Assembly (NCBI RefSeq): GCF_900110865.1
Contig: NZ_FOFD01000004.1
Location: 571,378-635,377, forward strand
Direction: 5' to 3'
Source: Natrinema salaciae
Lineage (GTDB): Archaea > Halobacteriota > Halobacteria > Halobacteriales > Natrialbaceae
DNA length: 64,000 nucleotides
The position numbers were made by a program, and so were the translations under genes. Numbering within the stretch: position 1 is the stretch's first letter; each line of letters opens with the position of its first letter. This document shows positions 1 through 64,000 of this stretch, one piece after another. The notes under the pieces were generated by a model. It saw only the letters and a list, made by a program, of their open reading frames with translations, was not told the origin of the DNA and ran no database searches.

Positions 1-4
1 GGTA

Positions 5-2620
5 ATGGGTGAAAGAAACGGGGGCGATGGGAGTACCGCTCGGACGCAAGACCGAGCAGCGAGCCCCATTGTCGGTATCGTCTTGCTGTTCGGTTTCGTT
101 ATTGTCGGCGCACTGCTGGTGTTCGTCGCCGGATCGGCGATGTTCGACGCGCTCGAGTCGCAGGCGCACGGGGAACAGAGCGAACAGACGCTGAAACAGT
201 TCGACAAGGACCTCACGACGGCCGGGATACAAAACGACACCTCGGGATCCGTCTATTTCGACGAACAGACGGAGAACAAGATCGTGAGCGATGGGGAGCT
301 CAGGGTGACGGTCTCGGACGGGTACGTGAGTAACACGAGTCGGCCGATCGAGTTACGCACTCTCGTGACGACGGACGGGGGCGGAAACGAGTTTGCGTAC
401 CAGGCCGGCGGCATCTGGCGGGTGAACGACGATCGAGCGACGGCCGTCTCGGACCCGGATCTCCGGTACTACACGGAGAGCGTCAACGACGAACAGGTGG
501 GACGGGTCGACATTTCACCGGTCACGGTCGACGGGACCGTCGGTACCGGCGAGCACGCGATCCAACAGGCCAGTTCGGAGACGTTCCACTCGTTCGGAAA
601 AGACATCGAGTACGTGAACTACGTGACCGTCGAGGTTTCCGACACGGCCTACCATCACGGCTGGTACGACTTCCTGAAAGACGAGTTCAATGCGACCGAC
701 GAGAGCGAGGTTTCGGCGGACTGCACCAGCCCTGGGAACGTCGACGAGAACGTCATCTGTCACGACGAAGCGGGAGAGACGGTTACGGTCGTCGCGACCG
801 TCGACGGGCAGACGCCGCTCGCGAACCTCGTGGACATCGAGCCGACGGTGTACGGCGGCCTGTATCTCGAGGGGACGTCGGACAGCCTCGACTCGACACT
901 CGAGGTGAACGGATACGACGATAACGTGATCGGAACCAACGAGACCGAGGACCTCTTCCTCGCGAATTACAACACGTACAAGCTCGAGAACAACGCAGAG
1001 GTAACCGGGATACCGGTCGTCAACGGCGAACTCGGTTCCAGGGGGAATCCGGATATTTCCGCGATCGGATACGGTCTCACCGTCAACCCGGTGCACAACA
1101 GGGGACCGTTCGACGCGAACAACAGCGCGTACTGGTTAGGTGCGAGTGTAAACGACAGGGATGCACTCGCGACCGAGTTGTCCAGTTCGTACAGCGATAT
1201 CGCCGACATCAACGGCGAGATCGACGACGTCCGGACGAACTATCTCGACGGGAATCCGACGGCCAGCGGGACCGTCACCGCGGGGATGTACGACGGAGCC
1301 GGCTCGATCGGGACTGTCGATTCCTCCGACGGAAACGTTCACATCGGCGTCGACGGAAACCTCAATCTCGCGGGCGTCACCGTGAAAGGGGACAACCAGA
1401 CGAGTATCTACGTCGACGGCAACGTCGAACTCTCGGACGTCGAGATCCAACCCGACGACCGGGCGAACGCCCTCTGGGTGTACGCCTCGAACGACTCGAC
1501 GATCACGATCAACGACGACTTCCAGGGCGTCGTCTACGCGCCGGGTGCCGACATCGAAATCGCCGATGGAACGACGATCGACGGCGCGATCGTCGCCGGA
1601 AACGACGTGGGAATCGGCGACAACGTCGAGATCAACTTCGATCGGTCGCTACGGTCGGACACGCCGCTTTCGCCCGCCGACGAAAACAAGATGTTCGAGT
1701 ACGGGGAGACGAGACCGCCGCTCGACGCGACGTTCGTGCTCGACCGGTCCGGGTCGATGGGGCCGCACAAGTCCGTAATCGACAGGGAACGGATAGAGGG
1801 CGACGACTGGGAACCGATTCCCGTCGACCAGCCCTTCCGGAACGAGAATTACGGTCTCGATATCGAAGTTCGAAACACCACCACCGGGGACGTCAAACGC
1901 CTCGGATCCAACGACTACGCCGACCCCGATAACTGGCAGGAGATCCGCGTCATAGAGCATTGTGGCTGGTACTATTGCTACGATACCACCACCATCGAGG
2001 TGTACCAGCATCCGGGCAACGATCCAGGCAGGGTCCGCGTCGATGCGACCAGGGACTTCATCAACCTGATGAACGAGTCGAACGGCGATCGAGCCGGCGT
2101 GTACGAATTCAACGGCCGTGGAAACGTGCTTCACCACCTCGACTCGGACCTCAACGCGACCAAAGCGGACGTCGTCGGCAGGGCGAACGGCGGAACGAGC
2201 ATGGGTCACGGTCTCAAGGAAGCCCTCGACGACTACAGAGTCAACGGAAAGTCGGGGCAAGAACGAATCGCGGTGCTGTTGAGTGACGGGCAAAACAACC
2301 GCGGCGGCGACTCGTACATGGATACGCAAGTCCGAGAGGCCAAAGATCTCAACGTCACGCTCTACACCGTCGGACTCGTCGGGCCGAGAGATAGCTCGAT
2401 CCCGGAGGGGAAACTCGAGAACTGGGCCCAAGACACCGGGGGAGAGTTCTACAAAGCGGAAAACTCCACCGCCCTCCGTGAGATCTTCGAGACGATCGCC
2501 AAAGACGAGGTCCAGGTCGACCAGAACATCCAGATGGGCATTTCCGTCACCAACGAGCGGGAGACCACGAGCGGCTACGCGATCAGCGTATCCGAGCAGA
2601 CGGTGGAGATCAGCGACTGA
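5..2620 (+). CDS. Pilin-like/VWA-domain surface protein
   Basis: An 871-residue exported protein. Residues about 20-45 form the hydrophobic segment typical of haloarchaeal type IV pilin-like N-termini (AASPIVGIVLLFG), which anchors the protein in the membrane or a pilus-like structure. Residues about 420-545 are a run of short G/D/N-rich beta repeats (VDGNVEL, VVYAPGADIEI) resembling right-handed beta-helix or bactofilin-like folds. A von Willebrand A domain follows, with MIDAS motif DRSGSM near residue 578, the Thr in NGGTSMGHG near 730 and the Asp in LLSDGQ near 760. About 100 residues containing a CGWYYC cysteine pair are inserted after the first MIDAS motif, where the canonical domain continues directly. 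The start ATG lies 4 bases into the window, so an upstream start cannot be excluded. It probably mediates metal-dependent adhesion; ligand unknown. Confidence 0.85.
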   Translation: MGERNGGDGSTARTQDRAASPIVGIVLLFGFVIVGALLVFVAGSAMFDALESQAHGEQSEQTLKQFDKDLTTAGIQNDTSGSVYFDEQTENKIVSDGELRVTVSDGYVSNTSRPIELRTLVTTDGGGNEFAYQAGGIWRVNDDRATAVSDPDLRYYTESVNDEQVGRVDISPVTVDGTVGTGEHAIQQASSETFHSFGKDIEYVNYVTVEVSDTAYHHGWYDFLKDEFNATDESEVSADCTSPGNVDENVICHDEAGETVTVVATVDGQTPLANLVDIEPTVYGGLYLEGTSDSLDSTLEVNGYDDNVIGTNETEDLFLANYNTYKLENNAEVTGIPVVNGELGSRGNPDISAIGYGLTVNPVHNRGPFDANNSAYWLGASVNDRDALATELSSSYSDIADINGEIDDVRTNYLDGNPTASGTVTAGMYDGAGSIGTVDSSDGNVHIGVDGNLNLAGVTVKGDNQTSIYVDGNVELSDVEIQPDDRANALWVYASNDSTITINDDFQGVVYAPGADIEIADGTTIDGAIVAGNDVGIGDNVEINFDRSLRSDTPLSPADENKMFEYGETRPPLDATFVLDRSGSMGPHKSVIDRERIEGDDWEPIPVDQPFRNENYGLDIEVRNTTTGDVKRLGSNDYADPDNWQEIRVIEHCGWYYCYDTTTIEVYQHPGNDPGRVRVDATRDFINLMNESNGDRAGVYEFNGRGNVLHHLDSDLNATKADVVGRANGGTSMGHGLKEALDDYRVNGKSGQERIAVLLSDGQNNRGGDSYMDTQVREAKDLNVTLYTVGLVGPRDSSIPEGKLENWAQDTGGEFYKAENSTALREIFETIAKDEVQVDQNIQMGISVTNERETTSGYAISVSEQTVEISD

Positions 2621-2676
2621 ACGGCAGGCCCGTCCGCGATCGGTATCGGACCGTTCGAGGGAGGTGAACTAATTTC

Positions 2677-3726
2677 ATGGGGAACGCGATCAAGCGAGCC
2701 GGGCTGCTCTGTCTGCTGCTGGGAGCGGCGACGCTACTCGCACCCACGTTCGGGTTCGATTTAGCGGCCCTCGATCGCGGTCTCGAGGCGAGCGTCGCGG
2801 ACGACGAGCAAAACGCGCTTCTCGGGTTGGAATCGACGTACGACGGGACGACGATCGAGTACGAGACGGGGTTCTTCGGCTTCCCGTCGACGGATCGGAG
2901 CGCCGAAGTCGTCGCGGTAGAGAACAACGGCGAGAATCCACTCGACGTCGAGGTGACCGTATCCTCGGTTCGCTGGAACGGCGGCGACGACAGACGCGTT
3001 CTGCGCCCGGTCGACGGAACGGCGACACTCGAGAGCGGACAGCGCGATACCATCGATCTCGAGTGCAGTCGCGACGTCGCGGCCGACGCCGAGAACGCGG
3101 TCGTCGGACTGGATATCGACGCGTCCGGATCACCGGTTTCAGTGGACCGCCAGGAGTACGAGATCACGGGCGTCTCCTTCGCGTGCGAGGGAACGCAAAG
3201 CGCCGGCAGCGGCGATCCGGACGAGATCGTCCCGATCGGTGAGACCGACCTGACGCTCGTCGACGGATCGGCCACGGCCGAGACGTCGACCGGCGGGTTC
3301 CAGCAGGAAGACAGTCGAGTCACGTTCGACGTTCGAAACGACGGCACCGACGACGTGACGGTGACCGGAATCGGCGTGCGAAACACGACGAGCGACGCGA
3401 ACGAGGTCTACTACTGTGCCGAGTACTGGTTCTTCGGGTGCACCGCAACGGACGACGAAGTGACGATCGACGGAACGACCAACGGAGCCAGGAACGTCGA
3501 CGAGGCGATCACGATCGGCGAGGGCAACACCTACAGCCTGGACGAGAACGCGACGATCGCGACCGGCGATACCGCCACGGTCGCGCTCGAGCAGTTCCGT
3601 GAGGACGGGTTCAACAGTCAGGTCGACATGCGCGGAACGGAACTGACGGTGCTGCTCGTCGTCGAGGACCCGGCAAACCCCGGCAACGAAATCGGGATCG
3701 AAACGGAGATATCGATCCCGGCGTAG
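2677..3726 (+). CDS. Secreted haloarchaeal protein, DUF1102-like
   Basis: A 349-residue exported protein of unknown function. The N-terminus has a short basic stretch and a hydrophobic signal (residues about 8-25) followed by APTFGFD. This GPTFGF/APTFGF signature recurs in the exported protein starting at 4514, so the two are related; both recall the haloarchaeal DUF1102 group. The rest is acidic, beta-rich sequence with at least two phrases typical of immunoglobulin-like or CARDB-like modules (NNGENPLDVEVTV, RNDGTDDVTVTGI) and a CAEYWFFGC cysteine pair near residue 250. It lies 56 bases after the VWA protein on the same strand and may be co-transcribed with it. Likely a cell-surface component working with the VWA protein (inference). 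Confidence 0.8.
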   Translation: MGNAIKRAGLLCLLLGAATLLAPTFGFDLAALDRGLEASVADDEQNALLGLESTYDGTTIEYETGFFGFPSTDRSAEVVAVENNGENPLDVEVTVSSVRWNGGDDRRVLRPVDGTATLESGQRDTIDLECSRDVAADAENAVVGLDIDASGSPVSVDRQEYEITGVSFACEGTQSAGSGDPDEIVPIGETDLTLVDGSATAETSTGGFQQEDSRVTFDVRNDGTDDVTVTGIGVRNTTSDANEVYYCAEYWFFGCTATDDEVTIDGTTNGARNVDEAITIGEGNTYSLDENATIATGDTATVALEQFREDGFNSQVDMRGTELTVLLVVEDPANPGNEIGIETEISIPA

Positions 3727-3939
3727 TACGCGAGAATTAGTTCCATATTGATAACTCGAATCGGAACCGGGTGGCGGCCGAAAGAATCGACAGCGTTTCG
3801 CCTCGCCCTGCTGACGGGTGTCGGTGATGCTGACGCCGAACGGTACGCAGGAACGTGCCACGGAAGACGCCGATCGGGTCGAGACGTTGGCAACAAGCGT
3901 TATGTATCAGTAGACCTGTTATTCATACTGATCAGGGGG

Positions 3940-4512
3940 ATGGCAACGACAAGCGAGAGCCAGCCGGCCCAGACGGGGCCTGCGGCCGACGACGCCCAGT
4001 CGAGGGAAGGGGAAATTTTCGACCTGCTGAGCAATCAGCGTCGCCGGTACGCCATCCACTACTGCAAGCGCGAAGCCGGCCCCGTCACGTTGGGTGACCT
4101 CGCCGAGCACGTCGCCGCCTGGGAACTCGAGAAGGAGGTCGAGGAACTCACGTCGGCCGAACGGAAGCGCGTGTACACGTCGTTACAGCAGAGCCATCTG
4201 CCGACGCTCGAGCGAGCCGACGTGATCGAGTTCGACGACCGAACGATCGAACTCACCGACGAAGCGGCGGAGCTGGACGTCTACCTCGACATCGTGCCCG
4301 GCGATTCGGTCCCGTGGGGCGTCTACTATCTGGGGCTGACCGTGATCGGGACGATCGTGATGGCAGGGCTGTGGCTCGAGGTGTTGCCGACCGAGACGAT
4401 ACCGGAACTCGGCTGGGCGACGGCGGTCTTCGCGCTGTTCGCCGTGTCGGCGGTCGTCCACGTGGGACAGAACCGACGAATGCGACTCGGCGGGATGGAG
4501 CGGCCGCCGTAG
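3940..4512 (+). CDS. Winged-helix membrane-associated regulator (DUF7344-like)
   Basis: A 190-residue protein from the ATG at 3940; the reading frame is open further upstream, but that part has no protein-like composition. Residues about 25-110 match the haloarchaeal DUF7344-type winged helix: EIFDLLSNQRRRYAIHY, a predicted helix-turn-helix (VTLGDLAEHVAAWE) and KRVYTSLQQSHLPTLERADVI. Two transmembrane helices follow (about 128-150 and 158-178), so the DNA-binding part is probably tethered to the inner membrane face. It sits between two related secreted-protein genes, ends one base before the second, and is therefore a plausible regulator of this cluster. The family assignment is strong; the target is inferred from position only. 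Confidence 0.85.
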   Translation: MATTSESQPAQTGPAADDAQSREGEIFDLLSNQRRRYAIHYCKREAGPVTLGDLAEHVAAWELEKEVEELTSAERKRVYTSLQQSHLPTLERADVIEFDDRTIELTDEAAELDVYLDIVPGDSVPWGVYYLGLTVIGTIVMAGLWLEVLPTETIPELGWATAVFALFAVSAVVHVGQNRRMRLGGMERPP

Positions 4513-4513
4513 T

Positions 4514-5812
4514 ATGGCTCGACTGTGGACCCTCGTCGCGGTCTGTCTGATTACCGCTGGCCTGATCACGATGGCCGGTCCGACGTTCGGATTCTCGTCG
4601 CTCGCGGCCGATCGCGGGGTACAGGTGGCCTCCGTAGACGATCCGAACGCGTATCTGGGGGTCGTCGACAACTCGGGATCGGCCGATGCAGATATCGGAA
4701 ACAGCAACGACGAGAGTTTGCTGTACTACCTCAACGACAATGCGGGCGAGTTCTCGAGTGCCAGTGCGATCAGCGCCAACGTGACCGGGTTCAACGGCGA
4801 GGCAACGAGCCTCAACGCGCGCGTCGAGGCCGATAGCGGGTCGAACGACTACGTCGTCATCGTCGACTGTGGGAGTTCGAATCGGAAAGGGGACGGAACC
4901 GTCACGGTCGACCTCGTCGCAGCGGAGGGCATCCGGGTCGAACTGGAGCGGACGACCGCACAGACGATCAGCGTGAACTGCCGCGGTGGCGGCAACGGCA
5001 AGACTGGCGACGGGTTCGACGACCTCCGAGTCGGTGACGTGGACGCGTACACCTCGCCCGGAGACGACCGACAGGAGTTCGCGTTCACTCCCTCGAGCAA
5101 ACTCAACTCCGGAAACGGTGAAGTCAGAATCGACCTGAACGATGCACACCCGGACGCGGTCGACTACGAAGCGCCACCGACGTACTATCCCGACGTGACG
5201 CTCCACCAGGGCAGCGGATGGGTGGAGTACGACGGGAATACCCACGAGATCGTATATCACGCAGGTTCACAGGATAAAGCCGGAAACGAAATTCGGCTCT
5301 CGGTCGGAGATTACGCATCCTACGAGCCAAGCGGCCCACACGAAGTCACGTTCACTCGGACGAAATCGGGGGCGCAGGGGAACACGTTCTTCAGCGTCGT
5401 CGACACGGGAACCACACCACTCGAGAACGTCGACGTGAGCGACGTCCCACCGGACTCACAGTACGACGACGGTGAGTCACAGACGTTCGCGTTTACGTTT
5501 GGACTCGAGCCGAGTGGCAGTGATCAGCTCGCTATCGATCTCACGGAACCGCAAAACGGCGGCGTCGACTATTCGCAGATCGACTGGGGCGGAGACGCTC
5601 GTGGAATTACCGTCGTGAACGGCGGGGGCAGCGCGTGGTACGATTCAGATACCAACGAAATTCGGTACCAAGTCGACGGAGATTCGAAAGGAGATCGGGT
5701 CGAAATCCGGGTCAAGGGATACGCCACCGATAGCAGCGGAGGTCCGTACGAGGTCCCCATCCGCTGGGAACGGGCGGGTGCCAACGAGAGCGATTCGTTC
5801 GTGATCGGATAA
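4514..5812 (+). CDS. Secreted protein with duplicated C-terminal domain, DUF1102-like
   Basis: A 432-residue exported protein starting one base after the upstream regulator stops, so the two are probably translated from one mRNA. A signal sequence (residues about 5-25) ends in GPTFGF, followed by DRGVQVASVDDPNAYLG, matching the N-terminal block of the protein at 2677. Residues about 30-165 form that shared domain with two Cys. The remainder contains two copies of a module of about 100 residues: the first (about 180-290) and second (about 315-425) share a QEFAF/QTFAF start, a V-hydrophobic-DL strand, a THEI-Y/TNEIRY strand and a closing GPHEVTF/GPYEVPI strand. Function unknown; a surface or appendage-associated role with the VWA protein is inferred. 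Confidence 0.8.
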   Translation: MARLWTLVAVCLITAGLITMAGPTFGFSSLAADRGVQVASVDDPNAYLGVVDNSGSADADIGNSNDESLLYYLNDNAGEFSSASAISANVTGFNGEATSLNARVEADSGSNDYVVIVDCGSSNRKGDGTVTVDLVAAEGIRVELERTTAQTISVNCRGGGNGKTGDGFDDLRVGDVDAYTSPGDDRQEFAFTPSSKLNSGNGEVRIDLNDAHPDAVDYEAPPTYYPDVTLHQGSGWVEYDGNTHEIVYHAGSQDKAGNEIRLSVGDYASYEPSGPHEVTFTRTKSGAQGNTFFSVVDTGTTPLENVDVSDVPPDSQYDDGESQTFAFTFGLEPSGSDQLAIDLTEPQNGGVDYSQIDWGGDARGITVVNGGGSAWYDSDTNEIRYQVDGDSKGDRVEIRVKGYATDSSGGPYEVPIRWERAGANESDSFVIG

Positions 5813-5872
5813 GAGACAGCGTTAGTGAGCGCAAAATGCGGTCCGAACCCGTTTCGCCACCGAACCCGAACG

Positions 5873-5882
5873 CCTTTTTAGC
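5873..5882 (+). promoter_or_regulatory. TATA-like promoter for the 5904 gene and rli
   Basis: A run of T within CCTTTTTAGC lies about 27 bases before the ATG at 5904, the spacing expected for a leaderless or very short-leader haloarchaeal transcript. Because the next gene (the RLI ATPase) follows one base after the stop of the small membrane protein, this promoter may serve both. Confidence 0.45.
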
Positions 5883-5903
5883 GCCCGCCCCGCAGTTGCT
5901 CTC

Positions 5904-6218
5904 ATGTCGACCGAATCGATCAGCGACCGGCGCGAGCACATCCGCTCGGTCAGCGTGACGGCGTTGTCCGCGCTGCTGGGCGTCGGTGCGGCGCTGGCCT
6001 CCGCGACCTGGGTCGGGGTGTCCGACGCGGCGGCCCAGAGCACGCAGGCGCTCGCCTTCGTCTTCGGCGCGATCTTCGTCCAGTACGTCCTCATCAACGC
6101 CGCGGGGATCTACGGCGAGGACGAGTTCGGGACGAAACATTACCTGTTCGTCGCGTTCATGACCTTCGCACTGTGGTTCGTGACGTGGGGAATTCTCCTC
6201 ACCGCGGAGGCCTCCTGA
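5904..6218 (+). CDS. Small three-helix membrane protein
   Basis: A 104-residue haloarchaeal membrane protein without a recognised domain. Three hydrophobic helices are visible at residues about 16-38, 46-68 and 80-100, with a short soluble loop (GEDEFGTKHY) before the last. The N-terminus (MSTESISDRREHIRSVSVT) is charged and cytoplasmic-looking. It ends one base before the start of the ABCE1/RLI gene, so the two are almost certainly co-transcribed. This arrangement does not by itself reveal function. Confidence 0.75.
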   Translation: MSTESISDRREHIRSVSVTALSALLGVGAALASATWVGVSDAAAQSTQALAFVFGAIFVQYVLINAAGIYGEDEFGTKHYLFVAFMTFALWFVTWGILLTAEAS

Positions 6219-6219
6219 A

Positions 6220-8034
6220 ATGGCCGACGACAGCATCGCCGTCGTAGATCTGGACCGATGTCAGCCGGACCGGTGTGGCTACGAGTGCAAGAACTACTGC
6301 CCGCCGAATCGAACGGGCAAGGAGTGTATCACCCTTCGCGGCGAGGAGGCCGACGAAGGCCAGCCCGAACAGATCCACATCTCCGAGGAGATCTGTCTGG
6401 GCGAAACCTGCGGGATCTGCGTCGAGAAGTGTCCCTTCGACGCCATCGAGATCATCAACCTCCCGCAGGAGCTCCAGGACGAGCCGGCCCACCGCTACGG
6501 GGAGAACGCCTTCTCGCTGTACGGGCTCCCCGCACCACAGGACGGGCAGGTCACCGGCATCCTGGGACCCAACGGGATCGGGAAGACGACGGCCATCCGC
6601 ATCCTCGCCGGCGAACTCGAGCCCAACCTCGGGCGTCACCAGGAGGAGCCGGGGTGGGACGAGGTGCTCGAAGCCTACCGCGGCACCGAACTGCAGGACT
6701 ACATCGCGGACGTGCGAGACGGCGACGTCACGATCGCGCGAAAGCCCCAGTACGTCGACCAGATCCCGAATAGCTTCGACGGGAACACCCGCGAGCTGCT
6801 CGAGCGGACCGACGAGCGCGGTGCCCTGGGGGAGCTGGTCGAGCGGCTCTCGATCGGTCCCGTCATGGAGCAGTCGATCGACGACCTCTCGGGCGGCGAG
6901 CTCCAGCGGGTCGCCATCGCGGCCACGCTGGCACGGGACACGGACTTCTACTTCCTCGACGAGATCACGCCGTACCTCGACATCGGCCAGCGCGTGACGG
7001 CGGCGCGGCTGATCCGCGAGCTCGCCGAGGACGAGGACAAGTCGATGCTCGTCATCGAACACGACCTCGCCATCCTCGACCTGCTCGCGGACACGCTCCA
7101 CGTCGCGTACGGTGAGCCGGGCGCGTACGGCGTCGTCACCTCGCCCAAGTCCGTCCGCAACGGCATCAACGAGTACCTCTCGGGCTACCTCGACAACGAG
7201 AACATGCGGATCCGGCCGAACCCCATCGAGTTCGAGGAACACGCGCCCCGAACCGCGACCACCGCCGACGCGCTCGTCGAGTACCCCGACCTCACCAAAC
7301 AGTACGGCGACGGCGAGTTCTCCCTCGAGGTCGAGGGCGGAACGATCCGCGAGAACGAGGTACTCGGCATCGTCGGTCCCAACGGGATCGGGAAGTCGAC
7401 CTTCGCGAAGCTGCTCACTGGAAATCTCACGCCCGACGCGGGCGACGCCGATCTCGATCTGGACATCTCGTACAAGCCCCAGTACGTCACCATCGACCAG
7501 CACATGCGGGTCGACGCCTTCCTCTCGTCGATCACCGACCAGTTCGGCTCCTCGTACTGGAACACCGAGATCGCCCAGCCGCTCCAGTTAGAGCGGATCA
7601 TGGAGCAGAACCTTTCGGATCTCTCCGGCGGTGAGCGCCAGCGGGTCGCCATCGCGGCCTGTCTCTCCGAGTCGGCCGACCTCTACCTGCTCGACGAACC
7701 CTCGGCCCACCTCGACGTCGAACAGCGCGTCCAGGCCACCAAAGCGATCCGACGCTACGCGGAACAGCAGGACGCTACCGTGATGGTCATCGATCACGAC
7801 ATCTACATGATCGATCTGCTCGCGGACCGCCTGATGGTCTTCGACGGCGAGCCCGCGGTTCACGGTCGCGCCGGCCAACCGCAGTCGATGCGCGACGGGA
7901 TGAACGAGTTCCTCGCGAACCTCGAGGTCACGTTCCGCCGGGACGAGCGCACCTCGCGCCCGCGGATCAACAAGCCCGACTCGCAGTTAGATCGACAGCA
8001 AAAGAGCGACGGCGAGTACTACTACGCGCCGTAA
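6220..8034 (+). CDS. ABCE1/RLI ribosome-recycling ATPase
   Basis: A 604-residue homologue of ABCE1 (Rli1), the iron-sulfur ATPase that splits post-termination ribosomes into subunits in archaea and eukaryotes. Residues about 8-85 carry the two [4Fe-4S] clusters: a CQPDRCGYECKNYC group and a CLGETCGICVEKCP group. Two ABC ATPase domains follow, each with Walker A (GPNGIGKT near residue 116 and GPNGIGKS near 386), signature (LSGGELQR near 224, LSGGERQR near 468) and a conserved Walker B/switch His. The hinge motif after the second domain ends in YYYAP. Length is normal for the family. It is essential in organisms tested and cytoplasmic. Family assignment is very secure. Confidence 0.97.
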   Translation: MADDSIAVVDLDRCQPDRCGYECKNYCPPNRTGKECITLRGEEADEGQPEQIHISEEICLGETCGICVEKCPFDAIEIINLPQELQDEPAHRYGENAFSLYGLPAPQDGQVTGILGPNGIGKTTAIRILAGELEPNLGRHQEEPGWDEVLEAYRGTELQDYIADVRDGDVTIARKPQYVDQIPNSFDGNTRELLERTDERGALGELVERLSIGPVMEQSIDDLSGGELQRVAIAATLARDTDFYFLDEITPYLDIGQRVTAARLIRELAEDEDKSMLVIEHDLAILDLLADTLHVAYGEPGAYGVVTSPKSVRNGINEYLSGYLDNENMRIRPNPIEFEEHAPRTATTADALVEYPDLTKQYGDGEFSLEVEGGTIRENEVLGIVGPNGIGKSTFAKLLTGNLTPDAGDADLDLDISYKPQYVTIDQHMRVDAFLSSITDQFGSSYWNTEIAQPLQLERIMEQNLSDLSGGERQRVAIAACLSESADLYLLDEPSAHLDVEQRVQATKAIRRYAEQQDATVMVIDHDIYMIDLLADRLMVFDGEPAVHGRAGQPQSMRDGMNEFLANLEVTFRRDERTSRPRINKPDSQLDRQQKSDGEYYYAP

Positions 8035-8081
8035 GCCACAGTCAGCGACAGCCCATAGCCGCCGAGACGGAACGCCGACCC

Positions 8082-8603
8082 TCAGCTTATCAGCCGCTGA
8101 CAGGTCCCACAGAGGTTCTCCTCTTTGATGTCGACCTCGCGGACCGTCGGCGAGAAGTTCATCACGCAGCGGTTGTTGTCGCAGTGCTCGAGCCCGTAGG
8201 TGTGGCCGATCTCGTGGACGATTTCCTTGCGGACGCGGTCCTCGAAGATGTCGGCGGCGCTCTGGTTCGAGAAGCCGCCGTCGCTCGAGGTCTGGAGGCG
8301 GTAGGTGGAGACGACGCTGCCGCTCCCGTCGAGGTAGGCCAGCCCGAAGACGTAGTTGCGTCGCCGGTAAAAGAGGTCGTGGGGGGTTATCGCGATGTTC
8401 TTCTGGCCGCTGCCGACCCGTTCGGCCAGTTGGATGAACGTCTCGGCGGAGTACTGGTTCCGGTCGGAGTCGTAGGCGCCGTTGGGGACCGACTGCGAGT
8501 CGTTGATCGACACGTCGCAGTCGTAGACCGATCGAAGCGCCGTGGAGGCCGCCCGCTTGACCTCGGCGGGGACGTCCCCGACCGGCACGATATCGACGAG
8601 CAT
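8082..8603 (-). CDS. amzA: Archaemetzincin (AmzA)
   Basis: A 173-residue zinc metalloprotease of the archaemetzincin family (M54). The diagnostic zinc-binding sequence is complete: HEIGHTYGLEHC with the catalytic Glu, the conserved Cys, then CVMNFS, and after a further 17 residues the CGTC pair that binds a second structural zinc. The start at 8603 (MLVDIVPVG) fits the beginning of the family; the longer frame adds a non-conserved stretch of 16 residues. It is divergently arranged with the UPF0146 gene, whose start is only 39 bases away. Cytoplasmic aminopeptidase-like activity is known for some relatives, but physiological substrates in archaea are not established. Confidence 0.93.
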   Translation of the reverse strand: MLVDIVPVGDVPAEVKRAASTALRSVYDCDVSINDSQSVPNGAYDSDRNQYSAETFIQLAERVGSGQKNIAITPHDLFYRRRNYVFGLAYLDGSGSVVSTYRLQTSSDGGFSNQSAADIFEDRVRKEIVHEIGHTYGLEHCDNNRCVMNFSPTVREVDIKEENLCGTCQRLIS

Positions 8604-8642
8604 AGCAAGGGCTATGGCCGCGGGTGGCATAAACGTCCCGCC

Positions 8643-9050
8643 GTGGCCCACTCTCGCCGGAATCTCGATGTCATACTCGATTACCTAACGGAGTACGAAC
8701 AGGTCGTCGAGATCGGAATCGGCCGCCGGACCGAGCTGGCTCGAGCGCTCGCGGACCGAGGCGTGTCGGTCACCGCGACGGACGTCTACGACCGCGACGT
8801 TCCGGACGGCGTCGGATTCGTCCGCGACGACGTCGTCGACCCCGATCCGTCGGTCTACGCCGGTGCGGACGCGGTGTACGCGCGGAACCTGCCGCCGGAA
8901 CTCCACCGGCCGGCGCTGGCAGTCGCCCGCGACGCCGAGGCCGACTTCCTGTTCACGACGCTCGGCGGCGATCAGCCGGCGGTGCCGGTCGAACGGAAGA
9001 CGGTCGAGGAGGGGACGCTGTACGTCGCTCGAGCGGTCGAGTCGCCGTAA
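8643..9050 (+). CDS. UPF0146 family protein
   Basis: A 135-residue protein of the archaeal UPF0146 family, related in fold to small Rossmann-type methyltransferases. The motif VVEIGIGRRTELARAL (residues about 18-35) corresponds to a glycine-rich nucleotide loop, followed by TATDVYDRDV, the acidic residue position that would contact a ribose. The C-terminal strand LYVARAVESP closes the domain. The GTG at 8643 gives the best match to family length; a much longer upstream frame overlaps the oppositely oriented archaemetzincin gene and is not credible. Enzymatic activity has not been established for this family as far as I know. Confidence 0.85.
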   Translation: MAHSRRNLDVILDYLTEYEQVVEIGIGRRTELARALADRGVSVTATDVYDRDVPDGVGFVRDDVVDPDPSVYAGADAVYARNLPPELHRPALAVARDAEADFLFTTLGGDQPAVPVERKTVEEGTLYVARAVESP

Positions 9051-9130
9051 CGGTCGGATCGCGGTCGACACGACGGCGCTGACCGGTCGGTTCGAATGAG
9101 TTATCAGATCGCGGTTCGTTTCGAGGAGCG

Positions 9131-9796
9131 ATGGCTATCGGAATCGACCACGTCTTCGTGGTTGCATTCGTGGTCGTCGTACTCGCGTGGCTCGCCGGCG
9201 TCGGCCACCTGCTGTCGATCCCGTTTCGACTTGCCGCCGCGCCCGGGACCGTCGTTCACGAATTCGCTCACAAGCAGGCCTGCGATCTGGTCGGCGTGCC
9301 CGTTGTCGAGGTCAAATACTTCGGGCTCGGAAATCCGCCGGGGTACGTCCGCCACGGCCACCCCGAACGGTATCGGGAGACGTTCGTGATCAGCGTCGCT
9401 CCGTTTCTCGTCAACACTGTCATTTCGTTCGTCACCTTTCTCGGTCTCGCCGTGGTCGTGACGACGGCCGTCGACGGTCGATCGCCGCCGCTCGGGCTTC
9501 CAGAGCTGCTCGAGGTCCTCCGGAGTGTCTCAATCACGACGCTCGCGCTGGCGATCGGGCTCGGCTGGGTCGGCCTTGCCGTTGGCGTGAAAGCCTTCCC
9601 GAGTTTCGGCGACGCGAACACGCTGTGGACTCGGTCGCGGGCGGAGTGGCGGCGGTCCCCGATCGTCCTGGTCGGAATCCCCGTCGTCGTCGCCATTTAC
9701 GTCGTCAATATTCTCTCGTGGCTGTGGGCCGACCTGCTCTATGCCGTGGGAATCGGGATCGTCGCGTTCGCCGTCGTCGGCACAGTGGGTATCTGA
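9131..9796 (+). CDS. Membrane-embedded M50-like metalloprotease homologue
   Basis: A 221-residue integral membrane protein with about five hydrophobic helices. Helix 2 ends in [14 protein letters not shown] (near residue 39), the HExxH zinc motif of intramembrane M50-type metalloproteases and of the related DUF3267 family. Further helices lie at about 92-120, 135-155, 175-198 and 200-220. Near residue 155-160, the sequence SFGDANTLW may provide the third metal ligand (Asp), as the MPGD/DG motif does in M50 proteins; this is an inference from spacing. Substrate unknown. It precedes the HAD hydrolase by 62 bases but that gene has its own TATA element. Confidence 0.75.
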
Positions 9797-9827
9797 ACGC
9801 GACCCGCTCGTCCGTCGAATTCGATCC

Positions 9828-9836
9828 ACTTTATCC
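9828..9836 (+). promoter_or_regulatory. TATA element of the HAD hydrolase gene
   Basis: ACTTTATCC centred about 26 bases before the ATG at 9859, as expected for a leaderless archaeal transcript. Confidence 0.5.
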
Positions 9837-9858
9837 CTGCCCGCCCATTTATCGGGGT

Positions 9859-10740
9859 ATGAACGCAGATGCCGTCATTCTGGACATCGACGGCGTGCTC
9901 GTCGACGTCGCCGACTCCTACCGGCGGGCGATCGTCGAGTCCGTCGAAGCAGTCTACGACCGGACGATCCGCAAAGACGACATTCAGGAATTCAAAGACG
10001 CGGGCGGGTTCAACAACGACTGGGAGCTGACGTACGCAGCCGCGCTCTACGTTCTCGCGACCGAGGAGGGCTACGGCGAGTCGCTCGAGGCGTTCACCGA
10101 CGCGATCGCCGCCGCGGGCGGCGGTCTCGAGGCGGCCGAAACCGTCGTCCGCGAGGCGACCGGCGCGCGGGCGACCCAGCGCGTGACCGAGCGCTGGGAC
10201 CGCGAGCGGCTCCGCGACGTCTTCCAGCAACTGTACCTCGGCGACGAACTCTATCGGGGGCTCGAGGGCGGCGAGCCGGACCTCGACCGCGAGACGCCGG
10301 GATTCATCCACGACGAGCCGGTGGTGCTCGACGCCGAGGCTCGAGACCGATTACTCGAGCGGTACGACGTCGGCGTCCTCACTGGCCGTCCGGAAGCGGA
10401 AGCCGAAATCGCTCTCGAACGGGTCGGACTCGACGACGCGATTCCGGTCGATCACCGGTTTACGATGGACGACTGGGAGGAGGGAAAGCCACATCCGCGA
10501 GCGCTGACGACGCTCGCGGAACGGTTCGGCGCGAACAGCGTCGTCTTCGTCGGCGACACGCTGGACGACGTCCGGACGGCGGTCAACGCCGCCGAGGCAG
10601 ATCCCGGCCGCGAGTACCGCGGAATCGGCGTCCTGACCGGCGGGCTGACCGGCGAGGAGGGCCGGCGGAAGTACGAGCGAAACGGTGCCGCGGCCGTCGT
10701 CGAGTCGATAAACGCGTTACCGGACTGGCTCGAGTCTTGA
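9859..10740 (+). CDS. HAD superfamily phosphatase (TIGR01548-like)
   Basis: A 293-residue cytoplasmic HAD-type hydrolase. Motif I is DIDGVLVD at residues 7-14 (nucleophile Asp and acid/base Asp), motif II is the Thr in LTGRP near 176, motif III is the Lys in GKPHP near 212, and motif IV is GDTLDD near 234. A large helical cap domain occupies residues about 20-130. Overall it matches the archaeal TIGR01548 group, whose substrate is unclear; sugar phosphates are likely for this superfamily. The stop codon falls within the right end of the inserted tnpB element (TTGACATCC junction), so the last residues or the stop may have been altered by the insertion. Confidence 0.88.
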
Positions 10741-10741
10741 C

Positions 10742-10768
10742 ATCCTCCCCGCCCTGACGGGCGAGGAT
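10742..10768 (-). ncRNA. Predicted right-end hairpin of tnpB guide RNA (omega/reRNA)
   Basis: On the minus strand, 28 bases after the tnpB stop, a hairpin forms from ATCCTCGCCC and GGGC-GGG-GAGGAT with a GTCA loop and a three-base bulge. TnpB guide RNAs characteristically overlap the 3' end of tnpB and the right end of the element, with the guide taken from flanking DNA. Here the guide would begin near 10736 and read leftwards, antisense to the final codons of the HAD gene. The structure is seen; transcription and processing are inferred. Confidence 0.5.
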
Positions 10769-10795
10769 TCCCGACCGCGTTTGGGATATTGTGGT

Positions 10796-12076
10796 TTACG
10801 ACGTAGCCTGTTCTCGCGGTGCGAAGCATCCGCTCTCTGAATCGAACAGGTACACCGAAGGCTGTGCCAACCAGCCGTTACTCCTATCACCGCCATCCGT
10901 GGCGAGACTCGGAGATACTTTCTGGCGAATGTTCTCAGCACCATTCACGTCCGCGTTCGCTACTGTATCACACTCGTCGCAAACGTACAGGCCGCGTTCA
11001 ACACGGTTTGCATCACGCTTGCGACCACAGCACGAACACGACTTCGACGTATCCCGCTCAGACACTTGTTCGACCGTGATGCCTTCCATCTCGGCCTTGT
11101 ACTCAAGCATCGACGTGAAGCGGTCAAACGCCCACGAGTGCAGATCGAGGTTGCCATGCTTGCCCCAGTTTTTCGACTCGCCGTTCTCCTTATCCTCGCG
11201 GATACCGGAGAGGTCGCCCACCACAATCGTTCCAGCACCCTCCTCGACACACCGTTCAACGATGTGCTTCGAAAGCGTATGGAAGTAGTGGGTGCGGCGA
11301 CCCGACTTCTTCTGGTGCAACCGATTGGCTTGCTCAGAGTCCGAATCGTTACACTGAGCAATTTTCTTGCTGAAGTAGTAGTTGTCCTGCTTCAAGCAGT
11401 TGAGCGGATACAGCTCGCTATGACCGTCTTCGTAGGCGAGAGCGGCGAAGTTGTTAATACCGAGGTCAACACCCACGGTTTTCTCACCGGGCGATTCAGC
11501 AACCTCGATTTCAACCTTACAGACGAAGTGCAGTTCCCACTCGTCACCCGTCCAGACTGCCCGAACCTGTTGGACGCTCTCCACAGTGGAAAGGTCAACA
11601 TCAAGACGAGTCTGATACTCGCAAAGGATGAAGTCCGACCAGTATTCTTTGAGGTTCGACCCCTTGGAAAGTCGGACTCTCTCGTACTTGGTGTCGAGTT
11701 TGAATCCTGCGGCTTTGAACGTGACCGTGCTTCGGGGATGTTCGTCACCGTGTTTACGGTACTTCGGCGGGTTTGCCCGTGTGTCTCCGTTTTGTCGTTT
11801 ACCGTACCAGCCGGTGAACGCTTCAGCGAGTTCTTGAAGGACTCGCTGACTTGACTGAGAATGCAGGTCATCATAGCGTTCGTGCGACTTCAGGTACGAG
11901 GTGAGTTCGTTGTGACCGGGGACGTGTCCGATTTCATTCCACACGCGGTCACAGACCCACCGTCCGACGTTCCAGAGTTTCGAGGCTGAGAACCCGAGCG
12001 AATCAAGGTCGTCAGACACCCGTTTCTGGTTCCGGATGGAAGCAGTATAGGTGCGGGTGACAACCTGTTTCGCCAT
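10796..12076 (-). CDS. tnpB: RNA-guided nuclease TnpB
   Basis: A 426-residue, full-length TnpB of the haloarchaeal IS1341 type. The N-terminal WED/REC part (residues 1-190) includes the conserved LQELAEAFTGWY. The RuvC domain has its first Asp in GVDLGINN near residue 204 and its last Asp in NADVNG near 375. The zinc finger lies between (CSCCG and CDEC). At the middle RuvC position, where ISDra2-type proteins have Glu in a VEDL motif, this protein has VGDLSGIRED; nearby acidic residues may compensate. No frameshift or stop is visible, so the protein may be functional. It would cut target DNA at sites matched by its guide RNA next to a target-adjacent motif, favouring retention of the element. 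Confidence 0.93.
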   Translation of the reverse strand: MAKQVVTRTYTASIRNQKRVSDDLDSLGFSASKLWNVGRWVCDRVWNEIGHVPGHNELTSYLKSHERYDDLHSQSSQRVLQELAEAFTGWYGKRQNGDTRANPPKYRKHGDEHPRSTVTFKAAGFKLDTKYERVRLSKGSNLKEYWSDFILCEYQTRLDVDLSTVESVQQVRAVWTGDEWELHFVCKVEIEVAESPGEKTVGVDLGINNFAALAYEDGHSELYPLNCLKQDNYYFSKKIAQCNDSDSEQANRLHQKKSGRRTHYFHTLSKHIVERCVEEGAGTIVVGDLSGIREDKENGESKNWGKHGNLDLHSWAFDRFTSMLEYKAEMEGITVEQVSERDTSKSCSCCGRKRDANRVERGLYVCDECDTVANADVNGAENIRQKVSPSLATDGGDRSNGWLAQPSVYLFDSESGCFAPREQATS

Positions 12077-12271
12077 ATGTAACCTATGTAGAAAAACCTA
12101 CTTGAAGGTGTGGGTTCGAGCGTGGAATATCCAATCGTGCAATCGACGGTGGACGGTGACAGGGAATGTCGGATTCATCCCCGCCTTTCAGGGCGGGGCT
12201 TTCTCCTCGCACTTCCGTAAGCTCCGGTGGGGCCGGGACGGCTGCGCCGGCGGGCGTGTTCCGACGCGCCG

Positions 12272-12721
12272 TCACGTCCGGTCGCGCGGCAACCGGACGA
12301 ACGTCAGCCAGAAGTCCTCGAACGATCGGCCGAGCTCGATGAACTCGTCCGGTTCGACCGGTTTCTGGACGTACGCGTTCGCGTGGAGGTCGTAGGATCG
12401 GGCGATGTCTTCCTCCGACGCCGAACTCGTCATCACGATCACGGGGATCGAACGGAGTGCCGGCTCGGACTTGAATTCGGAGAGGATGTCGGCACCGTCG
12501 ACGTCGGGGAGTTGAAAGTCGAGGAGGATCATGTCCGGCCGCGGACTGTCCGCGTGCTCGTCGCGCTGGTGGACGAAATCGAGGGCCGCCTCGCCGTCGG
12601 TGACGGTGTAGATCCGGCTGGCGATGTTCGCGTCTTCGAACGACTCCGAGAAGAGGCGCGCGTCGCCGGGATTGGGTTCGACCAACAAGATGGTGATCGC
12701 GTCCTCGATGGGCGGAGACAT
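12272..12721 (-). CDS. Stand-alone response regulator receiver protein
   Basis: A 149-residue CheY-like receiver with no output domain. Visible are the acidic pair region (LLVEPNPGD, residues 11-19), the phospho-accepting Asp in MILLDFQLPD near residue 63, the switch Ser/Thr in VIVMTSSAS near 92-98 and the conserved Lys in YVQKPVEP near 115. The ATG at 12721 begins right at the receiver fold; the longer frame adds low-quality Arg-rich sequence. Such single-domain regulators are common in haloarchaea and receive phosphate from PAS-containing histidine kinases, none of which lies nearby. The tnpB element sits directly downstream. Confidence 0.9.
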   Translation of the reverse strand: MSPPIEDAITILLVEPNPGDARLFSESFEDANIASRIYTVTDGEAALDFVHQRDEHADSPRPDMILLDFQLPDVDGADILSEFKSEPALRSIPVIVMTSSASEEDIARSYDLHANAYVQKPVEPDEFIELGRSFEDFWLTFVRLPRDRT

Positions 12722-12837
12722 ACCAATCGTTGGCGCGAGCCGCAAAAGAAGTATCCGGTTACGTGAGACGACAGTACCGGTCGGATGCGGGTTCCGGACG
12801 ACGGCCGTGACGTGAGCGAACGGTTCGGGTGGGCGGG

Positions 12838-13389
12838 TCAGGCGGCGGGGTCGTCCAATCGGCGGCACGAATCGAATCGCTCGTCGGTCAGGTAGACGTC
12901 CCCGTCGCGAACGGCGACGCCGATCCCCTCGAGCGCGGCCCCGCGACACGGGCCGGCCGTACAGACGCCGTCATCGCACTCGAAGCGCGCACCGTGTTCG
13001 TGACAGACCAGTTGCTCGTCGCGGACGATCGCTCCGGGGCCGGGATCGAGTCGGACGTCCGGCTCGTGCGGACAGGAGTTGCGCCACGCGGAGACGTCGT
13101 CGCCGTCCCGACGGAGGATCAGTTCCGTCCCGCGGCGGTCGCGCCGCGCCTCACACCGGAGCGTCCCGTTCGTCGGGACGGCCGCGAGCGGAGCGATACG
13201 GCGGGGGTCGTCGCCCGCGGTCTCGCCGTCGACCGCCTCGGTATCGTCGTCGCCCGAACTCCGTCGGTCTCCGTCGACGCTGAAGCGAAACGTCGCGTCG
13301 GCGGTCGACACGTCGCCCTCGTCGTCGTAGATACGGACGGACGTCGACTCGTCCGCTCCCTCGAGCGTTACCCGCACGGAATCGGTCAT
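12838..13389 (-). CDS. Rieske-type [2Fe-2S] protein
   Basis: A 183-residue protein with a C-terminal Rieske domain (residues about 80-180). Cluster ligands are CPHEP near residue 110 and CHEHGARF near 128, the C-x-H ... C-x2-H pattern. A second pair, DDGVCTAGPC, follows as in ferredoxin-like Rieske proteins of dioxygenases. The N-terminal 75 residues are acidic and probably form a separate small domain (VRVTLEGADESTSVRIYDD). No transmembrane segment is seen, so this is likely a soluble electron carrier or regulatory subunit rather than part of a bc complex. It stands alone, between a response regulator and a short acidic protein. Confidence 0.87.
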   Translation of the reverse strand: MTDSVRVTLEGADESTSVRIYDDEGDVSTADATFRFSVDGDRRSSGDDDTEAVDGETAGDDPRRIAPLAAVPTNGTLRCEARRDRRGTELILRRDGDDVSAWRNSCPHEPDVRLDPGPGAIVRDEQLVCHEHGARFECDDGVCTAGPCRGAALEGIGVAVRDGDVYLTDERFDSCRRLDDPAA

Positions 13390-13515
13390 GCAACACTATT
13401 TTCGGCCAGCCTAAAAATACGTTCCGGACCCGCCGGCGGGGTCCGAGTCGCGCGGCCGGGTTCCGCCCTCGAAAACACGCGGTACCCCTTTAGGGATGCT
13501 CCGTGAAGACCGGGT

Positions 13516-13755
13516 ATGGACGATTCGAACGTCACCGTCGACGTCGAGGTCGAAGTCGAAGTGGACTCCAACGAACTCGAGATCGAAGTCGGAGACGAGC
13601 GGGAGTTCGAGGGCGAACTCGAGGCCGGCGGCCTGACCATCGAGGTCGAGGCGGAGGTCGAGGTCGAAGGTGAAGGCGAGAGCGAAAGCGCCGAGGAAGC
13701 GGAGTCCGAGGAAACCGAAGAGAAGGCAGAGTCCGAGGAAACCGAAGAGGACTGA
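13516..13755 (+). CDS. Extremely acidic low-complexity protein
   Basis: A 79-residue protein composed largely of Glu, Val, Asp and Ser. The first half alternates charged and hydrophobic residues (VDVEVEVEVD), as in a beta strand. The end is built from two copies of a 27-base unit (13702-13722 and 13729-13749 are identical over 21 bases) encoding ESEETEE. A T-rich element (CCCTTTAGG) lies about 25 bases before the ATG, which supports real expression. No family recognised. The repeat could expand or contract. Low complexity makes a purely computational artefact possible. Confidence 0.5.
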   Translation: MDDSNVTVDVEVEVEVDSNELEIEVGDEREFEGELEAGGLTIEVEAEVEVEGEGESESAEEAESEETEEKAESEETEED

Positions 13756-13878
13756 TCGGTCACGTCGCAAGGCTCGACGCCCGGGTCGACGTGCCGCCGC
13801 GGTCCGCCCGAGCCAGCACGCGCTCGCGATTCTCGCGCGTGTCGAAAAACGCTTGTACTGCCCCCGGTACCTGCCAGC

Positions 13879-15537
13879 ATGGCCTGGACGATCATGCCGA
13901 CCGTCGAGGAGTACGAGCGGGCCCGCGAGACGTTCGCGTGGGACCTCCCCGACGAGTACAACCCCGCCGTCGACTTCCTCCGGAAACACGAGGACACGAG
14001 TCGGACGGCGCTACGGTACGAGACGCCCGACGACGGCCTCGAGACGTACTCGTTCGACGATCTCGACGACCGGTCCGACCGCCTCGCGGCCGCGCTCGCC
14101 GACCTCGGCGTCGAGGCCGGCGATCGAGTCGGCGTCGTGGTCCCGCAGAAACCCCAGAATCCGCTGACTCACCTGGCGAACTGGAAACTCGGCGCAGTGT
14201 CGGTACCGCTGACGGTACTCTTCGGTCGCGACGCCTTGCAGTACCGACTCGAGGACAGCGAAGCGAAAGCCGTCGTCGTCGATCCGAGCGTCCGCGAGAC
14301 CGTCGACGAGATCCGCGGGGAGTGCCCGGCGCTCGAGGCCGTGATCGAACTCGGCGACGGCGACTCGGTCGCGGGTGACGCGTCCGCCTTCGACGACCTC
14401 CTCGCCGGATACGAGCCCGGAATCGACGTCTACGACTCCACGCCGGAAACGCCGACGGCGATCATGTACACGAGCGGGTCGACCGGGCCGCCGAAGGGGG
14501 TCCGGCACAGCCACGCGCTCTGGCTCGGGCGGGCCGCCGCCGCGTACAACTACTTCGATCAGGGGCTCGCCGAGGGCGAGGCCACGCTGTGGACCCCGGC
14601 AGACTGGGCGTGGGGAGCCGCACTCGGCGGGACGCTGTTCGCCGCGTGGCACCACGGCTGTACGATCGTCGGCTGGCCCCGCGACGGGTTCGACCCCGAC
14701 GCGGTCTACGGCCTCATGGAGCGCCACGAGGTGACCGAGGCGTTCATGCCGCCGACCGCGCTCCGGATGCTGACGGGCGTCGACGACCCCGAAGACCGGT
14801 ACGACCTCTCGCTCGAGACGTTCGCCTCCGCCGGCGAACCGCTCACGTCGGAGGTCGTCGACTGGGTCGAATCGACGTTCGACGACGTCGCGATCAACGA
14901 ATTCTACGGCCAGACCGAACTCAACCTCGTCGTCGGCAACTCGGAGACGTGGTTCGACACGCGGCCGGGAAGCATGGGCAAACCGTTCCCCGGCTACGAG
15001 GTCGCGGTGCTCGACCCCGAAACGCACGACCGGCTCGAGACCGGCGAGGTGGGCGAACTCGCCGTGAAGCCGGGCGATCGGCGGGTCTTCTTCGACGGGT
15101 ACCACGGCCTCCCCGAAAAGACGGCGAGCAAGCGGACGGAGAACGGGTGGTTCCTGACCGACGACCTCGTCGAACGCGACGCGGACGGCTACCTGTGGTT
15201 CGTCTCGCGGGCCGACGACGTCATTCTCACCAGCGGCTACCGCGTCGGCCCGATGGAGGTCGAGGACGCGATCCTCACCCACGAGGCCGTCGAGCAGGTC
15301 GGCGTCGTCGGCGTCCCCGACGACACCCGCGGCGAGGCGATCAAGGCGTTCGTCAAACCCGCCACCGACGAGTACGACCCCGACGCGCTCCGCGACGAGA
15401 TCCGCGAGCTGGTCCGCGACCGGCTCGCCGAGTACGAGTACCCGCAACACGTCGCGTTCGTCGAGACGTTGCCGACCACGACGACCGGCAAGATCCGCCG
15501 CCGCTCCCTGCGGGATCGCGAGACGACCGGCGAGTAG
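13879..15537 (+). CDS. AMP-forming acyl-CoA synthetase
   Basis: A 552-residue member of the ANL superfamily, close to medium-chain acyl-CoA or acetyl-CoA-like synthetases of haloarchaea. The ATP-binding P-loop TSGSTGPPKG is near residue 198, the A5-like motif NEFYGQTE near 342, the hinge/A8 region (YLWFVSRADDVILTSGYRVGP) near 440-458, and the catalytic Lys in TTTGKIRRR near 535. The reaction converts a carboxylic acid, ATP and CoA into acyl-CoA, AMP and pyrophosphate in the cytoplasm. A promoter-like CGAAAAACGC lies near 13842. The gene is monocistronic; the exact acid cannot be read from the sequence. Confidence 0.93.
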   Translation: MAWTIMPTVEEYERARETFAWDLPDEYNPAVDFLRKHEDTSRTALRYETPDDGLETYSFDDLDDRSDRLAAALADLGVEAGDRVGVVVPQKPQNPLTHLANWKLGAVSVPLTVLFGRDALQYRLEDSEAKAVVVDPSVRETVDEIRGECPALEAVIELGDGDSVAGDASAFDDLLAGYEPGIDVYDSTPETPTAIMYTSGSTGPPKGVRHSHALWLGRAAAAYNYFDQGLAEGEATLWTPADWAWGAALGGTLFAAWHHGCTIVGWPRDGFDPDAVYGLMERHEVTEAFMPPTALRMLTGVDDPEDRYDLSLETFASAGEPLTSEVVDWVESTFDDVAINEFYGQTELNLVVGNSETWFDTRPGSMGKPFPGYEVAVLDPETHDRLETGEVGELAVKPGDRRVFFDGYHGLPEKTASKRTENGWFLTDDLVERDADGYLWFVSRADDVILTSGYRVGPMEVEDAILTHEAVEQVGVVGVPDDTRGEAIKAFVKPATDEYDPDALRDEIRELVRDRLAEYEYPQHVAFVETLPTTTTGKIRRRSLRDRETTGE

Positions 15538-15599
15538 CCATCGGACCCCGCGGCGAGAGTGACGCCGAACCGCCTCCGAGACGACGGGAGCCGCAGTCG

Positions 15600-15608
15600 G
15601 TTTTATAA
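15600..15608 (+). promoter_or_regulatory. TATA box of the uspA gene
   Basis: GTTTTATAATC, a near-ideal archaeal TATA element, centred about 28 bases before the ATG at 15632. Confidence 0.6.
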
Positions 15609-15631
15609 TCACCCCATGCGAATTTCTCCCT

Positions 15632-16054
15632 ATGTATCGCGTCTTGATACCCGTCGACACCAACGAGGACCGCGCGCTGGCACAGGCCGAGTACGTCAAA
15701 TCACTGCCGAACGCGTCGGAATCCGTCGAGGCTCACCTCCTGTTCGTCTTCACCGAGGACAGCGACGACCTGCCCCAGGAGTTCGAGAAGTTCAAGTCCG
15801 CCTCCCGGATCGGCTCCGTCCGCCGCGCACAGGAGGCCCTCGAAGAAGCCGGCATCGAGGTGACGATCCTCGAGGACAGCGGCGACACCGAGGAGGACAT
15901 CCTCGAGGAAGCCGCGGCCTACGACGTCGACTCGATCGTCCTCGGCGGCCGGAAACGCTCCCCAGTCGGCAAGGCGATCTTCGGCAGCACCACGCAGGGC
16001 GTCATTCTCAGTTCGGATCGGCCGGTGGTCGTCACCGGCGGTGGCGGGTCGTAG
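15632..16054 (+). CDS. Universal stress protein (UspA family)
   Basis: A 140-residue UspA-fold protein. It starts with the typical MYRVLIPVDTNEDRALAQAEYV and ends with the nucleotide-binding signature GGRKRSPVGKAIFGSTTQGVI (residues about 108-130), in which the G-x2-G-x9-G(S/T) pattern indicates an ATP-binding subtype. Acidic surface residues are consistent with halophily. It is monocistronic with its own TATA box. Haloarchaeal genomes carry many paralogues, and a specific stress cannot be assigned. Confidence 0.92.
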   Translation: MYRVLIPVDTNEDRALAQAEYVKSLPNASESVEAHLLFVFTEDSDDLPQEFEKFKSASRIGSVRRAQEALEEAGIEVTILEDSGDTEEDILEEAAAYDVDSIVLGGRKRSPVGKAIFGSTTQGVILSSDRPVVVTGGGGS

Positions 16055-16182
16055 TCGCCCGGGAGGTTCCCACGCGAATCGAGCGATCCGGGCGGGATCA
16101 GAGCCGCGGGCGAAGCGGTGTCCGTCGATCCCCATGTTCCCGCCGGCAGCCATCTTATCCGGATCGATACCGAGTATTCGGT

Positions 16183-17016
16183 ATGGAGATTCGGGAACCG
16201 GAGCCGGACGAGGCGGCGCGGATTCGGGAGGTCGTCGATAGCTCGATGACGACCTCGTTCAGGCTCAGTCCGGGACAGATCGACGGGATCACGGACGACC
16301 AGTTCGCCGACGACGCCATCGCCGAGAAACTCGGCGACGAGAACACGCTGCTTCAGGTCGCCGAGAGCGGTGCGGACATCGAGGGCGTCGCCATCACCGG
16401 GTTCGTCGAGGGGCGACTCGAGGACGGGTGGGGCGAGGTGAACTGGCTGTTCGTCGATCCGGAACACCGCGGGCAGGGTATCGGGACGGAACTGTACGAG
16501 GCCGCGACGGACACGCTCCGCGACCGCGGTGCCGAGCACGTCTGCGTCACCGTCCTCGAGGCAAACACCGAGGGCCACCAGTTCGTCGAGCGCTTCGGCC
16601 TCGAGCACGACGGCGACCGGCGCATCGAGGTCGCCGAGGAGTCCCTCGTGAAGTACGTGTATACGGACGCGGAGGCGGACGCTGCGCCCCCGTCGACGTC
16701 GGAGGCGGAAGCGGCGGACGAGGAGGACGCAGCGGCGGCCGAGTTCCCCGAAACGGCGGAGACCGACGGCCACCTGACGGCGACCGACGACGGAAAGACG
16801 GTGTACATCGCTCGCGACGAGGCCGAGTCCGGCACCGCGGCTCCGTTCTTCGTCTCCTACGAGGACGCGGACCACGCGGAACAGTACGGGTATTACTGTT
16901 CGAACTGCGGCTCGCTCGACGTCTCGATGAACAACATGGAACGGCTCGAGTGCAGTGACTGTGGCAACTCACACGCAGAACGATCCGAGGAGTCGTACGA
17001 CGACTCGCACCTCTAG
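16183..17016 (+). CDS. GNAT acetyltransferase fused to a zinc-binding DUF5816-like domain
   Basis: A 277-residue two-domain protein. Residues 1-165 form a GNAT N-acetyltransferase: the acetyl-CoA loop is HRGQGIGTELYEAA near residue 96, and VLEANTEGHQFVERFGL near 128 is the usual fourth motif. A Glu/Ala linker of about 40 residues follows. The C-terminal domain (about 195-277) has CSNCG and CSDCG, a treble-clef or zinc ribbon, resembling haloarchaeal DUF5816 proteins. The ATG at 16183 lies about 28 bases after a TTATCC element; the earlier part of the open frame overlaps uspA. Substrate unknown; the fusion suggests a protein or nucleic-acid substrate (weak inference). Confidence 0.87.
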   Translation: MEIREPEPDEAARIREVVDSSMTTSFRLSPGQIDGITDDQFADDAIAEKLGDENTLLQVAESGADIEGVAITGFVEGRLEDGWGEVNWLFVDPEHRGQGIGTELYEAATDTLRDRGAEHVCVTVLEANTEGHQFVERFGLEHDGDRRIEVAEESLVKYVYTDAEADAAPPSTSEAEAADEEDAAAAEFPETAETDGHLTATDDGKTVYIARDEAESGTAAPFFVSYEDADHAEQYGYYCSNCGSLDVSMNNMERLECSDCGNSHAERSEESYDDSHL

Positions 17017-17086
17017 GCTCTCACTGCGCGGACCCGAAATCGTCCGCTCGTCTCGAGTCGGCCGCTCGGAACCGTACTCCCCGTCG

Positions 17087-17593
17087 TTACTTCGCGAAGA
17101 TGCTGTCGGCGGTCGCCGCGCCGACGACGCTGAAGACCGAGCCCACGGTCACGGCTTTGAACGTGGTCAGTGCGCGCTCGCAGGAGGTCGCGACGCTCTC
17201 GAGGGACGGGCCGGAGGAGCCGACCAGGAGCCCGGGGTCACAAGCGGTCGCGGCGTCCTCGAGAAACGTCCTGGGGGCACCGAACAACAGCGCGAGGACT
17301 GTCACCGAGCCGAACGTAACGACCATCAGCGAGATAAACCGGATCGGAACGCCGGCCACCTCCTGTTCGTCGTCGACGTCGCGGGTCGTGTCCGCCTTGT
17401 ACAGCGCCGCGTAGCCGATCGAGAAGACGATCGCGACGATCGCGAGTGCCTGCAAAATGTGCATGTTCCCCGCGAGCACCCAGACCTCCTCCGTGACCAC
17501 GAACGGGCCGGCGAGCAGGAACCCGCCGACGATCTGCTGGGCCGAGTCCGCGAGCCGGAAATCGCGCGGCCGACGCGGGCGTCGAAGCTTCAT
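17087..17593 (-). CDS. DUF2391-type membrane protein
   Basis: A 168-residue integral membrane protein. Four hydrophobic helices lie at about 20-40, 46-66, 84-106 and 140-165, after a basic N-terminus (KLRRPRRPRDFRLAD) expected on the cytoplasmic side. The QQIVGGFLLAGPFVVTEEVW and HILQAL segments recall the DUF2391 family of putative integral membrane proteins. The function of that family is unknown. It is followed upstream on the same strand by a ZIP-like protein and a cation exchanger, giving a cluster of membrane proteins at 17-19.8 kb, though the gaps of about 50 bases leave separate promoters possible. Confidence 0.7.
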   Translation of the reverse strand: MKLRRPRRPRDFRLADSAQQIVGGFLLAGPFVVTEEVWVLAGNMHILQALAIVAIVFSIGYAALYKADTTRDVDDEQEVAGVPIRFISLMVVTFGSVTVLALLFGAPRTFLEDAATACDPGLLVGSSGPSLESVATSCERALTTFKAVTVGSVFSVVGAATADSIFAK

Positions 17594-17643
17594 AGCGGGG
17601 GATTACGACGGAACGATAAAACGCTCCCGTTTGATGAACCCGG

Positions 17644-18384
17644 TTACACGAACAGCAAGAGGATAGCATAGCCACCCGCTCCGGCGGCAAACGCCCAGAA
17701 CCGACTCTCGCGGTCCGCGGGTAGCTCCTCCTTGATCACGTTCAGAACGATCCCGCCGGCCAGGAACGGCACGAACACCGCGAGGAGGAGTTCGGCCTCC
17801 TCGAGGGCGTATCCACCCACGAATCCGGCGATCACCGCCGCCGACAGCAGCCACCGAGCGCGGTGGTGATACGCCGCGCCGTGGTGCTCCCGAAGGCTGT
17901 CGTCAGTGACGAGAAAGTGTAACGCCATCGCGACGAAAAACAGGAGGATGCTACCGAGTTCTCGATCCAACAGGAGGTAGCCGATTATCGCGTTGTAGAC
18001 CGCAAACGACCCCACGTGGACCCAGAACACGCCCCCGTCGTCCGCGTCGTCGTTCCGTCCCGAGTCGGCGCTGGTCCGGCGAGCGAGTTGCTCGAGACCG
18101 TAGAAGGTGACGAATCCGAGGAGCGCGAGCAGATAGCCGTGGTGTTCGGCGGACGCGGTCGGTCCCCCGTAGGTCTCGAGCGTCGTCGCGGCTTCCCCGA
18201 TGTCGGGGAGGAGGTGGACGAACACGTACGCGACCGAGACGCCGCCGGCGGCGGACAGCCACCGGCTACGGGGAATCCGGCCGCCGAATCCCAGGCGGCC
18301 GGCGAAGAGGTGAACGAGCGCGAGAGCGATCGCAAGCGCGGGAGTGAGAACCGCCTCGAGCGCGAACGACCCGATGGAGATCAT
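17644..18384 (-). CDS. ZIP-like membrane protein
   Basis: A 246-residue protein with seven to eight hydrophobic helices. The layout is that of a ZIP metal transporter: N-terminal helices with SVAYVFVHLLPDIGEA, a variable charged loop (DSGRNDDADDGG), helix 4 with MALHFLVTDDSLREHHG and helix 5 with GGIVLNVIKEELP. In true ZIPs the metal site is HxxxxG...E and E/H in helices 4 and 5; here H in ALHF and the E-E in IKEELP are present, but the motif is divergent. Metal transport is therefore plausible, not proven. It lies 51 bases from the Ca2+/cation exchanger on the same strand. Confidence 0.7.
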   Translation of the reverse strand: MISIGSFALEAVLTPALAIALALVHLFAGRLGFGGRIPRSRWLSAAGGVSVAYVFVHLLPDIGEAATTLETYGGPTASAEHHGYLLALLGFVTFYGLEQLARRTSADSGRNDDADDGGVFWVHVGSFAVYNAIIGYLLLDRELGSILLFFVAMALHFLVTDDSLREHHGAAYHHRARWLLSAAVIAGFVGGYALEEAELLLAVFVPFLAGGIVLNVIKEELPADRESRFWAFAAGAGGYAILLLFV

Positions 18385-18435
18385 CGTTCGATTGCGTACA
18401 CCGGCGACGAAAATGTAGGTTCGTGGCGGGCCCGT

Positions 18436-19821
18436 TCAGTCGTCGGCACTGTGGGGTTGCTCCCCGCCGGTCGACATCGCGTCGCCGACCGTCCCCGCCG
18501 TTCGACGGACGAGCCGACCGAACGCTCGACGCCGGCTGACGAACAGCACCGTCCCGAGCACGACGTAGATCGCACTGTAGATGAGCAGGATGTCAGTGCT
18601 CGAGACCGGCAGCGCGACGACCTCGCGGATGAGCGCGAACTCGAGGAAGACCTGCGAGAGGAACAGGACGAGCAGCGTGAGCGCTTCCCGCACGGAAATC
18701 TCGAACCGGATCAGCAGGGCGATCGCGAAGAACGATTGGGCGGCGGTCAACCAGATCTCGGCCGACTGCTTGAAGTCGAAGGCGAGCACGCCGTACTGGC
18801 CCAACGCCAGCGAGTGGACGACGACGAGCGTCCCGATGAGGAGCGTCCACTGGTTGAGTTTCGACGAGATGAGCGCGTTGAAACCCGCCGTCGAGCGGGC
18901 CTTGTTCACCAGATAGACGACGACGATGAGCTCCGGCGCTTCGGAGGCCAGCGGCGCGATCCACTGGATCATGAAGAACGAGGGGATGCCGACGCCCTCG
19001 CCGAGCGTCTCGAGCCCGTGTGCGAAGGGTTCGACGGCCGTGAAGATCAGCGCGCCGGAGTAGGCGAACAGGAGGACGACGGTCGCGATCCGGGCGGGTT
19101 TCGGGAAGCGCTGGAGGTACGCCGGCACGCCGACGTGGTCCATGTCCGGTTCGACCTCGCCGCGGAGGATGACCGCGATGTAGCAGACGTACAGGCCGAC
19201 CAGAAACAGCATGTCGAAGATATCGATGCCGCCGTTGAGCGGGACGAGAAACGCCCAGAGCGTCGCGAGCAGCAGGAACACGATCTCGAGGCCGATCTCC
19301 CGGTCGAGGACGACCACGTCCGAGAGGACGCCCGGTCGTTTCTCGACGGCGGGATCGGCGGCCGATCCCCGACGGAAGATCGTAAAGAGGGCGACACCGG
19401 CCCAGCCGATGCCGATGAGGATTCGGTTGGCTCCGGTCATGTTCGCGACCGCCAGGTTGCCGGCTTCGATCCCGCGCGGCGTCCCGGCGAACTGGCCCGC
19501 GTTCCAGGCGTAGAGGGCGTCGACCGCGTACTCGGGTGCGACCGCCAGGACGGCGAGCACCGCGATCGCGAACGCCTGTGGCACGTCTTTCTCGGCCGTT
19601 TCGGCGGCCCACGCGAGGAGGAACGCCGAACCGAGGACGGCGAGTCCGGTGACGATCACCGTCTCGAGCGTGGCGAGCGTGGCGAGCAGCGCCGGCGCTC
19701 GGTACTCGAATCCCGCAGTCGTCGCCAGCCAGGGGAGGAGATCGGTGGCCCCTACGACGACGACCCAGGGGAGTGTTAGTGCGACCGCGGCCGAAATCGC
19801 GCCAAGCGCTCGTCGTCTCAT
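18436..19821 (-). CDS. Sodium/calcium exchanger family protein
   Basis: A 461-residue CaCA-superfamily antiporter with about eleven transmembrane helices. The two inverted-repeat alpha motifs can be seen: APEYAVDALYAWNAG near residue 115 followed by NMTGANRILIGIGW, and APLASEAPELIVVVY near 300 followed by ALISSKLNQWTLLIGT. The acidic residue of each (Glu) lies in the ion path. It would exchange Na+ or H+ for Ca2+ or another cation across the cytoplasmic membrane. It is longer than simple CaxA-like exchangers because of an extended central loop (residues about 165-200). Cation selectivity cannot be read off. Confidence 0.9.
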   Translation of the reverse strand: MRRRALGAISAAVALTLPWVVVVGATDLLPWLATTAGFEYRAPALLATLATLETVIVTGLAVLGSAFLLAWAAETAEKDVPQAFAIAVLAVLAVAPEYAVDALYAWNAGQFAGTPRGIEAGNLAVANMTGANRILIGIGWAGVALFTIFRRGSAADPAVEKRPGVLSDVVVLDREIGLEIVFLLLATLWAFLVPLNGGIDIFDMLFLVGLYVCYIAVILRGEVEPDMDHVGVPAYLQRFPKPARIATVVLLFAYSGALIFTAVEPFAHGLETLGEGVGIPSFFMIQWIAPLASEAPELIVVVYLVNKARSTAGFNALISSKLNQWTLLIGTLVVVHSLALGQYGVLAFDFKQSAEIWLTAAQSFFAIALLIRFEISVREALTLLVLFLSQVFLEFALIREVVALPVSSTDILLIYSAIYVVLGTVLFVSRRRAFGRLVRRTAGTVGDAMSTGGEQPHSADD

Positions 19822-19890
19822 GGAAATCGTCTAGAAACGCGTACTGGTCGACCGAACATACGTAACGCGGTCTGATGCCGATGGTGCCTG

Positions 19891-20556
19891 CTACTGCTGC
19901 GGCGTGGTCTCCTCGTACGGCTGCACGACCACGAACCCATCCGAGCCCGTAAATTCGAGTTGATAGGTCTCGTCGGAAGACTGGCCGATCATGTTCGAGA
20001 AGGCGTTGTCGACGTGGCTCCCGGGCGTCGTCCCACTCCAGGCGACGGTGGCGCTGGGATCGGTCCTGACCGGCGGCCGCAGGACGAGCGGCTCACCGTG
20101 GGTCGTGATCGCGACGCTGCCCGGCCCCTCGAGGAAGACGTTAGTCATCCCGCCGGCCGAGAAGCCCGCGATGCTCTTGATGGTCCGGATCTCGTAGTTC
20201 ACGCTCGACTCGAACGCGAGCACGTCGTTCCCGTTGACCGAGATCGACTGGCCGGCGTCGAGGTCGAGGAGCTGGATCTTCTTCTCCTGATCCGCGAGGT
20301 AGAGGTGGCCGGTTCCGGTCGCCTCCATCACCGGCGTTCCCTCGCCCGTCGCCTTCTCCTTGAGGAATCCCGTGATCCCGCCTTCGGCGGACGATTTCCC
20401 CTGGAAGGAGACGTCTCCGTCGTAGGCGATCATCGATCCGGCCTTCGCGATCACGGTCCCGTCGAGGTCGATGTCCAGCAGCTTCCCGTTCTCGAGCTGA
20501 AAGGTCTCCCCGCCCGCTTTCGGTTCGTTCGTAGTAACGAATTCGTCGACGTTCAT
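19891..20556 (-). CDS. AIM24 family protein
   Basis: A 221-residue protein matching the AIM24/TIGR00266 family: FQLENGKLLDIDLDGTVIAKAGSMIAYDGDVSF near residues 19-50, the ATGTGHLYLAD strand near 80, and the closing FTGSDGFVVVQPYE. The fold is an all-beta, double-psi-like barrel. In mitochondria AIM24 supports inner-membrane organisation, but in prokaryotes the role is not known. No signal or membrane helix is seen. A TATA-like ATTTAG (minus strand, about 20602-20609) lies 45 bases upstream. It stands alone. Confidence 0.88.
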   Translation of the reverse strand: MNVDEFVTTNEPKAGGETFQLENGKLLDIDLDGTVIAKAGSMIAYDGDVSFQGKSSAEGGITGFLKEKATGEGTPVMEATGTGHLYLADQEKKIQLLDLDAGQSISVNGNDVLAFESSVNYEIRTIKSIAGFSAGGMTNVFLEGPGSVAITTHGEPLVLRPPVRTDPSATVAWSGTTPGSHVDNAFSNMIGQSSDETYQLEFTGSDGFVVVQPYEETTPQQ

Positions 20557-20670
20557 GATAGGTGGAGCCGAGTGGCTCTACCCACCGTTGGAACGGTTCG
20601 ACTAAATAGGTATGCACGAGCCACTGTCACGCCGAGACGAACGATCGTCGCCCGCCGAGCGCGGTTCCGA

Positions 20671-22266
20671 TCACGCCACGTTCCGAACGAAATCGGCCGC
20701 CTTCTCGGCGATCATCGTCGTCGGCGCGTCCGTGTTCCCGCTCGTGATCGTCGGCATCACCGACGCGTCGACGACGCGTATTCCTTCGAGGCCGCGGACC
20801 CGGAGTCGGTCGTCGACGACGGCCAGTTCGTCGTCACCCATCTTGCAGGTGCCGACCGGGTGGTACAGCGTCTCGGCGGTCTCGCGGATGTGCTCGATCA
20901 GCCCCTCGTCGGTCCGGACGTCCGGCCCCGGCAACAGCTCCTCGCCACGGTACTCGTCGAACGGCTCGGCCCGCATGATCTCCCGGGCCAGTTTGACGCC
21001 CTCGAGCAGCACCTCGAGGTCGTCGCCCGCGGTCAGATACTGCGGGTCGATGGCCGGCTCGTCGAAGGGATCGGCGGAGTCGAGCGTGATCCGACCCCGG
21101 CTCTCGGGTCGAAGCTGGAGGGCATTCAGCGAGAACCCGTGGCCGTCGGGGTTGTCGAACCCGTGTTCGACGAAGTGCGACGGGGCGAAGTGGAACTGTA
21201 CGTCTGGCCGATCGGCGTCCTCGGCGACGGTCGCGAATCCGCCGGCCTCCCCGACGTTCGACGTCAGCGGACCCCGTTTCAGCACCAGGTGTTTGAGGAC
21301 GTTCCACAGCGAATCCGCGTCGGCGAGACTGATCGGCTTCTCGCACTCGTAGCCGACGCTGGCCTGCAGGTGATCCTGCAGGTTTCGACCGACGCCGGGC
21401 AGGTCCGCGACGACCGGAATATCGTGCTCCGCGAGGTGATCGGCCGGGCCGACCCCGGAGCACAACAGCACCTGCGGCGAGTTGATCGCCCCGGCCGAGA
21501 GCAGCACTTCGTCCGTCGCGTCGACCGTCGCCCGACTGCCGTCTCCGTCGTCGCGAGCGTACTCGACGCCGACGGCCTCGCGCCCGTCGAACCGAACGCG
21601 CGTCACCCGCGCGCCGGTTACCGCGGTCAGGTTCGGCCGGTCCAGCACCGGCTTCAGATAAGCATCTGCTGCGCTATGGCGGCGACCGCCTTCTTGTGTC
21701 ACCTGATAGCATCCGACCCCCTCCCTCTCGCCGGCGTTGAAGTCCTCGTTGTGCGGCAGCCCGACCGCCTGGCCGGCCTCGACGAACGCCTCGCTGAGTT
21801 CGTTCGGCGACCGGAGATCGGCGACGTTTCGCGGCCCGCCGGTACCGTGGTACTCCGACGGTCCGCGCTCGTTGTGCTCGGCGCGTTTGAACGACGGGAG
21901 CACGTCCTCGTACCCCCAGCCCTCGTTGCCCAGTTGCGCCCAGTGATCGTAGTCGTCGGGCTGACCCCGGATGTAGATCATCGCGTTGATCGAACTCGAG
22001 CCCCCGAGAGTCTTCCCGCGCGGCCAGTAGAGCTCCCTGTCACACAGCGCCGACTGCGGCTCCGTGTGGTAGTTCCAGTCGACAGCCGACCGAAACAGCT
22101 CCGAGAACGCCGCCGGAATCTCGATCTCGCGCTTCTCGTCCGGCCGTCCGGCCTCGAGTAGCAGGACATCGGTGTCGCCGTCGGCCGACAGCCGATTCGC
22201 GAGGACACAGCCCGCCGGTCCCGCCCCGACGATCACGTACTCGTACGATCGCCCACCCTCAGTCAT
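20671..22266 (-). CDS. GMC-family FAD oxidoreductase (choline dehydrogenase-like)
   Basis: A 531-residue flavoenzyme. The FAD loop VIVGAGPAGCVLANRL is at residues 11-26, GMC signature 1 (GKTLGGSSSINAMI) at about 84-97, GMC signature 2 (GAINSPQVLLCSGVG) near 260, and the active-site His in YHPVGTCKMG near 469 with the final Asn-containing block SGNTDAPTTMIAEKA near 512. It oxidises an alcohol, possibly choline or a related polyol; the haloarchaeal substrate is not determined. It is monocistronic. The start at 22266 (MTEGGRS) is closest to the Rossmann strand; GTG/ATG codons five residues upstream are possible. Confidence 0.93.
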   Translation of the reverse strand: MTEGGRSYEYVIVGAGPAGCVLANRLSADGDTDVLLLEAGRPDEKREIEIPAAFSELFRSAVDWNYHTEPQSALCDRELYWPRGKTLGGSSSINAMIYIRGQPDDYDHWAQLGNEGWGYEDVLPSFKRAEHNERGPSEYHGTGGPRNVADLRSPNELSEAFVEAGQAVGLPHNEDFNAGEREGVGCYQVTQEGGRRHSAADAYLKPVLDRPNLTAVTGARVTRVRFDGREAVGVEYARDDGDGSRATVDATDEVLLSAGAINSPQVLLCSGVGPADHLAEHDIPVVADLPGVGRNLQDHLQASVGYECEKPISLADADSLWNVLKHLVLKRGPLTSNVGEAGGFATVAEDADRPDVQFHFAPSHFVEHGFDNPDGHGFSLNALQLRPESRGRITLDSADPFDEPAIDPQYLTAGDDLEVLLEGVKLAREIMRAEPFDEYRGEELLPGPDVRTDEGLIEHIRETAETLYHPVGTCKMGDDELAVVDDRLRVRGLEGIRVVDASVMPTITSGNTDAPTTMIAEKAADFVRNVA

Positions 22267-22422
22267 GGTATCCCATACCATGTGGAGGTGGAGACATAGT
22301 AGTATTCCTCGACGAGGGTCGCCCGTACCAACACCTGTCCGCTCTGGTACCGAAGCCCCGCCTTCAATGGCCTGAACGTGTAACGCGCGGGACGAACTAC
22401 CGCCGCGGCGGAACGTCGGTAG

Positions 22423-23451
22423 ATGGGACCCGGCCGCAGGACGTGGACGGTGGTTCTCGTCGCGATCGCGTTGGTCGTCGCAGCCGCGACGTACGGACTG
22501 CTTGCGGTGGACCGACCCCAGGTCGAATCTGTCGACAGCGAGTGGGGCACCGTGACGAGCGATCGGACCGAAGTCGAAACGCGCGTCGGCGTCGACAATC
22601 CGCGGCTGCTTCGCATCGGCGACGGCGCGGCGGACCTCTCGTATACGGTCTCGCTGAACGGTATCGAGGTCGCCGCGGAGCGCGACCAGCGCGTCGCCGT
22701 CGGCGGTCGCGAGAGCGAACTCACCGTCTCGACGTGGATCGACAACGACGAGATCCCGGCGTGGTGGGCGTCCCACGTCAACAGAAACGAAACGACGACG
22801 GTTCGAATCGAACCCGACGTCGTCGTCGAGTACGCCGGCGTCCGACTCCCGGCGGAGCGGTGGACGCGGACCCGAACCGTGCGGACGGATCTCCTCGAGC
22901 CGCTGCGAACGAACCGGAGTCGGGACGTGCAGGCCGGCGGCCGGACGCTGGTCGTCGTCGAGGAGACGACCGCCCAGTGGGGGACCGCCACGCCGAACCG
23001 GTCGCCGATCGACGCGACGGCGACCGTGACGAACCCAACGTCGATTCCGATACCGATCGCGAAGATCCGCTACACCGTGCAGTTGAACGACGTCGTCGTC
23101 GGACAGGGCGTCGCCGGCGAACGGACGGTCGTTCCACCCGACAGCACCCGACCGATCGAGGCCGGCGCAGCCATCGACAACACCAGACTGGACGAGTGGT
23201 GGGTCACGCACCTCCGAAACAACGAGACCTCGACCCTGACCGTCGACTTCACCGCGACGCTCGAGTACGGCGGTCTCGAGCAGGACGTGCCGCTCGACGC
23301 CCTCTCGTACGAGCGGACGTTTCGGACGGATATCCTCGGATCGGCGGACACCGACGCGGGCGGCCCGTCGGGCGGAGACGAGCCGACCCCCGAGCGAACC
23401 CAGCGCCGGGTCGAGCTTTTTCAGCCTGCCGCCCGAACGTTCCGCGTATGA
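22423..23451 (+). CDS. Membrane-anchored LEA14-like protein with two LEA2 repeats
   Basis: A 342-residue protein with an N-terminal anchor (residues about 8-28) and two tandem LEA type-2/WHy domains of about 125 residues. In each the core is a strand pair N(P)...I.I...Y.V.LNGI/LNDVVVG followed by DNDEIPAWWASHVNRNETT in the first and DNTRLDEWWVTHLRNNETS in the second; the aligned WW-x-(S/T)-H-x2-(R)-N-E-T shows an internal duplication. Domains of this type bind no known cofactor and are linked to desiccation or salt tolerance in plants. Outside-facing in archaea (inference). The stop overlaps the next start by four bases (ATGA), so the two genes form an operon. Confidence 0.85.
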   Translation: MGPGRRTWTVVLVAIALVVAAATYGLLAVDRPQVESVDSEWGTVTSDRTEVETRVGVDNPRLLRIGDGAADLSYTVSLNGIEVAAERDQRVAVGGRESELTVSTWIDNDEIPAWWASHVNRNETTTVRIEPDVVVEYAGVRLPAERWTRTRTVRTDLLEPLRTNRSRDVQAGGRTLVVVEETTAQWGTATPNRSPIDATATVTNPTSIPIPIAKIRYTVQLNDVVVGQGVAGERTVVPPDSTRPIEAGAAIDNTRLDEWWVTHLRNNETSTLTVDFTATLEYGGLEQDVPLDALSYERTFRTDILGSADTDAGGPSGGDEPTPERTQRRVELFQPAARTFRV

Positions 23452-23909
23452 CCGAGTTCCGCGGGACCTGGACCGAGGACGACGTCGAGACGTTTCTACA
23501 GGAAACGACGGTTCCGATCCGGATCGCTACCCGCAGGCCGGACGGATCGCCGTGGATCGTCACCCTGTGGTACCGCTATCGCGACGGCGCGCTCGAGTGT
23601 GCGACGCAAGCGAACGCGGATCTGGTGCGGTTCCTCCGTCACGAACCGGCGATCGCCTTCGACATCTCGACGAATCGAGTCCCCTACCGCGGGATCAGAG
23701 GGAACGGGACCGTCGAAATCGACTCCGACGGCGGACCGGTCCTCCGGGACCTCGTCGAGCGATACCTCGGCGGCACGGACTCCCCGCTCGCCGAGTGGTT
23801 ACTCGACGAGGAGCGCGAGGAGGCCCGGATACGAATCGCTCCCGACGAGATCTACAGTTGGGACTACAGCGATCGAATGGGGGCGGGCTCGAGCGATCGC
23901 ACGGCATAG
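23448..23909 (+). CDS. Pyridoxamine 5'-phosphate oxidase-fold flavoprotein
   Basis: A 153-residue split-barrel flavoprotein. The family core is visible: TVPIRIATRRPDGSPWIVTLWYRYRDG near residues 18-44, CATQANADLVRFLRHEPAIAFDI near 48-70 and RGIRGNGTVEI near 79. Members bind FMN or F420 and catalyse diverse redox reactions; the residues visible do not decide which. It overlaps the upstream LEA2 gene by four bases and may be translationally coupled. A similar protein lies near 44.4 kb. Confidence 0.87.
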   Translation: MTEFRGTWTEDDVETFLQETTVPIRIATRRPDGSPWIVTLWYRYRDGALECATQANADLVRFLRHEPAIAFDISTNRVPYRGIRGNGTVEIDSDGGPVLRDLVERYLGGTDSPLAEWLLDEEREEARIRIAPDEIYSWDYSDRMGAGSSDRTA

Positions 23910-24011
23910 CGACGGACGTGCACGGAGCGACGACGGTACACTCGGACAGTTCGAACGGGCAGCCGTCACGCGACAGATGGAGGGACACGAGCCACGGCCG
24001 ACTCCGACCGA

Positions 24012-25394
24012 TCAGTCGTCGGCGCCGGGCTTGACCATTCGTTTGCCGTCCGACTCGTCGGCGCGCGGGAAGTTGTCGATCGTCTCCGCTCGGAACGCCG
24101 ACTCGTCGAACTCGTACTCGCCGTCGAGGAACTCGAGCAGCGTGTGCGTGTCGCGCATGGCGTTTTTCAGACACGTGGAGGCACCCGGCGACGGAGTGAT
24201 GTTGAAGATGATGTCGTCGCCGACGATCTTGGCCTCGCCCATGTCCAGGGACTTGTTCCTCGTGTCGACGATCTGCGGGCGGACGCCCCCGTAGCCCTTC
24301 GCGCGTTCGATGTCCTCGAGTTCGACGCTCGGGACGACCTTCTGGACGTGCGGGAGGAACTGTTTCCGGCCGACGGAGGGGAGATCGTAGACGAGGTTCC
24401 GGAGCACGTACGGCAGGAGGATCCGATCCGCGAGGATGTTGGCGTAGCTCAGGAACGCCGCCGCGTTCAGCCCGAACACGTCGAGGAAGTCCTTCACGGT
24501 CGAGATGCGGCCGCGCTCGAGCGTCGGGACGAGTTTGGCGGTCGGACCGAACCGCGTGATACTGCCGTCGTGGACGTCCGCGTCGCCGTGAACCGCGGCG
24601 AACGGCAGCTTCTTCATCTGGAGCGTGTAGACCTTCCCGTTCAGGAGGTCGTCCGCGAGGAAGAAGCTCCCGGCGATGGGGAGCAAGACCTTGTCCTGCC
24701 CGTAGCCGAGTTCCTTCGCGATCTGGAGGCTGTGCGAGCCGGCGGCGACGACGGCGGCGTCACAGTCGAACCGACCGTCGCTCGTCTCGATCGTGTACCC
24801 GTCGAGCGTCGGCGTGATGTCCGTGACTTTCGTGCCGGTGAAGACGTCGACGGTGGCCTCTTCCGCCGCCTCGTCGACGAACGACTTCGTCGTCTCGCCG
24901 TAGTCGACGACGTAGCCGTCCGGGGTCTGCAGCGCGAGCATCTCCTTCGAGGGATCGCGACCCTCCACGACCTTCGGCTCGAGTTCGGCGATCTCCTCGC
25001 GGTCGATCGGCCGGAGCTTCGGATAGAGGTCGCCGAACCCGTCGTCGTCGTACCGCTGCTCGAGTTGCTCGACCTCCTCGTCACCCACGCCGAGCACCAT
25101 CTTGCTGCGCTTGGCGTGCATCTCCCGGTCGGGGTCGTGGTTCTCCAGATACCCCGCGAGGAGTTCCGCACCCTCTTTGACCTCTTCGGCCTTCTCGAGC
25201 GTGTAGTTGGTCTCGATATCCCCGAAGTGAAGGGTCTGGGAGTTGTTCGTGTGGTGGGAGTTGATCGCTGCGATCTCCGATTCCTTCTCGATCAGCGCGA
25301 TCGAGTCGATATCAGTGAACTTTGCGGTCGTGTACAGAAGGGATGCACCACTGATACCGCCGCCAACGATTACGAGGTCGTATTTACCAGACAT
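24012..25394 (-). CDS. FAD-dependent oxidoreductase, malate:quinone-like
   Basis: A 460-residue flavoprotein of the DAO/Mqo-like type. The FAD loop is VIVGGGISGASLLYT at residues 8-22, followed by ALIEKE near 35 and a block typical of malate:quinone oxidoreductase and L-2-hydroxyglutarate oxidase families (HHTNNSQTLHFGDIETNYT near 48-66). The second FAD motif is AAVVAAGSHS near 216-225, and NITPSPGASTCLKNAMRDT near 402 closes the FAD site. It has no signal peptide and is likely bound peripherally to the membrane to pass electrons to menaquinone. Substrate could be malate or a related 2-hydroxyacid. A strong BRE/TATA sits upstream. Confidence 0.85.
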   Translation of the reverse strand: MSGKYDLVIVGGGISGASLLYTTAKFTDIDSIALIEKESEIAAINSHHTNNSQTLHFGDIETNYTLEKAEEVKEGAELLAGYLENHDPDREMHAKRSKMVLGVGDEEVEQLEQRYDDDGFGDLYPKLRPIDREEIAELEPKVVEGRDPSKEMLALQTPDGYVVDYGETTKSFVDEAAEEATVDVFTGTKVTDITPTLDGYTIETSDGRFDCDAAVVAAGSHSLQIAKELGYGQDKVLLPIAGSFFLADDLLNGKVYTLQMKKLPFAAVHGDADVHDGSITRFGPTAKLVPTLERGRISTVKDFLDVFGLNAAAFLSYANILADRILLPYVLRNLVYDLPSVGRKQFLPHVQKVVPSVELEDIERAKGYGGVRPQIVDTRNKSLDMGEAKIVGDDIIFNITPSPGASTCLKNAMRDTHTLLEFLDGEYEFDESAFRAETIDNFPRADESDGKRMVKPGADD

Positions 25395-25840
25395 TATTGG
25401 GTTGTGTGAGTCGGTAGTACATACGCTCGACTCCAGACTGATAACTCATATTTTTTCGATCGAACATTCGGCAATCGTCGAACCTTCCATCGACGACTGT
25501 AGGTTCGGGTTCGGCATCGCGGACGCGGCCATCCGGGATACCCGACAGATAGTCCGTTTCAGCGGTTCTCGAGGAGGTCTGTCGATCCCCACGCAACGGC
25601 ATTCGTGCCGTCGATCTCGTCTCACACCCCGGCAATCCCGGTCGTCACCACCCGAAATAGTATCGACAGTCGACGTACCGACGACCGGCCGGGGCTCGAG
25701 TTCGCGAGCGATTCGGACGCGATATCTCTCACGGATCGCCCCGATTTCGCGGTATCTGGATAAACTATCGCGGAGTTTTCAGCACCCCACTCGAGGCGGC
25801 GACTCGGCGCGACCGTTTCGCCGCCGGCAGTGACGCTACG
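25395..25840. other. Intergenic region, 446 bases
   Basis: Apart from the promoter near 25445-25460, no supportable gene was seen. Open frames exist on both strands but their products are Ser/Arg-rich and lack the acidic composition of genuine genes here. Both flanking genes read leftwards, so this stretch lies upstream of the Mqo-like gene and downstream of the K+ channel. Confidence 0.5.
25445..25460 (-). promoter_or_regulatory. BRE/TATA promoter of the Mqo-like gene
   Basis: On the minus strand CGAAAAAATATGAG combines a purine-rich BRE with an AT-only TATA region about 55 bases before the start codon. The length suggests a short 5' leader rather than a leaderless mRNA. Confidence 0.5.
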
Positions 25841-26677
25841 TTACTCGTGGGACTCGAACTCCTGATAAATGACCTGCCCGCAGGCCTTGCAGTGTGACGC
25901 GTCCCGGTCGTGAGCCGACAGGCCGCAGTTCGGACAGGTGACGTCGACGTTGTCCCTGCGACTCCACTCGCGGACGATCTTGCCGGCCTGCCAGGGAATG
26001 ATGACGATCCCCGCCAGAATCGCCGCGACGGTCGTCCACCGCCCCGCGGTCGTGACCGGAACGATATCGCCGAACCCGGTGGTCGATAGCGTCACGACGA
26101 CGTAGTAGAAGGCGTCGGCGAACGTGGTGACTTCCGGATTGGCAGCGTGTTCCGCGCTGTAAAACAGGCCGGCGGAGACGAACAACAGTACCAGCACCGT
26201 CAACAGCAGCTTCAGCGCGCGCAGGGCGTTGTCGGAGATCGTCCCGAAGAAGAACTCCGCGTCCTGGGTGAACCGATAGAACCGGAGGACGCGAACCACC
26301 CGGACCACGCGGAGGAAGCCGACGTTCGCGACCACCGCCCCCGGCAAGAACAGTACGAGAAACGTCGGGAGAATCGCGATCAGGTCGACCACGGCGTACG
26401 GATCGCTGAACTCCTCGAGCCGGTTCGAAGCGCCGTACAGCCGAAGGACGTACTCCACCAGAAACACGACGGCGATCGCGACTTCGCTGGTCCAGAGGAC
26501 CGACCGGACCTCGGCGGAGAGGGGGAACGTCTCCGCGACGAAGACGGCGACGAAGACGAGGTTGAGGACCAACAGCGCGATGTCGATCGCCTTTCCCAGC
26601 GGCGTTCGATGATCCAGCAGGTAGAAGCGAACGAGTTCCCGACGGCTCCGGGTCCCGGGCGACGACTCACCGGGCAT
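25841..26677 (-). CDS. Voltage-gated-type potassium channel with C-terminal zinc ribbon
   Basis: A 278-residue ion channel subunit. Six transmembrane helices are apparent in the first 225 residues, including a voltage-sensor-like segment with regularly spaced Arg (RVVRVVRVLRFYRF near 125-140), and a pore loop with selectivity filter STTGFGDIVP near residue 199. The FGD rather than YGD filter is common in prokaryotic channels and still K+-selective. After the last helix a cytoplasmic tail holds CPNCG and CKACG (about residues 245-268), a zinc ribbon. Tetramer in the cytoplasmic membrane, relevant to the high-K+ salt-in strategy of haloarchaea. Gating ligand unknown. Confidence 0.88.
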   Translation of the reverse strand: MPGESSPGTRSRRELVRFYLLDHRTPLGKAIDIALLVLNLVFVAVFVAETFPLSAEVRSVLWTSEVAIAVVFLVEYVLRLYGASNRLEEFSDPYAVVDLIAILPTFLVLFLPGAVVANVGFLRVVRVVRVLRFYRFTQDAEFFFGTISDNALRALKLLLTVLVLLFVSAGLFYSAEHAANPEVTTFADAFYYVVVTLSTTGFGDIVPVTTAGRWTTVAAILAGIVIIPWQAGKIVREWSRRDNVDVTCPNCGLSAHDRDASHCKACGQVIYQEFESHE

Positions 26678-26978
26678 TCGACGGTCCTACTCCTCGATCG
26701 GGACGCGGCGGCCGGCGAATCGGCAATCGGTTCGTCGCGGGGTTCGAAGCGGAACGTCTCATACGCCGATAGATGGGTCGTTCGCCCGAAGTGTAGAAGG
26801 TGTTTCGCTCGCAGACGACGGCGCCACCCCGAACCCGGTGTCAGTTCGCCACTGCGGTGCGTCGACGGCGACGCCCCACCGACAGTCCTCGGTGCGGACG
26901 GGTGGACCGCGCACGAAGCGGACGAACGGCCGAGCGGGAGTCCGACTAGACTTTAGGTGTCCGCCGGCAACGGTACAC
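26678..26978. other. Intergenic region, 301 bases
   Basis: It lies between a leftward K+ channel gene and a rightward methyltransferase gene, so it should hold both promoters. No clear TATA element or small gene could be recognised. Confidence 0.45.
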
Positions 26979-27617
26979 GTGAATTCTAACGAGGTCCGCC
27001 GCCAGTGGGCAGAACGGACCGGAGCATACTCGCCGGAATATTACGCGTACTACGGTCCGGACCAGCGGAGCGAGTCGATCCGCGATCTCCTCGATCGGTT
27101 CGTCGACCGCGACGCATCCGTTCTCGAACTCGGCTGTAGTTCGGGCAGGCACCTCGCACACCTCCTCGAACACGGGTTCGAAGAGCTGGCCGGAATCGAC
27201 GTCAACGACGACGCGTTCGACGTGATGGCCGAGACCTATCCCGAGCTCGCCGACGCCGGAACGTTCTATCACGACACGATCGAAAACGTCGTCACCGACT
27301 TCGACGCCGACCGGTTCGACGTCGTCTACTCGGTGGAGACGCTCCAGCACCTCCACCCGGACGTCGAGTGGGTCCTCGAGGACCTGACCCGGATCACTGC
27401 CGACGTCCTCATCACGATCGAGAACGAGGGCGAGGGCGAGGGCGAGATCGAAGACTCGGACTCGGCGTCGGACGAGCCCGACGTGAGCTACGTCAACGAC
27501 GACTTCCCGCTGTACCACCGGGACTGGAACCGCGTGTTCACCGAACTGGGCTTCGAGCAGGTCGAGGCCACCGCCGGCGAGCGAGACACCGTCCGAACGT
27601 TTCGCGCTACCGAATAA
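26979..27617 (+). CDS. Class I SAM-dependent methyltransferase
   Basis: A 212-residue methyltransferase starting at the GTG at 26979; the open frame extends further but the upstream part is not protein-like. Motif I is SVLELGCSSGRHLAHLLE near residue 47, motif II is GIDVNDDAFDVM near 72, and motif IV is FDVVYSVETLQHLH near 110. A stretch of repeated GAGGGC units (27427-27444) encodes EGEGEGE in a surface loop. Residues YHRDWNRVFTELGFEQVE near the end form the usual C-terminal strand. The methyl acceptor is not predictable; small molecules are likely. Confidence 0.87.
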   Translation: MNSNEVRRQWAERTGAYSPEYYAYYGPDQRSESIRDLLDRFVDRDASVLELGCSSGRHLAHLLEHGFEELAGIDVNDDAFDVMAETYPELADAGTFYHDTIENVVTDFDADRFDVVYSVETLQHLHPDVEWVLEDLTRITADVLITIENEGEGEGEIEDSDSASDEPDVSYVNDDFPLYHRDWNRVFTELGFEQVEATAGERDTVRTFRATE

Positions 27618-27733
27618 CCCGGCCGCCGCGCATCTCGAGTGTCGACTGCAACGCCCGGACTCGCCGAAACGGACCCGATTCCTCGAGCGACAGGCACCCG
27701 ACGCTCACAAACGAGGAGTCGCGGAGACGAACG

Positions 27734-28030
27734 TCAGTAGTCCGAGTACAGGCGCAACTGCGGACGGATCGCATCGTAGTCGCCGGCCATCACGAATTCG
27801 TAGACGAGCGTGTCCGCATCGTAAAAGACGTGGGAGAGGACGTCTCGGAACTGCTCGTCTCGAAGGCGTCCGATTCGATCTCCGCGACGAGTGCGTCACA
27901 GCGGGACACGTATCGCGGCAGGAACTCGCCGTCGTAGTCGAACACCCCGCGACAGACGAGGTGTGCGAGTTCGTCGGGTGCAGCCGGGACGTAGAACGGA
28001 CCCGCTTCGTTCCGACGAGCGCCGGCTCAC
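27734..28030 (-). pseudogene. Decayed fragment of an unidentified gene
   Basis: On the minus strand two adjoining frames together give coherent acidic protein sequence. The upstream part reads NEAGPFYVPAAPDELAHL then FDYDGEFLPRYVSRCDAL; near 27855 the frame must shift, after which FRDVLSHVFYDADTLVYEF and AIRPQLRLYSDY run to a TGA at 27734. An in-frame TGA precedes the first part. It is therefore a remnant truncated at its 5' end and carrying one frameshift. The family was not recognised. It lies at the left border of the accessory island. Confidence 0.45.
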
Positions 28031-28310
28031 TGGTATCTCTTCCCTCGTCGCTGCGACTCCTCGAACTGCCTTCGATACCGCGAAAGACGAGGGGATGTGC
28101 ACGGAAGTGAAGGGCACGGCACTCGGACGGAGACGATATACTCGTACCACTCACCGAATCTACCACGCTGTCACGTGTTCGTCTGACAGTGCCGAACGCG
28201 ATAGCAGTACGCGACGAATGCAGCAACGTTGGGCCGGCCTGTCGCACAGTACTCAGACGGAGACAGCGCCACCAGCCGTTAAGATTGTTCACGATGAACC
28301 GTCAGCCGTG

Positions 28311-29561
28311 ATGCGTCGTTCTCGATCGGGCAACCACGACGATCCGACGCTAGTGGCGGCCGAGCGCGAGGGAGCAATCGAACTGCAGATTCACGTGGGG
28401 GTACTGGTTGCGCACGCTCCGGAAACCGACCCGGATCAGCTCCAGACGTTCGCGACGCAAGTTGCCGAAGACACGGTCGACGAACTCGCGTCGGCCACGG
28501 AGGTCACCTGGCGGTTCTACCTCGAGGACGCTAGCAACCTCCCCGACCACGATCAGCGACGGCCCTCGGAATTCCTCGATCACGCCACTCATCAGATGGT
28601 CGAGGGGCCGTACGACTTGATCGTCGTCGTGACGGACGTACCACTCGTCTCAAGCAAGGAGCAGTTCGTCCCGGGACTGGCGTCGCCGCTCTCTCGCGTC
28701 GCCATCGTCTCGACGGAGAACCTCCGCAGTGCGCCCCGCAACGAGCCCCGACGCTCACTCGAGGACGACGCCGTCCGCTGGAATACAGCGACGCTCGTGG
28801 TCCATCTCGTCGGGCATGTGCTGGGCGCTCGCCACCGTGACGCCGACGGGGGCGTCATGGAACCGTTCCGGTTCGATCCGGAGCGACGGGCCGTTCCACC
28901 GATTGACGCAGACATCGAGCGGGACCTCCATCGGATTGCCGCAGAACTCTCCGCGGCCGAGGCCCGCCCGCGGGGTCCGATAGAGCGCTTCGCCTTCCAC
29001 GTGGCCAGTGCTGCCCGAAACCCCGGACAGATCCTGCAGGCGCTCGGTAACAGCCGGGCACCGTTGTTGCCGCTCTCGTTACCGAAGCTGTCGACAGCCG
29101 CGCTGGCACCGACGCTCGTCATCGTCTTCAGCGCCGAATCATGGGACGTCGGTTTCCATATGACAAACGTGACGGCAGCACTTTTCGCGGCCGTAAGTGT
29201 CCTCACTGCAGCGCTCTACCTCCTATTCGTCCAGAACCTCACCTTCCCGCGAAAGCGACATCAGATCGTCACCGAACACACGGCCCTGGTCAACGTCACA
29301 GTCTTTTTCGTCCTTCTTCTGGCGATGGTCGGCTTATTCGGGCTCGTGTGGACGATCATCCTCGTCATCGAACTGGTCGTCTTCCCGCCGAATCTGATGT
29401 CAAACTGGCCGAGCCTGGAGGAGCCAGCCGTTGGCTTCGTCGATCTCGTCCGGACTGGTGCGTTCATCAGCACCGTCGGGGTACTCTCGGGTGCGTTGGC
29501 GGGCGGGCTGGAGAGTCGGGTTATCATCAGCCACCTTGCGCTGTTCCCCGACCGACCGTAG
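28311..29561 (+). CDS. Membrane-anchored zincin-like protein lacking the catalytic Glu
   Basis: A 416-residue protein from the ATG at 28311. Residues about 1-210 look like a metzincin/archaemetzincin-type domain: a long beta/alpha part, then VVHLVGHVLGARHRD near 163-177 and GGVMEP a few residues later, matching the spacing of HExxHxxGxxH followed by the Met-turn. The catalytic Glu is replaced by Leu (HLVGH), while all three His are kept. Four hydrophobic helices follow (about 265-290, 300-325, 335-365, 385-405). Metal binding seems possible, peptide hydrolysis doubtful. The upstream open frame is not conserved-looking. A related intact archaemetzincin gene lies at 8.1-8.6 kb. Confidence 0.75.
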   Translation: MRRSRSGNHDDPTLVAAEREGAIELQIHVGVLVAHAPETDPDQLQTFATQVAEDTVDELASATEVTWRFYLEDASNLPDHDQRRPSEFLDHATHQMVEGPYDLIVVVTDVPLVSSKEQFVPGLASPLSRVAIVSTENLRSAPRNEPRRSLEDDAVRWNTATLVVHLVGHVLGARHRDADGGVMEPFRFDPERRAVPPIDADIERDLHRIAAELSAAEARPRGPIERFAFHVASAARNPGQILQALGNSRAPLLPLSLPKLSTAALAPTLVIVFSAESWDVGFHMTNVTAALFAAVSVLTAALYLLFVQNLTFPRKRHQIVTEHTALVNVTVFFVLLLAMVGLFGLVWTIILVIELVVFPPNLMSNWPSLEEPAVGFVDLVRTGAFISTVGVLSGALAGGLESRVIISHLALFPDRP

Positions 29562-29628
29562 CCACCCCGCTCCAACTGGAGTACGCTGATTTCCCTAGAA
29601 GAACGAGAAGTGGTACGTGGAAATCGAT

Positions 29629-29644
29629 GGCCTCGGCACTCATA
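29629..29644 (+). repeat. 16-bp direct repeat, left copy
   Basis: GGCCTCGGCACTCATA occurs here and again, in the same orientation, at 42759-42774. The two copies flank most of the low-GC island. Confidence 0.5.
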
Positions 29645-29783
29645 CCGCGCGGAATTAGCATTAGATGATACGTTCGTGGTAGATCGGCATAGGGGTAGTT
29701 TATTACCACGTCTGTGGTGGATCACTGGTAGGGTGGTCACTCACATGACTGATACAAGGCGTGGCCGCCCTATCTAATGTATG

Positions 29784-30277
29784 ATGACCGATCGACCGCA
29801 GTGGGAAGAATCGATGGGACTGGCAGAGGGGTCGACACGGGTCACGCTCACGTGTAGCAAGAAGGAACGCGAAATCTGGAGTAAAGAGGCTGCCAAGGAG
29901 GGTTCAGCAGCCGATCCAAATATCTCTATATCTTGATCCAGGAGGCACGGGCGTACCGGGAGCATGGAGTGTTCGCTGATCGGAGTAGTGAGGAGCGGAT
30001 TGAGGAATTAGAGACGGAAGTTGAACTACTGGAGAATCGATTGGAACGGGAACAAGTGAAACGGAGTGCTCGCGTCGAAGTCGACGATGCGAGGTTCCTT
30101 GAACGCTATTTGGAGGATACGTACAAGACGCAGTCCGAGCTGCTACAGGAGATTGTGGAGTCCGGGGCGATGGATGACCTGATCCGAAAACGGATTGAAG
30201 ACGAGCTGTACGTCATGGCCGGTAAGGGCCAAGTTGAGTATGAACCCGGATGGGGCTGGAGACTCAGCACCGATTAG
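29784..30277 (+). pseudogene. Frameshifted ribbon-helix-helix/coiled-coil protein
   Basis: The first frame from the ATG at 29784 encodes MTDRPQWEESMGLAEGS, a likely DNA-binding strand (TRVTLTCS) and helix (KKEREIWSKEAAKEG), then hits TGA at 29934. Shifting frame just after the Gly at about 29911 continues smoothly as FSSRSKYLYILIQEARAYR, the expected second helix, followed by a coiled coil (EERIEELETEVELLENRLE) and a winged-helix-like C-terminus ending at 30277. Together these give a protein of about 164 residues with an RHH-type N-terminus. A single-base change in GAGGGTTCAG explains the break. Either a recent pseudogene or, less likely, a programmed frameshift. Confidence 0.7.
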
Positions 30278-30763
30278 AGCAAACACCATAGGTTCGTAAA
30301 ATGGTGTATTTCACACCGTATTTCTTCCATCAATAGTACATCGATACCAATTAGTACTCGTCATTAAAGTTGGACGAGACTGAGTACGTGGAGTATATCA
30401 AGCAGCCCCCTCATTTATCGTCATATTTGAATATTCATACGGGAGACCGGTGTTACATACTATCCGTTTAGAATATACAAACGCAAAATCATACAGGTAG
30501 AAATCTGCGTTTTTATCACGTCATCTAGCACTGTAGGCCACATTTAGGGGGATTGACGGTGAAGGTCATACGTTACCAATGTTTAGAGCGAAGGCAGCAA
30601 ACCAGAGAATAGGTGATACATCCAAATTACAGAACATTCAGATTGCTCCTATTCGTTTCTCGAGGATAGGCCTCAAGAGGTTTGTTTCCAGTACGAACTG
30701 TGATCCAGTTACTGTGGCGATTCCACTATATAAAGGAGAGATTAGCTCCAATGGTTTCCATCT
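30278..30763. other. AT-rich intergenic region
   Basis: A stretch of 486 bases, clearly richer in A and T than the core genome. No gene is supported; a 62-codon frame at 30579-30767 has no haloarchaeal protein character. The right end contains the promoter of the epimerase gene. Confidence 0.5.
30726..30734 (+). promoter_or_regulatory. TATA box of the glycan cluster
   Basis: CTATATAAA, a consensus archaeal TATA box, lies about 34 bases before the ATG of the epimerase/decarboxylase gene. Confidence 0.6.
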
Positions 30764-31726
30764 ATGACGAGACTTGTTACGGGCGGTGCAGGCTTCGTAG
30801 GTAGCCACCTGTGCGACTCGCTACTTAACAGTGGGAAGCAAGTGATTTGTCTCGATAATATAGGAAGCGGACAGTACCGAAATATCGAGCACCATCTGGA
30901 CAAAAAAGAGTTCGAATTCATCAACGGAGACGTGAGAGATGATATTGGGAAGTCTCTTTCTACAGAATCCGTAAATCCTGACTCGATCGACCGAATTTAT
31001 CACCTGGCCTCGCGTGCGTCACCGAAAGACTTCAGATCTCACCCGATCGAAATTGCGACGACGAACAGTCAGGGGACGTACAATATATTCTCGTTTGCGA
31101 ACGACGTTGATGCTCGTGTTCTGTTCGCCAGTACGAGCGAAATATACGGTGATCCCGAAGTTCACCCCCAGCCGGAGTGGTATGCTGGCAACGTCGATCC
31201 ACGTGGCCCACGGTCATCTTATCAGGAGGGCAAACGACTTGGTGAATCATTGGCAGTTTCCTTCTACAAAGAACACGGACTTGACGTCCGGACAGCACGC
31301 CTTTTCAACACGTATGGACCAAGAATGCGACCGAACGATGGCCGAGTCGTCCCTACCTTCATGTTCCAGGCAGTAGAGGGTCGTAATCTCACAGTTTACG
31401 GAGATGGTACACAGACACGGTCTTTGCTCTATATTGCGGATCAGATCCATGGCCTACGTAGGTTGATGGATGCAACCGGATTTGCGGGTGATGTCGTGAA
31501 CATCGGTAGCACAGCCGAGATCACCATCAACGAACTCGCGAAAATGATAATCCAGCTAACCGGAACGAGGTCCGGAATTACTTACGAGCCGCTGCCAGAA
31601 AACGGGCCCCCTCGGCGCAGACCGGATATTTCGAAAGCAGTCAGAAGATTAGGTTGGAAACCCACTATCGACCTCGACTACGGTCTTGACCAGACGTTAC
31701 TGTACTTCGAAAACCAGATGAGATGA
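30764..31726 (+). CDS. NAD-dependent epimerase/dehydratase, UDP-glucuronate decarboxylase-like
   Basis: A 320-residue extended short-chain dehydrogenase. The NAD loop TGGAGFVGSHL is at residues 6-16, the active-site block ASTSEIYGDPEVHPQPE near 121-137 and the catalytic YQEGK near 153. The phrases GDPEVHPQ, NVDPRGPRSSYQEGKRLGE and RTARLFNTYGPRMRPNDGRVVP are characteristic of UDP-xylose synthase (UDP-glucuronate decarboxylase), although related epimerases cannot be excluded. It would make a nucleotide sugar for surface glycans in the cytoplasm. It begins the glycan cluster and is followed, 24 bases later, by the flippase-like gene. Codon use is less GC-biased than in the flanking core genes. 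Confidence 0.88.
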   Translation: MTRLVTGGAGFVGSHLCDSLLNSGKQVICLDNIGSGQYRNIEHHLDKKEFEFINGDVRDDIGKSLSTESVNPDSIDRIYHLASRASPKDFRSHPIEIATTNSQGTYNIFSFANDVDARVLFASTSEIYGDPEVHPQPEWYAGNVDPRGPRSSYQEGKRLGESLAVSFYKEHGLDVRTARLFNTYGPRMRPNDGRVVPTFMFQAVEGRNLTVYGDGTQTRSLLYIADQIHGLRRLMDATGFAGDVVNIGSTAEITINELAKMIIQLTGTRSGITYEPLPENGPPRRRPDISKAVRRLGWKPTIDLDYGLDQTLLYFENQMR

Positions 31727-31750
31727 TCTCACGGACTTGATTGAAGTCAG

Positions 31751-32752
31751 ATGGTAAGGGGCTCTCCTAGTGGAAGGAAACTGCGGCAGGCTCTTTCATT
31801 CGTTTTTGGATCCGTAATTATCGCGCTACTCGTGTGGTATACGGGCTATCGTGAATTCGTTACTGCCTTGAATAGCGCCTCACTTCCACTGATTCTATTG
31901 GGAGTCATAATTTACCTCCTTAGTTGGCCCGTTCGGATAATCCAGATGTATGTCTGCCTACTAGTACTCCGTTCCAAACTCGGAGCGAGGGACTTATTCG
32001 AGATTAATATCGCGGGATACGCGATCAATGTGATTCTCCCCGCAAAAATCGGCGACGTTGCACGCGCTGTCTACCTTACTCAGGAAGGGGTTCCGATAGA
32101 TCGCGCCGTTGCCACGATCACGTACATCAGGATCGCAGACCTAGCCGGTGTCACGTGTCTTGCTCTTTTCACCGCGTCGTTTATCGAGACAGCGTTATTC
32201 CCTTCGTGGCTTCAGCGAACGTTCATCGGGGTAGTAGCGTTACTTATGATGGTACTCACTTTTGCGATCATCAGCCGTTACGCAGACGGTACAGTCACAC
32301 TGACCACCACTTGGACGAGAATGATCGGTCTTATCGAATCGCGACTTTTCCATAACATCGTCCACATCGGAGGGCAGATAACCGTTGAATTCGATCGACT
32401 TGTTTTCTCTCCCTATTCGCTTTTCACCACAGCTATCACAAGCGTTATAATCTGGATTCTCGAGGCGCTAACTGCCTACGTGATTGCCCTGTCACTTGGT
32501 TTCCACACTCCAGTGATCACTATCGTGTTTGCGGTCAGCGTCGCTAATATGACAAACGTTCTCCCGCTGACTCCGGGGAGTCTCGGCGTCTACGAGGCGG
32601 CATTCACTGCGTCACTTGGACTCTTCGGCCTTACGACCGGTGCAGTCGTCGCCGTCGCACTTCTCGAACATGCGTTGAAAAATCTGTTTCTCGTTGCCGT
32701 TGGGATCCCCATCGCGACGCAACGTGGAACCGGGGTCGTTCTGGAATGGTAG
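31751..32752 (+). CDS. Flippase-like integral membrane protein (UPF0104/AglD-type)
   Basis: A 333-residue membrane protein with about eight helices. It belongs to the lysylphosphatidylglycerol synthase transmembrane family (UPF0104): SWPVRIIQMYVCLLV near residue 56, INIAGYAINVILPAKIGDVARAVYL near 85-109 and the late LPLTPGSLGVYEAAFT near 274 are its landmarks. In haloarchaea such domains occur in AglD, where they accompany dolichol-linked sugar transfer, or stand alone as candidate lipid-sugar flippases. Located directly after the nucleotide-sugar enzyme, so a role in moving or modifying lipid-linked glycans is likely. Confidence 0.85.
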   Translation: MVRGSPSGRKLRQALSFVFGSVIIALLVWYTGYREFVTALNSASLPLILLGVIIYLLSWPVRIIQMYVCLLVLRSKLGARDLFEINIAGYAINVILPAKIGDVARAVYLTQEGVPIDRAVATITYIRIADLAGVTCLALFTASFIETALFPSWLQRTFIGVVALLMMVLTFAIISRYADGTVTLTTTWTRMIGLIESRLFHNIVHIGGQITVEFDRLVFSPYSLFTTAITSVIIWILEALTAYVIALSLGFHTPVITIVFAVSVANMTNVLPLTPGSLGVYEAAFTASLGLFGLTTGAVVAVALLEHALKNLFLVAVGIPIATQRGTGVVLEW

Positions 32753-32799
32753 CCAGCCGAACGGTTCATGGTTCGAGTGATGCGAGCATCTATTTCTGT

Positions 32800-33840
32800 T
32801 TAGCGTCTTTCTTCGATGCGATCCAATCGGGTACGTATTTGTTCACTCGCGAGAACTGGAACGAGTGTCTGGAACGCAAGGATCAGGAACAGCACCGTGA
32901 GAAGGGGATAGAAGTCGTGTTGTACATCACCTGTTCGTACTACGTCGACGATCGAAACGATACCGGTGTACCCCCCCACGACGAGGAATACGGAACTAAG
33001 CGCCATCGCCGTTTGTAGCAGTGGCGATGATTCGTAGGCGAGGATCGTAAGAATCGTACGTATCATACGCCACCCGTCCCGAATAGGGCGAAGTTTGGTT
33101 TCGCCCACCCGCGTTCGGTAATCGATAGGAATCTCGGCGATTCTATATCCCTGTTTCGCAGCGTGTAACGTCATCCCCGTCTCGAACTCCAGATTCGCCG
33201 TGTACTCCGAATCTAGCATCTCGAAATTTTCGCGTTTCATGGCCCGCATACCGGTCTGGGCGTCAGTGACCGAAACACCGCCAAAAAAGGACACTATAAA
33301 CGAAAATAGTCGATTTCCGATCATATTGATCGGTGGAATGTTCCTCGTTCCGCGGGAGACCCGTGACCCGAGAACGAGATCAGCACCTGCGCGAATCTTC
33401 GCTCTCATATCGGAAATATGATTAGCAGGGTACGTCGCATCGGCATCAGTAAAGACGACGATGTCACCAACAGCGTTCGAAACGCCCGTTCGAAGCGCGT
33501 TGGCTTTCCCCCTATTCTGTTCGTGAGCGACGTACCGGACGTTCTCGAGCGACGACGCGAGTGCCTTGCCGATCCTGGGAGTATCATCGGTGCTTCCGTC
33601 GTCGACGACGAGTAGTTCGTCCGAATACTCGAGGTATTCCTCGACGACCGATCGCAAAGCTTGCTCCTCGTTGTACGCCGGAATCACGGTAGTGACCGTT
33701 GATCCGTTTCGGTGCGTTCGATGGTGATCGTTCGTCTGTCGAGCAGGCGATTCATTACTGGGGTCCCCGTCGGTATCGCCTGTATCGTCGACAGCGAAAT
33801 CGGTCACGGTGAGCTGCATATCGAATCGTGAACTCTCCAC
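32800..33840 (-). CDS. GT2 glycosyltransferase, dolichyl-phosphate-sugar synthase type
   Basis: A 346-residue enzyme. The GT-A core starts with VTTVIPAYNEEQALRSVV (residues about 48-65), with VVDDGSTDDTP near 77 and the metal-binding DADATYP near 131. The motifs GSRVSRGTRN and TDAQTGMRAMKR are those of dolichyl-phosphate mannose/glucose synthases. Two membrane helices (about 283-303 and 313-332) anchor the C-terminus. It would transfer a sugar from a nucleotide donor to a polyprenyl phosphate on the inner membrane face. The acidic N-terminal extension (about 45 residues) is unusual, and a start at Met8 is also possible. It converges with the flippase-like gene. Confidence 0.88.
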   Translation of the reverse strand: MESSRFDMQLTVTDFAVDDTGDTDGDPSNESPARQTNDHHRTHRNGSTVTTVIPAYNEEQALRSVVEEYLEYSDELLVVDDGSTDDTPRIGKALASSLENVRYVAHEQNRGKANALRTGVSNAVGDIVVFTDADATYPANHISDMRAKIRAGADLVLGSRVSRGTRNIPPINMIGNRLFSFIVSFFGGVSVTDAQTGMRAMKRENFEMLDSEYTANLEFETGMTLHAAKQGYRIAEIPIDYRTRVGETKLRPIRDGWRMIRTILTILAYESSPLLQTAMALSSVFLVVGGYTGIVSIVDVVRTGDVQHDFYPLLTVLFLILAFQTLVPVLASEQIRTRLDRIEERR

Positions 33841-33981
33841 TCGCGTAGCGACTACGTCGACAAAACCAATAATACCGAAACCCCCCGAGTAGATTCGATC
33901 AATTCCGGTTGTGAGAGGGGAAAGCGGTTACCGGTCTCAGTGAAAGCTATCGTCGGTTCCGACCGTCGCGCTTCTGAACAC

Positions 33982-35532
33982 CTACGTTTTTCGAAATAAA
34001 ATACCCCCCGATTTGAACCGTTTCACAGGTTCGTACTCCTCTTCGAAGGCCGGATTGTTCAGGTACTCCGTTCTGACGTCCTCGTTGAACGCGTTTTCCT
34101 CGTCGAAATAGCGGTAATAGCCGCTAACATACACGTATTCAACACCGGAGATGCGGTTCCTCATCTCTTCGTACTGGGCGGGAAGCCACACTGACGGGCG
34201 ATCCGCGTACCATGCGACCACCCACGGTGCATCCGATACGATAACGGCGTCCTCGTCCGTGTGCTCGCGAATGAATTCGAGATCCTCGTTCTCGGCATAC
34301 TCGGACGCATCATCGTCGGTGACGACGTTTGACGGCTGTTGAGCAGAGAGGCTGCTGAGCACGACGACGTTCGGGGCGAGCAGGACGATAATGAGCACGA
34401 CAGCAAGCAACGGACGACCGTACTCACGTCCCTGTTCGAACTTCCGGTAGACGAACGCGCTCGCGAAGATGACGACAAAGGGAGCAAACGGCACGAAGAG
34501 ACGGGTGTGGGGAAGAAAGAACGAGAGTGCAATCAACTGAGACACGATCATGAGAACGATTCCGAGGACGAGATTTCGATGTTTGCTCGGATAGAACTCG
34601 AGAAAGCCGCCGATGGCCAATGCCGGAACGAGGAAGTTTCTAAAGAGAGTCGGAATATCGACCGACAGCGCCATGGCGTTAGTTGCCGCTTTTCGCAGCA
34701 TTATCCCCGGATACGTGAGGAAGAACCCAACCGGATCAACCGGGTCAAACATTCTGTAGAGGGTATCATACGGGTAGATCGCAGTGTACATGAGGAGTTC
34801 GTATCTGTAGAGTGAGAACAACGGATCGCCGGTCAGCAAGTAATTTCGTACGAGCCACGGCGAAATCACGATACTGAATCCGGCGGCGAGTTTCGTCATC
34901 GCCCGTTTCCAATCGTCGTAGTGGAGGGAGACGAACACGAGAAATCCAGGAAGGAGAAGTAACACGTTGTATCGAGTGAGGTACGCTAAACCGAGGGCAA
35001 CTCCGACGAGCGCGCCGTTGGACCGTCTATACGCCAAGTAGAGTGCGATCGTGAACAAGAAGGTGAACAGCGGTTCGCTTAGTCCGGATAACGCGTACTC
35101 GATGGACAGTGGAGACGTAGCAACAATAATCCCGGCCAACAGCCCGACAGGCTTTTCGAACAGTGCCTTTCCGAAGTGGTACACGACGGGGACGAGTAGT
35201 ACATAAAAGAAACCCGAGATAGCGTAGACGGCATAGTGATTGACCCCAAAGAGAACGAACGAGGCAGCGACGGCCAACGGAAACAGCGGCGCGCGTTTGA
35301 AACTCGGATGGTGGACGAGAGAATCGTCGAACGCGAGGGAGAGCGGGTAGATCTCCTTCGTCGTGAAGCCGTCACCACGGTATATATTTCGAGCGATTTG
35401 TGCGTAATCGATGGAATCAACCGTTCGTAATCCGTCCATCTGCAGTACGACCGTTCCAAACAGGATCGCCGCAAAGAGGGTTAGACCGATCGTGTGGAAC
35501 GTTTCTCTGGACGCGCCCGGAGAGTTCACCAT
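33982..35532 (-). CDS. GT39-like membrane glycosyltransferase
   Basis: A 516-residue protein with about eleven transmembrane helices and a C-terminal soluble part (residues about 420-516). The first extracellular loop holds SIDYAQIARNIYRGDGFTT, with the acidic residue that defines the ArnT/PMT (GT39-GT83) active site, and HHPSFKRAPLFPL follows. Such enzymes use dolichyl-phosphate-linked sugars outside the membrane, so the neighbouring dolichyl-phosphate synthase genes could supply the donor. The last domain (EDAVIVSDAPWVVAWYADRPSVWLP) is the usual periplasmic-type module. The acceptor, protein or lipid, is unknown. Confidence 0.85.
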   Translation of the reverse strand: MVNSPGASRETFHTIGLTLFAAILFGTVVLQMDGLRTVDSIDYAQIARNIYRGDGFTTKEIYPLSLAFDDSLVHHPSFKRAPLFPLAVAASFVLFGVNHYAVYAISGFFYVLLVPVVYHFGKALFEKPVGLLAGIIVATSPLSIEYALSGLSEPLFTFLFTIALYLAYRRSNGALVGVALGLAYLTRYNVLLLLPGFLVFVSLHYDDWKRAMTKLAAGFSIVISPWLVRNYLLTGDPLFSLYRYELLMYTAIYPYDTLYRMFDPVDPVGFFLTYPGIMLRKAATNAMALSVDIPTLFRNFLVPALAIGGFLEFYPSKHRNLVLGIVLMIVSQLIALSFFLPHTRLFVPFAPFVVIFASAFVYRKFEQGREYGRPLLAVVLIIVLLAPNVVVLSSLSAQQPSNVVTDDDASEYAENEDLEFIREHTDEDAVIVSDAPWVVAWYADRPSVWLPAQYEEMRNRISGVEYVYVSGYYRYFDEENAFNEDVRTEYLNNPAFEEEYEPVKRFKSGGILFRKT

Positions 35533-35545
35533 ACCTCGTCCTCAG

Positions 35546-36319
35546 TTACGTTTCCGGCTCGAGAAGCCTATAAGCTGTCCACCGCCGCCTGAACCACGAC
35601 GTCGCATTCTCTATCCACTCCCGAAGTCTAACCCGTATCAAGCCTCGGAGCAGCTCCACTACCGTGCCGACGGGTGCGACCGTCGTTTCGGGTGAATCGC
35701 GCCACGTGATCGGTACCTCCGTGATCCGGCCGCCTCGAGCCCCAACCCGGGTAACGAGGTCGACGTCCCAGGCGAACCCCGGTTCGATGAGGTCCGACCG
35801 AACCTCGAGCCACATCTCCCGCGTGATCGCTTTGGCACCGCACTGGTAGTCCGAAAGCGACACCTCGAGTAGCCGCCGGGCGAGCCACACGAATCCCGTC
35901 CCGAGCCAGCGTCGCAGTCGGGGTTGCGGCGTCTCGATAACCGCGTTTGGGTGACGCCGTGAGCCGACGGCGAGATCCGCGCGCCCCTCGACAACGGGTT
36001 CCAGTACTGCCGCGAGCGATTCGGCCGGCGTGCTGGCGTCGGCGTCGACGAAGGCGAGGACGTCCGTCTCGAGGTGATCGAAGCCACAGGAAACGGCCGC
36101 GCCCTTTCCGCGGCGCGTGTCAGCCGCGTGAACGAGCGCTGGCATCGACCGGAGCCGGGAGACCGTCGTCCGGTTGGCTGCTTCCAACTCGACGAGGATC
36201 GTCTCCGGGCGTATCCGCTTCTCGAGCGAGCGGACGTAAGACTCGAGCACCGAAACGTTCGGATGATACGCGGGGACAACGACGCCCACAGACGATGCCT
36301 CAGTCATGGAGTAGCTCAA
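35546..36319 (-). CDS. GT2 glycosyltransferase, second copy
   Basis: A 257-residue GT-A enzyme of the dolichyl-phosphate sugar synthase group. It begins with VGVVVPAYHPNVSVLESYV and has LAFVDADASTPAE near residue 90 as the metal motif and GSRRHPNAVIETP near 120. SDYQCGAKAITREMW corresponds to the TDAQTGMRAMKR block of its neighbour at 33 kb. It lacks C-terminal membrane helices but ends in a basic, aromatic amphipathic stretch (RLREWIENATSWFRRRW) that may bind the membrane. A Met four codons in (36307) is an alternative start. It is 13 bases upstream of the GT39-like gene on the same strand, so likely in its operon. Confidence 0.85.
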   Translation of the reverse strand: MSYSMTEASSVGVVVPAYHPNVSVLESYVRSLEKRIRPETILVELEAANRTTVSRLRSMPALVHAADTRRGKGAAVSCGFDHLETDVLAFVDADASTPAESLAAVLEPVVEGRADLAVGSRRHPNAVIETPQPRLRRWLGTGFVWLARRLLEVSLSDYQCGAKAITREMWLEVRSDLIEPGFAWDVDLVTRVGARGGRITEVPITWRDSPETTVAPVGTVVELLRGLIRVRLREWIENATSWFRRRWTAYRLLEPET

Positions 36320-36337
36320 ATAGGGATTCCCTCCCCA

Positions 36338-36586
36338 TCAGGGCGTAGGTTCAGGGGTGGGAGTCGAACCACAGTTGACGTTCTTGTTCTTCTCCTCAAC
36401 CGTGTCTGCGGAGTCTGCCGGGACGGACCACGCTTCACCGCTCTGTTCGTTCACGCAAACTACCCTCTCCTCGTCGGTATCCGGCGCAGTCGGCGCAGCT
36501 GCGGCAAATCCAGCGAGAAGGCTGATCAAGAGCATACCGACGACGGCAACTTCTAACCAGCGTTCAAATGTCATACGTTGGGCCAT
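36338..36586 (-). CDS. Small exported protein of unknown function
   Basis: An 82-residue protein. Residues about 10-32 form a hydrophobic signal or anchor (VAVVGMLLISLLAGFAAAA). The remaining 50 residues are acidic, with two cysteines (VVCVNEQSG and NVNCGST) that could form a disulfide, and a threonine/proline tail (TPTPEPTP) suitable for O-glycosylation. It is located inside the glycan cluster on the same strand as the two transferases that follow. Not recognised as any family; a surface or substrate-like role is only suggested by position. Confidence 0.65.
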   Translation of the reverse strand: MAQRMTFERWLEVAVVGMLLISLLAGFAAAAPTAPDTDEERVVCVNEQSGEAWSVPADSADTVEEKNKNVNCGSTPTPEPTP

Positions 36587-36712
36587 TTTGATTCCTCGTC
36601 AGACGACACGCTCATAATAACTCGGTGTGCTGTCCTTGCTAGAGAGAGGATTGCAGCGTATATAAACAAATTTCAGTCTATTTGGAGTGATATCTACAAT
36701 TGACTTACTGCG

Positions 36713-39022
36713 TTATTCACCGTCGACGAGAGACTCTCGATCGACCTTGTAGATGGTAACGTGGTCATCCTCGTAGGCGGTCGAAATTCCCGGCCGTCGC
36801 TCGAATTCGACTACGTCGTAGCGCTCTCGCTCTTCCGGGCCGACGTAGATGTACTCCACGTCGTACTTCTCGAGGAGACGGGCCTGGACGGCCGGCTCCG
36901 CGGTATACATGAGTCTCACTTCGACGATGCGGACGACGTACGCTTCGGGATCACGATACCCGATCTGGTGTGCCCACCCGGCCACGGTCGGTACTCCAGT
37001 CAGCGACGACGGTGCATTTTCCCACCGATACCGTTCTAGACCGGGTGCGTCCACGATGGTGGGTTGCCCCTCTCGCTGATCGATCCACGTGATTGCGTCG
37101 GCCTCCTCCGGATGTTGCGTCTCGACGAACGCGAGCGCGTCGAGCGTGGGGTCGTCGGTCCGCGCGGGCGGTGAGTCCCTCGTGAAGTGCGTCCCGAGCG
37201 CCAGACCGCCGTACAGTGAGAGCGTAAGGAGTAATCCGACGACGGCGACCGGCGCTAGTTTCCCCCGAAGAGGGACACCCTCCCACGAGCGGCGATGGAC
37301 AAGCGAGGGAGGGATGAATCCTGAGAGGATGACGCCGGCGGCGAGACTCCAGAGGATCCACGTCTGAAAGTACGTCTTGAAGACGGTGTTGATCCGGCCG
37401 GGGCCGGCACCGTCCTGGAGGTACACGAATTCGACGAGGAGTATCAGGCCCGCACCAGCAACGAAGAGGACTCCCTCGTAGTCGACGTTGTCCGTCTCCC
37501 ACTGTAAGAGCGCCGCGATCGCGAGGAGCGGACCGACCAGAACGAGTACGCCGACGTTCGCGAACCAACCGACCCCCATCAGGAGGGCGAACAAGACGAG
37601 GAGGCGACGGGTTCCCTCTGGGTCAAGAAAGGGTCTAACGCGAGGTAGAAAATAGAGCGCGAAAATAAGCAGAAATGCACCCTGAACGAGAAGAAATTCG
37701 CCGATCAGACTTCGTTCGGGAAGGAATCCAATCGGGCGCGAACTCGCCGTCTGAATGACGAACGGCAGGACCGACGCCAAACTGCTCAGCCCGATCGCCG
37801 ACGTGACGATGGCACCCAGTGCGAACTTGTTTCCTGCACTTATGAGTGGCCGCGTTATCCCGCCATTCGCGTCAGTAGCCTTGGTTGCGGTCCGAATTCG
37901 CTGCGGAAGAAGAGTAAACGGGTGCGCCGGAGCGAACAGGAGTGTTACGAACACTAGTCCGCAAGCCGTTGGAAAGCTCCACGTATCGATCAGCATCGTT
38001 ACTCCGATTACTGGAACGGTACTCCCGAGGAGCAGCCACCGTCGCTGACGGGCGGAAACGGGGGTCTGGTAGTATGCGAGGAGAAGTGCAACAGTGAGAA
38101 CGAGAAATGGGGTACTCGTAAGATATGCGTGCAAATCACCGTGAACGAAACCATAGAGCGGGAATTCGTTGATCGTATCGCCGATCACGCGCGTCGGGGG
38201 GCCTATGTCAAATGGATAGAGCGTCGGGACGATGTTCGGATCCACACCGAAGAAGTCGATAAGTCGGTCGGAAGGCGTGTCCGGAAGTAGCCGCAACAGC
38301 AGACCTACGGGTGTGTAGAGATTACTTGCGAAACCGACGAAGAACGCAGCAAAAACACCTGCTGTACGTGGCGGAACCCCACGGGTGTCGGCGATCGCTC
38401 GTGCAACACCATATGCACTCGTCACGAGCATTGCATAGAAGCCGGCGAGAGCGAGATTGTACGAGTACCGTCCTGGCGTTCCGGTGAGCCTCGAAAGGAG
38501 GGCTGTGATCAGATGCCCACCGTAGTAATACTGAATCGGTTCACCGGCGAACCACATGTCTTCGGGTGGAAGTTGCTCCGACCGTAGCAACGATTGCAAA
38601 ATTCCGAAGTCGAGAAACGCTTCTCCTCCTTGCGGAGTCACTGCCGGATCGACTGCTCGTATTGCGATTAAAAAGCTGAACGCGACCGTGAACACCAGCA
38701 GCGATTCGATATATGACCGCCAATCGAGCATGGGTCTCTGTCCACGCCGAACCGCGACAGCGATTACGAGACCGAGTCCGAGGAGTCCACCACCCAGTGC
38801 CATATTGCTGAAAGTGATCTGTCCGATCCAGAATGCGAGTAGTGTGAAGATCACGAGCGAAAGCGGGAGAGCGACGGTCAGTCCTCGGTCGGGAAAGTGC
38901 GGAAGCAACCAAGCAGCTAGTGGTGCTCCCAGAAGCGTCAATAATTGAAAAGCCGCCAACCAGAGAATCACTAACCCCCATTCCATCACTCTTGTGTAGG
39001 ATGATTGTAACAATAGATTCAT
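36713..39022 (-). CDS. DUF2298 (Chlor_Arch_YYY) giant membrane protein
   Basis: A 769-residue protein with about eighteen predicted membrane helices. The name-giving YYY motif occurs in MWFAGEPIQYYYGGHL near residue 161, preceded by GGEAFLDFGILQSLLRSEQLPPED, typical of this chlorobi/archaeal family. The soluble C-terminus (about 625-769) includes DAITWIDQREGQPTIVDAPG and EYIYVGPEERERY, similar in shape to the end of the GT39-like protein. DUF2298 proteins are presumed lipid-linked glycosyltransferases but not biochemically characterised to my knowledge. A start at Met13 (38986) gives a more typical N-terminus. Part of the surface-glycan cluster. Confidence 0.88.
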   Translation of the reverse strand: MNLLLQSSYTRVMEWGLVILWLAAFQLLTLLGAPLAAWLLPHFPDRGLTVALPLSLVIFTLLAFWIGQITFSNMALGGGLLGLGLVIAVAVRRGQRPMLDWRSYIESLLVFTVAFSFLIAIRAVDPAVTPQGGEAFLDFGILQSLLRSEQLPPEDMWFAGEPIQYYYGGHLITALLSRLTGTPGRYSYNLALAGFYAMLVTSAYGVARAIADTRGVPPRTAGVFAAFFVGFASNLYTPVGLLLRLLPDTPSDRLIDFFGVDPNIVPTLYPFDIGPPTRVIGDTINEFPLYGFVHGDLHAYLTSTPFLVLTVALLLAYYQTPVSARQRRWLLLGSTVPVIGVTMLIDTWSFPTACGLVFVTLLFAPAHPFTLLPQRIRTATKATDANGGITRPLISAGNKFALGAIVTSAIGLSSLASVLPFVIQTASSRPIGFLPERSLIGEFLLVQGAFLLIFALYFLPRVRPFLDPEGTRRLLVLFALLMGVGWFANVGVLVLVGPLLAIAALLQWETDNVDYEGVLFVAGAGLILLVEFVYLQDGAGPGRINTVFKTYFQTWILWSLAAGVILSGFIPPSLVHRRSWEGVPLRGKLAPVAVVGLLLTLSLYGGLALGTHFTRDSPPARTDDPTLDALAFVETQHPEEADAITWIDQREGQPTIVDAPGLERYRWENAPSSLTGVPTVAGWAHQIGYRDPEAYVVRIVEVRLMYTAEPAVQARLLEKYDVEYIYVGPEERERYDVVEFERRPGISTAYEDDHVTIYKVDRESLVDGE

Positions 39023-39224
39023 CGGAAAAAATCCCTCCTTTCCTTCGCTGTGTCTTATAGTAGATCACCAACACCCAATTGTACTGAGTACGGAAGAAAC
39101 GGTAACAGCTATTCGTGGAACTCGAACGGCCACAGTAATAATAGAAACCCGGTAGATCGAGCGTTGGTGCGCAGCAGCATTCAAACCGGCCGCAAAACCG
39201 TAGACGATCTTGGAAGCAGGGCAC

Positions 39225-39889
39225 GCGGTAGGATTCTTCTGGGCTGAATTCGCAGACATCCTCCAGAGGACAGTCCTCACAACGTGGATTCGTCGCCGTA
39301 CAGACCTCAGCACCGAAATCGATGAGCGCGTGAATGTAATCGCTGCTTCGTCCCGAGGGCAGCAGTTCTTCGGCTAATTCTCAGTTCTCGCTCGCCTCTG
39401 GTTTATCACCGCAGTCGAGACCGAAAACGCGTGAGAGAATTCGAGCTACGTTCGTATCGACGGCGGCGACGTCCTTCTTGAACGCATGGGCGAGAACCGA
39501 GGTAGCGGTGTATTCTCCGACGCCCTGTAGTTCGAGTAGTTCCGACCGAGTATCGGAACAGTACTATTGTGGTCCTCGACGAGCTGTTCAGACGTCTCTC
39601 GGAAGTACCGAGTGCGCTTCCGTAGCCCGAGCGATTCGATATCGTCCGCAAGTTCCTCTTGGGGAGTATCGAGTATCGGTTCCGGTTTCGGATACTTCTG
39701 GACGAGATCACCGTAGACATCCAACACTTGGCCTGCTGAGGTTTGCTGGAGCATGAATTCAGCGACGAGCATATTGAACGGTGTAGCATCGTCCGAACGC
39801 CAAGGAAGGTCGTGTCGCCCTCGTTCTTCGTACCAGGTGAGTAGATTTTCGACGAAGAAAGCGGACCGGTCTGATGAAGGTATAGACAC
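39225..39889 (-). pseudogene. Broken MIG-type mismatch DNA glycosylase (HhH-GPD, [4Fe-4S])
   Basis: The minus strand encodes a helix-hairpin-helix glycosylase in two frames. The first frame covers TWYEERGRHDLPWR, AEFMLQQTSAGQV and ADDIESLGLRKR; the AG-V form and the GL-(x)-R block resemble the archaeal thymine-DNA mismatch glycosylase MIG more than MutY. Near 39555 one base is missing from a CCGGAT-like site; the other frame then reads ELLELQGVGEYTA (the HhH), DTNVARILSRVF with the catalytic Asp, then a TGA at 39381-39383 where WELAEELLP is expected, a TGG-to-TGA change. The cluster Cys pattern C-x6-C-x2-C-x5-C is intact, but no natural stop follows. Two independent lesions make it a dead gene. 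Confidence 0.75.
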
Positions 39890-39930
39890 CTCTGGTCCTA
39901 CTTTCCCATTTAGAGATTAGGACGCCGATG

Positions 39931-40422
39931 TCACTCCTCAAAAGGATACCAATCGCAGTCATAAGGCGAATCCTCGCCTTGTCCTCCAACTGAGAGCGTA
40001 ACAAAGACACCAAAATCGTATTCTAATTCCTCTACATAAGCCGTGAGCTTCTCACGGTCGTACTCGCCTGAACTCCCCGATTTCTTTGTTTCAATCACTA
40101 GAAGATTCTCATAGTGTTCTCCCCGTTTGTGAACGATGACATCCGGATAGACCGTCTTAGCATCGAGGTCTTCCGGGTCGACGTCATCAGAGATTTTACT
40201 CTTGAGGTACTCCATCGGGATAGCTTTGCTCACGTCGTCCTCGCCGACTCGATTATACTCTACATCAACATCCCATTCCTCGTCTACTTCCTCGCGGAGA
40301 TAGACGGCCAGTTTATGAGTTATACTCCTCTCGTTGACATCGTACTCCAGTAGGTCGGCATCCTCTTCAGCGACTCTCTCAAGCGCATCGGAGACCACCT
40401 GTCGGACCTCTTCTTCGTTCAT
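39931..40422 (-). CDS. PD-(D/E)XK-like nuclease-fold protein
   Basis: A 163-residue acidic protein. Residues about 1-45 are helical (EEEVRQVVSDALERVAEEDADLLEYD). The later part has VYPDVIVHKRGEHYENLLVIETKKS near 90-115; an Asp, a spacer of about 15 residues, then E-x-K, the active-site pattern of PD-(D/E)XK nucleases. The C-terminal YDREKLTAYVEELEYDFGVFVTLS also fits this fold. It stands 41 bases upstream of the broken mismatch glycosylase on the same strand. In archaea MIG-type glycosylases accompany cytosine-methylating restriction systems, so this could be a restriction-associated protein. No methyltransferase gene is seen here. Confidence 0.7.
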   Translation of the reverse strand: MNEEEVRQVVSDALERVAEEDADLLEYDVNERSITHKLAVYLREEVDEEWDVDVEYNRVGEDDVSKAIPMEYLKSKISDDVDPEDLDAKTVYPDVIVHKRGEHYENLLVIETKKSGSSGEYDREKLTAYVEELEYDFGVFVTLSVGGQGEDSPYDCDWYPFEE

Positions 40423-40437
40423 GTGCTGGTGAATGGG

Positions 40438-40557
40438 TTATGCGTGAAAATTTTTCTTTTCGCAATTTCGACAGGTATCCCATTGTCCCGTCTTCACTTT
40501 CTGCTTTTCACCGTACTCTGAGCACTCACGCCAAACTGAGCGATTTCCGTAGGACAT
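40438..40557 (-). CDS. Possible 39-residue micro-protein with Cys pair
   Basis: A short frame from ATG at 40557 to TAA at 40438. The sequence contains WRECSEYGEKQKV, then GQWDTCRNCEKKNF, giving C-x(15)-C-x2-C, which looks like part of a small zinc finger. It ends 15 bases before the nuclease-like gene's start on the same strand and might be its leader or co-transcribed partner. Too short for statistical support; a fragment of a larger zinc protein is also possible. Confidence 0.35.
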   Translation of the reverse strand: MSYGNRSVWRECSEYGEKQKVKTGQWDTCRNCEKKNFHA

Positions 40558-40684
40558 ACCCTCACTAACAGAATCCTATGGTAAATCTCTGACTCATAAT
40601 TCGAGCGTCCACCTTCTGAACTACTTTCACCCCGGTTGGATGACCTTCTTGACAGTCGGTTTCAAAGTATGGACCACACTCAAT

Positions 40685-40978
40685 ATGAGCGAGATTATCT
40701 GTAAAGCGATCCGGGAGCAGAAAGTTCTCGAATTCACCTACGACGGGCATCATCGAAAGGTCGAACCTTACTGTCACGGCCAAAGCAAGAAGGGCAAAGA
40801 GTCACTTCGAGGCTACCAAATCGCAGGAGGGAGCAACTCGCGACGAGTTCCATTCTGGCGTCTCTTTACCGTAGCGAAGATGGGGAACCTAACGCTGACA
40901 GACGAGACGTTCAACGGGAACCGGCCCCACTACAACCCGAACGACAAGGACCTATCCCCGATTCACTGCAACATCTAA
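40685..40978 (+). CDS. WYL-like domain protein
   Basis: A 97-residue protein starting at the ATG at 40685. It resembles an isolated WYL domain: ICKAIREQKVLEFTYDGHHRKVEPYCHG at residues 4-31, LRGYQIAGGSNSRRVPFWRLFTVAKMGNLTLTDETF at 40-76. WYL domains bind nucleic acid or nucleotide ligands and commonly regulate phage-defence and CRISPR loci. There is no helix-turn-helix part, so it may act as a ligand sensor for another protein. The next gene starts two bases after its stop, so the two are co-translated. Confidence 0.75.
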   Translation: MSEIICKAIREQKVLEFTYDGHHRKVEPYCHGQSKKGKESLRGYQIAGGSNSRRVPFWRLFTVAKMGNLTLTDETFNGNRPHYNPNDKDLSPIHCNI

Positions 40979-40980
40979 CG

Positions 40981-41334
40981 ATGGACAAGGAACGTGCGAA
41001 AGAACTGATGCTCGAAGAACGAGAAGGCGACGAGGGATTCAAAGACTCGATTGTCGTCCTCGAGATGGACCTCATTGAGGACGACGCGGGCATCATCCGA
41101 GGTGAGCTGATAATCGAAGGCGAAGTTGATACTACCGGGAGTCTCCTCGTACCGGTCAACGAGCCGAAGCCGGAGAGTTGGCGAGACCTCGACGTCGGAG
41201 AGACGAAAGCGTACGGCCTCCGAGTTGATTCTCGGAAGGAGACGCTGCGGGAGAAGATGAGTTCCATCTTCAGTCGCAGTTTAGAGGAAGGACGCGTGCA
41301 AGATTTCGTCCCAGGAACGCCACCAAGGACGTAG
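40981..41334 (+). CDS. Hypothetical protein paired with the WYL-like gene
   Basis: A 117-residue acidic cytoplasmic protein of no recognised family. It starts with a helix (MDKERAKELMLEEREG), followed by a predicted beta-rich centre (IVVLEMDLIEDDAGIIRGELIIEGEVDTTGS), a proline-rich turn (EPKPESW) and a C-terminal basic-acidic helix (SRKETLREKMSSIFSRSLEEG). No catalytic or metal motif visible. Its start follows the WYL-like stop by two bases. Function unknown; probably acts with the WYL protein. Confidence 0.7.
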   Translation: MDKERAKELMLEEREGDEGFKDSIVVLEMDLIEDDAGIIRGELIIEGEVDTTGSLLVPVNEPKPESWRDLDVGETKAYGLRVDSRKETLREKMSSIFSRSLEEGRVQDFVPGTPPRT

Positions 41335-41374
41335 AGGCCTTCTCTTCCACTCAGGTAAGATATCGACGGATATG

Positions 41375-42469
41375 CTAGTACTGGTGTTCGAAGCTCAACT
41401 CAGCGTGCTCATAGGAGTACGATTTGATACCGGACTCTTCACAGTGAGAGCTAAGCTCTGCCGGAGGGACATATACTTGCTTTTCCGATTCCTCATCGAA
41501 ATGGTGAAGGAACGCGATAGAGACATTTCGGTCCACCTCGCTGACATCGACGACTACCGCTAAATCTGGGTCGTCGTAGTCGGGCTTGATGACGTAGTCG
41601 CCCGGTGTGAATGGGTTCTCCGCAAACTCCAGATTTGTGTGCTTGTAGGTGTAGAGCTTGATATCTTGGTCGTCGCAGTAGGATGCAAGCTTCGCCGGGT
41701 GGATTTCGCGCCAGTTCCCGGGACCCTCATCGAGCATATTCGGGAACGCGACATTGACTGCCTCACCGTCCATCTCCTGCCCGTAGGCGGTGGTATTTTT
41801 CTCGGGTGGCAAGACCTCTACGACCACCGCGACTGACGCATCATCATCGCCTTTCTTCACAACACGGTCGCCAGGTGAGAAGGGGTTCTCGGGTTTCTGG
41901 TTGAGGTGGGCTGTGTTCGGCCCGAGGTCGTGCAGTTCATTCATTGGACGAGAAGCCAAGTGTGCGATCTTCTCAGGTTCCTCACCGGAGTAAGCTTCCT
42001 GAGTCTTCACCTTCGACTTGAGCGTTTCAGTCCGTTCCCACCCGAGGAGGATGAGTGCATCTTCGTTATCTCGATGCCATACCATCACGATGACATCATC
42101 ATCCGGGTCGTTCTCGAGGAGGTTCGCAGGGCGAAAGGCGGAGACGTCACGGGAGGTTTTCACGTCTATCTCATATCCAAACACCTCGAAGTCGTGTCCG
42201 GAGAAACTCTCTGGATTGCACCGACGGATGGCCTCCTCATTTTGCCATTCCCACATCTCGACGGGAAGATATTCGCGACAGAACTGTTCAAAGGCGAGTT
42301 CACCGAGATTCCCGATGCGCTTGACGTCAAGATTGTCAGCACCTTGGATGACCGCCTGATGATGGGCTCGCTCTCTGTCGATTTCGTCCGGCGTATACAG
42401 ATACATGATATCCAGATTATCTGATTTTATAATATATCTTTCCATTAGGTTGATGTCAAGGGTGACCAA
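41375..42469 (-). CDS. Nuclease-like protein with two copies of a novel repeat domain
   Basis: A 364-residue protein. Residues about 45-130 resemble a restriction-endonuclease fold: NLGELAFEQFCREYLP (helix with Glu), then GHDFEVFGYEIDVKTSRD with D-(x10)-DVK, and DVIVMVWH, a typical core strand. After a linker, two related units of about 80-88 residues occupy about 195-282 and 283-362. Each starts ENPF-(S/T)-PGD-x-V, continues with DDxxxAVVV-(E/D)-V, a central AF strand with DE, then PA-(K/E)-L-(A/S)-S-x-C and IK-x-Y-(T/S)-Y-x-H. The repeat was not recognised. A start at Met9 or Met22 is also possible. Candidate defence protein. Confidence 0.7.
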   Translation of the reverse strand: MVTLDINLMERYIIKSDNLDIMYLYTPDEIDRERAHHQAVIQGADNLDVKRIGNLGELAFEQFCREYLPVEMWEWQNEEAIRRCNPESFSGHDFEVFGYEIDVKTSRDVSAFRPANLLENDPDDDVIVMVWHRDNEDALILLGWERTETLKSKVKTQEAYSGEEPEKIAHLASRPMNELHDLGPNTAHLNQKPENPFSPGDRVVKKGDDDASVAVVVEVLPPEKNTTAYGQEMDGEAVNVAFPNMLDEGPGNWREIHPAKLASYCDDQDIKLYTYKHTNLEFAENPFTPGDYVIKPDYDDPDLAVVVDVSEVDRNVSIAFLHHFDEESEKQVYVPPAELSSHCEESGIKSYSYEHAELSFEHQY

Positions 42470-42898
42470 CCGAGGTACAACCGGTGGTCAGAACGCTGGT
42501 TCCTTCTGAAGCGTACTCTGTAGTAGAATACTCCCTGACGAAAGAAATCTTCAACGCCATAATCATCACCTCTACGTCTCACCCGAATCTTTCCACTCGT
42601 TCTCGAACCTGCTCAATTTCGTTAAACGTGCACTCGTAGGAGGGAATCTATGTACTCGAGGCCCGCCCGACGGCGAGCGCATTCAGATTTAGGCTTTGTC
42701 CTCTCCTGCCCGAGTTGTTTGTTTTTTGATTGGTGAAACAAAGGGTCGGTAATAGTTGGGCCTCGGCACTCATAGGGCTCGTCACGACCGGATGCCGAGT
42801 CCGGCTCGGAGCGGGTGCGTCGTCATCGGCCACGCGAGGATACGGCAGTCGCTCCAAAGACGGTTTGGATTCCCGGGAGAACGACGCCGCGCGCCGGC
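42470..42898. other. Intergenic region at the right island border
   Basis: A stretch of 429 bases containing the right copy of the 16-bp direct repeat (42759-42774) and T-rich tracts near 42715-42730. No gene was recognised. GC content rises sharply after about 42750, marking the return to core-like composition. Confidence 0.5.
42759..42774 (+). repeat. 16-bp direct repeat, right copy
   Basis: GGCCTCGGCACTCATA, identical to and in the same orientation as 29629-29644. Confidence 0.5.
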
Positions 42899-43117
42899 TT
42901 AGGCCGCTTCGTCCGGTGTCTCGTTCGCGAACGCCGCGTTCCACTCGTCGATCAGGTTCTCGAGTCGCGTCGCGTTCCGGTGGGAGAACGTCCGCGGGGC
43001 GCGGTCGGTGGCCGTCCGCGGGGTGGCGGCACTCGAGCGGGGTCGGTGCGTGTGGGGTGTGGTTCGGTCGGGCGTCGGTTCGGTCTCGGTCGGTGGCTGC
43101 GGTTGGTGTGTGCTCAT
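42899..43117 (-). CDS. Small hypothetical protein
   Basis: A 72-residue frame. The first 45 residues are rich in Thr, Pro, Arg and His (STHQPQPPTETEPTPDRT) and look disordered. The last 27 residues (SHRNATRLENLIDEWNAAFAN) form a credible amphipathic helix with haloarchaeal acidic character. Disordered-linker-plus-helix proteins are often regulatory, but no family is recognised. Composition of the linker makes it uncertain whether this is a gene. Confidence 0.4.
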   Translation of the reverse strand: MSTHQPQPPTETEPTPDRTTPHTHRPRSSAATPRTATDRAPRTFSHRNATRLENLIDEWNAAFANETPDEAA

Positions 43118-43414
43118 GTCGGTCGGGTGGTGGATATCGTCGAAAATCGGTACTCGTCGTCGGCAACGAACTCAGGCTACTACGTGTACGACCGACATCT
43201 GTACTCACCCCTATTCGCCCCTCCATTATAAAAGTTCATGATAGATATGGGCTCTGTTGGATGGTGTCTGAAACCAAGTACCGTGGTTATAGATAGCACG
43301 ATTCCCTGCGGATACGGACCGGAATGAACCCGCGTTCCGCGGGCGGCACCCGTCGTCACCGGTTGCGACTCCGATAGTTTGAGAAGCCGTCGCCGAGTCT
43401 CCCCGAGCAATACG

Positions 43415-44104
43415 ATGGCCAGCGACGAACGGGGCGGTGGCGACCGCGGGCCGGATGTCAGCTTCGTGGTGCCGGCACGAAACGAGGCCGACTACCTCCG
43501 GGGAGCCGTGGCGAGCCTCGCCGCCCTGGACACGGACTACGAGTACGAGGTGATCGTCGTCGACGGCGGCTCGAGCGACGACACGCCGGCGGTCGCCCGC
43601 GAGTACGGCGCGACCGTCGTCGACGAGGGCGGCTCGAGCATCGGCGCGGCGCGGAATCTCGGCGCCAACCGCGCGGCCGGGGAGTGGCTGGCCTTCGTCG
43701 ATGCGGACACGCGAGTGCGGGCGAACTACCTCACCGAGTTGCTCGGCTTCGCCGAAGCGAACGGGCTCGCGGCCGCGAGTTCGCGCTGTCGGATCACCGG
43801 TCCCCGACGAGCCGCGCTGATGGCGGTGACGATCAATCAGGTCTTTTCGCGGCTCGAGCGACCGATCATGCCGGGGTTCAACTGTCTGGTCCACCGCGAG
43901 GCGTTCGACGCGGTCGGTGGCTTTCCCGACGTGCCGAACGAGGACACGGCGTTCAGTCGGCGGCTCGCTCGCCGTTACCCGACGGCGTACTGCCCGACCG
44001 TGCTGGTCGAGAGTTCGGGCCGGCGGATCGCAGACGACGGGCTGACGGGGACGCTGTGGCACTACCTGCGGCTGGACCTCGAGCGACTTCGGGCGGAGTA
44101 CTGA
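43415..44104 (+). CDS. GT2 family glycosyltransferase
   Basis: A 229-residue GT-A glycosyltransferase. It has VSFVVPARNEADYLRGAVASL near residues 14-34, IVVDGGSSDDTP near 46, EGGSSIGAARNLG near 72 and the metal-binding DADTRV near 96. Near 165, FPDVPNEDTAFSRRLAR holds the catalytic ED motif of inverting GT2 enzymes. No membrane helix. Unlike the two dolichyl-phosphate sugar synthases in the island, it belongs to a different GT2 branch and has core-like GC content. The ATG at 43415 is preferred to an upstream in-frame codon, which would add only Arg/Ser-rich residues. Substrate unknown. Confidence 0.87.
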   Translation: MASDERGGGDRGPDVSFVVPARNEADYLRGAVASLAALDTDYEYEVIVVDGGSSDDTPAVAREYGATVVDEGGSSIGAARNLGANRAAGEWLAFVDADTRVRANYLTELLGFAEANGLAAASSRCRITGPRRAALMAVTINQVFSRLERPIMPGFNCLVHREAFDAVGGFPDVPNEDTAFSRRLARRYPTAYCPTVLVESSGRRIADDGLTGTLWHYLRLDLERLRAEY

Positions 44105-44115
44105 AGACCCCCGAC

Positions 44116-44313
44116 TCACGGCCCGTTTCTCGGGCCCGCGGCCGAACCGACGAGACGGTCGACGCCGTCCACGCCGACCCGTTCGAGCGCCCGCGGACTC
44201 TCGAGTCCCGTCACGGACCCGTCGCTGACGGAGACGGCGACGATTTCGCCCACGGCAGTAGCTGCCGATATGGCAACCCACAATGGGATCGACGGCCACA
44301 CCGGCACCGTCAT
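44116..44313 (-). CDS. Possible small membrane protein
   Basis: A 65-codon frame with one hydrophobic segment (PLWVAISAATAVGEIVAVSV, residues about 10-29) and a mildly acidic C-terminus. It is divergent from the flavin-binding protein gene. No family recognised; it may be spurious. Confidence 0.25.
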   Translation of the reverse strand: MTVPVWPSIPLWVAISAATAVGEIVAVSVSDGSVTGLESPRALERVGVDGVDRLVGSAAGPRNGP

Positions 44314-44351
44314 GGCGACCGCTTTTTTCGGTGCGCGTCGCCGGAACGTCC

Positions 44352-44738
44352 GTGTCGACGGTTCCAGCGACGGCGGAACGACTGCTCGAGAGCGAGCCGC
44401 TGATGGCGCATCTGGGGACGAGCGTCGAGGGACGACCGCACGTCGCGCCGGTCTGGTACCGGTACGCAGACGGAGTGGCCGAAATCGTCACGACGGGACG
44501 GAAGCTGGCGAACGTCAGGCGGAATCCGCGGGTCGCCCTCTCGATACAGAAAGACGACGCGGGACAGACGGAGTGGATGGTTTCGCTGCTCGGCACAGCG
44601 ACGGTCGTCGAGGACGAGGCCGAGACAGTCGCGGCCCGCCGTCGGATCAACGAGAAGTACGACGCGGACCCGGACGCTTACGCCGGCAACACGCTGGTCC
44701 GGATCGACGTCGGCTCGGCGACCTACCGGACGTACTGA
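44352..44738 (+). CDS. Pyridoxamine 5'-phosphate oxidase-family protein
   Basis: About 128 residues of a split-barrel flavin-binding protein. The family core is visible: LLESEPLMAHLGTSVEGRPHVAPVWYRY and VTTGRKLANVRRNPRVALSIQKDD. The end is RIDVGSATYRTY. The chosen GTG at 44352 is where homologous proteins would begin; GTG at 44331 and ATG at 44283 are open alternatives that add residues encoded by untypical codons. Related in fold to the protein at 23.4 kb. May bind FMN, F420 or haem; not decidable here. Confidence 0.8.
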   Translation: MSTVPATAERLLESEPLMAHLGTSVEGRPHVAPVWYRYADGVAEIVTTGRKLANVRRNPRVALSIQKDDAGQTEWMVSLLGTATVVEDEAETVAARRRINEKYDADPDAYAGNTLVRIDVGSATYRTY

Positions 44739-44868
44739 TTCCATCTCCCGTCTCGAGACGGTGGAGACGGCGAGCGGCTCAGGCCCGAAACAGAATCCCG
44801 GGGAGCTCCCCGGACCCCCGCCCTCGTAGCGGCGCGGCCCAGCCGGCGTTCTTCGCCCCGTCGATCCA

Positions 44869-45975
44869 TCACTGCCGACCCGGCGACGGCTCGCGCAGCC
44901 CCGGATGCGTCCGCAGCTCGCGCACGCGTCGCATCTGTGCACGGAGATCGGACCGGCTTCCGGGCACCGACTCCTCGAGGGCGTTCTCGTCGCCGTCACC
45001 GTCGCCCTCGAGTTCGTCCAGCGACTTCAGGAACGTCCGGAGGTCCTTGTGGATCGCCAGTCCGGCGTAAGCGCCGTCGCCGATGGCGATCGTCGTCTGG
45101 TTCTGGCCGTGGGTGACGTCGCCGACGGCGGAGACGCCCTCGACGCTGGTCTGCCGGTTCTCGTCGACCGCGATCGCGCCGTCGTCGGCCAGTTCGCAGC
45201 CCAGTTCCGCGGCGAGGTCGGCGTTGTACGCGGAGCCGTACATCGCGAACCCGCCGAGGTAGTCGCGCTCCGTTCCGTCGGCGAACGAGAGACCGCCGAG
45301 CCACGGCGGTTCGTCCGCATCGATGCTCTCGTCGGCGTCCGCCGAGACGACGGCCGTGTCGATCCGATCGACCGGGTGGGCCTCGAGTCGCGCGGCGGTC
45401 TCGTCGTCCCACTCCGGCTCGCGGTCGTTCAACAGGAGGTCGACGTCGTCGGTGAAGTTGCACATCGTCATCGCGACGTGGGCCGCGCTCTCCGTGTGGC
45501 CCAGCACGAAGACCGACCCGTCGCCCAGCGTGTACGCGTCGCAGTGGAGACAGTAGTGCAGGCCGCGACCCGTAAAGCGCTCGAGTCCCGGCACCTCCGG
45601 ACTGCGGTCGCGGAAACCGGTCGCGAAGACGATCCTGTCGGCGTCGACCGTGGAATGGACGGCCTCGAGTCGGAATCGGGGCCCGTCCCCGCCCCCGTCC
45701 AGTTGGCTGACCGACTCGACCGCGTCGGGGTAGAAGTCGCCGCCGTAGTGCTCGAGTTGCTCGACGGCGTGGGCCGCGAGTTCCTCACCGGAGACGGTCT
45801 CGGAGACGCCCAGCAGGTTGTGGACGTGGTCGACCGCCGCGTGGCGGCCACCCTCCTTCTCGAAGACGGCGGTGCGGTGGCCCAGCCGCGTCGTGTACAG
45901 GGCGGTCGTCAACCCGGCGGGACCGCCCCCCACGACGGCGACCTCGTACGCGAGTGGCTCCGTCGGTTCGCTCAT
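44869..45975 (-). CDS. Thioredoxin reductase-like flavoprotein
   Basis: A 368-residue NAD(P)/FAD-dependent oxidoreductase of the thioredoxin-reductase fold. FAD binding: VAVVGGGPAGLTTALYTTRLG near residues 11-31; the second FAD motif is SVEGVSAVGDVTHGQNQTTIAIGDGAYAG near 280. The redox centre, normally CATC, is CLHC (HYCLHCDAY near 145). The NADPH loop is VFVLGHTESAAHVA, with the usual GGGNSA replaced. A charged C-terminal tail of about 60 residues (EGDGDGDENALEES) extends beyond the fold. Could reduce a thioredoxin-like protein such as the one at 53.8 kb, but the altered motifs suggest another disulfide substrate. Confidence 0.87.
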   Translation of the reverse strand: MSEPTEPLAYEVAVVGGGPAGLTTALYTTRLGHRTAVFEKEGGRHAAVDHVHNLLGVSETVSGEELAAHAVEQLEHYGGDFYPDAVESVSQLDGGGDGPRFRLEAVHSTVDADRIVFATGFRDRSPEVPGLERFTGRGLHYCLHCDAYTLGDGSVFVLGHTESAAHVAMTMCNFTDDVDLLLNDREPEWDDETAARLEAHPVDRIDTAVVSADADESIDADEPPWLGGLSFADGTERDYLGGFAMYGSAYNADLAAELGCELADDGAIAVDENRQTSVEGVSAVGDVTHGQNQTTIAIGDGAYAGLAIHKDLRTFLKSLDELEGDGDGDENALEESVPGSRSDLRAQMRRVRELRTHPGLREPSPGRQ

Positions 45976-46151
45976 CGTACGCGTACTCCCGCCCCCAGCG
46001 GGTTGAGGCTGGGCCGTGAATATGCGGCCGCAGCGATCGACCGACAGTCGACCGTCGACAGTCGACCTCGAGTTGCCGACCGACGCGAAGGCGAGCCTCG
46101 AGTACGCTCGTCCCTCCGAACGTTCAATACGCCGTCGTCTGAACCCCGACT

Positions 46152-46469
46152 GTGGCACGAGAATACGACAAGCTCGTCCGCGATCGCATCCCGGAGATCA
46201 TCGAACGGAACGGCGAGGTCCCGGTCGTTCGCACGGCGAGCGACGACGGCGAATACGAGGCCTCCCTCGTCGAAAAGCTCCGGGAGGAGGTCGAGGAGTA
46301 CGCCGAGAGTCGGGAGCGCGAGGAACTCGCCGATATCCTGGAGGTCGTCCGCGCGATCCGGGAGGTCGAGGGGCTCTCCGATCGAGAACTCCGCGAGCTC
46401 CGCAATCGGAAGGCCGAGGAGAGAGGCGGGTTTCGAGAGCGGGTCATCCTCGAGCGCGTCGAGTCGTAG
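46152..46469 (+). CDS. MazG-like nucleotide pyrophosphohydrolase
   Basis: A 105-residue all-helical protein starting with GTG at 46152 (AREYDKLVRDRIPEIIERNG), the opening of the phosphoribosyl-ATP pyrophosphohydrolase-like MazG family. The metal-binding helix pair has KLREEVEEYAES (E-E-x2-E) near residue 43-54 and EELADILEVVRAI near 57-69 (E..x2..D). The enzyme hydrolyses nucleoside triphosphates to monophosphates, perhaps as a house-cleaning function. No histidine genes nearby, so not HisE. Monocistronic. Confidence 0.85.
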   Translation: MAREYDKLVRDRIPEIIERNGEVPVVRTASDDGEYEASLVEKLREEVEEYAESREREELADILEVVRAIREVEGLSDRELRELRNRKAEERGGFRERVILERVES

Positions 46470-46551
46470 CGCGGGTCGCCGTTCCAGTACCAACTGAAGC
46501 GACTCACACACCGATCGCGCAGCCGTCGTGCGATCGGGTGTGCAGTGACCG

Positions 46552-47619
46552 TCAGTGGCTACTCGAGTCGTCCTTCTCGAGTCGCTCCCGAGCCGCCGCG
46601 ACAACCAGCGGGAGCGTGATCGTCGCGTCGGCGTAGACGGAGACGTTGTCGGCGTCCTTCTCGAGTTTGCCCCACGAGCGGGCCTCGTCCAGGGTCGCGC
46701 CGGAGAGGCCGCCGGTCTGTTTCGGGTCCATGGTCAGCTGGACGGCGTAGTCGTACGCGCCGGGCGTGACGAGCATCGTCTGGAGGGTGAAGTTCTTAGG
46801 GACGCCGCCGCCGACGACGAACGCGCCGGCCTCGTCGGCGTCGTAGGCGATGTCGGTCAGCGGCGTCATGTCCGCCAGCGCGTCCAGCGAGAACGCCGAG
46901 GTCTGGGAGTACATCCACGCCTGCAGGCCGAGCACGGAGTCCTGAATCGCGGGGCAGTAGATCGGCACGTCGTTCTCGTAGGCCGCGGCGGCGATGCCGG
47001 CGTCCTCGTCGACGTCGTCGCGCTCGTTGACCTCGGCGTTGGCGCGGCCGAGTTCCTCGGTGAGCCGCTGAATGGGGACGATGCCCTCCGCTTCCAGGGG
47101 CGGGAAGACCTCCTCGCGCAGGTGCGATTCGAAGGTCGCGAAGAACTCCTGTGGGAGGTAGACGTTGTAGATGCGGTCGACGCCCTCGTCGCGCAGCGTC
47201 TCGTCGTGTTCGCGCTCGGTCTTCCCCTCGGCGTGGACCGCGCCGTGGTGGTGTTTGCCGCCGATAGCCTCGATGGAATCGTGGGTGAGGTTCGCCCCCG
47301 TCGTCACGAGGACGTCGATGTGGCCGTCCCGGATCAGGTCCGCGACGATCCGACGCATTCCCGTCGGCACCATCGCGCCCGCGAGGCCGAAGAAGACGGT
47401 CACGTCGTCGTCGAACATCGACTCGGTCACGTCCACGGCCTCGTGGAGGTCCGCCGCGCCGACGCCGGCCGACCCGTACTCGTCGGCGAGTTCGCCGACG
47501 GTCATCCCGGCTCGAGCCTCGGCGTGGCCGACCGGGTCGTGCGAGAAGGTCTCCCGTTCGGGGTGGTGGCTGTCCGCCTCGTCGTCGGCGTCGCCGCCGT
47601 GATCGTGCTCGTCGCTCAT
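46552..47619 (-). CDS. dys: Deoxyhypusine synthase
   Basis: A 355-residue enzyme that transfers a butylamine group from spermidine (or a related polyamine in archaea) to a lysine of aIF5A, the first step of hypusine formation. Recognisable blocks: FFGLAGAMVPTGMRRIVADLIRDG near residue 77, VTTGANLTHDSIEAIGGKHHHG near 106, and the catalytic Lys within GGGVPKNFTLQ near 275, followed by GLSGATLDEARSWGK. The His/Asp-rich N-terminus (DEHDHGGDADDEADSHH) is a halophilic extension of about 25 residues. Start at 47619 is preceded by unrelated sequence, so the longer frame is not used. Confidence 0.95.
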   Translation of the reverse strand: MSDEHDHGGDADDEADSHHPERETFSHDPVGHAEARAGMTVGELADEYGSAGVGAADLHEAVDVTESMFDDDVTVFFGLAGAMVPTGMRRIVADLIRDGHIDVLVTTGANLTHDSIEAIGGKHHHGAVHAEGKTEREHDETLRDEGVDRIYNVYLPQEFFATFESHLREEVFPPLEAEGIVPIQRLTEELGRANAEVNERDDVDEDAGIAAAAYENDVPIYCPAIQDSVLGLQAWMYSQTSAFSLDALADMTPLTDIAYDADEAGAFVVGGGVPKNFTLQTMLVTPGAYDYAVQLTMDPKQTGGLSGATLDEARSWGKLEKDADNVSVYADATITLPLVVAAARERLEKDDSSSH

Positions 47620-47884
47620 GTCCACGCATCCGCGAGCCAGCGGTTTGAACGCCGCGGTTCGGTTCGATCCGCCGTCTCGAGCTGTCCGCAAGTACGCCTC
47701 GGCAGGCACCGTCGAAGCCCCTTCAGCAGGGTCTCCCCTCGCGAACTGGCCGCTCGCGACGGATGCGAATCGAACGAGGGCCGAACGTGTGTCGATCCGT
47801 GGTCGAGACCGATCGCTGAGACGACCGGGTTTCTGCCGAAGGGTCACCGGACCGTCTCGGAACCGCTCGGATCGCGGGTCACCC

Positions 47885-48652
47885 TTACAGCCCCGTCGGT
47901 ACGTCGAGGAACGTCGTCTCGAGCCCCCACGCTTCGACTAACTCTTGCAGCGCCCGCACGCCGACGGTCTCCGTCGCGTAGTGGCCCGCGAGGAAGACGT
48001 GGGTCCCGGCCTCCTGCGCCTCGTGGTAGGCCTTCTGTTTCCCCTCGCCGGTCACCAGCGCGTCGGCGTCGGTCGCGACGGCCTCGTCCAGCCAGTCCGT
48101 GCCGCTGCCGGTGACGATCGCCACGTTCTCGATCTCGTCCGGGCCGAAATCGAGCGCCTGAACCGGTTGCTCGTCGGTCTCGAGGTGCTCCTCCAGGCGC
48201 TCGCGCAGTTCGTCGGGACCGTAGGGGTCGGCCGCCGTCCCGCGCTGGCCGATGTGCTCGGGGCCGAGTTCGCCGAAGGGGGCTCGGTCCTCGAGTTCGA
48301 GCAGGTCGGCGACGCCGGCGGCGTTGCCCAGTTCCTGGTGGCCGTCCAGCGGGAGGTGGGAGACGTACAGCGCGAGGTCGCCCTCGATCAGCGGGGCGAT
48401 CCGGTCGTAGGTTCGGCCGGTCACGCGGTCGAAGCCGCCCCACGAGAGCCCGTGGTGGACGACCAGCAGATCGGCATCGGCCGCGATCGCCCGCTCGAAC
48501 GTCTCGCGGACGCCGTCGACCGCGAACGCGACGCGCTCGATCTCGCCCTCGTCCGGGCCGACCTGCAGCCCGTTGGCGCTGGCGTCGAGGTCGGCGTAGT
48601 CGGCGGTTCGCAACTCCTCGTCGAGTCGCTCGGTGCACTCCGAGAGATCCAT
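47885..48652 (-). CDS. Nif3-like dinuclear metal-centre protein
   Basis: A 255-residue protein of the NIF3/YbgI family, whose members form ring-shaped hexamers with a two-metal site. Ligand blocks visible are LLVVHHGLSWGG near residue 63-74 (two His), LYVSHLPLDGHQELG near 94-108 (His, Asp, His) and the C-terminal VFLAGHYATETVG near 218-230 (His, Glu). The YADLDASANGLQVG opening is characteristic. Biological role not settled; proposed to be a nucleotide- or hydrolase-like activity. Between deoxyhypusine synthase and the oxidase gene on the same strand, with gaps large enough for independent promoters. Confidence 0.92.
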   Translation of the reverse strand: MDLSECTERLDEELRTADYADLDASANGLQVGPDEGEIERVAFAVDGVRETFERAIAADADLLVVHHGLSWGGFDRVTGRTYDRIAPLIEGDLALYVSHLPLDGHQELGNAAGVADLLELEDRAPFGELGPEHIGQRGTAADPYGPDELRERLEEHLETDEQPVQALDFGPDEIENVAIVTGSGTDWLDEAVATDADALVTGEGKQKAYHEAQEAGTHVFLAGHYATETVGVRALQELVEAWGLETTFLDVPTGL

Positions 48653-48814
48653 TGTCGTACGCGGGTCTTCGCGTCGAAGGCTCTGGACGTTTACGGTCCG
48701 TCGACGGCCGAGAGTACGGGCCGCTGTCAGCGCCTCGAGCGGAGCCTGTTCGGAGCAGCCGCGTCGGTCCCGTTTGGATCGTCGATTCGAAAAGCGACCC
48801 TGCGTCGGTCCCCG

Positions 48815-51280
48815 CTACATCAGGTAGAACAGCGGGAACAGGAACACCCAGACGATGTCGACGAAGTGCCAGTAGAGCCCGAAGTACTCCACCGGCCGGT
48901 GGTCCGTGAGATAGGCGTCGACGCTCGCGACCCGGTAGATCATGAACGCGGCGATGAGCAGACCGAGGATGACGTGCAACGCGTGCAGCCCCGTCGTCAC
49001 GAAGTACATCGAGTACTGGAGTTCGGTGAACCAGTAGATCCCGTGGGCGAACTCCTGGCCCCACTCGTAGCCCTTGACCGCGAGGAACGTGAGCCCGAGT
49101 AGTAACGTGGCCCCCATCGACGCTAGCAATCCGCGCTTGTTCTCGCGTTCGGCCATCACCAGCGCGAGGACGACGGTGAAACTCGAGGTCAGCAGGACGT
49201 ACGTATTGATCAGACCGACGGTCGCAGACGGCGGCACGGTCTCGAAGTTGCCCCAGCCGCCGTGGATTCGCATGAAGATGTACGCCCCGATGACGGCCCC
49301 GAAGACGATCACGTCCGATGCGAGGAAGAACCAGACGCCGGTCTTGGTCGTTCCGACGCCCTCGAACGGCCACCGCTCGGCGATCGTCATTTCGGGCGCG
49401 TCGAACCGCTCGCGGCCGTATTCGAAGAGCGAGTACCCGAGGATTCCGACGCCGACGAGCGAGAGAACCGGATAGAGGACGTTCGCCGATCCGACGCTGC
49501 CCGGGAGCTCCGCCCCTCGAGCGCTGGCGAAGTCGGCGACGTAGGGAGTCAGTCCCGACAGCCCGAGGAACATGACGAACATCCCGAGTCCGATGCCGAA
49601 CGGCCAGATGCTCGCGTGATCCTCGTGATCCACCTCGAGCGCGTCGACCTGCCCGGCCCGCTCGTGCGTGGCCGCGCCGCCGTCAGTCGCGGTCGCGTCG
49701 TCGACGAACTCGAGGCGGCCGCTGGCGTAGCTCGGCCGGTCCGGCCAGTTCTCGAGCGGTGGGGGCGAGGTGGTCGCCCACTCGGCAGTCCGGGAGTAGG
49801 ACCACGGGTTGTCGGGCGCGTCGGGGCCCGAGACCAGACTCTTCGCGAGCGTGACGAAGACGAGCAGGACCGACGTGGCGAGGACGAACGCCCCGACGGT
49901 CGCGGCCCGGTGGTAGATCTGGAAGCTCTCGCCGTAGTGGAAGACGCGCCGGGGCGTCTCCCAGGCGAGGAACATCGGGAAGTACAGCAGGTTGAAGCCG
50001 AAGAAATAGACGGCGAAGCTGAGCTTGCCGAGCCGTTCGGAGTACATCTTTCCGGTGATCTTCGGCCACCAGTAGTAGAGGCCGCCGATCAGCGCGGTGA
50101 CGCCCGAGACCATCACGTAGTGGAAGTGCGCGACGACCCAGTAGGTGCCGCGGAACTCGTAGTCGAGCACGACGGCGCCGAGGAAGACGCCGGTGATCCC
50201 GCCGAGGATGAACAACACGAGCGCGCCGAGGACGAAGAGAAACGGCGTCGTAAACCGGACCCGTCCCTTGACCATCGTGTAGATCATCGAGAAGACCATC
50301 AGGTCGAAGGGAAGCGAGATCCCGATCGTCGTCGCCATGAACAGCGTCTTGATCGGGAGGTTGATCGTCGTCAGGAACATGTGGTGCATCCAGACGAGGA
50401 ACGACTGCACGGCCACGAGGACCATCGCGATGATGACCCACTTGCGGCCGACCAGCCGCCGGCCGGTGAACGTCTGGATCACTTCGAACATGATCCCCAG
50501 CGCGGGGAAGAAGACGATGTACACCTCCGGATGACCGAAGAACCAGAACAGGTGGCCCCACAGGAGACTCGAGCCCTGTTCGGTCGCGAAGTACTGCGTC
50601 AACAGGAGCCGGTCGGTCGACAGCAACAGGAGTGCGGCGAGCAGTGCCGCGAAGGCGTACAGCATCATCCAGACGGTCAACAGGGTCCCCCACGTGAACA
50701 TCGGCATGTTCCACAGCCCCAGTCCCTCGGCGCGGCAGCAGTGGATCGTCGTCAGGAAGTTCACCGAGCCGAGGGTGACCGACATAACGAACAGGATCAA
50801 CGCGAGGATCGTCGTATTCCCGCCCATCGTCAGCGTGTAGCCGGGGTTGTAGATCGGGACGTTCAGCGGTGCGTACAGATACCAGCCGTTGGCCCACGAG
50901 GCCCCCTGGAAGAACGAGAGCAGAACCAGAATCCCGGAGAACAGATAGAACCAGTAGCTCAGCGCGTTCAAGCGCGGAAACGCCAGGTCCTTCGCACCGA
51001 TCTGTAACGGAACGACGTAGTTCGCGAAGGCGAAGCCGAGCGGCGAGATAAACCAGAACACCATCAGCAGGCCGTGAATCGAGACCGACTGGTTGTACTC
51101 GGCGTTCTCCAGAAAGCCGGTGCCGCCGGCCTCCCACAGGTGCGTACGGAACAGCAGCGCGAGAATGCCGCCGGCGACGAGGAAGAACAACGCCGTCACC
51201 AGGTACAGGATGCCGACGTCCTTGTGGTTGGTCGTCACCAGCCACCGTTTGATCGTCGTCCGCGGTGGAAAATCACTCAT
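48815..51280 (-). CDS. Cytochrome c oxidase subunit I-III fusion
   Basis: An 821-residue fusion of heme-copper oxidase subunits I and III. Subunit I (residues about 1-560): the low-spin haem His in YNQSVSIHGLLMVFW near 52, the CuB His and cross-linked Tyr in GHPEVY near 248-252, the HH pair in VWMHHMFLT, and the last two haem ligands in VVAHFHYVMVSG near 387. Subunit III (about 610-821) has the usual seven-helix pattern beginning ALEVDHEDHASIWPFG and ending HFVDIVWVFLFPLFYL. It oxidises a reduced carrier (halocyanin or cytochrome) and pumps protons. Start at 51280 (MSDFPPRTTIKRW) fits the family. Subunit II not in the window. Confidence 0.95.
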   Translation of the reverse strand: MSDFPPRTTIKRWLVTTNHKDVGILYLVTALFFLVAGGILALLFRTHLWEAGGTGFLENAEYNQSVSIHGLLMVFWFISPLGFAFANYVVPLQIGAKDLAFPRLNALSYWFYLFSGILVLLSFFQGASWANGWYLYAPLNVPIYNPGYTLTMGGNTTILALILFVMSVTLGSVNFLTTIHCCRAEGLGLWNMPMFTWGTLLTVWMMLYAFAALLAALLLLSTDRLLLTQYFATEQGSSLLWGHLFWFFGHPEVYIVFFPALGIMFEVIQTFTGRRLVGRKWVIIAMVLVAVQSFLVWMHHMFLTTINLPIKTLFMATTIGISLPFDLMVFSMIYTMVKGRVRFTTPFLFVLGALVLFILGGITGVFLGAVVLDYEFRGTYWVVAHFHYVMVSGVTALIGGLYYWWPKITGKMYSERLGKLSFAVYFFGFNLLYFPMFLAWETPRRVFHYGESFQIYHRAATVGAFVLATSVLLVFVTLAKSLVSGPDAPDNPWSYSRTAEWATTSPPPLENWPDRPSYASGRLEFVDDATATDGGAATHERAGQVDALEVDHEDHASIWPFGIGLGMFVMFLGLSGLTPYVADFASARGAELPGSVGSANVLYPVLSLVGVGILGYSLFEYGRERFDAPEMTIAERWPFEGVGTTKTGVWFFLASDVIVFGAVIGAYIFMRIHGGWGNFETVPPSATVGLINTYVLLTSSFTVVLALVMAERENKRGLLASMGATLLLGLTFLAVKGYEWGQEFAHGIYWFTELQYSMYFVTTGLHALHVILGLLIAAFMIYRVASVDAYLTDHRPVEYFGLYWHFVDIVWVFLFPLFYLM

Positions 51281-51631
51281 CAGCACACACCTCCCGCGTA
51301 GCCGGGCGTCTCGAGTCGAGGACGTCGCGGGCCGGGACACGGCCGGAGCGAGTCGCGAACGGCCGACAACGGCGACCGCACGGAGATGCGACGAGATGCA
51401 TGGACAACACATCCTCAGTACGATTCGCCGTATCAAGGTGTCCGGCGCGTCTGCAAGCACTACTTGTACGGTCCGACCGCGAATCCGTCCCGAACCGGCG
51501 GCCCGAAGGCGCGACCGGCAGGCGGCGAGAGCGGCCGAGTCGACGGTGCCGCAGCCGTCCGAGCGGTGATCGAGCGATTGCCGCGAGCTGTCGCCACGAG
51601 ACCAACACGCGACCGCCGTGGATCGTCGGTG
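51281..51631. other. Intergenic region upstream of the oxidase gene
   Basis: 351 bases between two leftward genes. No convincing TATA element, RNA structure or small gene was found. Confidence 0.4.
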
Positions 51632-52462
51632 CTATCGGTCGGAGACGACCCGGCCCAACCCCGGGTAGTCGGCGATGACGCCATCGACGCCGGCCGCCGC
51701 GAGCGCGTCGAACTGGACCCAGTTCGTCACGGTCCAGACGGTGACCGCGCGCCCCTCGTCGTGGGCCCGCTCGAGTACGTCGATCGCGGACCCGTCGTCC
51801 GAAACGCCGGCGGCCGCCGCGGCCGATTCCGGGCCGCGGATCGCGGACCGCGGCGGGTGGATCGCCTCGCAGTCGTAGCGCCGCGCGATCTCGAGGCCGG
51901 CCGCCGGATCGTCCCGGACCAGCGGCGCGGCGGCGTACGCGGTCGTCACGTCGCGAAGCGCCGCGATGGCACCCTCGCAGAACGACGAGAAGAGCAGTTT
52001 CCCGCCGAAGGCGTCGCAGTCGGCGACGACGCGCTCGACGAACGGCCGCCACGCGTCCCGTCGGCGGTCGCGTTCGGCCGGCTCGAGCGCCTCGCCGACG
52101 CGCAGGGACCCCGTTCCGGGGCGCTTCAGTTCGACGGTGACGCCGACCCGCTCGGGAACGGCGTCGAGGACGTCCGCGAGCGTCGGAATCGTCGCGTCGG
52201 TGCCGAGTACCCGCGTCTCCCGCAGCGCCTCGAGCGACGTGTCCCGGACGAGCCCGGTGGCGTCGGTGAGCGGGCGACCGTCGCGGACCCCCTCGAGGCG
52301 CTCGTCGTGGACGACCACCGGCGTCCCGCAGGCGGCCGGCTGGACGTCGATCTCGATCATCGCGGTCTCGTCGTACGCGGCCGCCCGTTCGACCGCGGCG
52401 ACGGTGTTCTCGGGGGCGATGCCGGCGTAGCCGCGGTGGGCGATGACGGCGGGGCGGCGCAT
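51632..52462 (-). CDS. Glycerophosphodiester phosphodiesterase
   Basis: A 276-residue GDPD-family TIM-barrel enzyme. The N-terminus has the catalytic HRGYAGIAPENT (residues 9-20; His-Arg and Glu-Asn), then IEIDVQPAACGTPVVVHDE near 37-55 with the metal-binding Glu/Asp and second catalytic His. VTVELKRPG near 110 carries a third acidic ligand, and VTVWTVTNWVQFDALAAAGVDGVIADYPG closes the barrel. It hydrolyses glycerophosphodiesters to glycerol phosphate and alcohol. No signal peptide, so cytoplasmic. The start at 52462 begins directly before the catalytic motif. Confidence 0.93.
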   Translation of the reverse strand: MRRPAVIAHRGYAGIAPENTVAAVERAAAYDETAMIEIDVQPAACGTPVVVHDERLEGVRDGRPLTDATGLVRDTSLEALRETRVLGTDATIPTLADVLDAVPERVGVTVELKRPGTGSLRVGEALEPAERDRRRDAWRPFVERVVADCDAFGGKLLFSSFCEGAIAALRDVTTAYAAAPLVRDDPAAGLEIARRYDCEAIHPPRSAIRGPESAAAAAGVSDDGSAIDVLERAHDEGRAVTVWTVTNWVQFDALAAAGVDGVIADYPGLGRVVSDR

Positions 52463-52555
52463 ACCGGATCGACGGCCGGGCGGGTAAAGGAAGCTGCGGG
52501 GCGACGTGGCGCTTCCCGGCCGGTCTTTCATCCGTTCGCTCCGCGAACCTCCACT

Positions 52556-52813
52556 ATGACCGACCTCACGCTCGCGGACGTCGAGCGCGCCCTCGACCGC
52601 GCGGCCGACCTCGAGACCGAGGAGGCCGTCGCCGTGTTGCGGACCGCCCGCCAGGACGTTCGGAACCTGGCGAACGATCCCGACGTCGACGAGGAGCGGC
52701 GACGGGAACTCGAGACCCGGCTCGAGCAGCGGATCCGCGAGGTGAAAGCGCGCGACGCCTACGACAGCGGGTTGGGATCGGCGATGAATCCGACGGAGGA
52801 CGACGCGCCGTAG
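52556..52813 (+). CDS. Small all-helical haloarchaeal protein
   Basis: An 85-residue, Glu/Arg-rich, fully helical protein (ADVERALDRAADLETEEAVAVL, then EERRRELETRLEQRIREV) with a conserved-looking end (YDSGLGSAMNPTEDDAP). It resembles other short haloarchaeal proteins without assigned function; the helices could form a coiled coil. It starts at 52556, divergently oriented from the phosphodiesterase gene, with about 93 bases between. Confidence 0.7.
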   Translation: MTDLTLADVERALDRAADLETEEAVAVLRTARQDVRNLANDPDVDEERRRELETRLEQRIREVKARDAYDSGLGSAMNPTEDDAP

Positions 52814-52917
52814 CGGGGGTCCGGACGTCGACGCGCCTCCGCCGTCCGCGTCCGAGAACCCGGCGAGAACGGCCGATCTCCGGCCCTTTTATTCGGGTGC
52901 CGTCCGGAGGGGTGCGT

Positions 52918-53586
52918 ATGCGAATTGCACTACTGGGCGGCACCGGCGATATCGGCGAAGGACTCGCACTGCGGTTTGCCCGCGATACGGACCACGAGAT
53001 CCTCATCGGCTCGAGGGACCCGGAGAAGGCCCGCGACGCGGTCGCGGCGTACGAAGACGAGCTGGCGGACCGCACCGACGAGGTCGACATCAAGGGCTTC
53101 GCGAACGAGATGGCGGCCGACCGGGCGGACGTCGTGATCCTGAGCGTCCCGCCGTACTACGTCGGCGACACCGTCGAAGCGGTCGCCGACAGTCTGGATT
53201 CGGAGACCGTCCTCGTGACGCCCGCCGTCGGCATGCAGGGCGACGAGGACGGACTGCACTACCACCCGCCGAGCGCGGGCAGCGTCACCGAACTCGTCGC
53301 ACAGCGGGCCCCCGACGAGGTTCCCGTCGTCGGTGCCTTCCACAATCTCGCCGCCGACGCCCTGTCGACCCTCGACAACGAACTCGACCTCGACACGCTC
53401 GTCGTCGCCGACGACGACGACGCGGGAGCCACCGTCCTGACGATCGCCAACGAGATCGACGGCCTGCGCGCGCTCGAGGCCGGCCCCCTGGCCAACGCGG
53501 CCGAAGTCGAGAGCGTGACGCCGCTGGTCATCAACATCGCGAAGTACAACGAGGAGATGCACGACGTCGGCGTGAAGTGGATCTAG
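52918..53586 (+). CDS. npdG: F420-dependent NADP reductase (NpdG)
   Basis: A 222-residue Rossmann protein of the F420H2:NADP+ oxidoreductase family. The NADP loop MRIALLGGTGDIGEGLALRFA spans residues 1-21; IGSRDPEKARDAV near 36-48 has the SR motif that selects the 2'-phosphate of NADP. The block VILSVPPYYVGDTVEAV near 78 and HNLAADALSTLDNE near 140 match this family and shape the F420 site. It shuttles hydride between coenzyme F420 and NADP in the cytoplasm. The ATG at 52918 begins exactly at the first strand; an earlier in-frame codon adds seven residues. Confidence 0.92.
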   Translation: MRIALLGGTGDIGEGLALRFARDTDHEILIGSRDPEKARDAVAAYEDELADRTDEVDIKGFANEMAADRADVVILSVPPYYVGDTVEAVADSLDSETVLVTPAVGMQGDEDGLHYHPPSAGSVTELVAQRAPDEVPVVGAFHNLAADALSTLDNELDLDTLVVADDDDAGATVLTIANEIDGLRALEAGPLANAAEVESVTPLVINIAKYNEEMHDVGVKWI

Positions 53587-53793
53587 GCGACCCGAGCGCG
53601 ATCCGTTCCGTCTTCCATCTTCGGTCTTCCGTCGTTCGTCTCTTCTCGGCGTTTCCGTTCACCGACGCCGGCACGCTACGCCGGTACGTTGTACGCTGTT
53701 CCTCGCGCACCCGTACTCGAAAGCGGACGCCGGCGCGACAGCGGACGCTCCGCGGACGGGTGAAAAACCGAAAGAAATCGCTGGTGGTCGTCC

Positions 53794-54063
53794 CTACGCG
53801 CCGGCCGACTCGAGCGCGTCCTCGATGTCGTCACGCTGGGTGACGCCGACGAAGCGTTCGACGATGCCGTCGTCGTTCTCGATAACGAGCGTCGGGAGCG
53901 ACCGAACCTGATACTCGTTGGCGACGTCCTGTTGTTCGTCGACGTTCACTTTCTCGACCTCGAATCGGCCCTCCCAGTCGTCCTCGAGCTCCTCGAGGAT
54001 CGGGTCCTGGGTCTTGCAGGGGCCACACCAGTCAGCGTAGAAATCCTTGAGTGTGACAGTCAT
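53794..54063 (-). CDS. trxA: Thioredoxin
   Basis: An 89-residue thioredoxin with the active site WCGPC at residues 12-16 (FYADWCGPCK) and the cis-Pro in VRSLPTLVIEND near 58. The domain is on the short side because the first beta strand is reduced. VEKVNVDEQQDVANEYQV is typical. The start at 54063 removes an Arg/Pro-rich, non-conserved extension. It is a general cytoplasmic disulfide reductant. A thioredoxin-reductase-like gene at 44.9-46.0 kb is a possible partner. Confidence 0.93.
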   Translation of the reverse strand: MTVTLKDFYADWCGPCKTQDPILEELEDDWEGRFEVEKVNVDEQQDVANEYQVRSLPTLVIENDDGIVERFVGVTQRDDIEDALESAGA

Positions 54064-54528
54064 ACGGTTCAGCGCTAGTTGCCACGCGCCGCGCATAAGG
54101 GTTTCCCACTGGGGTTCGCTTGCCGCAAGCGGGGACACGACCGGCGGGAGCGGCGTCCGTCGGGCCGCAATTCCCGGTGGGTTCTTTCGGGTTCCGGACG
54201 CCCCCACACGGAGTCGCCTCGACGAGCCGACCCAGTCGTTCGCAGTCGTTCGTCGACCGCGTCGACGGCACAGACCGCGGTGAATGGAGCCGACGCCGCG
54301 TGAGTCCCCGCGGTCCGCATCGCCGAATCGTTCGACGGCCCCTCTTATCGAACCCTCTCCGGCAGTAATTTTTTATCCTAATATGGTAATAACGAAATGC
54401 TGTGGCAATTGGTGATAGTCATCCACAACCAATCGAGCGAACGAGACGCGGGCGCGGCCGACGAGTCCTCGCGGTTGGTTCGGGGTGGTTGGAAACCGGA
54501 CACAGCGATCAGGAGGTAGCTGCAACGA
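54064..54528. other. Intergenic region with AT-rich promoter
   Basis: 465 bases between divergent genes. The first 290 bases are GC-rich with no recognised gene. From 54364 to about 54410 the sequence turns AT-rich (GTAATTTTTTATCC), a likely promoter for the 2014-residue surface protein, leaving a leader of about 130 bases. Confidence 0.5.
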
Positions 54529-57500
54529 ATGAGAGACGGAGCCGATAGACGGACGGAGACAGGAGCAGTGTTCGCGAGCCTCGTATTGGTGCTCGGGCTC
54601 GTCAGTATGGCGGGAATCGGCGGCGCGGCCCCCCAGCCGGCGCGGCCGGTCGACGGATCACTCGAGACGAACGGTGTGACCGACGCCGCGTCGGTCCCGT
54701 CGGCATCAGCGAGCGATGGGAAGACGATCGGGGTGAGCGACCGACGGTCGGTCCGGGTAGCCGACCGAAACGGGACCGAAATAGTCGATCGAAACGCGAT
54801 CCGGACGGGCGCTCGCATCGCCGAACTGAACCTGACGCCCACAGCGCTCGATGCGGCTGACGGGACCGCGGGCGATCCGACGGTGTACGTCGGTTCGAAC
54901 GACGGCAACCTGTACGCGCTCGACACACGGACCGGCGAGATCGAGTGGTCGTTCGAAGCCGAGAGCAAGGTGCTGAGTTCCCCGACTGTGGCCGACGGGA
55001 CGGTCTACGTCGGCGACGATGAGGGGTTCGTCCACGCGATCGACGCGGCCGACGGGACCGAGCGGTGGAGCTTCGACTCGGAGAAGGAGTTCGGCGAGGT
55101 GTTCTCGTCGCCGACGGTCGTGGACGGAACGGTCTACGTCGGAGCGTACGACAGCATCTGGGACGAAGACACGCTGTACGCGCTGGACGCGGAAACCGGC
55201 AGCGAGCAGTGGTCGTTCGATACCGGCGGCGACGTCTACTCGTCCCCGACGGTCGTCGACGGGACGGTCTACATCGGTTCGAACGACAACAACGTGTACG
55301 CGATCGACGCCGACGACGGGACCGAAGAGTGGCGCTTCGAAACGGGCCACTTCGTCCGATCGGCCCCGACGGTGGTCGACGGGACGGTCTACGTCGGCTC
55401 CTACGACGGCTCCCTGTACGCGTTGGACGCGGCGAGCGGCGCCGAAACGTGGTCGTTCGACACGGGCGACGACGTCTACGCCTCGCCGACGGTCGCTGAC
55501 GGGACGGTCTACATCCGCTCGGACGACGTGTACGCGGTCGACGCCGCCGACGGAGACGCGGAGTGGTCGGCGGGAGCTGGCTCCTGGGGCGGTTCCTCGC
55601 CGACGATCAGCGGCGGGACGGTCTACGTCGGCTCGGACGACGGTAACCTGTACGCGCTCGACGCCGAAAGCGGCAGCGAGCGATGGTCGTTCGGAACGGG
55701 CGATCGGATTCGCTCGACGCCGGCGGTCTTCAACGAGACGGTCTACGTCGGCTCGCTCGACGGACGCGCGTACGCCGTCGACGCCGACGACGGGAGCGAA
55801 CGCTGGGCGGCCGAGACGGGATCGTCGATCTACTCGTCACCGACGGTCGCCGAGCGGCCGGCGGACGGCGACTCGAGCGACTCTCGCGTCGCGCTCGGCA
55901 CGCTCGGTCACCACGAGGGCTGGGACGGAAGTTCCAACTCGCCGGTGAGCGGCACGGTCGTCGACGAGTTCGATCGACCGATCGCCGGGTCAAACGTCGA
56001 GGTTCGGAGCGAGAGACGCGGTACCGTCGGGACGACGGAAACGGGAGACGACGGGACGTGGTCGCTGACCCTCGACGAAGGCACGTACGACGTCGTCGCC
56101 GCCGCCGACGGAGCCAGCGAGACGCGGACGGTCCGGCACGTCGGAGCAGAAACGACGACGACCCACAGCCTCTCGCTGTGTGACGGGCGGGACGTCAGAT
56201 ACGGTCCCGAATCGCCGTCGATCGTCGAACCGGTCGCCTTCCGATCCTGCGTCGACGGCGATGCCGGTGCCGACGACACCGAGTGGGACTTCGGCGACGG
56301 GACGACGGCGAACGGCCACGCCGTCTCGCACCGGTACGACGAACCCGGGACATACAACGTCACGCTGACGACCGACGGAGAGACGGTGACGACGTCGGTC
56401 ACGGTGGCTGACGCCGATATCGTCATCCGCGAGTATCAGGACGCGTTCGGCGGGCGAATCGTGGAGTCGGTCGTCGAAGAGAACCTCTATCGGATTCGGG
56501 TCGGGTCGGTCGAACCGGTCGAATCGGTGACGGTCGAACTCGACGGCGAAACGTACGAGGCGACCCGAATCGACGAAGCGGAAGGCGTCTGGGAGACGGC
56601 CGTCAATACGTCGACCCTCGAGGACGACGCGACGGTGACGATCACCGCCACCGACGTCGAGGGCAACGAAGTCACGGAGACCTCGTCGCTCGAGGTTATC
56701 ACCATCCCGGACGAGTTCGTCTTCCTCCTCGACGTCGGCGACAAGGGGCCGGTACCCGCCATCGCCGAACGGGTCGAATACGAGGGGACGTCCGGCAGCT
56801 TGATCCCCGCGACGAAGCTCGGCCTCTTCGAGATCACCGTCGTCGACGACGCGAACGAGTACGACGAACTCGGGCCGCTCACCCCGTGGCGGACGGATCT
56901 CGGGTTCAACCTCACGGCGAAGATGGGGATCGGAACGACGATCCCGGCGGGCACGCTGAACGTCGACGGTGATATCAACGGTGAGACGAGCGTCGCCGGC
57001 AACACTGTGCGCGGCGGCGGCGGGGCCAAAATCGCCTACGACGGCAGCGGGCTCGCGAACGGCTCCAAGGTCTACTTCTTCGCGGGGCTCAAGCGGTCGA
57101 TCCCCCTGTCCCCGCCGGCGCTGCCCGACGGCGTCGAGGTCGTCATCGGCGGCGACGTCCGCACCGAATTCACCACCGACGGTGAGGGTGACTGGGACAT
57201 CACCGCCGGCGCCGGCGTCTCGGGCGAGACGCCGGTACAGACGAACGTTGCACCGGGAGTCGATCTCTCCGCTTCGGCTGGGCTCAAAGTCGACTCGAAG
57301 GCGACGTTCGACACCCCGCCGGGACTCGAGTTCAAGCGGGGGACGATCGGCGTCCAGGGGTTCGTCAGAGGAAAACTGGACGCGACGGTCTACTCGCAGA
57401 GCGTCGCGATCACCTGGCCGAAAGCCGAGGCCGAGTTCGGCTCGAGTTCCGCGAGCGCCGCGAGCCGTCACTGGTTCGCCGACGACCGGGCCACCGAGAC

Positions 57501-60500
57501 CGAGTTCGGCGACTGGGAGGTCGAGAACAAACGCGGCGAGAACCCGCTCCCGTCGGTCGCGACCGTCGACGAGTCCGCCGGGACGCTCGACGTTGCATCG
57601 GGAGCGGAGCGGACCGGTACCGAACGGCTCACCGGTCGACCGTACGAGGACACCGAACCGGCCGTGACCTCGGTCGGTAACGAGACGGTCGTCCTCTGGA
57701 GCACGCAGCGGGAGAACCGATCGGTCCTCGAGGGACGAGATCTGGTCGTTCGCACTCACGACGAATCGGGCTGGAGCGAGCCGACGAACCTCACCGACGA
57801 CGATCGGCACGACGCGTCGCCGACGATCGCGGCGGGCGGCGGCGACGAGCTCCTCGCCGGCTGGACGAGAACCGACGCGGATCTCGAAGACGTAAACGCC
57901 TCGGCACCGGAGGAGGTCTATCCCCATCAGGAGATTGCCGTCGCGCACTACGACGGCTCCGGCTGGAGCGAGCAGACGCTCCTGACGGACAGCGACGAAC
58001 TCACGCACGGCCCGACCGTCGCCGGTCGCGACGGGACGTGGCTGGTCGCGTGGGAACGCGATCCCGACGGTGACGTGTTCACCACCGACAACCGGTCGGT
58101 CGAGTACGCCGTGCTCGACGGAACGAACGTGACCGAGCGCGGGGTCGTCGACGACGCGATGTCCCCCGCAGTCGGGTCGTCCGACGGGGGATTCGAGCTC
58201 TCGTACTACGAACCGCAGGAGAACGGTACCGAGCGCGGGGCGGTCGTTCGCGGGACCGTCACGGATGACGGCGCGTTCGACGAGCGAGCGCGGTACGACA
58301 GCCGGGAGTACATCGACCACGACACTGACGGCGGCCGGCTCGCGTGGGCCGACGGGTCCCTCGACGATCCGAACCTGTCGTACGACGACGGAACCGGCGT
58401 CGAGAATCTATCGCTGAGCGCGAACATGAGCGACGTCGAGGAGCTCTCCCTCGAGGTCGAGGGCAACGACACGCTGCTGAGCTACCGCGGCCGTCCGGAG
58501 ACCGACAGGGCATCGGATCTCGTCTATCGGATCGCAAGAGGCGGCGAGTGGATCGCCGACCGTCGCGTCGCGGGCGGGCAGGACGACGAGCTCGCGCTCT
58601 ATCACTCCGATACGGACCTCTCGGGGAACTCGTTCGATACGGTCTACGCCGCATCCGAGTTCGGTCCGGACACGAAAAACGACGTGTTCGTCGCGTCCCA
58701 CGACTTCCGGGCCGACTACACGGTCACGGCTGACGCACCGACCAACGTGACCGCGGGCGACCCGGTCACTGTCGAGTACGCAGTGCGGAACGTCGGCGAA
58801 ACTGAGAACAACGAGTCGGTCCCCGTCACCCTCTCCACGGACGGTGGCGAGGTCGCGACCGAAGCGGTAGGGCCGCTCGCCCCGAACGAGACGGTCAGCG
58901 GAACGTTCAACACGACCGCAGACGACAGCGGGACCTTCGACGTCACCGTCGGGTCGTCGGCGACCGACCGAGCCGCGGCCGAGATCGAGACCGGCCGCGA
59001 AGGCTGGCTCCCGCGGACGACGTCGGTAACGACCGGTACGCCGGCCCTCTCCATCGAGGACGCCGACGCGACCGTCGACGCGAACAATTCGAGTCAGGGA
59101 ACGATCGCGGTGACCGTCGCGAACGACGGGGAGATCCCGGCCGCGGACGTCCCGGTGACGCTCGAGTACGGCAACGAGTCGTACGAACTCGCCGTCGACG
59201 ACGTCCCCGTCGACGGGACTGGAACGGCCACGCTATCGGTCGATCCGACGACGGTAAACGGGTCTTCCCTCGGCGAATTCGTCATCGACCCCGACGGCGA
59301 ACTGGACGAGCGGACCGTCGCGGACCCGACCTACCGGACGCAGTTGTTCACCGCCGACCTGGCGCTCGTCGGCTCGCCGAGCTACGTCGAGGCCGACGGG
59401 GATCTCGAGGCGACCGTCGACGTCGCAAACCGCGGCGAACTCGCGACGAACGCGACGGTTCGCGCTATCGACGCCGATCCGGGCGGGAACGAAACCGTCG
59501 AGTACGGCACCGCGACGGTCGAACTCGACGGGACGGCACCGTCCGAGACGACGTTCGAAACGGTATCGGTTCCGCTCGAGGGCGTCGCGGAAGGCGACGC
59601 GATCCGACTCGTCGCCGACTCGTCGGCGATCGATGCCGACCGCTCGTCGGCCGGACTCGAAGACGCCGTCGGACCGATCGTCCCCGAACGCGGTCCGGTC
59701 GCGGTCGCCGTCACCGATCCGGCCGGCGATCCGATTCCGAACGCGACGGTCCTGATCGACGACGTGGGCGCGACCACCGACGCGAACGGGACCGCGGCGT
59801 TCGAGACGCCGACGGGCGACGGCGAGCTCGCGGTCAACGCGTCCGGCTTCCGGGCTGCGACGGCGAACGTGACGGTCACGGGAGACGAAGTCACGGCCGT
59901 GTCCGTTACCCTCGAGCCGATACCGGCCGAACTGACGGCACTCGACGCGCCGGACCGCGTCGCGGTCGACGGAAACGCGACGGTCTCGGTGACCGTCGCG
60001 AATCCGGCTCCGATCGAACGGGACGTGCCACTGGCGCTCGCCGCGGCCAACGAAACCGTCGACGAGTCGTCGGTCACGGTGGGTCCGAACGCCACCGCGA
60101 ATCACACGCTCCGGTGGAACCCGACGTCGAACGCGACCGATCCGGTCCCGATAACCGTTTCCTCGCCCCACGACGAGGCGACGACCGAGATCCGGGTCGA
60201 GAACGGGTCGGCGTTCGCTGACGATCTCGCCGTCGCAGGGCTGGCGGTGTCGAACGTCTCCGTCGACGAGGAACACGTCGTCCTCGCGAACAACGGCTCG
60301 AGCGAACTCGACCTCGGCGACTGGATGATCCGTGATCGCGAGAGCGGCGGCCAAGTCGCCCGCGGACTTGATCCGTTCGCGTTCCCCACCGACTACACGC
60401 TCGAACCGAACGCGACCGTGACCGTCTGGACCGGCGACGGGACGAACTCCGAGACGGACCTCTACTGGGGGTACAGCGTTCACGTGTGGAACGCCGAGGG

Positions 60501-60573
60501 TGACGTCGTGATCCTCGAGACGCCGGGCGGCGAACGCGTCCTCGAGCACGCCTACGGCGACCAGGCGGACTGA
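54529..60573 (+). CDS. Giant mosaic surface protein (PQQ propeller, PKD, CARDB, lamin-tail)
   Basis: A 2014-residue secreted protein. A signal sequence (residues about 13-35, FASLVLVLGLVSMAGIGGAA) leads to eight PQQ-like beta-propeller repeats at about 120-445, each with TVYVGS-x-DG-x-LYALDA and W-F. A carboxypeptidase-regulatory-like domain (VSGTVVDEFDRPIAGSNVEV) follows near 470, a PKD domain with WDFGDGTTANGH near 585, and an Ig-like domain near 640-735. A large middle region (about 740-1390) has DDGRHDASPT-like propeller phrases. CARDB-like repeats occupy about 1400-1780 with AGDPVTVEYAVRN, another regulatory-like domain is near 1730-1805, and a lamin-tail domain (ELDLGDWMIRD) ends it near 1900-2010. 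Probably displayed on or released from the cell; ligand unknown. Confidence 0.88.
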   Translation: MRDGADRRTETGAVFASLVLVLGLVSMAGIGGAAPQPARPVDGSLETNGVTDAASVPSASASDGKTIGVSDRRSVRVADRNGTEIVDRNAIRTGARIAELNLTPTALDAADGTAGDPTVYVGSNDGNLYALDTRTGEIEWSFEAESKVLSSPTVADGTVYVGDDEGFVHAIDAADGTERWSFDSEKEFGEVFSSPTVVDGTVYVGAYDSIWDEDTLYALDAETGSEQWSFDTGGDVYSSPTVVDGTVYIGSNDNNVYAIDADDGTEEWRFETGHFVRSAPTVVDGTVYVGSYDGSLYALDAASGAETWSFDTGDDVYASPTVADGTVYIRSDDVYAVDAADGDAEWSAGAGSWGGSSPTISGGTVYVGSDDGNLYALDAESGSERWSFGTGDRIRSTPAVFNETVYVGSLDGRAYAVDADDGSERWAAETGSSIYSSPTVAERPADGDSSDSRVALGTLGHHEGWDGSSNSPVSGTVVDEFDRPIAGSNVEVRSERRGTVGTTETGDDGTWSLTLDEGTYDVVAAADGASETRTVRHVGAETTTTHSLSLCDGRDVRYGPESPSIVEPVAFRSCVDGDAGADDTEWDFGDGTTANGHAVSHRYDEPGTYNVTLTTDGETVTTSVTVADADIVIREYQDAFGGRIVESVVEENLYRIRVGSVEPVESVTVELDGETYEATRIDEAEGVWETAVNTSTLEDDATVTITATDVEGNEVTETSSLEVITIPDEFVFLLDVGDKGPVPAIAERVEYEGTSGSLIPATKLGLFEITVVDDANEYDELGPLTPWRTDLGFNLTAKMGIGTTIPAGTLNVDGDINGETSVAGNTVRGGGGAKIAYDGSGLANGSKVYFFAGLKRSIPLSPPALPDGVEVVIGGDVRTEFTTDGEGDWDITAGAGVSGETPVQTNVAPGVDLSASAGLKVDSKATFDTPPGLEFKRGTIGVQGFVRGKLDATVYSQSVAITWPKAEAEFGSSSASAASRHWFADDRATETEFGDWEVENKRGENPLPSVATVDESAGTLDVASGAERTGTERLTGRPYEDTEPAVTSVGNETVVLWSTQRENRSVLEGRDLVVRTHDESGWSEPTNLTDDDRHDASPTIAAGGGDELLAGWTRTDADLEDVNASAPEEVYPHQEIAVAHYDGSGWSEQTLLTDSDELTHGPTVAGRDGTWLVAWERDPDGDVFTTDNRSVEYAVLDGTNVTERGVVDDAMSPAVGSSDGGFELSYYEPQENGTERGAVVRGTVTDDGAFDERARYDSREYIDHDTDGGRLAWADGSLDDPNLSYDDGTGVENLSLSANMSDVEELSLEVEGNDTLLSYRGRPETDRASDLVYRIARGGEWIADRRVAGGQDDELALYHSDTDLSGNSFDTVYAASEFGPDTKNDVFVASHDFRADYTVTADAPTNVTAGDPVTVEYAVRNVGETENNESVPVTLSTDGGEVATEAVGPLAPNETVSGTFNTTADDSGTFDVTVGSSATDRAAAEIETGREGWLPRTTSVTTGTPALSIEDADATVDANNSSQGTIAVTVANDGEIPAADVPVTLEYGNESYELAVDDVPVDGTGTATLSVDPTTVNGSSLGEFVIDPDGELDERTVADPTYRTQLFTADLALVGSPSYVEADGDLEATVDVANRGELATNATVRAIDADPGGNETVEYGTATVELDGTAPSETTFETVSVPLEGVAEGDAIRLVADSSAIDADRSSAGLEDAVGPIVPERGPVAVAVTDPAGDPIPNATVLIDDVGATTDANGTAAFETPTGDGELAVNASGFRAATANVTVTGDEVTAVSVTLEPIPAELTALDAPDRVAVDGNATVSVTVANPAPIERDVPLALAAANETVDESSVTVGPNATANHTLRWNPTSNATDPVPITVSSPHDEATTEIRVENGSAFADDLAVAGLAVSNVSVDEEHVVLANNGSSELDLGDWMIRDRESGGQVARGLDPFAFPTDYTLEPNATVTVWTGDGTNSETDLYWGYSVHVWNAEGDVVILETPGGERVLEHAYGDQAD

Positions 60574-60775
60574 GGCCGACAGGTCACGGGTGCGGTCGCC
60601 CGCGGCCCCGGTGTCGGTCCTCCGCCGAATGGGACCTCGAATCGCGCGAAACTGAGCAGTCGCGTCTCGAGAGCGGGCGACGACGGAGTCTCGGTATCGT
60701 CGAATTGCGCCCCGGAAGTCCGCCTGTCGAGGCCGCGGGAAGCAGTAATCCGCCCGTCGATGCCGCAGGAAACAG

Positions 60776-61624
60776 TCAGAGTTCGCGTTCGGCCCACCGA
60801 TCGAGATCGACGCCGACCAGGGGACGAAGCGCCCGCCGGTCCGCGTCGGGCAACGACCGGCACGCACGTTCGTAGTCACGACGGCAGTCGGTCACGTACT
60901 CGAGCGCGTCGGCCGCGTCCGCGAGCGCGAACAGGTTCCATCCGCCGGTCTCGCCGGACGCGTACTGTTCGCCGTCGAGCAGAAACTGCTCGAAGCGGAA
61001 GTACGCTCGCCCGAGTTGCTCCGCCCGTTCGACCGTCGCGGGGTGGTCGCCGACGACGGCACAGAGTCCCGTGAGTGCACCGAAGAGGACGGCCTGTCGG
61101 TCGACGATCGCGCGGTATCGCTCGAGGGTCGGATCGGTTCTGATCCCGCCGAGGGGCGCTTCCATCAACCCCATCGCGCGATCCGTCCAGTAGTCCACGG
61201 CGTCGTCACCGAGGCGGTGGACGAGCCGGGTACAGAGCGGAAACATGACCTGCCAGGTGGCGACGACCGTCCCGCGGGCCCCCTCCGCGACGTCGTCGTC
61301 GACGACGTCGTCGAAGATGTCGTAGTACTCGCCGACGCACAGCGAAAATTGGAGGACGGTCTCGCGTCGCTCGTCGTCCATCGTGGACGCGTTCGCGAGT
61401 CGGTCGACGAGAAACGCGAGTTCCCACTTCGGCCGGCGCGTCCGCTTCGGCAGCGCGGCGTTCGGCGTGAACGCGATCAGCTCGAGCTGCTCGCGGAGCG
61501 GGCCGTGCGGTACTTCGGCGAGCAATTCGGAGACCGCACGGTCAATCGTCTCGTTCAGCCGCTCTCTGTCCGACTCGAGCGTCCGGCGGTCGGCGTCGGA
61601 AACGTCCAGTGGGCGGTGTAACAT
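60776..61624 (-). CDS. Isoprenoid-synthase-fold protein, atypical
   Basis: A 282-residue all-helical protein resembling class I isoprenyl diphosphate synthases. The first aspartate-rich region is GEYYDIFDDVVDDD near residue 100. The second Asp-rich motif expected near residue 215-225 appears as FRFEQFLLDGEQY, with only scattered acidic residues, so normal chain elongation is doubtful. The helices KRTRRPKWELAFLVDRLA and ATWQVMFPLCTRLVHRLG also fit the fold. It starts 66 bases after the end of the halocin-like gene on the same strand, so co-transcription is possible. It may act as a terpene-cyclase-like or non-catalytic relative. Confidence 0.75.
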   Translation of the reverse strand: MLHRPLDVSDADRRTLESDRERLNETIDRAVSELLAEVPHGPLREQLELIAFTPNAALPKRTRRPKWELAFLVDRLANASTMDDERRETVLQFSLCVGEYYDIFDDVVDDDVAEGARGTVVATWQVMFPLCTRLVHRLGDDAVDYWTDRAMGLMEAPLGGIRTDPTLERYRAIVDRQAVLFGALTGLCAVVGDHPATVERAEQLGRAYFRFEQFLLDGEQYASGETGGWNLFALADAADALEYVTDCRRDYERACRSLPDADRRALRPLVGVDLDRWAEREL

Positions 61625-61690
61625 ACCGTGATCACGGTCCGTCGGGGAGAGCACCGACGCGATCGGGGCGTCCGCCTCGAGAGGGGAGCG

Positions 61691-62401
61691 TTACCAACCG
61701 CACGTGCCACAACAGAGCGAGCAGTCGCCACACTCCACTCTCCCGTCGCTGCAGACCGTGTGGGCAGTGTACTTGCCGTTCATGTCGTCGTGCTCGGTGC
61801 AGACTCGACCGCAATCGCAGTCGTGGTCGGTGCAGATGTCTTCGTGCCCCGAACAGGAGTTACACGACGCCGGCTCGACGGAAGATTGCGGGCGGAAACC
61901 GTCGTAACCGGGGCTTAGCACGACCGACTCCCCGTCGCGTTCCGCGGTCGCCCCGGCGACGTCCGCGTCCGGGTACAGACGAACGGTGATGGGGCCGTCG
62001 AACGTCTCGTTTTCCAGTTTCGCGACGAACCCGACCACCGCACCCGCCTCATCGTGACGGACTTCGGTGACCGTGATCCAGTCGGTCGAAAACGAACGGG
62101 CGGCCGTCACGTCGTCGACGTTCAGCGCGTCGTACGACGCCGACTCGATGTATCCGTGCTTCGAGAGCTCCCGCAAGAGTGCCGTTCCGTCCGCCGTCTC
62201 GAAGGCTTCCCGAGCCCGCGTTTCGGTCGCGTTCGAGCGGGCGAGTTGCCCGACGCTGTTGCTCGCTGCACCCGCGGTTCCCGTCGCGCCCGCACCGACC
62301 GCCGCGGTCGCACCCGCGGCACCGATCGATCGCAGGATGCTTCGTCGCGCCGGCGTTTGCTGATCTCTACTCCGCTGGCCACTTCCGTCAGATGTCACCA
62401 T
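61691..62401 (-). CDS. Tat-exported cysteine-rich precursor, halocin C8-like architecture
   Basis: A 236-residue precursor. Residues 1-46 carry a Tat-type signal: a polar start, twin Arg at 19-20 (PARRSILRSIG) and an Ala/Gly-rich hydrophobic stretch. Residues about 47-175 form an acidic beta-rich domain (SFSTDWITVTEVRHDEAG). The last 57 residues (180-236) hold twelve cysteines in irregular spacing (CNSC, DCDCGRVC, ECGDCSLCCGTCGW). The order Tat signal, long N-terminal part, small Cys-rich C-terminal peptide is that of haloarchaeal halocin C8 precursors, where the last part is released as toxin and the first gives immunity. Sequence identity to HalC8 is not evident, so the call rests on architecture. 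Confidence 0.7.
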   Translation of the reverse strand: MVTSDGSGQRSRDQQTPARRSILRSIGAAGATAAVGAGATGTAGAASNSVGQLARSNATETRAREAFETADGTALLRELSKHGYIESASYDALNVDDVTAARSFSTDWITVTEVRHDEAGAVVGFVAKLENETFDGPITVRLYPDADVAGATAERDGESVVLSPGYDGFRPQSSVEPASCNSCSGHEDICTDHDCDCGRVCTEHDDMNGKYTAHTVCSDGRVECGDCSLCCGTCGW

Positions 62402-62419
62402 AAGCCATGGTCAATAGTA

Positions 62420-62437
62420 TGCATAATAAACGTTTCG
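62420..62437 (-). promoter_or_regulatory. Strong BRE/TATA promoter of the halocin-like gene
   Basis: On the minus strand CGAAACGTTTATTATGC combines a BRE with a TATA box centred about 25 bases before the ATG at 62401, predicting a leaderless transcript. It is among the clearest promoters in the window. Confidence 0.65.
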
Positions 62438-62615
62438 TCGAACTAGACAGTATCGAATGCCGTAATGACTCGTTTTCGTTCACTTCCGTGCGATGACGGA
62501 CGGTCCATCGCGGCGGGAACCGACGACCGCGACCGGTGAGAGTCGTGGCTTTCGTTGCAGCCACCGTGTGGCTCTCTTCCGACCGATCGGATCGCCCGCG
62601 AACCACCACCGCCGG

Positions 62616-62629
62616 TCGAAAGGTTTAGT
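62616..62629 (+). promoter_or_regulatory. BRE/TATA promoter of the Sec61-beta gene
   Basis: TCGAAAGGTTTAGT lies about 28 bases before the ATG at 62653. Confidence 0.6.
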
Positions 62630-62652
62630 TCCGGGGACGCATAGGCACAGGT

Positions 62653-62814
62653 ATGGACAAAGGACAGAACACTGGCGGGCTGATGTCCAGTGCCGGACTC
62701 GTCCGGTACTTCGACTCCGAGGACTCGAACGCCATCCACATCGACCCCAAGACGGTCATCGCGTTCGGCGTCATGCTGGGCGTGCTGGTCCAGCTGTTGA
62801 CGTTCGTCGCGTAA
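62653..62814 (+). CDS. Sec61-beta/SecG preprotein translocase subunit
   Basis: A 53-residue tail-anchored protein. It starts [20 protein letters not shown], followed by [16 protein letters not shown] and a single membrane helix ([17 protein letters not shown]) that ends the protein. This matches archaeal Sec61-beta, the small subunit of the SecYE-beta translocon, in length, order and the GL-RYF(D)-E motif. The gene is too short for most gene callers. It has its own promoter, and opposes the halocin-like gene, whose start is 252 bases to the left. Confidence 0.92.
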
Positions 62815-62945
62815 CGCGGCCACCGACCTTCTTTCGACAGCGACTCGAGTAGCGGCTGCGCTGGCCGGCGGCCTGACGGCGTGGCGAACGGACATGCGAG
62901 TGCCGTGGCGCGAGCTTTTTGACGACACCGTTCATACCGGTGGCC

Positions 62946-63566
62946 ATGTCACTGACTGCGGGCGTCGTCGCGGTCCAGGGCGACGTCGAGGAACACGCGG
63001 TCGCCATCGAACGCGCAGCGCGGGCCCGCGGCCGCGACGTCACGATCCACGAGATCCGCGAGTCGGGAATCGTCCCCGACTGCGATCTGTTGGCGATGCC
63101 GGGCGGCGAGTCGACGACCATCTCCCGACTGGTCCACAGCGAGGGGATCGCCCCCGAAATCAGGGATCACGTCGCCGCCGGCAAGCCTCTGCTCGCGACC
63201 TGTGCCGGCCTGATCGTCGCCTCGAGCGACGCCGGCGACGACCGGGTCGACGAACTCGGGGTGATCGACGTCGGTGTCGAGCGCAACGCCTTCGGCCGGC
63301 AGAAGGACAGCTTCGAAGCGCCGCTCGACGTCGCGGGTCTCGACGACGAGCCGTATCCGGCGGTGTTCATTCGCGCGCCGGCGATCGATTCGGTCGGCGA
63401 CGCCGACGTGCTCGCGACGTGGGACGACCGCCCGGTCGCGGTCCGGGATGGCCCGGTCGTCGGAACCTCGTTCCACCCGGAACTGACCACCGATAGCCGA
63501 CTCCACGGGCTGGCTTTCTTCGAGAACGAGGCCGCGTCGGTGCCCGCGCTCGAGGACGCGCAGTAG
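62946..63566 (+). CDS. pdxT: Pyridoxal 5'-phosphate synthase glutaminase subunit PdxT
   Basis: A 206-residue class I glutamine amidotransferase. The oxyanion/binding motif is AMPGGEST near residue 51, the nucleophile Cys lies in LATCAGLIV near 81, and the His-Glu pair in SFHPEL near 177-179. VGVERNAFGRQKDSFEA near 110-126 is specific to PdxT. It releases ammonia from glutamine for PdxS (Pdx1), which makes vitamin B6; PdxS is not in the window. The T-rich GCTTTTTGACG at 62908-62918 is the probable TATA region. The ATG at 62946 fits the family; an earlier in-frame codon adds nine residues. Confidence 0.94.
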   Translation: MSLTAGVVAVQGDVEEHAVAIERAARARGRDVTIHEIRESGIVPDCDLLAMPGGESTTISRLVHSEGIAPEIRDHVAAGKPLLATCAGLIVASSDAGDDRVDELGVIDVGVERNAFGRQKDSFEAPLDVAGLDDEPYPAVFIRAPAIDSVGDADVLATWDDRPVAVRDGPVVGTSFHPELTTDSRLHGLAFFENEAASVPALEDAQ

Positions 63567-63673
63567 TCGGCTCGAGGAGCGCGGCACGCAGTGAGCGGTG
63601 CGGGACGAGAGGGCAGGCGGAGAGGTTCGAGGGTAAGCGACGCCTCGGCCGCCGCTCACGCCCGCAGCCGGGT

Positions 63674-63695
63674 CGAAACGGGTGACTGTTTTATC
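63674..63695 (+). promoter_or_regulatory. BRE/TATA promoter of the acetamidase/formamidase gene
   Basis: CGAAACGG followed by TGTTTTATC, with the TATA part about 31 bases before the ATG at 63723. Confidence 0.5.
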
Positions 63696-63722
63696 CCGCC
63701 GCGCGATGTGTGCTGGAGGTGT

Positions 63723-64000
63723 ATGGCGAGCGGACACGACGCGGCGTACGAGATCGCTGCCGACGACGAGACGGTTCACAGCGCGTGGAACAACGACCTC
63801 GAGCCGGTGCGGACGGTCGAGCCCGGCACTGTCGTCCGCTTCGAGTGCAGAGACTCGACGGGCGGACAGCTCGACCCGGACTCGACGGTCGCCGACGTCG
63901 CCGACCTCGACGTCGAGCGGGTCCACACGCTGACCGGCCCCGTGGCGATCGAGGGGGCTCGTCCGGGCGACGTCCTCGCGGTCGAACTGCTCGCAGTCGA
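63723..64000 (+). CDS. Acetamidase/formamidase family protein (partial)
   Basis: The first 92 codons of a gene cut by the window end. The sequence HSAWNNDLEPVRTVEPGTVVRFECRDSTGGQL near residues 19-50, followed by VHTLTGPVAIEGARPGDVLAVEL, is the N-terminal hallmark of the FmdA/AmdA family, which hydrolyse formamide or acetamide to ammonia and the acid. The remaining two-thirds, including further metal ligands, is outside the window. Starts at the ATG at 63723, with a promoter just upstream. Confidence 0.88.
   Translation, partial: MASGHDAAYEIAADDETVHSAWNNDLEPVRTVEPGTVVRFECRDSTGGQLDPDSTVADVADLDVERVHTLTGPVAIEGARPGDVLAVELLAV

What the first reader, a model, noticed from the sequence alone, without database searches (positions are those of the whole stretch)
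39225..42469. Candidate defence-type cluster: nuclease-like proteins, WYL-like sensor, broken mismatch glycosylase
Within 3.3 kb lie two different proteins with PD-(D/E)XK-like active-site patterns, an isolated WYL-like domain co-translated with an unknown protein, a micro-ORF with a Cys pair, and a dead MIG-type glycosylase. WYL proteins and nuclease folds commonly occur in phage-defence loci, and MIG glycosylases travel with cytosine-modifying restriction systems. None of the known systems (type I-IV RM, BREX, DISARM) is recognisable, so this could be a remnant or an unfamiliar system.
Basis: inference. Interest (0 to 1): 0.65.

Follow-up and report, generated by a model that had tools for sequence, protein, structure and literature searches.

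The report
Defence island at a guide-RNA gene
The odd gene cluster is the outer end of a 13-kb piece of foreign DNA that sits exactly at the end of a small guide-RNA gene (sR-tMet); in many salt-loving archaea this same spot collects different anti-virus genes, and a tiny RNA gene as such a landing site has not, to our knowledge, been described.

Summary
In detail: 39225-42469 contains an intact PD-lambda-3A-type PD-(D/E)XK protein, a stand-alone WYL-like domain with a conserved partner gene, a second intact PD-(D/E)XK-motif protein with SH3/Tudor-like barrels, a real 39-codon zinc-ribbon micro-gene, and a dead MIG-type glycosylase (one frameshift, one premature stop). They are not one system. 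Relatives show three modules with separate histories: micro-gene + PD-lambda-3A + MIG; WYL + P4; P5 alone. What unites them is location. The cluster lies immediately 3' of the C/D-box guide RNA gene sR-tMet (42759-42831, minus). An exact 16-bp copy of that gene's 3' end recurs at 29629-29644, bounding a low-GC island of about 13.1 kb. In 37 haloarchaeal genomes the terminal 14 bp of sR-tMet recurs downstream 27 times on the same strand and never on the other; other 14-mers of the gene give 0-4. Islands there carry a shared tyrosine integrase (10 genomes) and are rich in defence genes (318 PADLOC families hit by 140 island proteins, 5 by 89 flank proteins). The window's island has lost its integrase. 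sR-tMet as an integration hotspot appears new; insertion and defence activity are inferred.

The parts
42759..42831 (-). sR-tMet, C/D-box guide RNA gene (directs 2'-O-methylation of elongator tRNA-Met in haloarchaea); right border of the island
   Evidence: Rfam RF02163, 65.5 bits (gathering score 50), E 6.8e-11; a full-length match in each of 28 genomes
42759..42774 (-). proximal copy (attL-like) of the 16-bp direct repeat TATGAGTGCCGAGGCC, the 3' end of sR-tMet
   Evidence: exact repeat, 2 in window, 0.03 expected; the longest direct repeat pair reported in 29400-42900
29629..29644 (-). distal copy (attR-like) of the same 16-bp repeat; left border of the island
   Evidence: followed by the flank ATCGATTTCCACGTACCAC that directly follows sR-tMet in G202 and, less closely, G207 and G145
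29645..42758 (.). accessory island of about 13.1 kb between the two repeats; GC 0.52-0.54 against 0.65-0.67 in the flanks; distal part carries surface-glycan-type genes, proximal 3.6 kb is the finding
42732..42758 (-). A-type left arm (CAACTATTACCGACC...), shared by at least ten other haloarchaeal islands
29643..29666 (-). D-type right arm (ATCTAATGCTAATTCCGCGCGGTA), shared with G193; no A-type right arm found in the window, so the island is composite
41375..42406 (-). P5: 343-aa protein with PD-(D/E)XK motif and C-terminal SH3/Tudor-like barrels; the only intact gene called between attL and attR in G203
   Evidence: homologue next to dcm in Haloferax virus Halfgib1
40981..41334 (+). P4: 117-aa partner of the WYL gene, function unknown
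   Evidence: directly follows WYL in all its homologues; dN/dS 0.07-0.08; structure model too poor to use
40685..40978 (+). stand-alone WYL-like domain (97 aa, no HTH)
   Evidence: bacterial relatives 43-45% identical beside ATPase/nuclease genes
40438..40557 (-). uZn: 39-aa zinc-ribbon micro-protein, window copy has lost one Cys
39931..40422 (-). PD-lambda-3A-type PD-(D/E)XK protein, catalytic residues intact, 15 bp behind uZn
39232..39889 (-). pseudogene of a MIG-type mismatch glycosylase; intact in the same position in G152

Best explanation
The cluster is the sR-tMet-proximal end of an accessory island that was inserted site-specifically at the 3' end of the sR-tMet guide RNA gene. In haloarchaea, elements with a dedicated tyrosine integrase use the last 14 bp of this gene (TGAGTGCCGAGGCC) as attachment core; insertion keeps the RNA gene whole and leaves a core copy at the far end. 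Elements arrive one after another and carry anti-virus genes. In this genome the island is a composite of at least two elements, has lost its integrase, and keeps as separate modules a solitary PD-lambda-3A-type nuclease with a zinc micro-protein (and the ruins of its MIG neighbour), a WYL sensor-like pair, and the P5 nuclease. Shown: the repeats, the boundaries, the integrases in relatives, the defence enrichment, the homologies. Inferred: that the integrase uses this core, that the cargo still restricts viruses, and how each protein is triggered.
For: sR-tMet identified. Exact 16-bp repeat 13,130 bp apart. Across 37 genomes the 3'-terminal 14-mer recurs 27 times on the same strand in 22 genomes and never on the opposite strand; the 14-mers from the rest of the gene that do not overlap the end give 0-4. 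Of the 14 same-genus genomes chosen only by synteny, 7 have distal copies. Sequence next to the core falls into a few arm families with mutually inverted left and right arms (A, B, D); what follows some distal copies is the sequence that follows sR-tMet directly in relatives without an island. Tyrosine integrase of one family (Pfam PF00589, 2.5e-24 for G147) in the hotspot of ten genomes. Both chromosome flanks conserved in the genus. PADLOC hits: 318 families in 140 island proteins against 5 in 89 flank proteins. uZn lies within 25 kb 3' of sR-tMet, same strand, in 13 of 15 genomes. A-type attL found only in Halobacteria among 84,980 species. GC drop.
Against: No integrase in the window's island and only distant relatives elsewhere in the genome. 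The window's two ends belong to different arm types, so it was not one clean insertion; the A-type right end is missing. The empty-site match is short: 18 of 25 bp beyond the core, against at most 16 among 7,400 random placements. No free circular form was found in viral contigs or plasmids. The PADLOC comparison counts families, not proteins, and many genomes were chosen because they carry the window's genes. Defence activity was not tested, and no PD-lambda-3B partner is seen.
Confidence: 0.85

Rival explanations
1. The five genes form one new multi-gene defence system: WYL senses a nucleotide signal, P4 relays it, and the two nucleases cut viral DNA.
For: Close spacing, purifying selection on all intact genes, and WYL+P4+P5 in the same order and orientation in one other genome, G102, at 87% DNA identity.
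Against: Distributions differ widely. PD-lambda-3A sits beside a TIR protein or near Mrr-type nucleases elsewhere; P5 is the only intact gene called in G203's element. WYL and P4 are divergent from or convergent with their neighbours.
Confidence: 0.06
2. The region is a decayed provirus; the genes are viral cargo or anti-restriction functions.
For: P5 matches a viral PHROG at 1e-182 and has an 80%-identical homologue in Haloferax virus Halfgib1.
Against: No viral structural or replication gene was recognised in the families tested; the most frequent Pfam families of comparable islands are restriction-modification genes, not viral ones; scans of viral contigs found neither P5 nor the attachment motif.
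Confidence: 0.05
3. The locus is a hotspot of homologous exchange only: conserved flanks let different DNA be swapped in, and the repeats mark sR-tMet fragments carried along.
For: The window's island has mixed arm types, and the modules look exchanged between genomes.
Against: The repeats are confined to the terminal 14-16 bp, one strand only, with family-specific inverted arms and co-resident integrases of one family. Homologous exchange would carry fragments of variable length.
Confidence: 0.08

Closest known systems
tRNA/tmRNA-anchored genomic islands and defence islands at integration hotspots (E. coli: PMC10121019; archaeal tyrosine recombinases review: PMC8371274)
   Same: Tyrosine integrase, attachment core in the 3' end of a small RNA gene, direct repeats, variable defence cargo between conserved flanks; short 13-14-bp att sites are known for haloarchaeal SNJ2
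   Different: The anchor is a C/D-box guide RNA gene; the review's section on non-tRNA sites names intergenic and protein-coding sites, and the words sRNA and snoRNA do not occur in it
PD-lambda-3 (Vassallo et al. 2022, PMC9519451)
   Same: Gene A family, PD-(D/E)XK residues, size
   Different: PD-lambda-3 in E. coli is reported as abortive (PMC13190303) and gene B follows A on an Enterobacter plasmid; here A stands alone behind a zinc micro-gene and before a MIG gene
MIG-type T/G mismatch glycosylase (PDB 1kea)
   Same: The intact relative in G152 matches over nearly its whole length, 2.1e-44
   Different: Next to a PD-lambda-3A-type gene, no cytosine methyltransferase recognised in the window cluster; the window copy is dead
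Restriction nucleases such as Eco15I and NhoI, SPARDA DREN nuclease
   Same: N-terminal part of the P5 model aligns at Z 6.6-7.3, PD-(D/E)XK residues invariant
   Different: P5 has C-terminal SH3/Tudor-like barrels; Z below 8 is not proof of kinship
WYL-domain regulators (BrxR, CapW, WYL1; PMC9122601, PMC9122588, PMC6547453)
   Same: WYL-like sequence, defence context
   Different: 97 aa without HTH, paired with P4
Integrons and other gene-cassette arrays
   Same: Elements added at one site, tandem elements each ending in the core (three in G035)
   Different: Elements carry their own tyrosine recombinase of the Phage_integrase family and have inverted arms; attC hairpins were not looked for

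Membership tests
Site-specific integrated genomic island | direct repeat at both ends, one in the target gene | tested here: met
   16-bp exact repeat at 29629 and 42759
Site-specific integrated genomic island | integrase in the element | tested here: not met
   none of the hotspot family in the window's island or genome; present in the hotspots of ten relatives, so the window copy is called a remnant, not an intact element
Site-specific integrated genomic island | empty site in relatives, conserved flanks | tested here: met
   flanks conserved; distal flank matches the sR-tMet 3' flank of G202, G207, G145 at 18/25 beyond the core, a short match
Site-specific integrated genomic island | integrase recombines the core | not testable with these tools
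   needs an in vitro or in vivo recombination assay
PD-lambda-3 defence system | gene A homologue with PD-(D/E)XK residues | tested here: met
   2.3e-32; E31, D94, E111, K113 invariant
PD-lambda-3 defence system | gene B (TIGR02391/HEPN-like) adjacent | tested here: not met
   neighbours are uZn, WYL and MIG; a genome-wide search found none, but its control did not ring either
MIG-type glycosylase | closest to MIG rather than MutY/Nth | tested here: met
   intact relative: 1kea 2.1e-44, best MutY 6.9e-36; PADLOC 4.1e-46
MIG-type glycosylase | intact reading frame in the window | tested here: not met
   one frameshift and one premature stop
WYL regulator | WYL domain | tested here: inconclusive
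   PADLOC 1.7e-5 but Pfam score 16.0 below the 21.8 cut-off
WYL regulator | DNA-binding HTH part | tested here: not met
   whole protein is 97 aa with the WYL-like part only
PD-(D/E)XK nuclease (P5) | catalytic motif | tested here: met
   E36, D72, D81-x-K83 invariant in 36 homologues, one of them 28% identical
PD-(D/E)XK nuclease (P5) | fold | tested here: inconclusive
   model pLDDT 82.6; best nuclease matches Z 6.6-7.3
Type I-IV RM, BREX, DISARM | signature genes in the window cluster | tested here: not met
   no such PADLOC or NCBIfam hit apart from the PADLOC model that the MIG glycosylase matches

The most novel reading that the evidence does not exclude
sR-tMet is a general capture site in haloarchaea: dedicated integrases add small defence elements one behind the other at a guide RNA gene, as integrons do with cassettes, with the 38-aa zinc-ribbon protein uZn as an element-borne helper of recombination (it sits at or near the distal core in many elements, always pointing to it), and P5 is an undescribed stand-alone antiviral nuclease family among the cargo.
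Probability: 0.3. Interest if true: 0.85.

Novelty: new variant of a known kind. Interest (0 to 1): 0.7.

Why it matters
If true, a guide RNA gene that modifies the elongator tRNA-Met is the address at which haloarchaea collect anti-virus genes. That gives a simple rule for finding new archaeal defence genes (read what lies 3' of sR-tMet), a set of integrases with a known 14-bp target for archaeal genetics, and several conserved but unstudied candidates (P5, WYL+P4, uZn).

Tried and rejected
P4 structure prediction gave pLDDT 48 and was not used. Foldseek alone gave no clear nuclease match for P5; the barrels dominated. A degenerate A-type right end near 39114-39132 was suspected by eye, but a weight-matrix scan did not support it. 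The P5 scan of viral contigs found nothing, nor did scans for the attachment motif in viral contigs and plasmids. The 240-aa neighbour of PD-lambda-3A in G170 contains an R-x4-H motif but shows no similarity to PD-lambda-3B. The genome-wide PD-lambda-3B search is uninformative because its control found nothing. ARAGORN found no tRNA in the window, so a tRNA target was ruled out before sR-tMet was recognised. The possibility that uZn is a non-coding repeat was rejected by dN/dS. Literature searches for guide-RNA genes as integration sites found none; the library holds open-licence papers only.
Full report
What was claimed.

The parts are real. The 163-aa protein at 39931-40422 belongs to the PADLOC family PD-Lambda-3_A (E 2.3e-32). 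Its relatives include proteins about 38% identical on enterobacterial plasmids, and E31, D94, E111 and K113 are invariant. PD-lambda-3 of E. coli was found by functional selection (Vassallo et al., PMC9519451); a later paper uses it as its example of an abortive system (PMC13190303). In an Enterobacter plasmid gene B follows gene A; here it does not. The protein at 41375-42406 (P5; the listed ORF probably starts too early) has invariant E36, D72 and D81-x-K83 in 36 homologues and occurs in 57 of 195 haloarchaeal genomes. Its model (pLDDT 82.6) aligns at its N-terminus with Eco15I, NhoI and the SPARDA nuclease (Z 6.6-7.3) and at its C-terminus with SH3/Tudor/KOW barrels; such Z values are suggestive only. 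In Haloferax virus Halfgib1 a homologue lies behind a cytosine methyltransferase. The WYL-like protein (97 aa from 40685) has no HTH; P4 (40981-41334) directly follows it in every genome where P4 was found. The glycosylase is MIG-type, because its intact relative in G152 matches PDB 1kea best; the window copy has one frameshift and one premature stop. The micro-ORF (40438-40557) is a real gene: close relatives in 14 other genomes, dN/dS below 0.1 in most computable pairs. The window copy lacks one of four cysteines. PD-lambda-3A, WYL, P4 and P5 are under purifying selection (dN/dS 0.02-0.22).

They are not one system. DNA comparison divides the cluster into blocks with separate histories: 39232-40170 matches G152 (89%), 39914-40604 matches G188 (85%), 40433-41335 matches G147 (87%), 40580-42440 matches G102 (87%), and P5 alone matches some twenty fetched loci. 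PD-lambda-3A is next to a TIR protein in G188 and close to Mrr-type nucleases in G134 and G170. P5 is the only intact gene called between the two core copies of G203.

The border. DNA similarity to fourteen same-genus genomes starts abruptly at 42759. Rfam identifies 42759-42831 as sR-tMet, 65.5 bits, the C/D-box RNA that guides 2'-O-methylation of elongator tRNA-Met in haloarchaea (Joardar et al. 2011, cited in PMC4033218). The last 16 bp of the gene recur exactly at 29629-29644 (0.03 expected), and this is the longest direct repeat pair reported in the region. Between the repeats GC is 0.52-0.54, outside 0.65-0.67.

The hotspot. I collected 10-43 kb 3' of sR-tMet from 37 haloarchaeal genomes (886 kb). 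The terminal 14-mer TGAGTGCCGAGGCC, with at most one mismatch, recurs 27 times on the same strand in 22 genomes and never on the other strand; the 14-mers of the rest of the gene give 0-4. Many of these genomes had been chosen because they carry the window's genes, but among the fourteen picked only by synteny seven have distal copies. The sequence beside the cores falls into families. A-type elements begin AACTATTACCGACY and end RGTCGGTAATARTTACTGGTT before the core, that is, with inverted arms; B- and D-types have their own inverted arms. Some distal copies are followed by ATCGATTTACNTGTACCAC-like sequence, which in relatives without an island follows sR-tMet directly (18/25 for G202, G207 and G145; random maximum 16 in 7,400). 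G035 holds three elements in a row. Ten genomes have a tyrosine integrase of one family in the hotspot (PF00589 at 2.5e-24). Of 140 non-redundant island proteins PADLOC names 318 families, the most frequent being restriction-modification; 89 flank proteins give five (families are not proteins, so the ratio is indicative). The micro-gene lies within 25 kb 3' of sR-tMet on the same strand in 13 of 15 genomes, often as the last gene before the distal core. The exact A-type attL occurs in seven records among 84,980 species, all Halobacteria.

The window in this light. Its island starts with an A-type arm and ends with a D-type arm; an A-type right end is missing, and no hotspot integrase is left in the genome. 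In G152 the MIG gene ends 86 bp before the distal core, so the finding's 3.6 kb may be most of one small A-type element whose far end was lost when a second element, now carrying surface-glycan genes, became joined to it. That last step is inference.

How it most likely works. A tyrosine integrase recombines the 14-bp core of an element with the same 14 bp at the 3' end of sR-tMet, which restores the guide RNA gene and displaces the old flank. Defence cargo, carried as separate modules, accumulates, decays and is exchanged. PD-lambda-3A and P5 are probably DNA nucleases; the WYL pair may sense infection; MIG would have repaired mismatches from cytosine deamination. None of these activities has been tested, and the target of each nuclease is unknown.

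Known or new. Islands at tRNA genes, and hotspots for defence genes, are well known (PMC8371274, PMC10121019). The review of archaeal tyrosine recombinases names tRNA, intergenic and protein-coding sites, and the words sRNA and snoRNA do not occur in it; my other searches found no guide-RNA gene used this way, in a library of open-licence papers only. I therefore call it a new variant of a known kind.

Noticed in passing
L200:17447-18417 (G243), also G147, G102: A 194-bp unit is repeated in tandem (5 copies in G243) at the distal end of A-type elements. Each unit ends with the right arm and CGAGTGC followed by GTGTTCGTCC instead of CGAGGCC, suggesting a 7-bp crossover region; it also holds a TATA-like CTATAAATAG.
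   Followed up: partly
L002 (Haloferax virus Halfgib1) 4668-6798: A P5 homologue lies directly behind a DNA cytosine methyltransferase gene in a pleolipovirus, which would suit a restriction-modification pair.
   Followed up: no
L070, L149: Conserved three-gene row: HATPase-domain protein, uZn, and a PDC-S02/Mrr-type nuclease.
   Followed up: no
L204 (G255): A KwaB-like protein (Pfam 4.5e-19) and a DUF6414 protein lie between sR-tMet and the distal core.
   Followed up: no
window:29645-39100: Distal part of the island: epimerase-, glycosyltransferase- and DUF2298-type genes at low GC with a D-type arm, probably a second element.
   Followed up: partly
L006 (Natrinema pellirubrum plasmid) 5345-5693: WYL+P4 pair with P4 frameshifted.
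   Followed up: no
L007, L008: Short WYL homologues in Aliarcobacter and Deinococcus plasmids lie beside SbcC-like or OLD-like ATPase/nuclease genes.
   Followed up: no
window:42407-42446: DNA upstream of the P5 start is conserved in many relatives and holds a TATA-like TATATTATAAAA, so P5 probably has its own promoter.
   Followed up: partly
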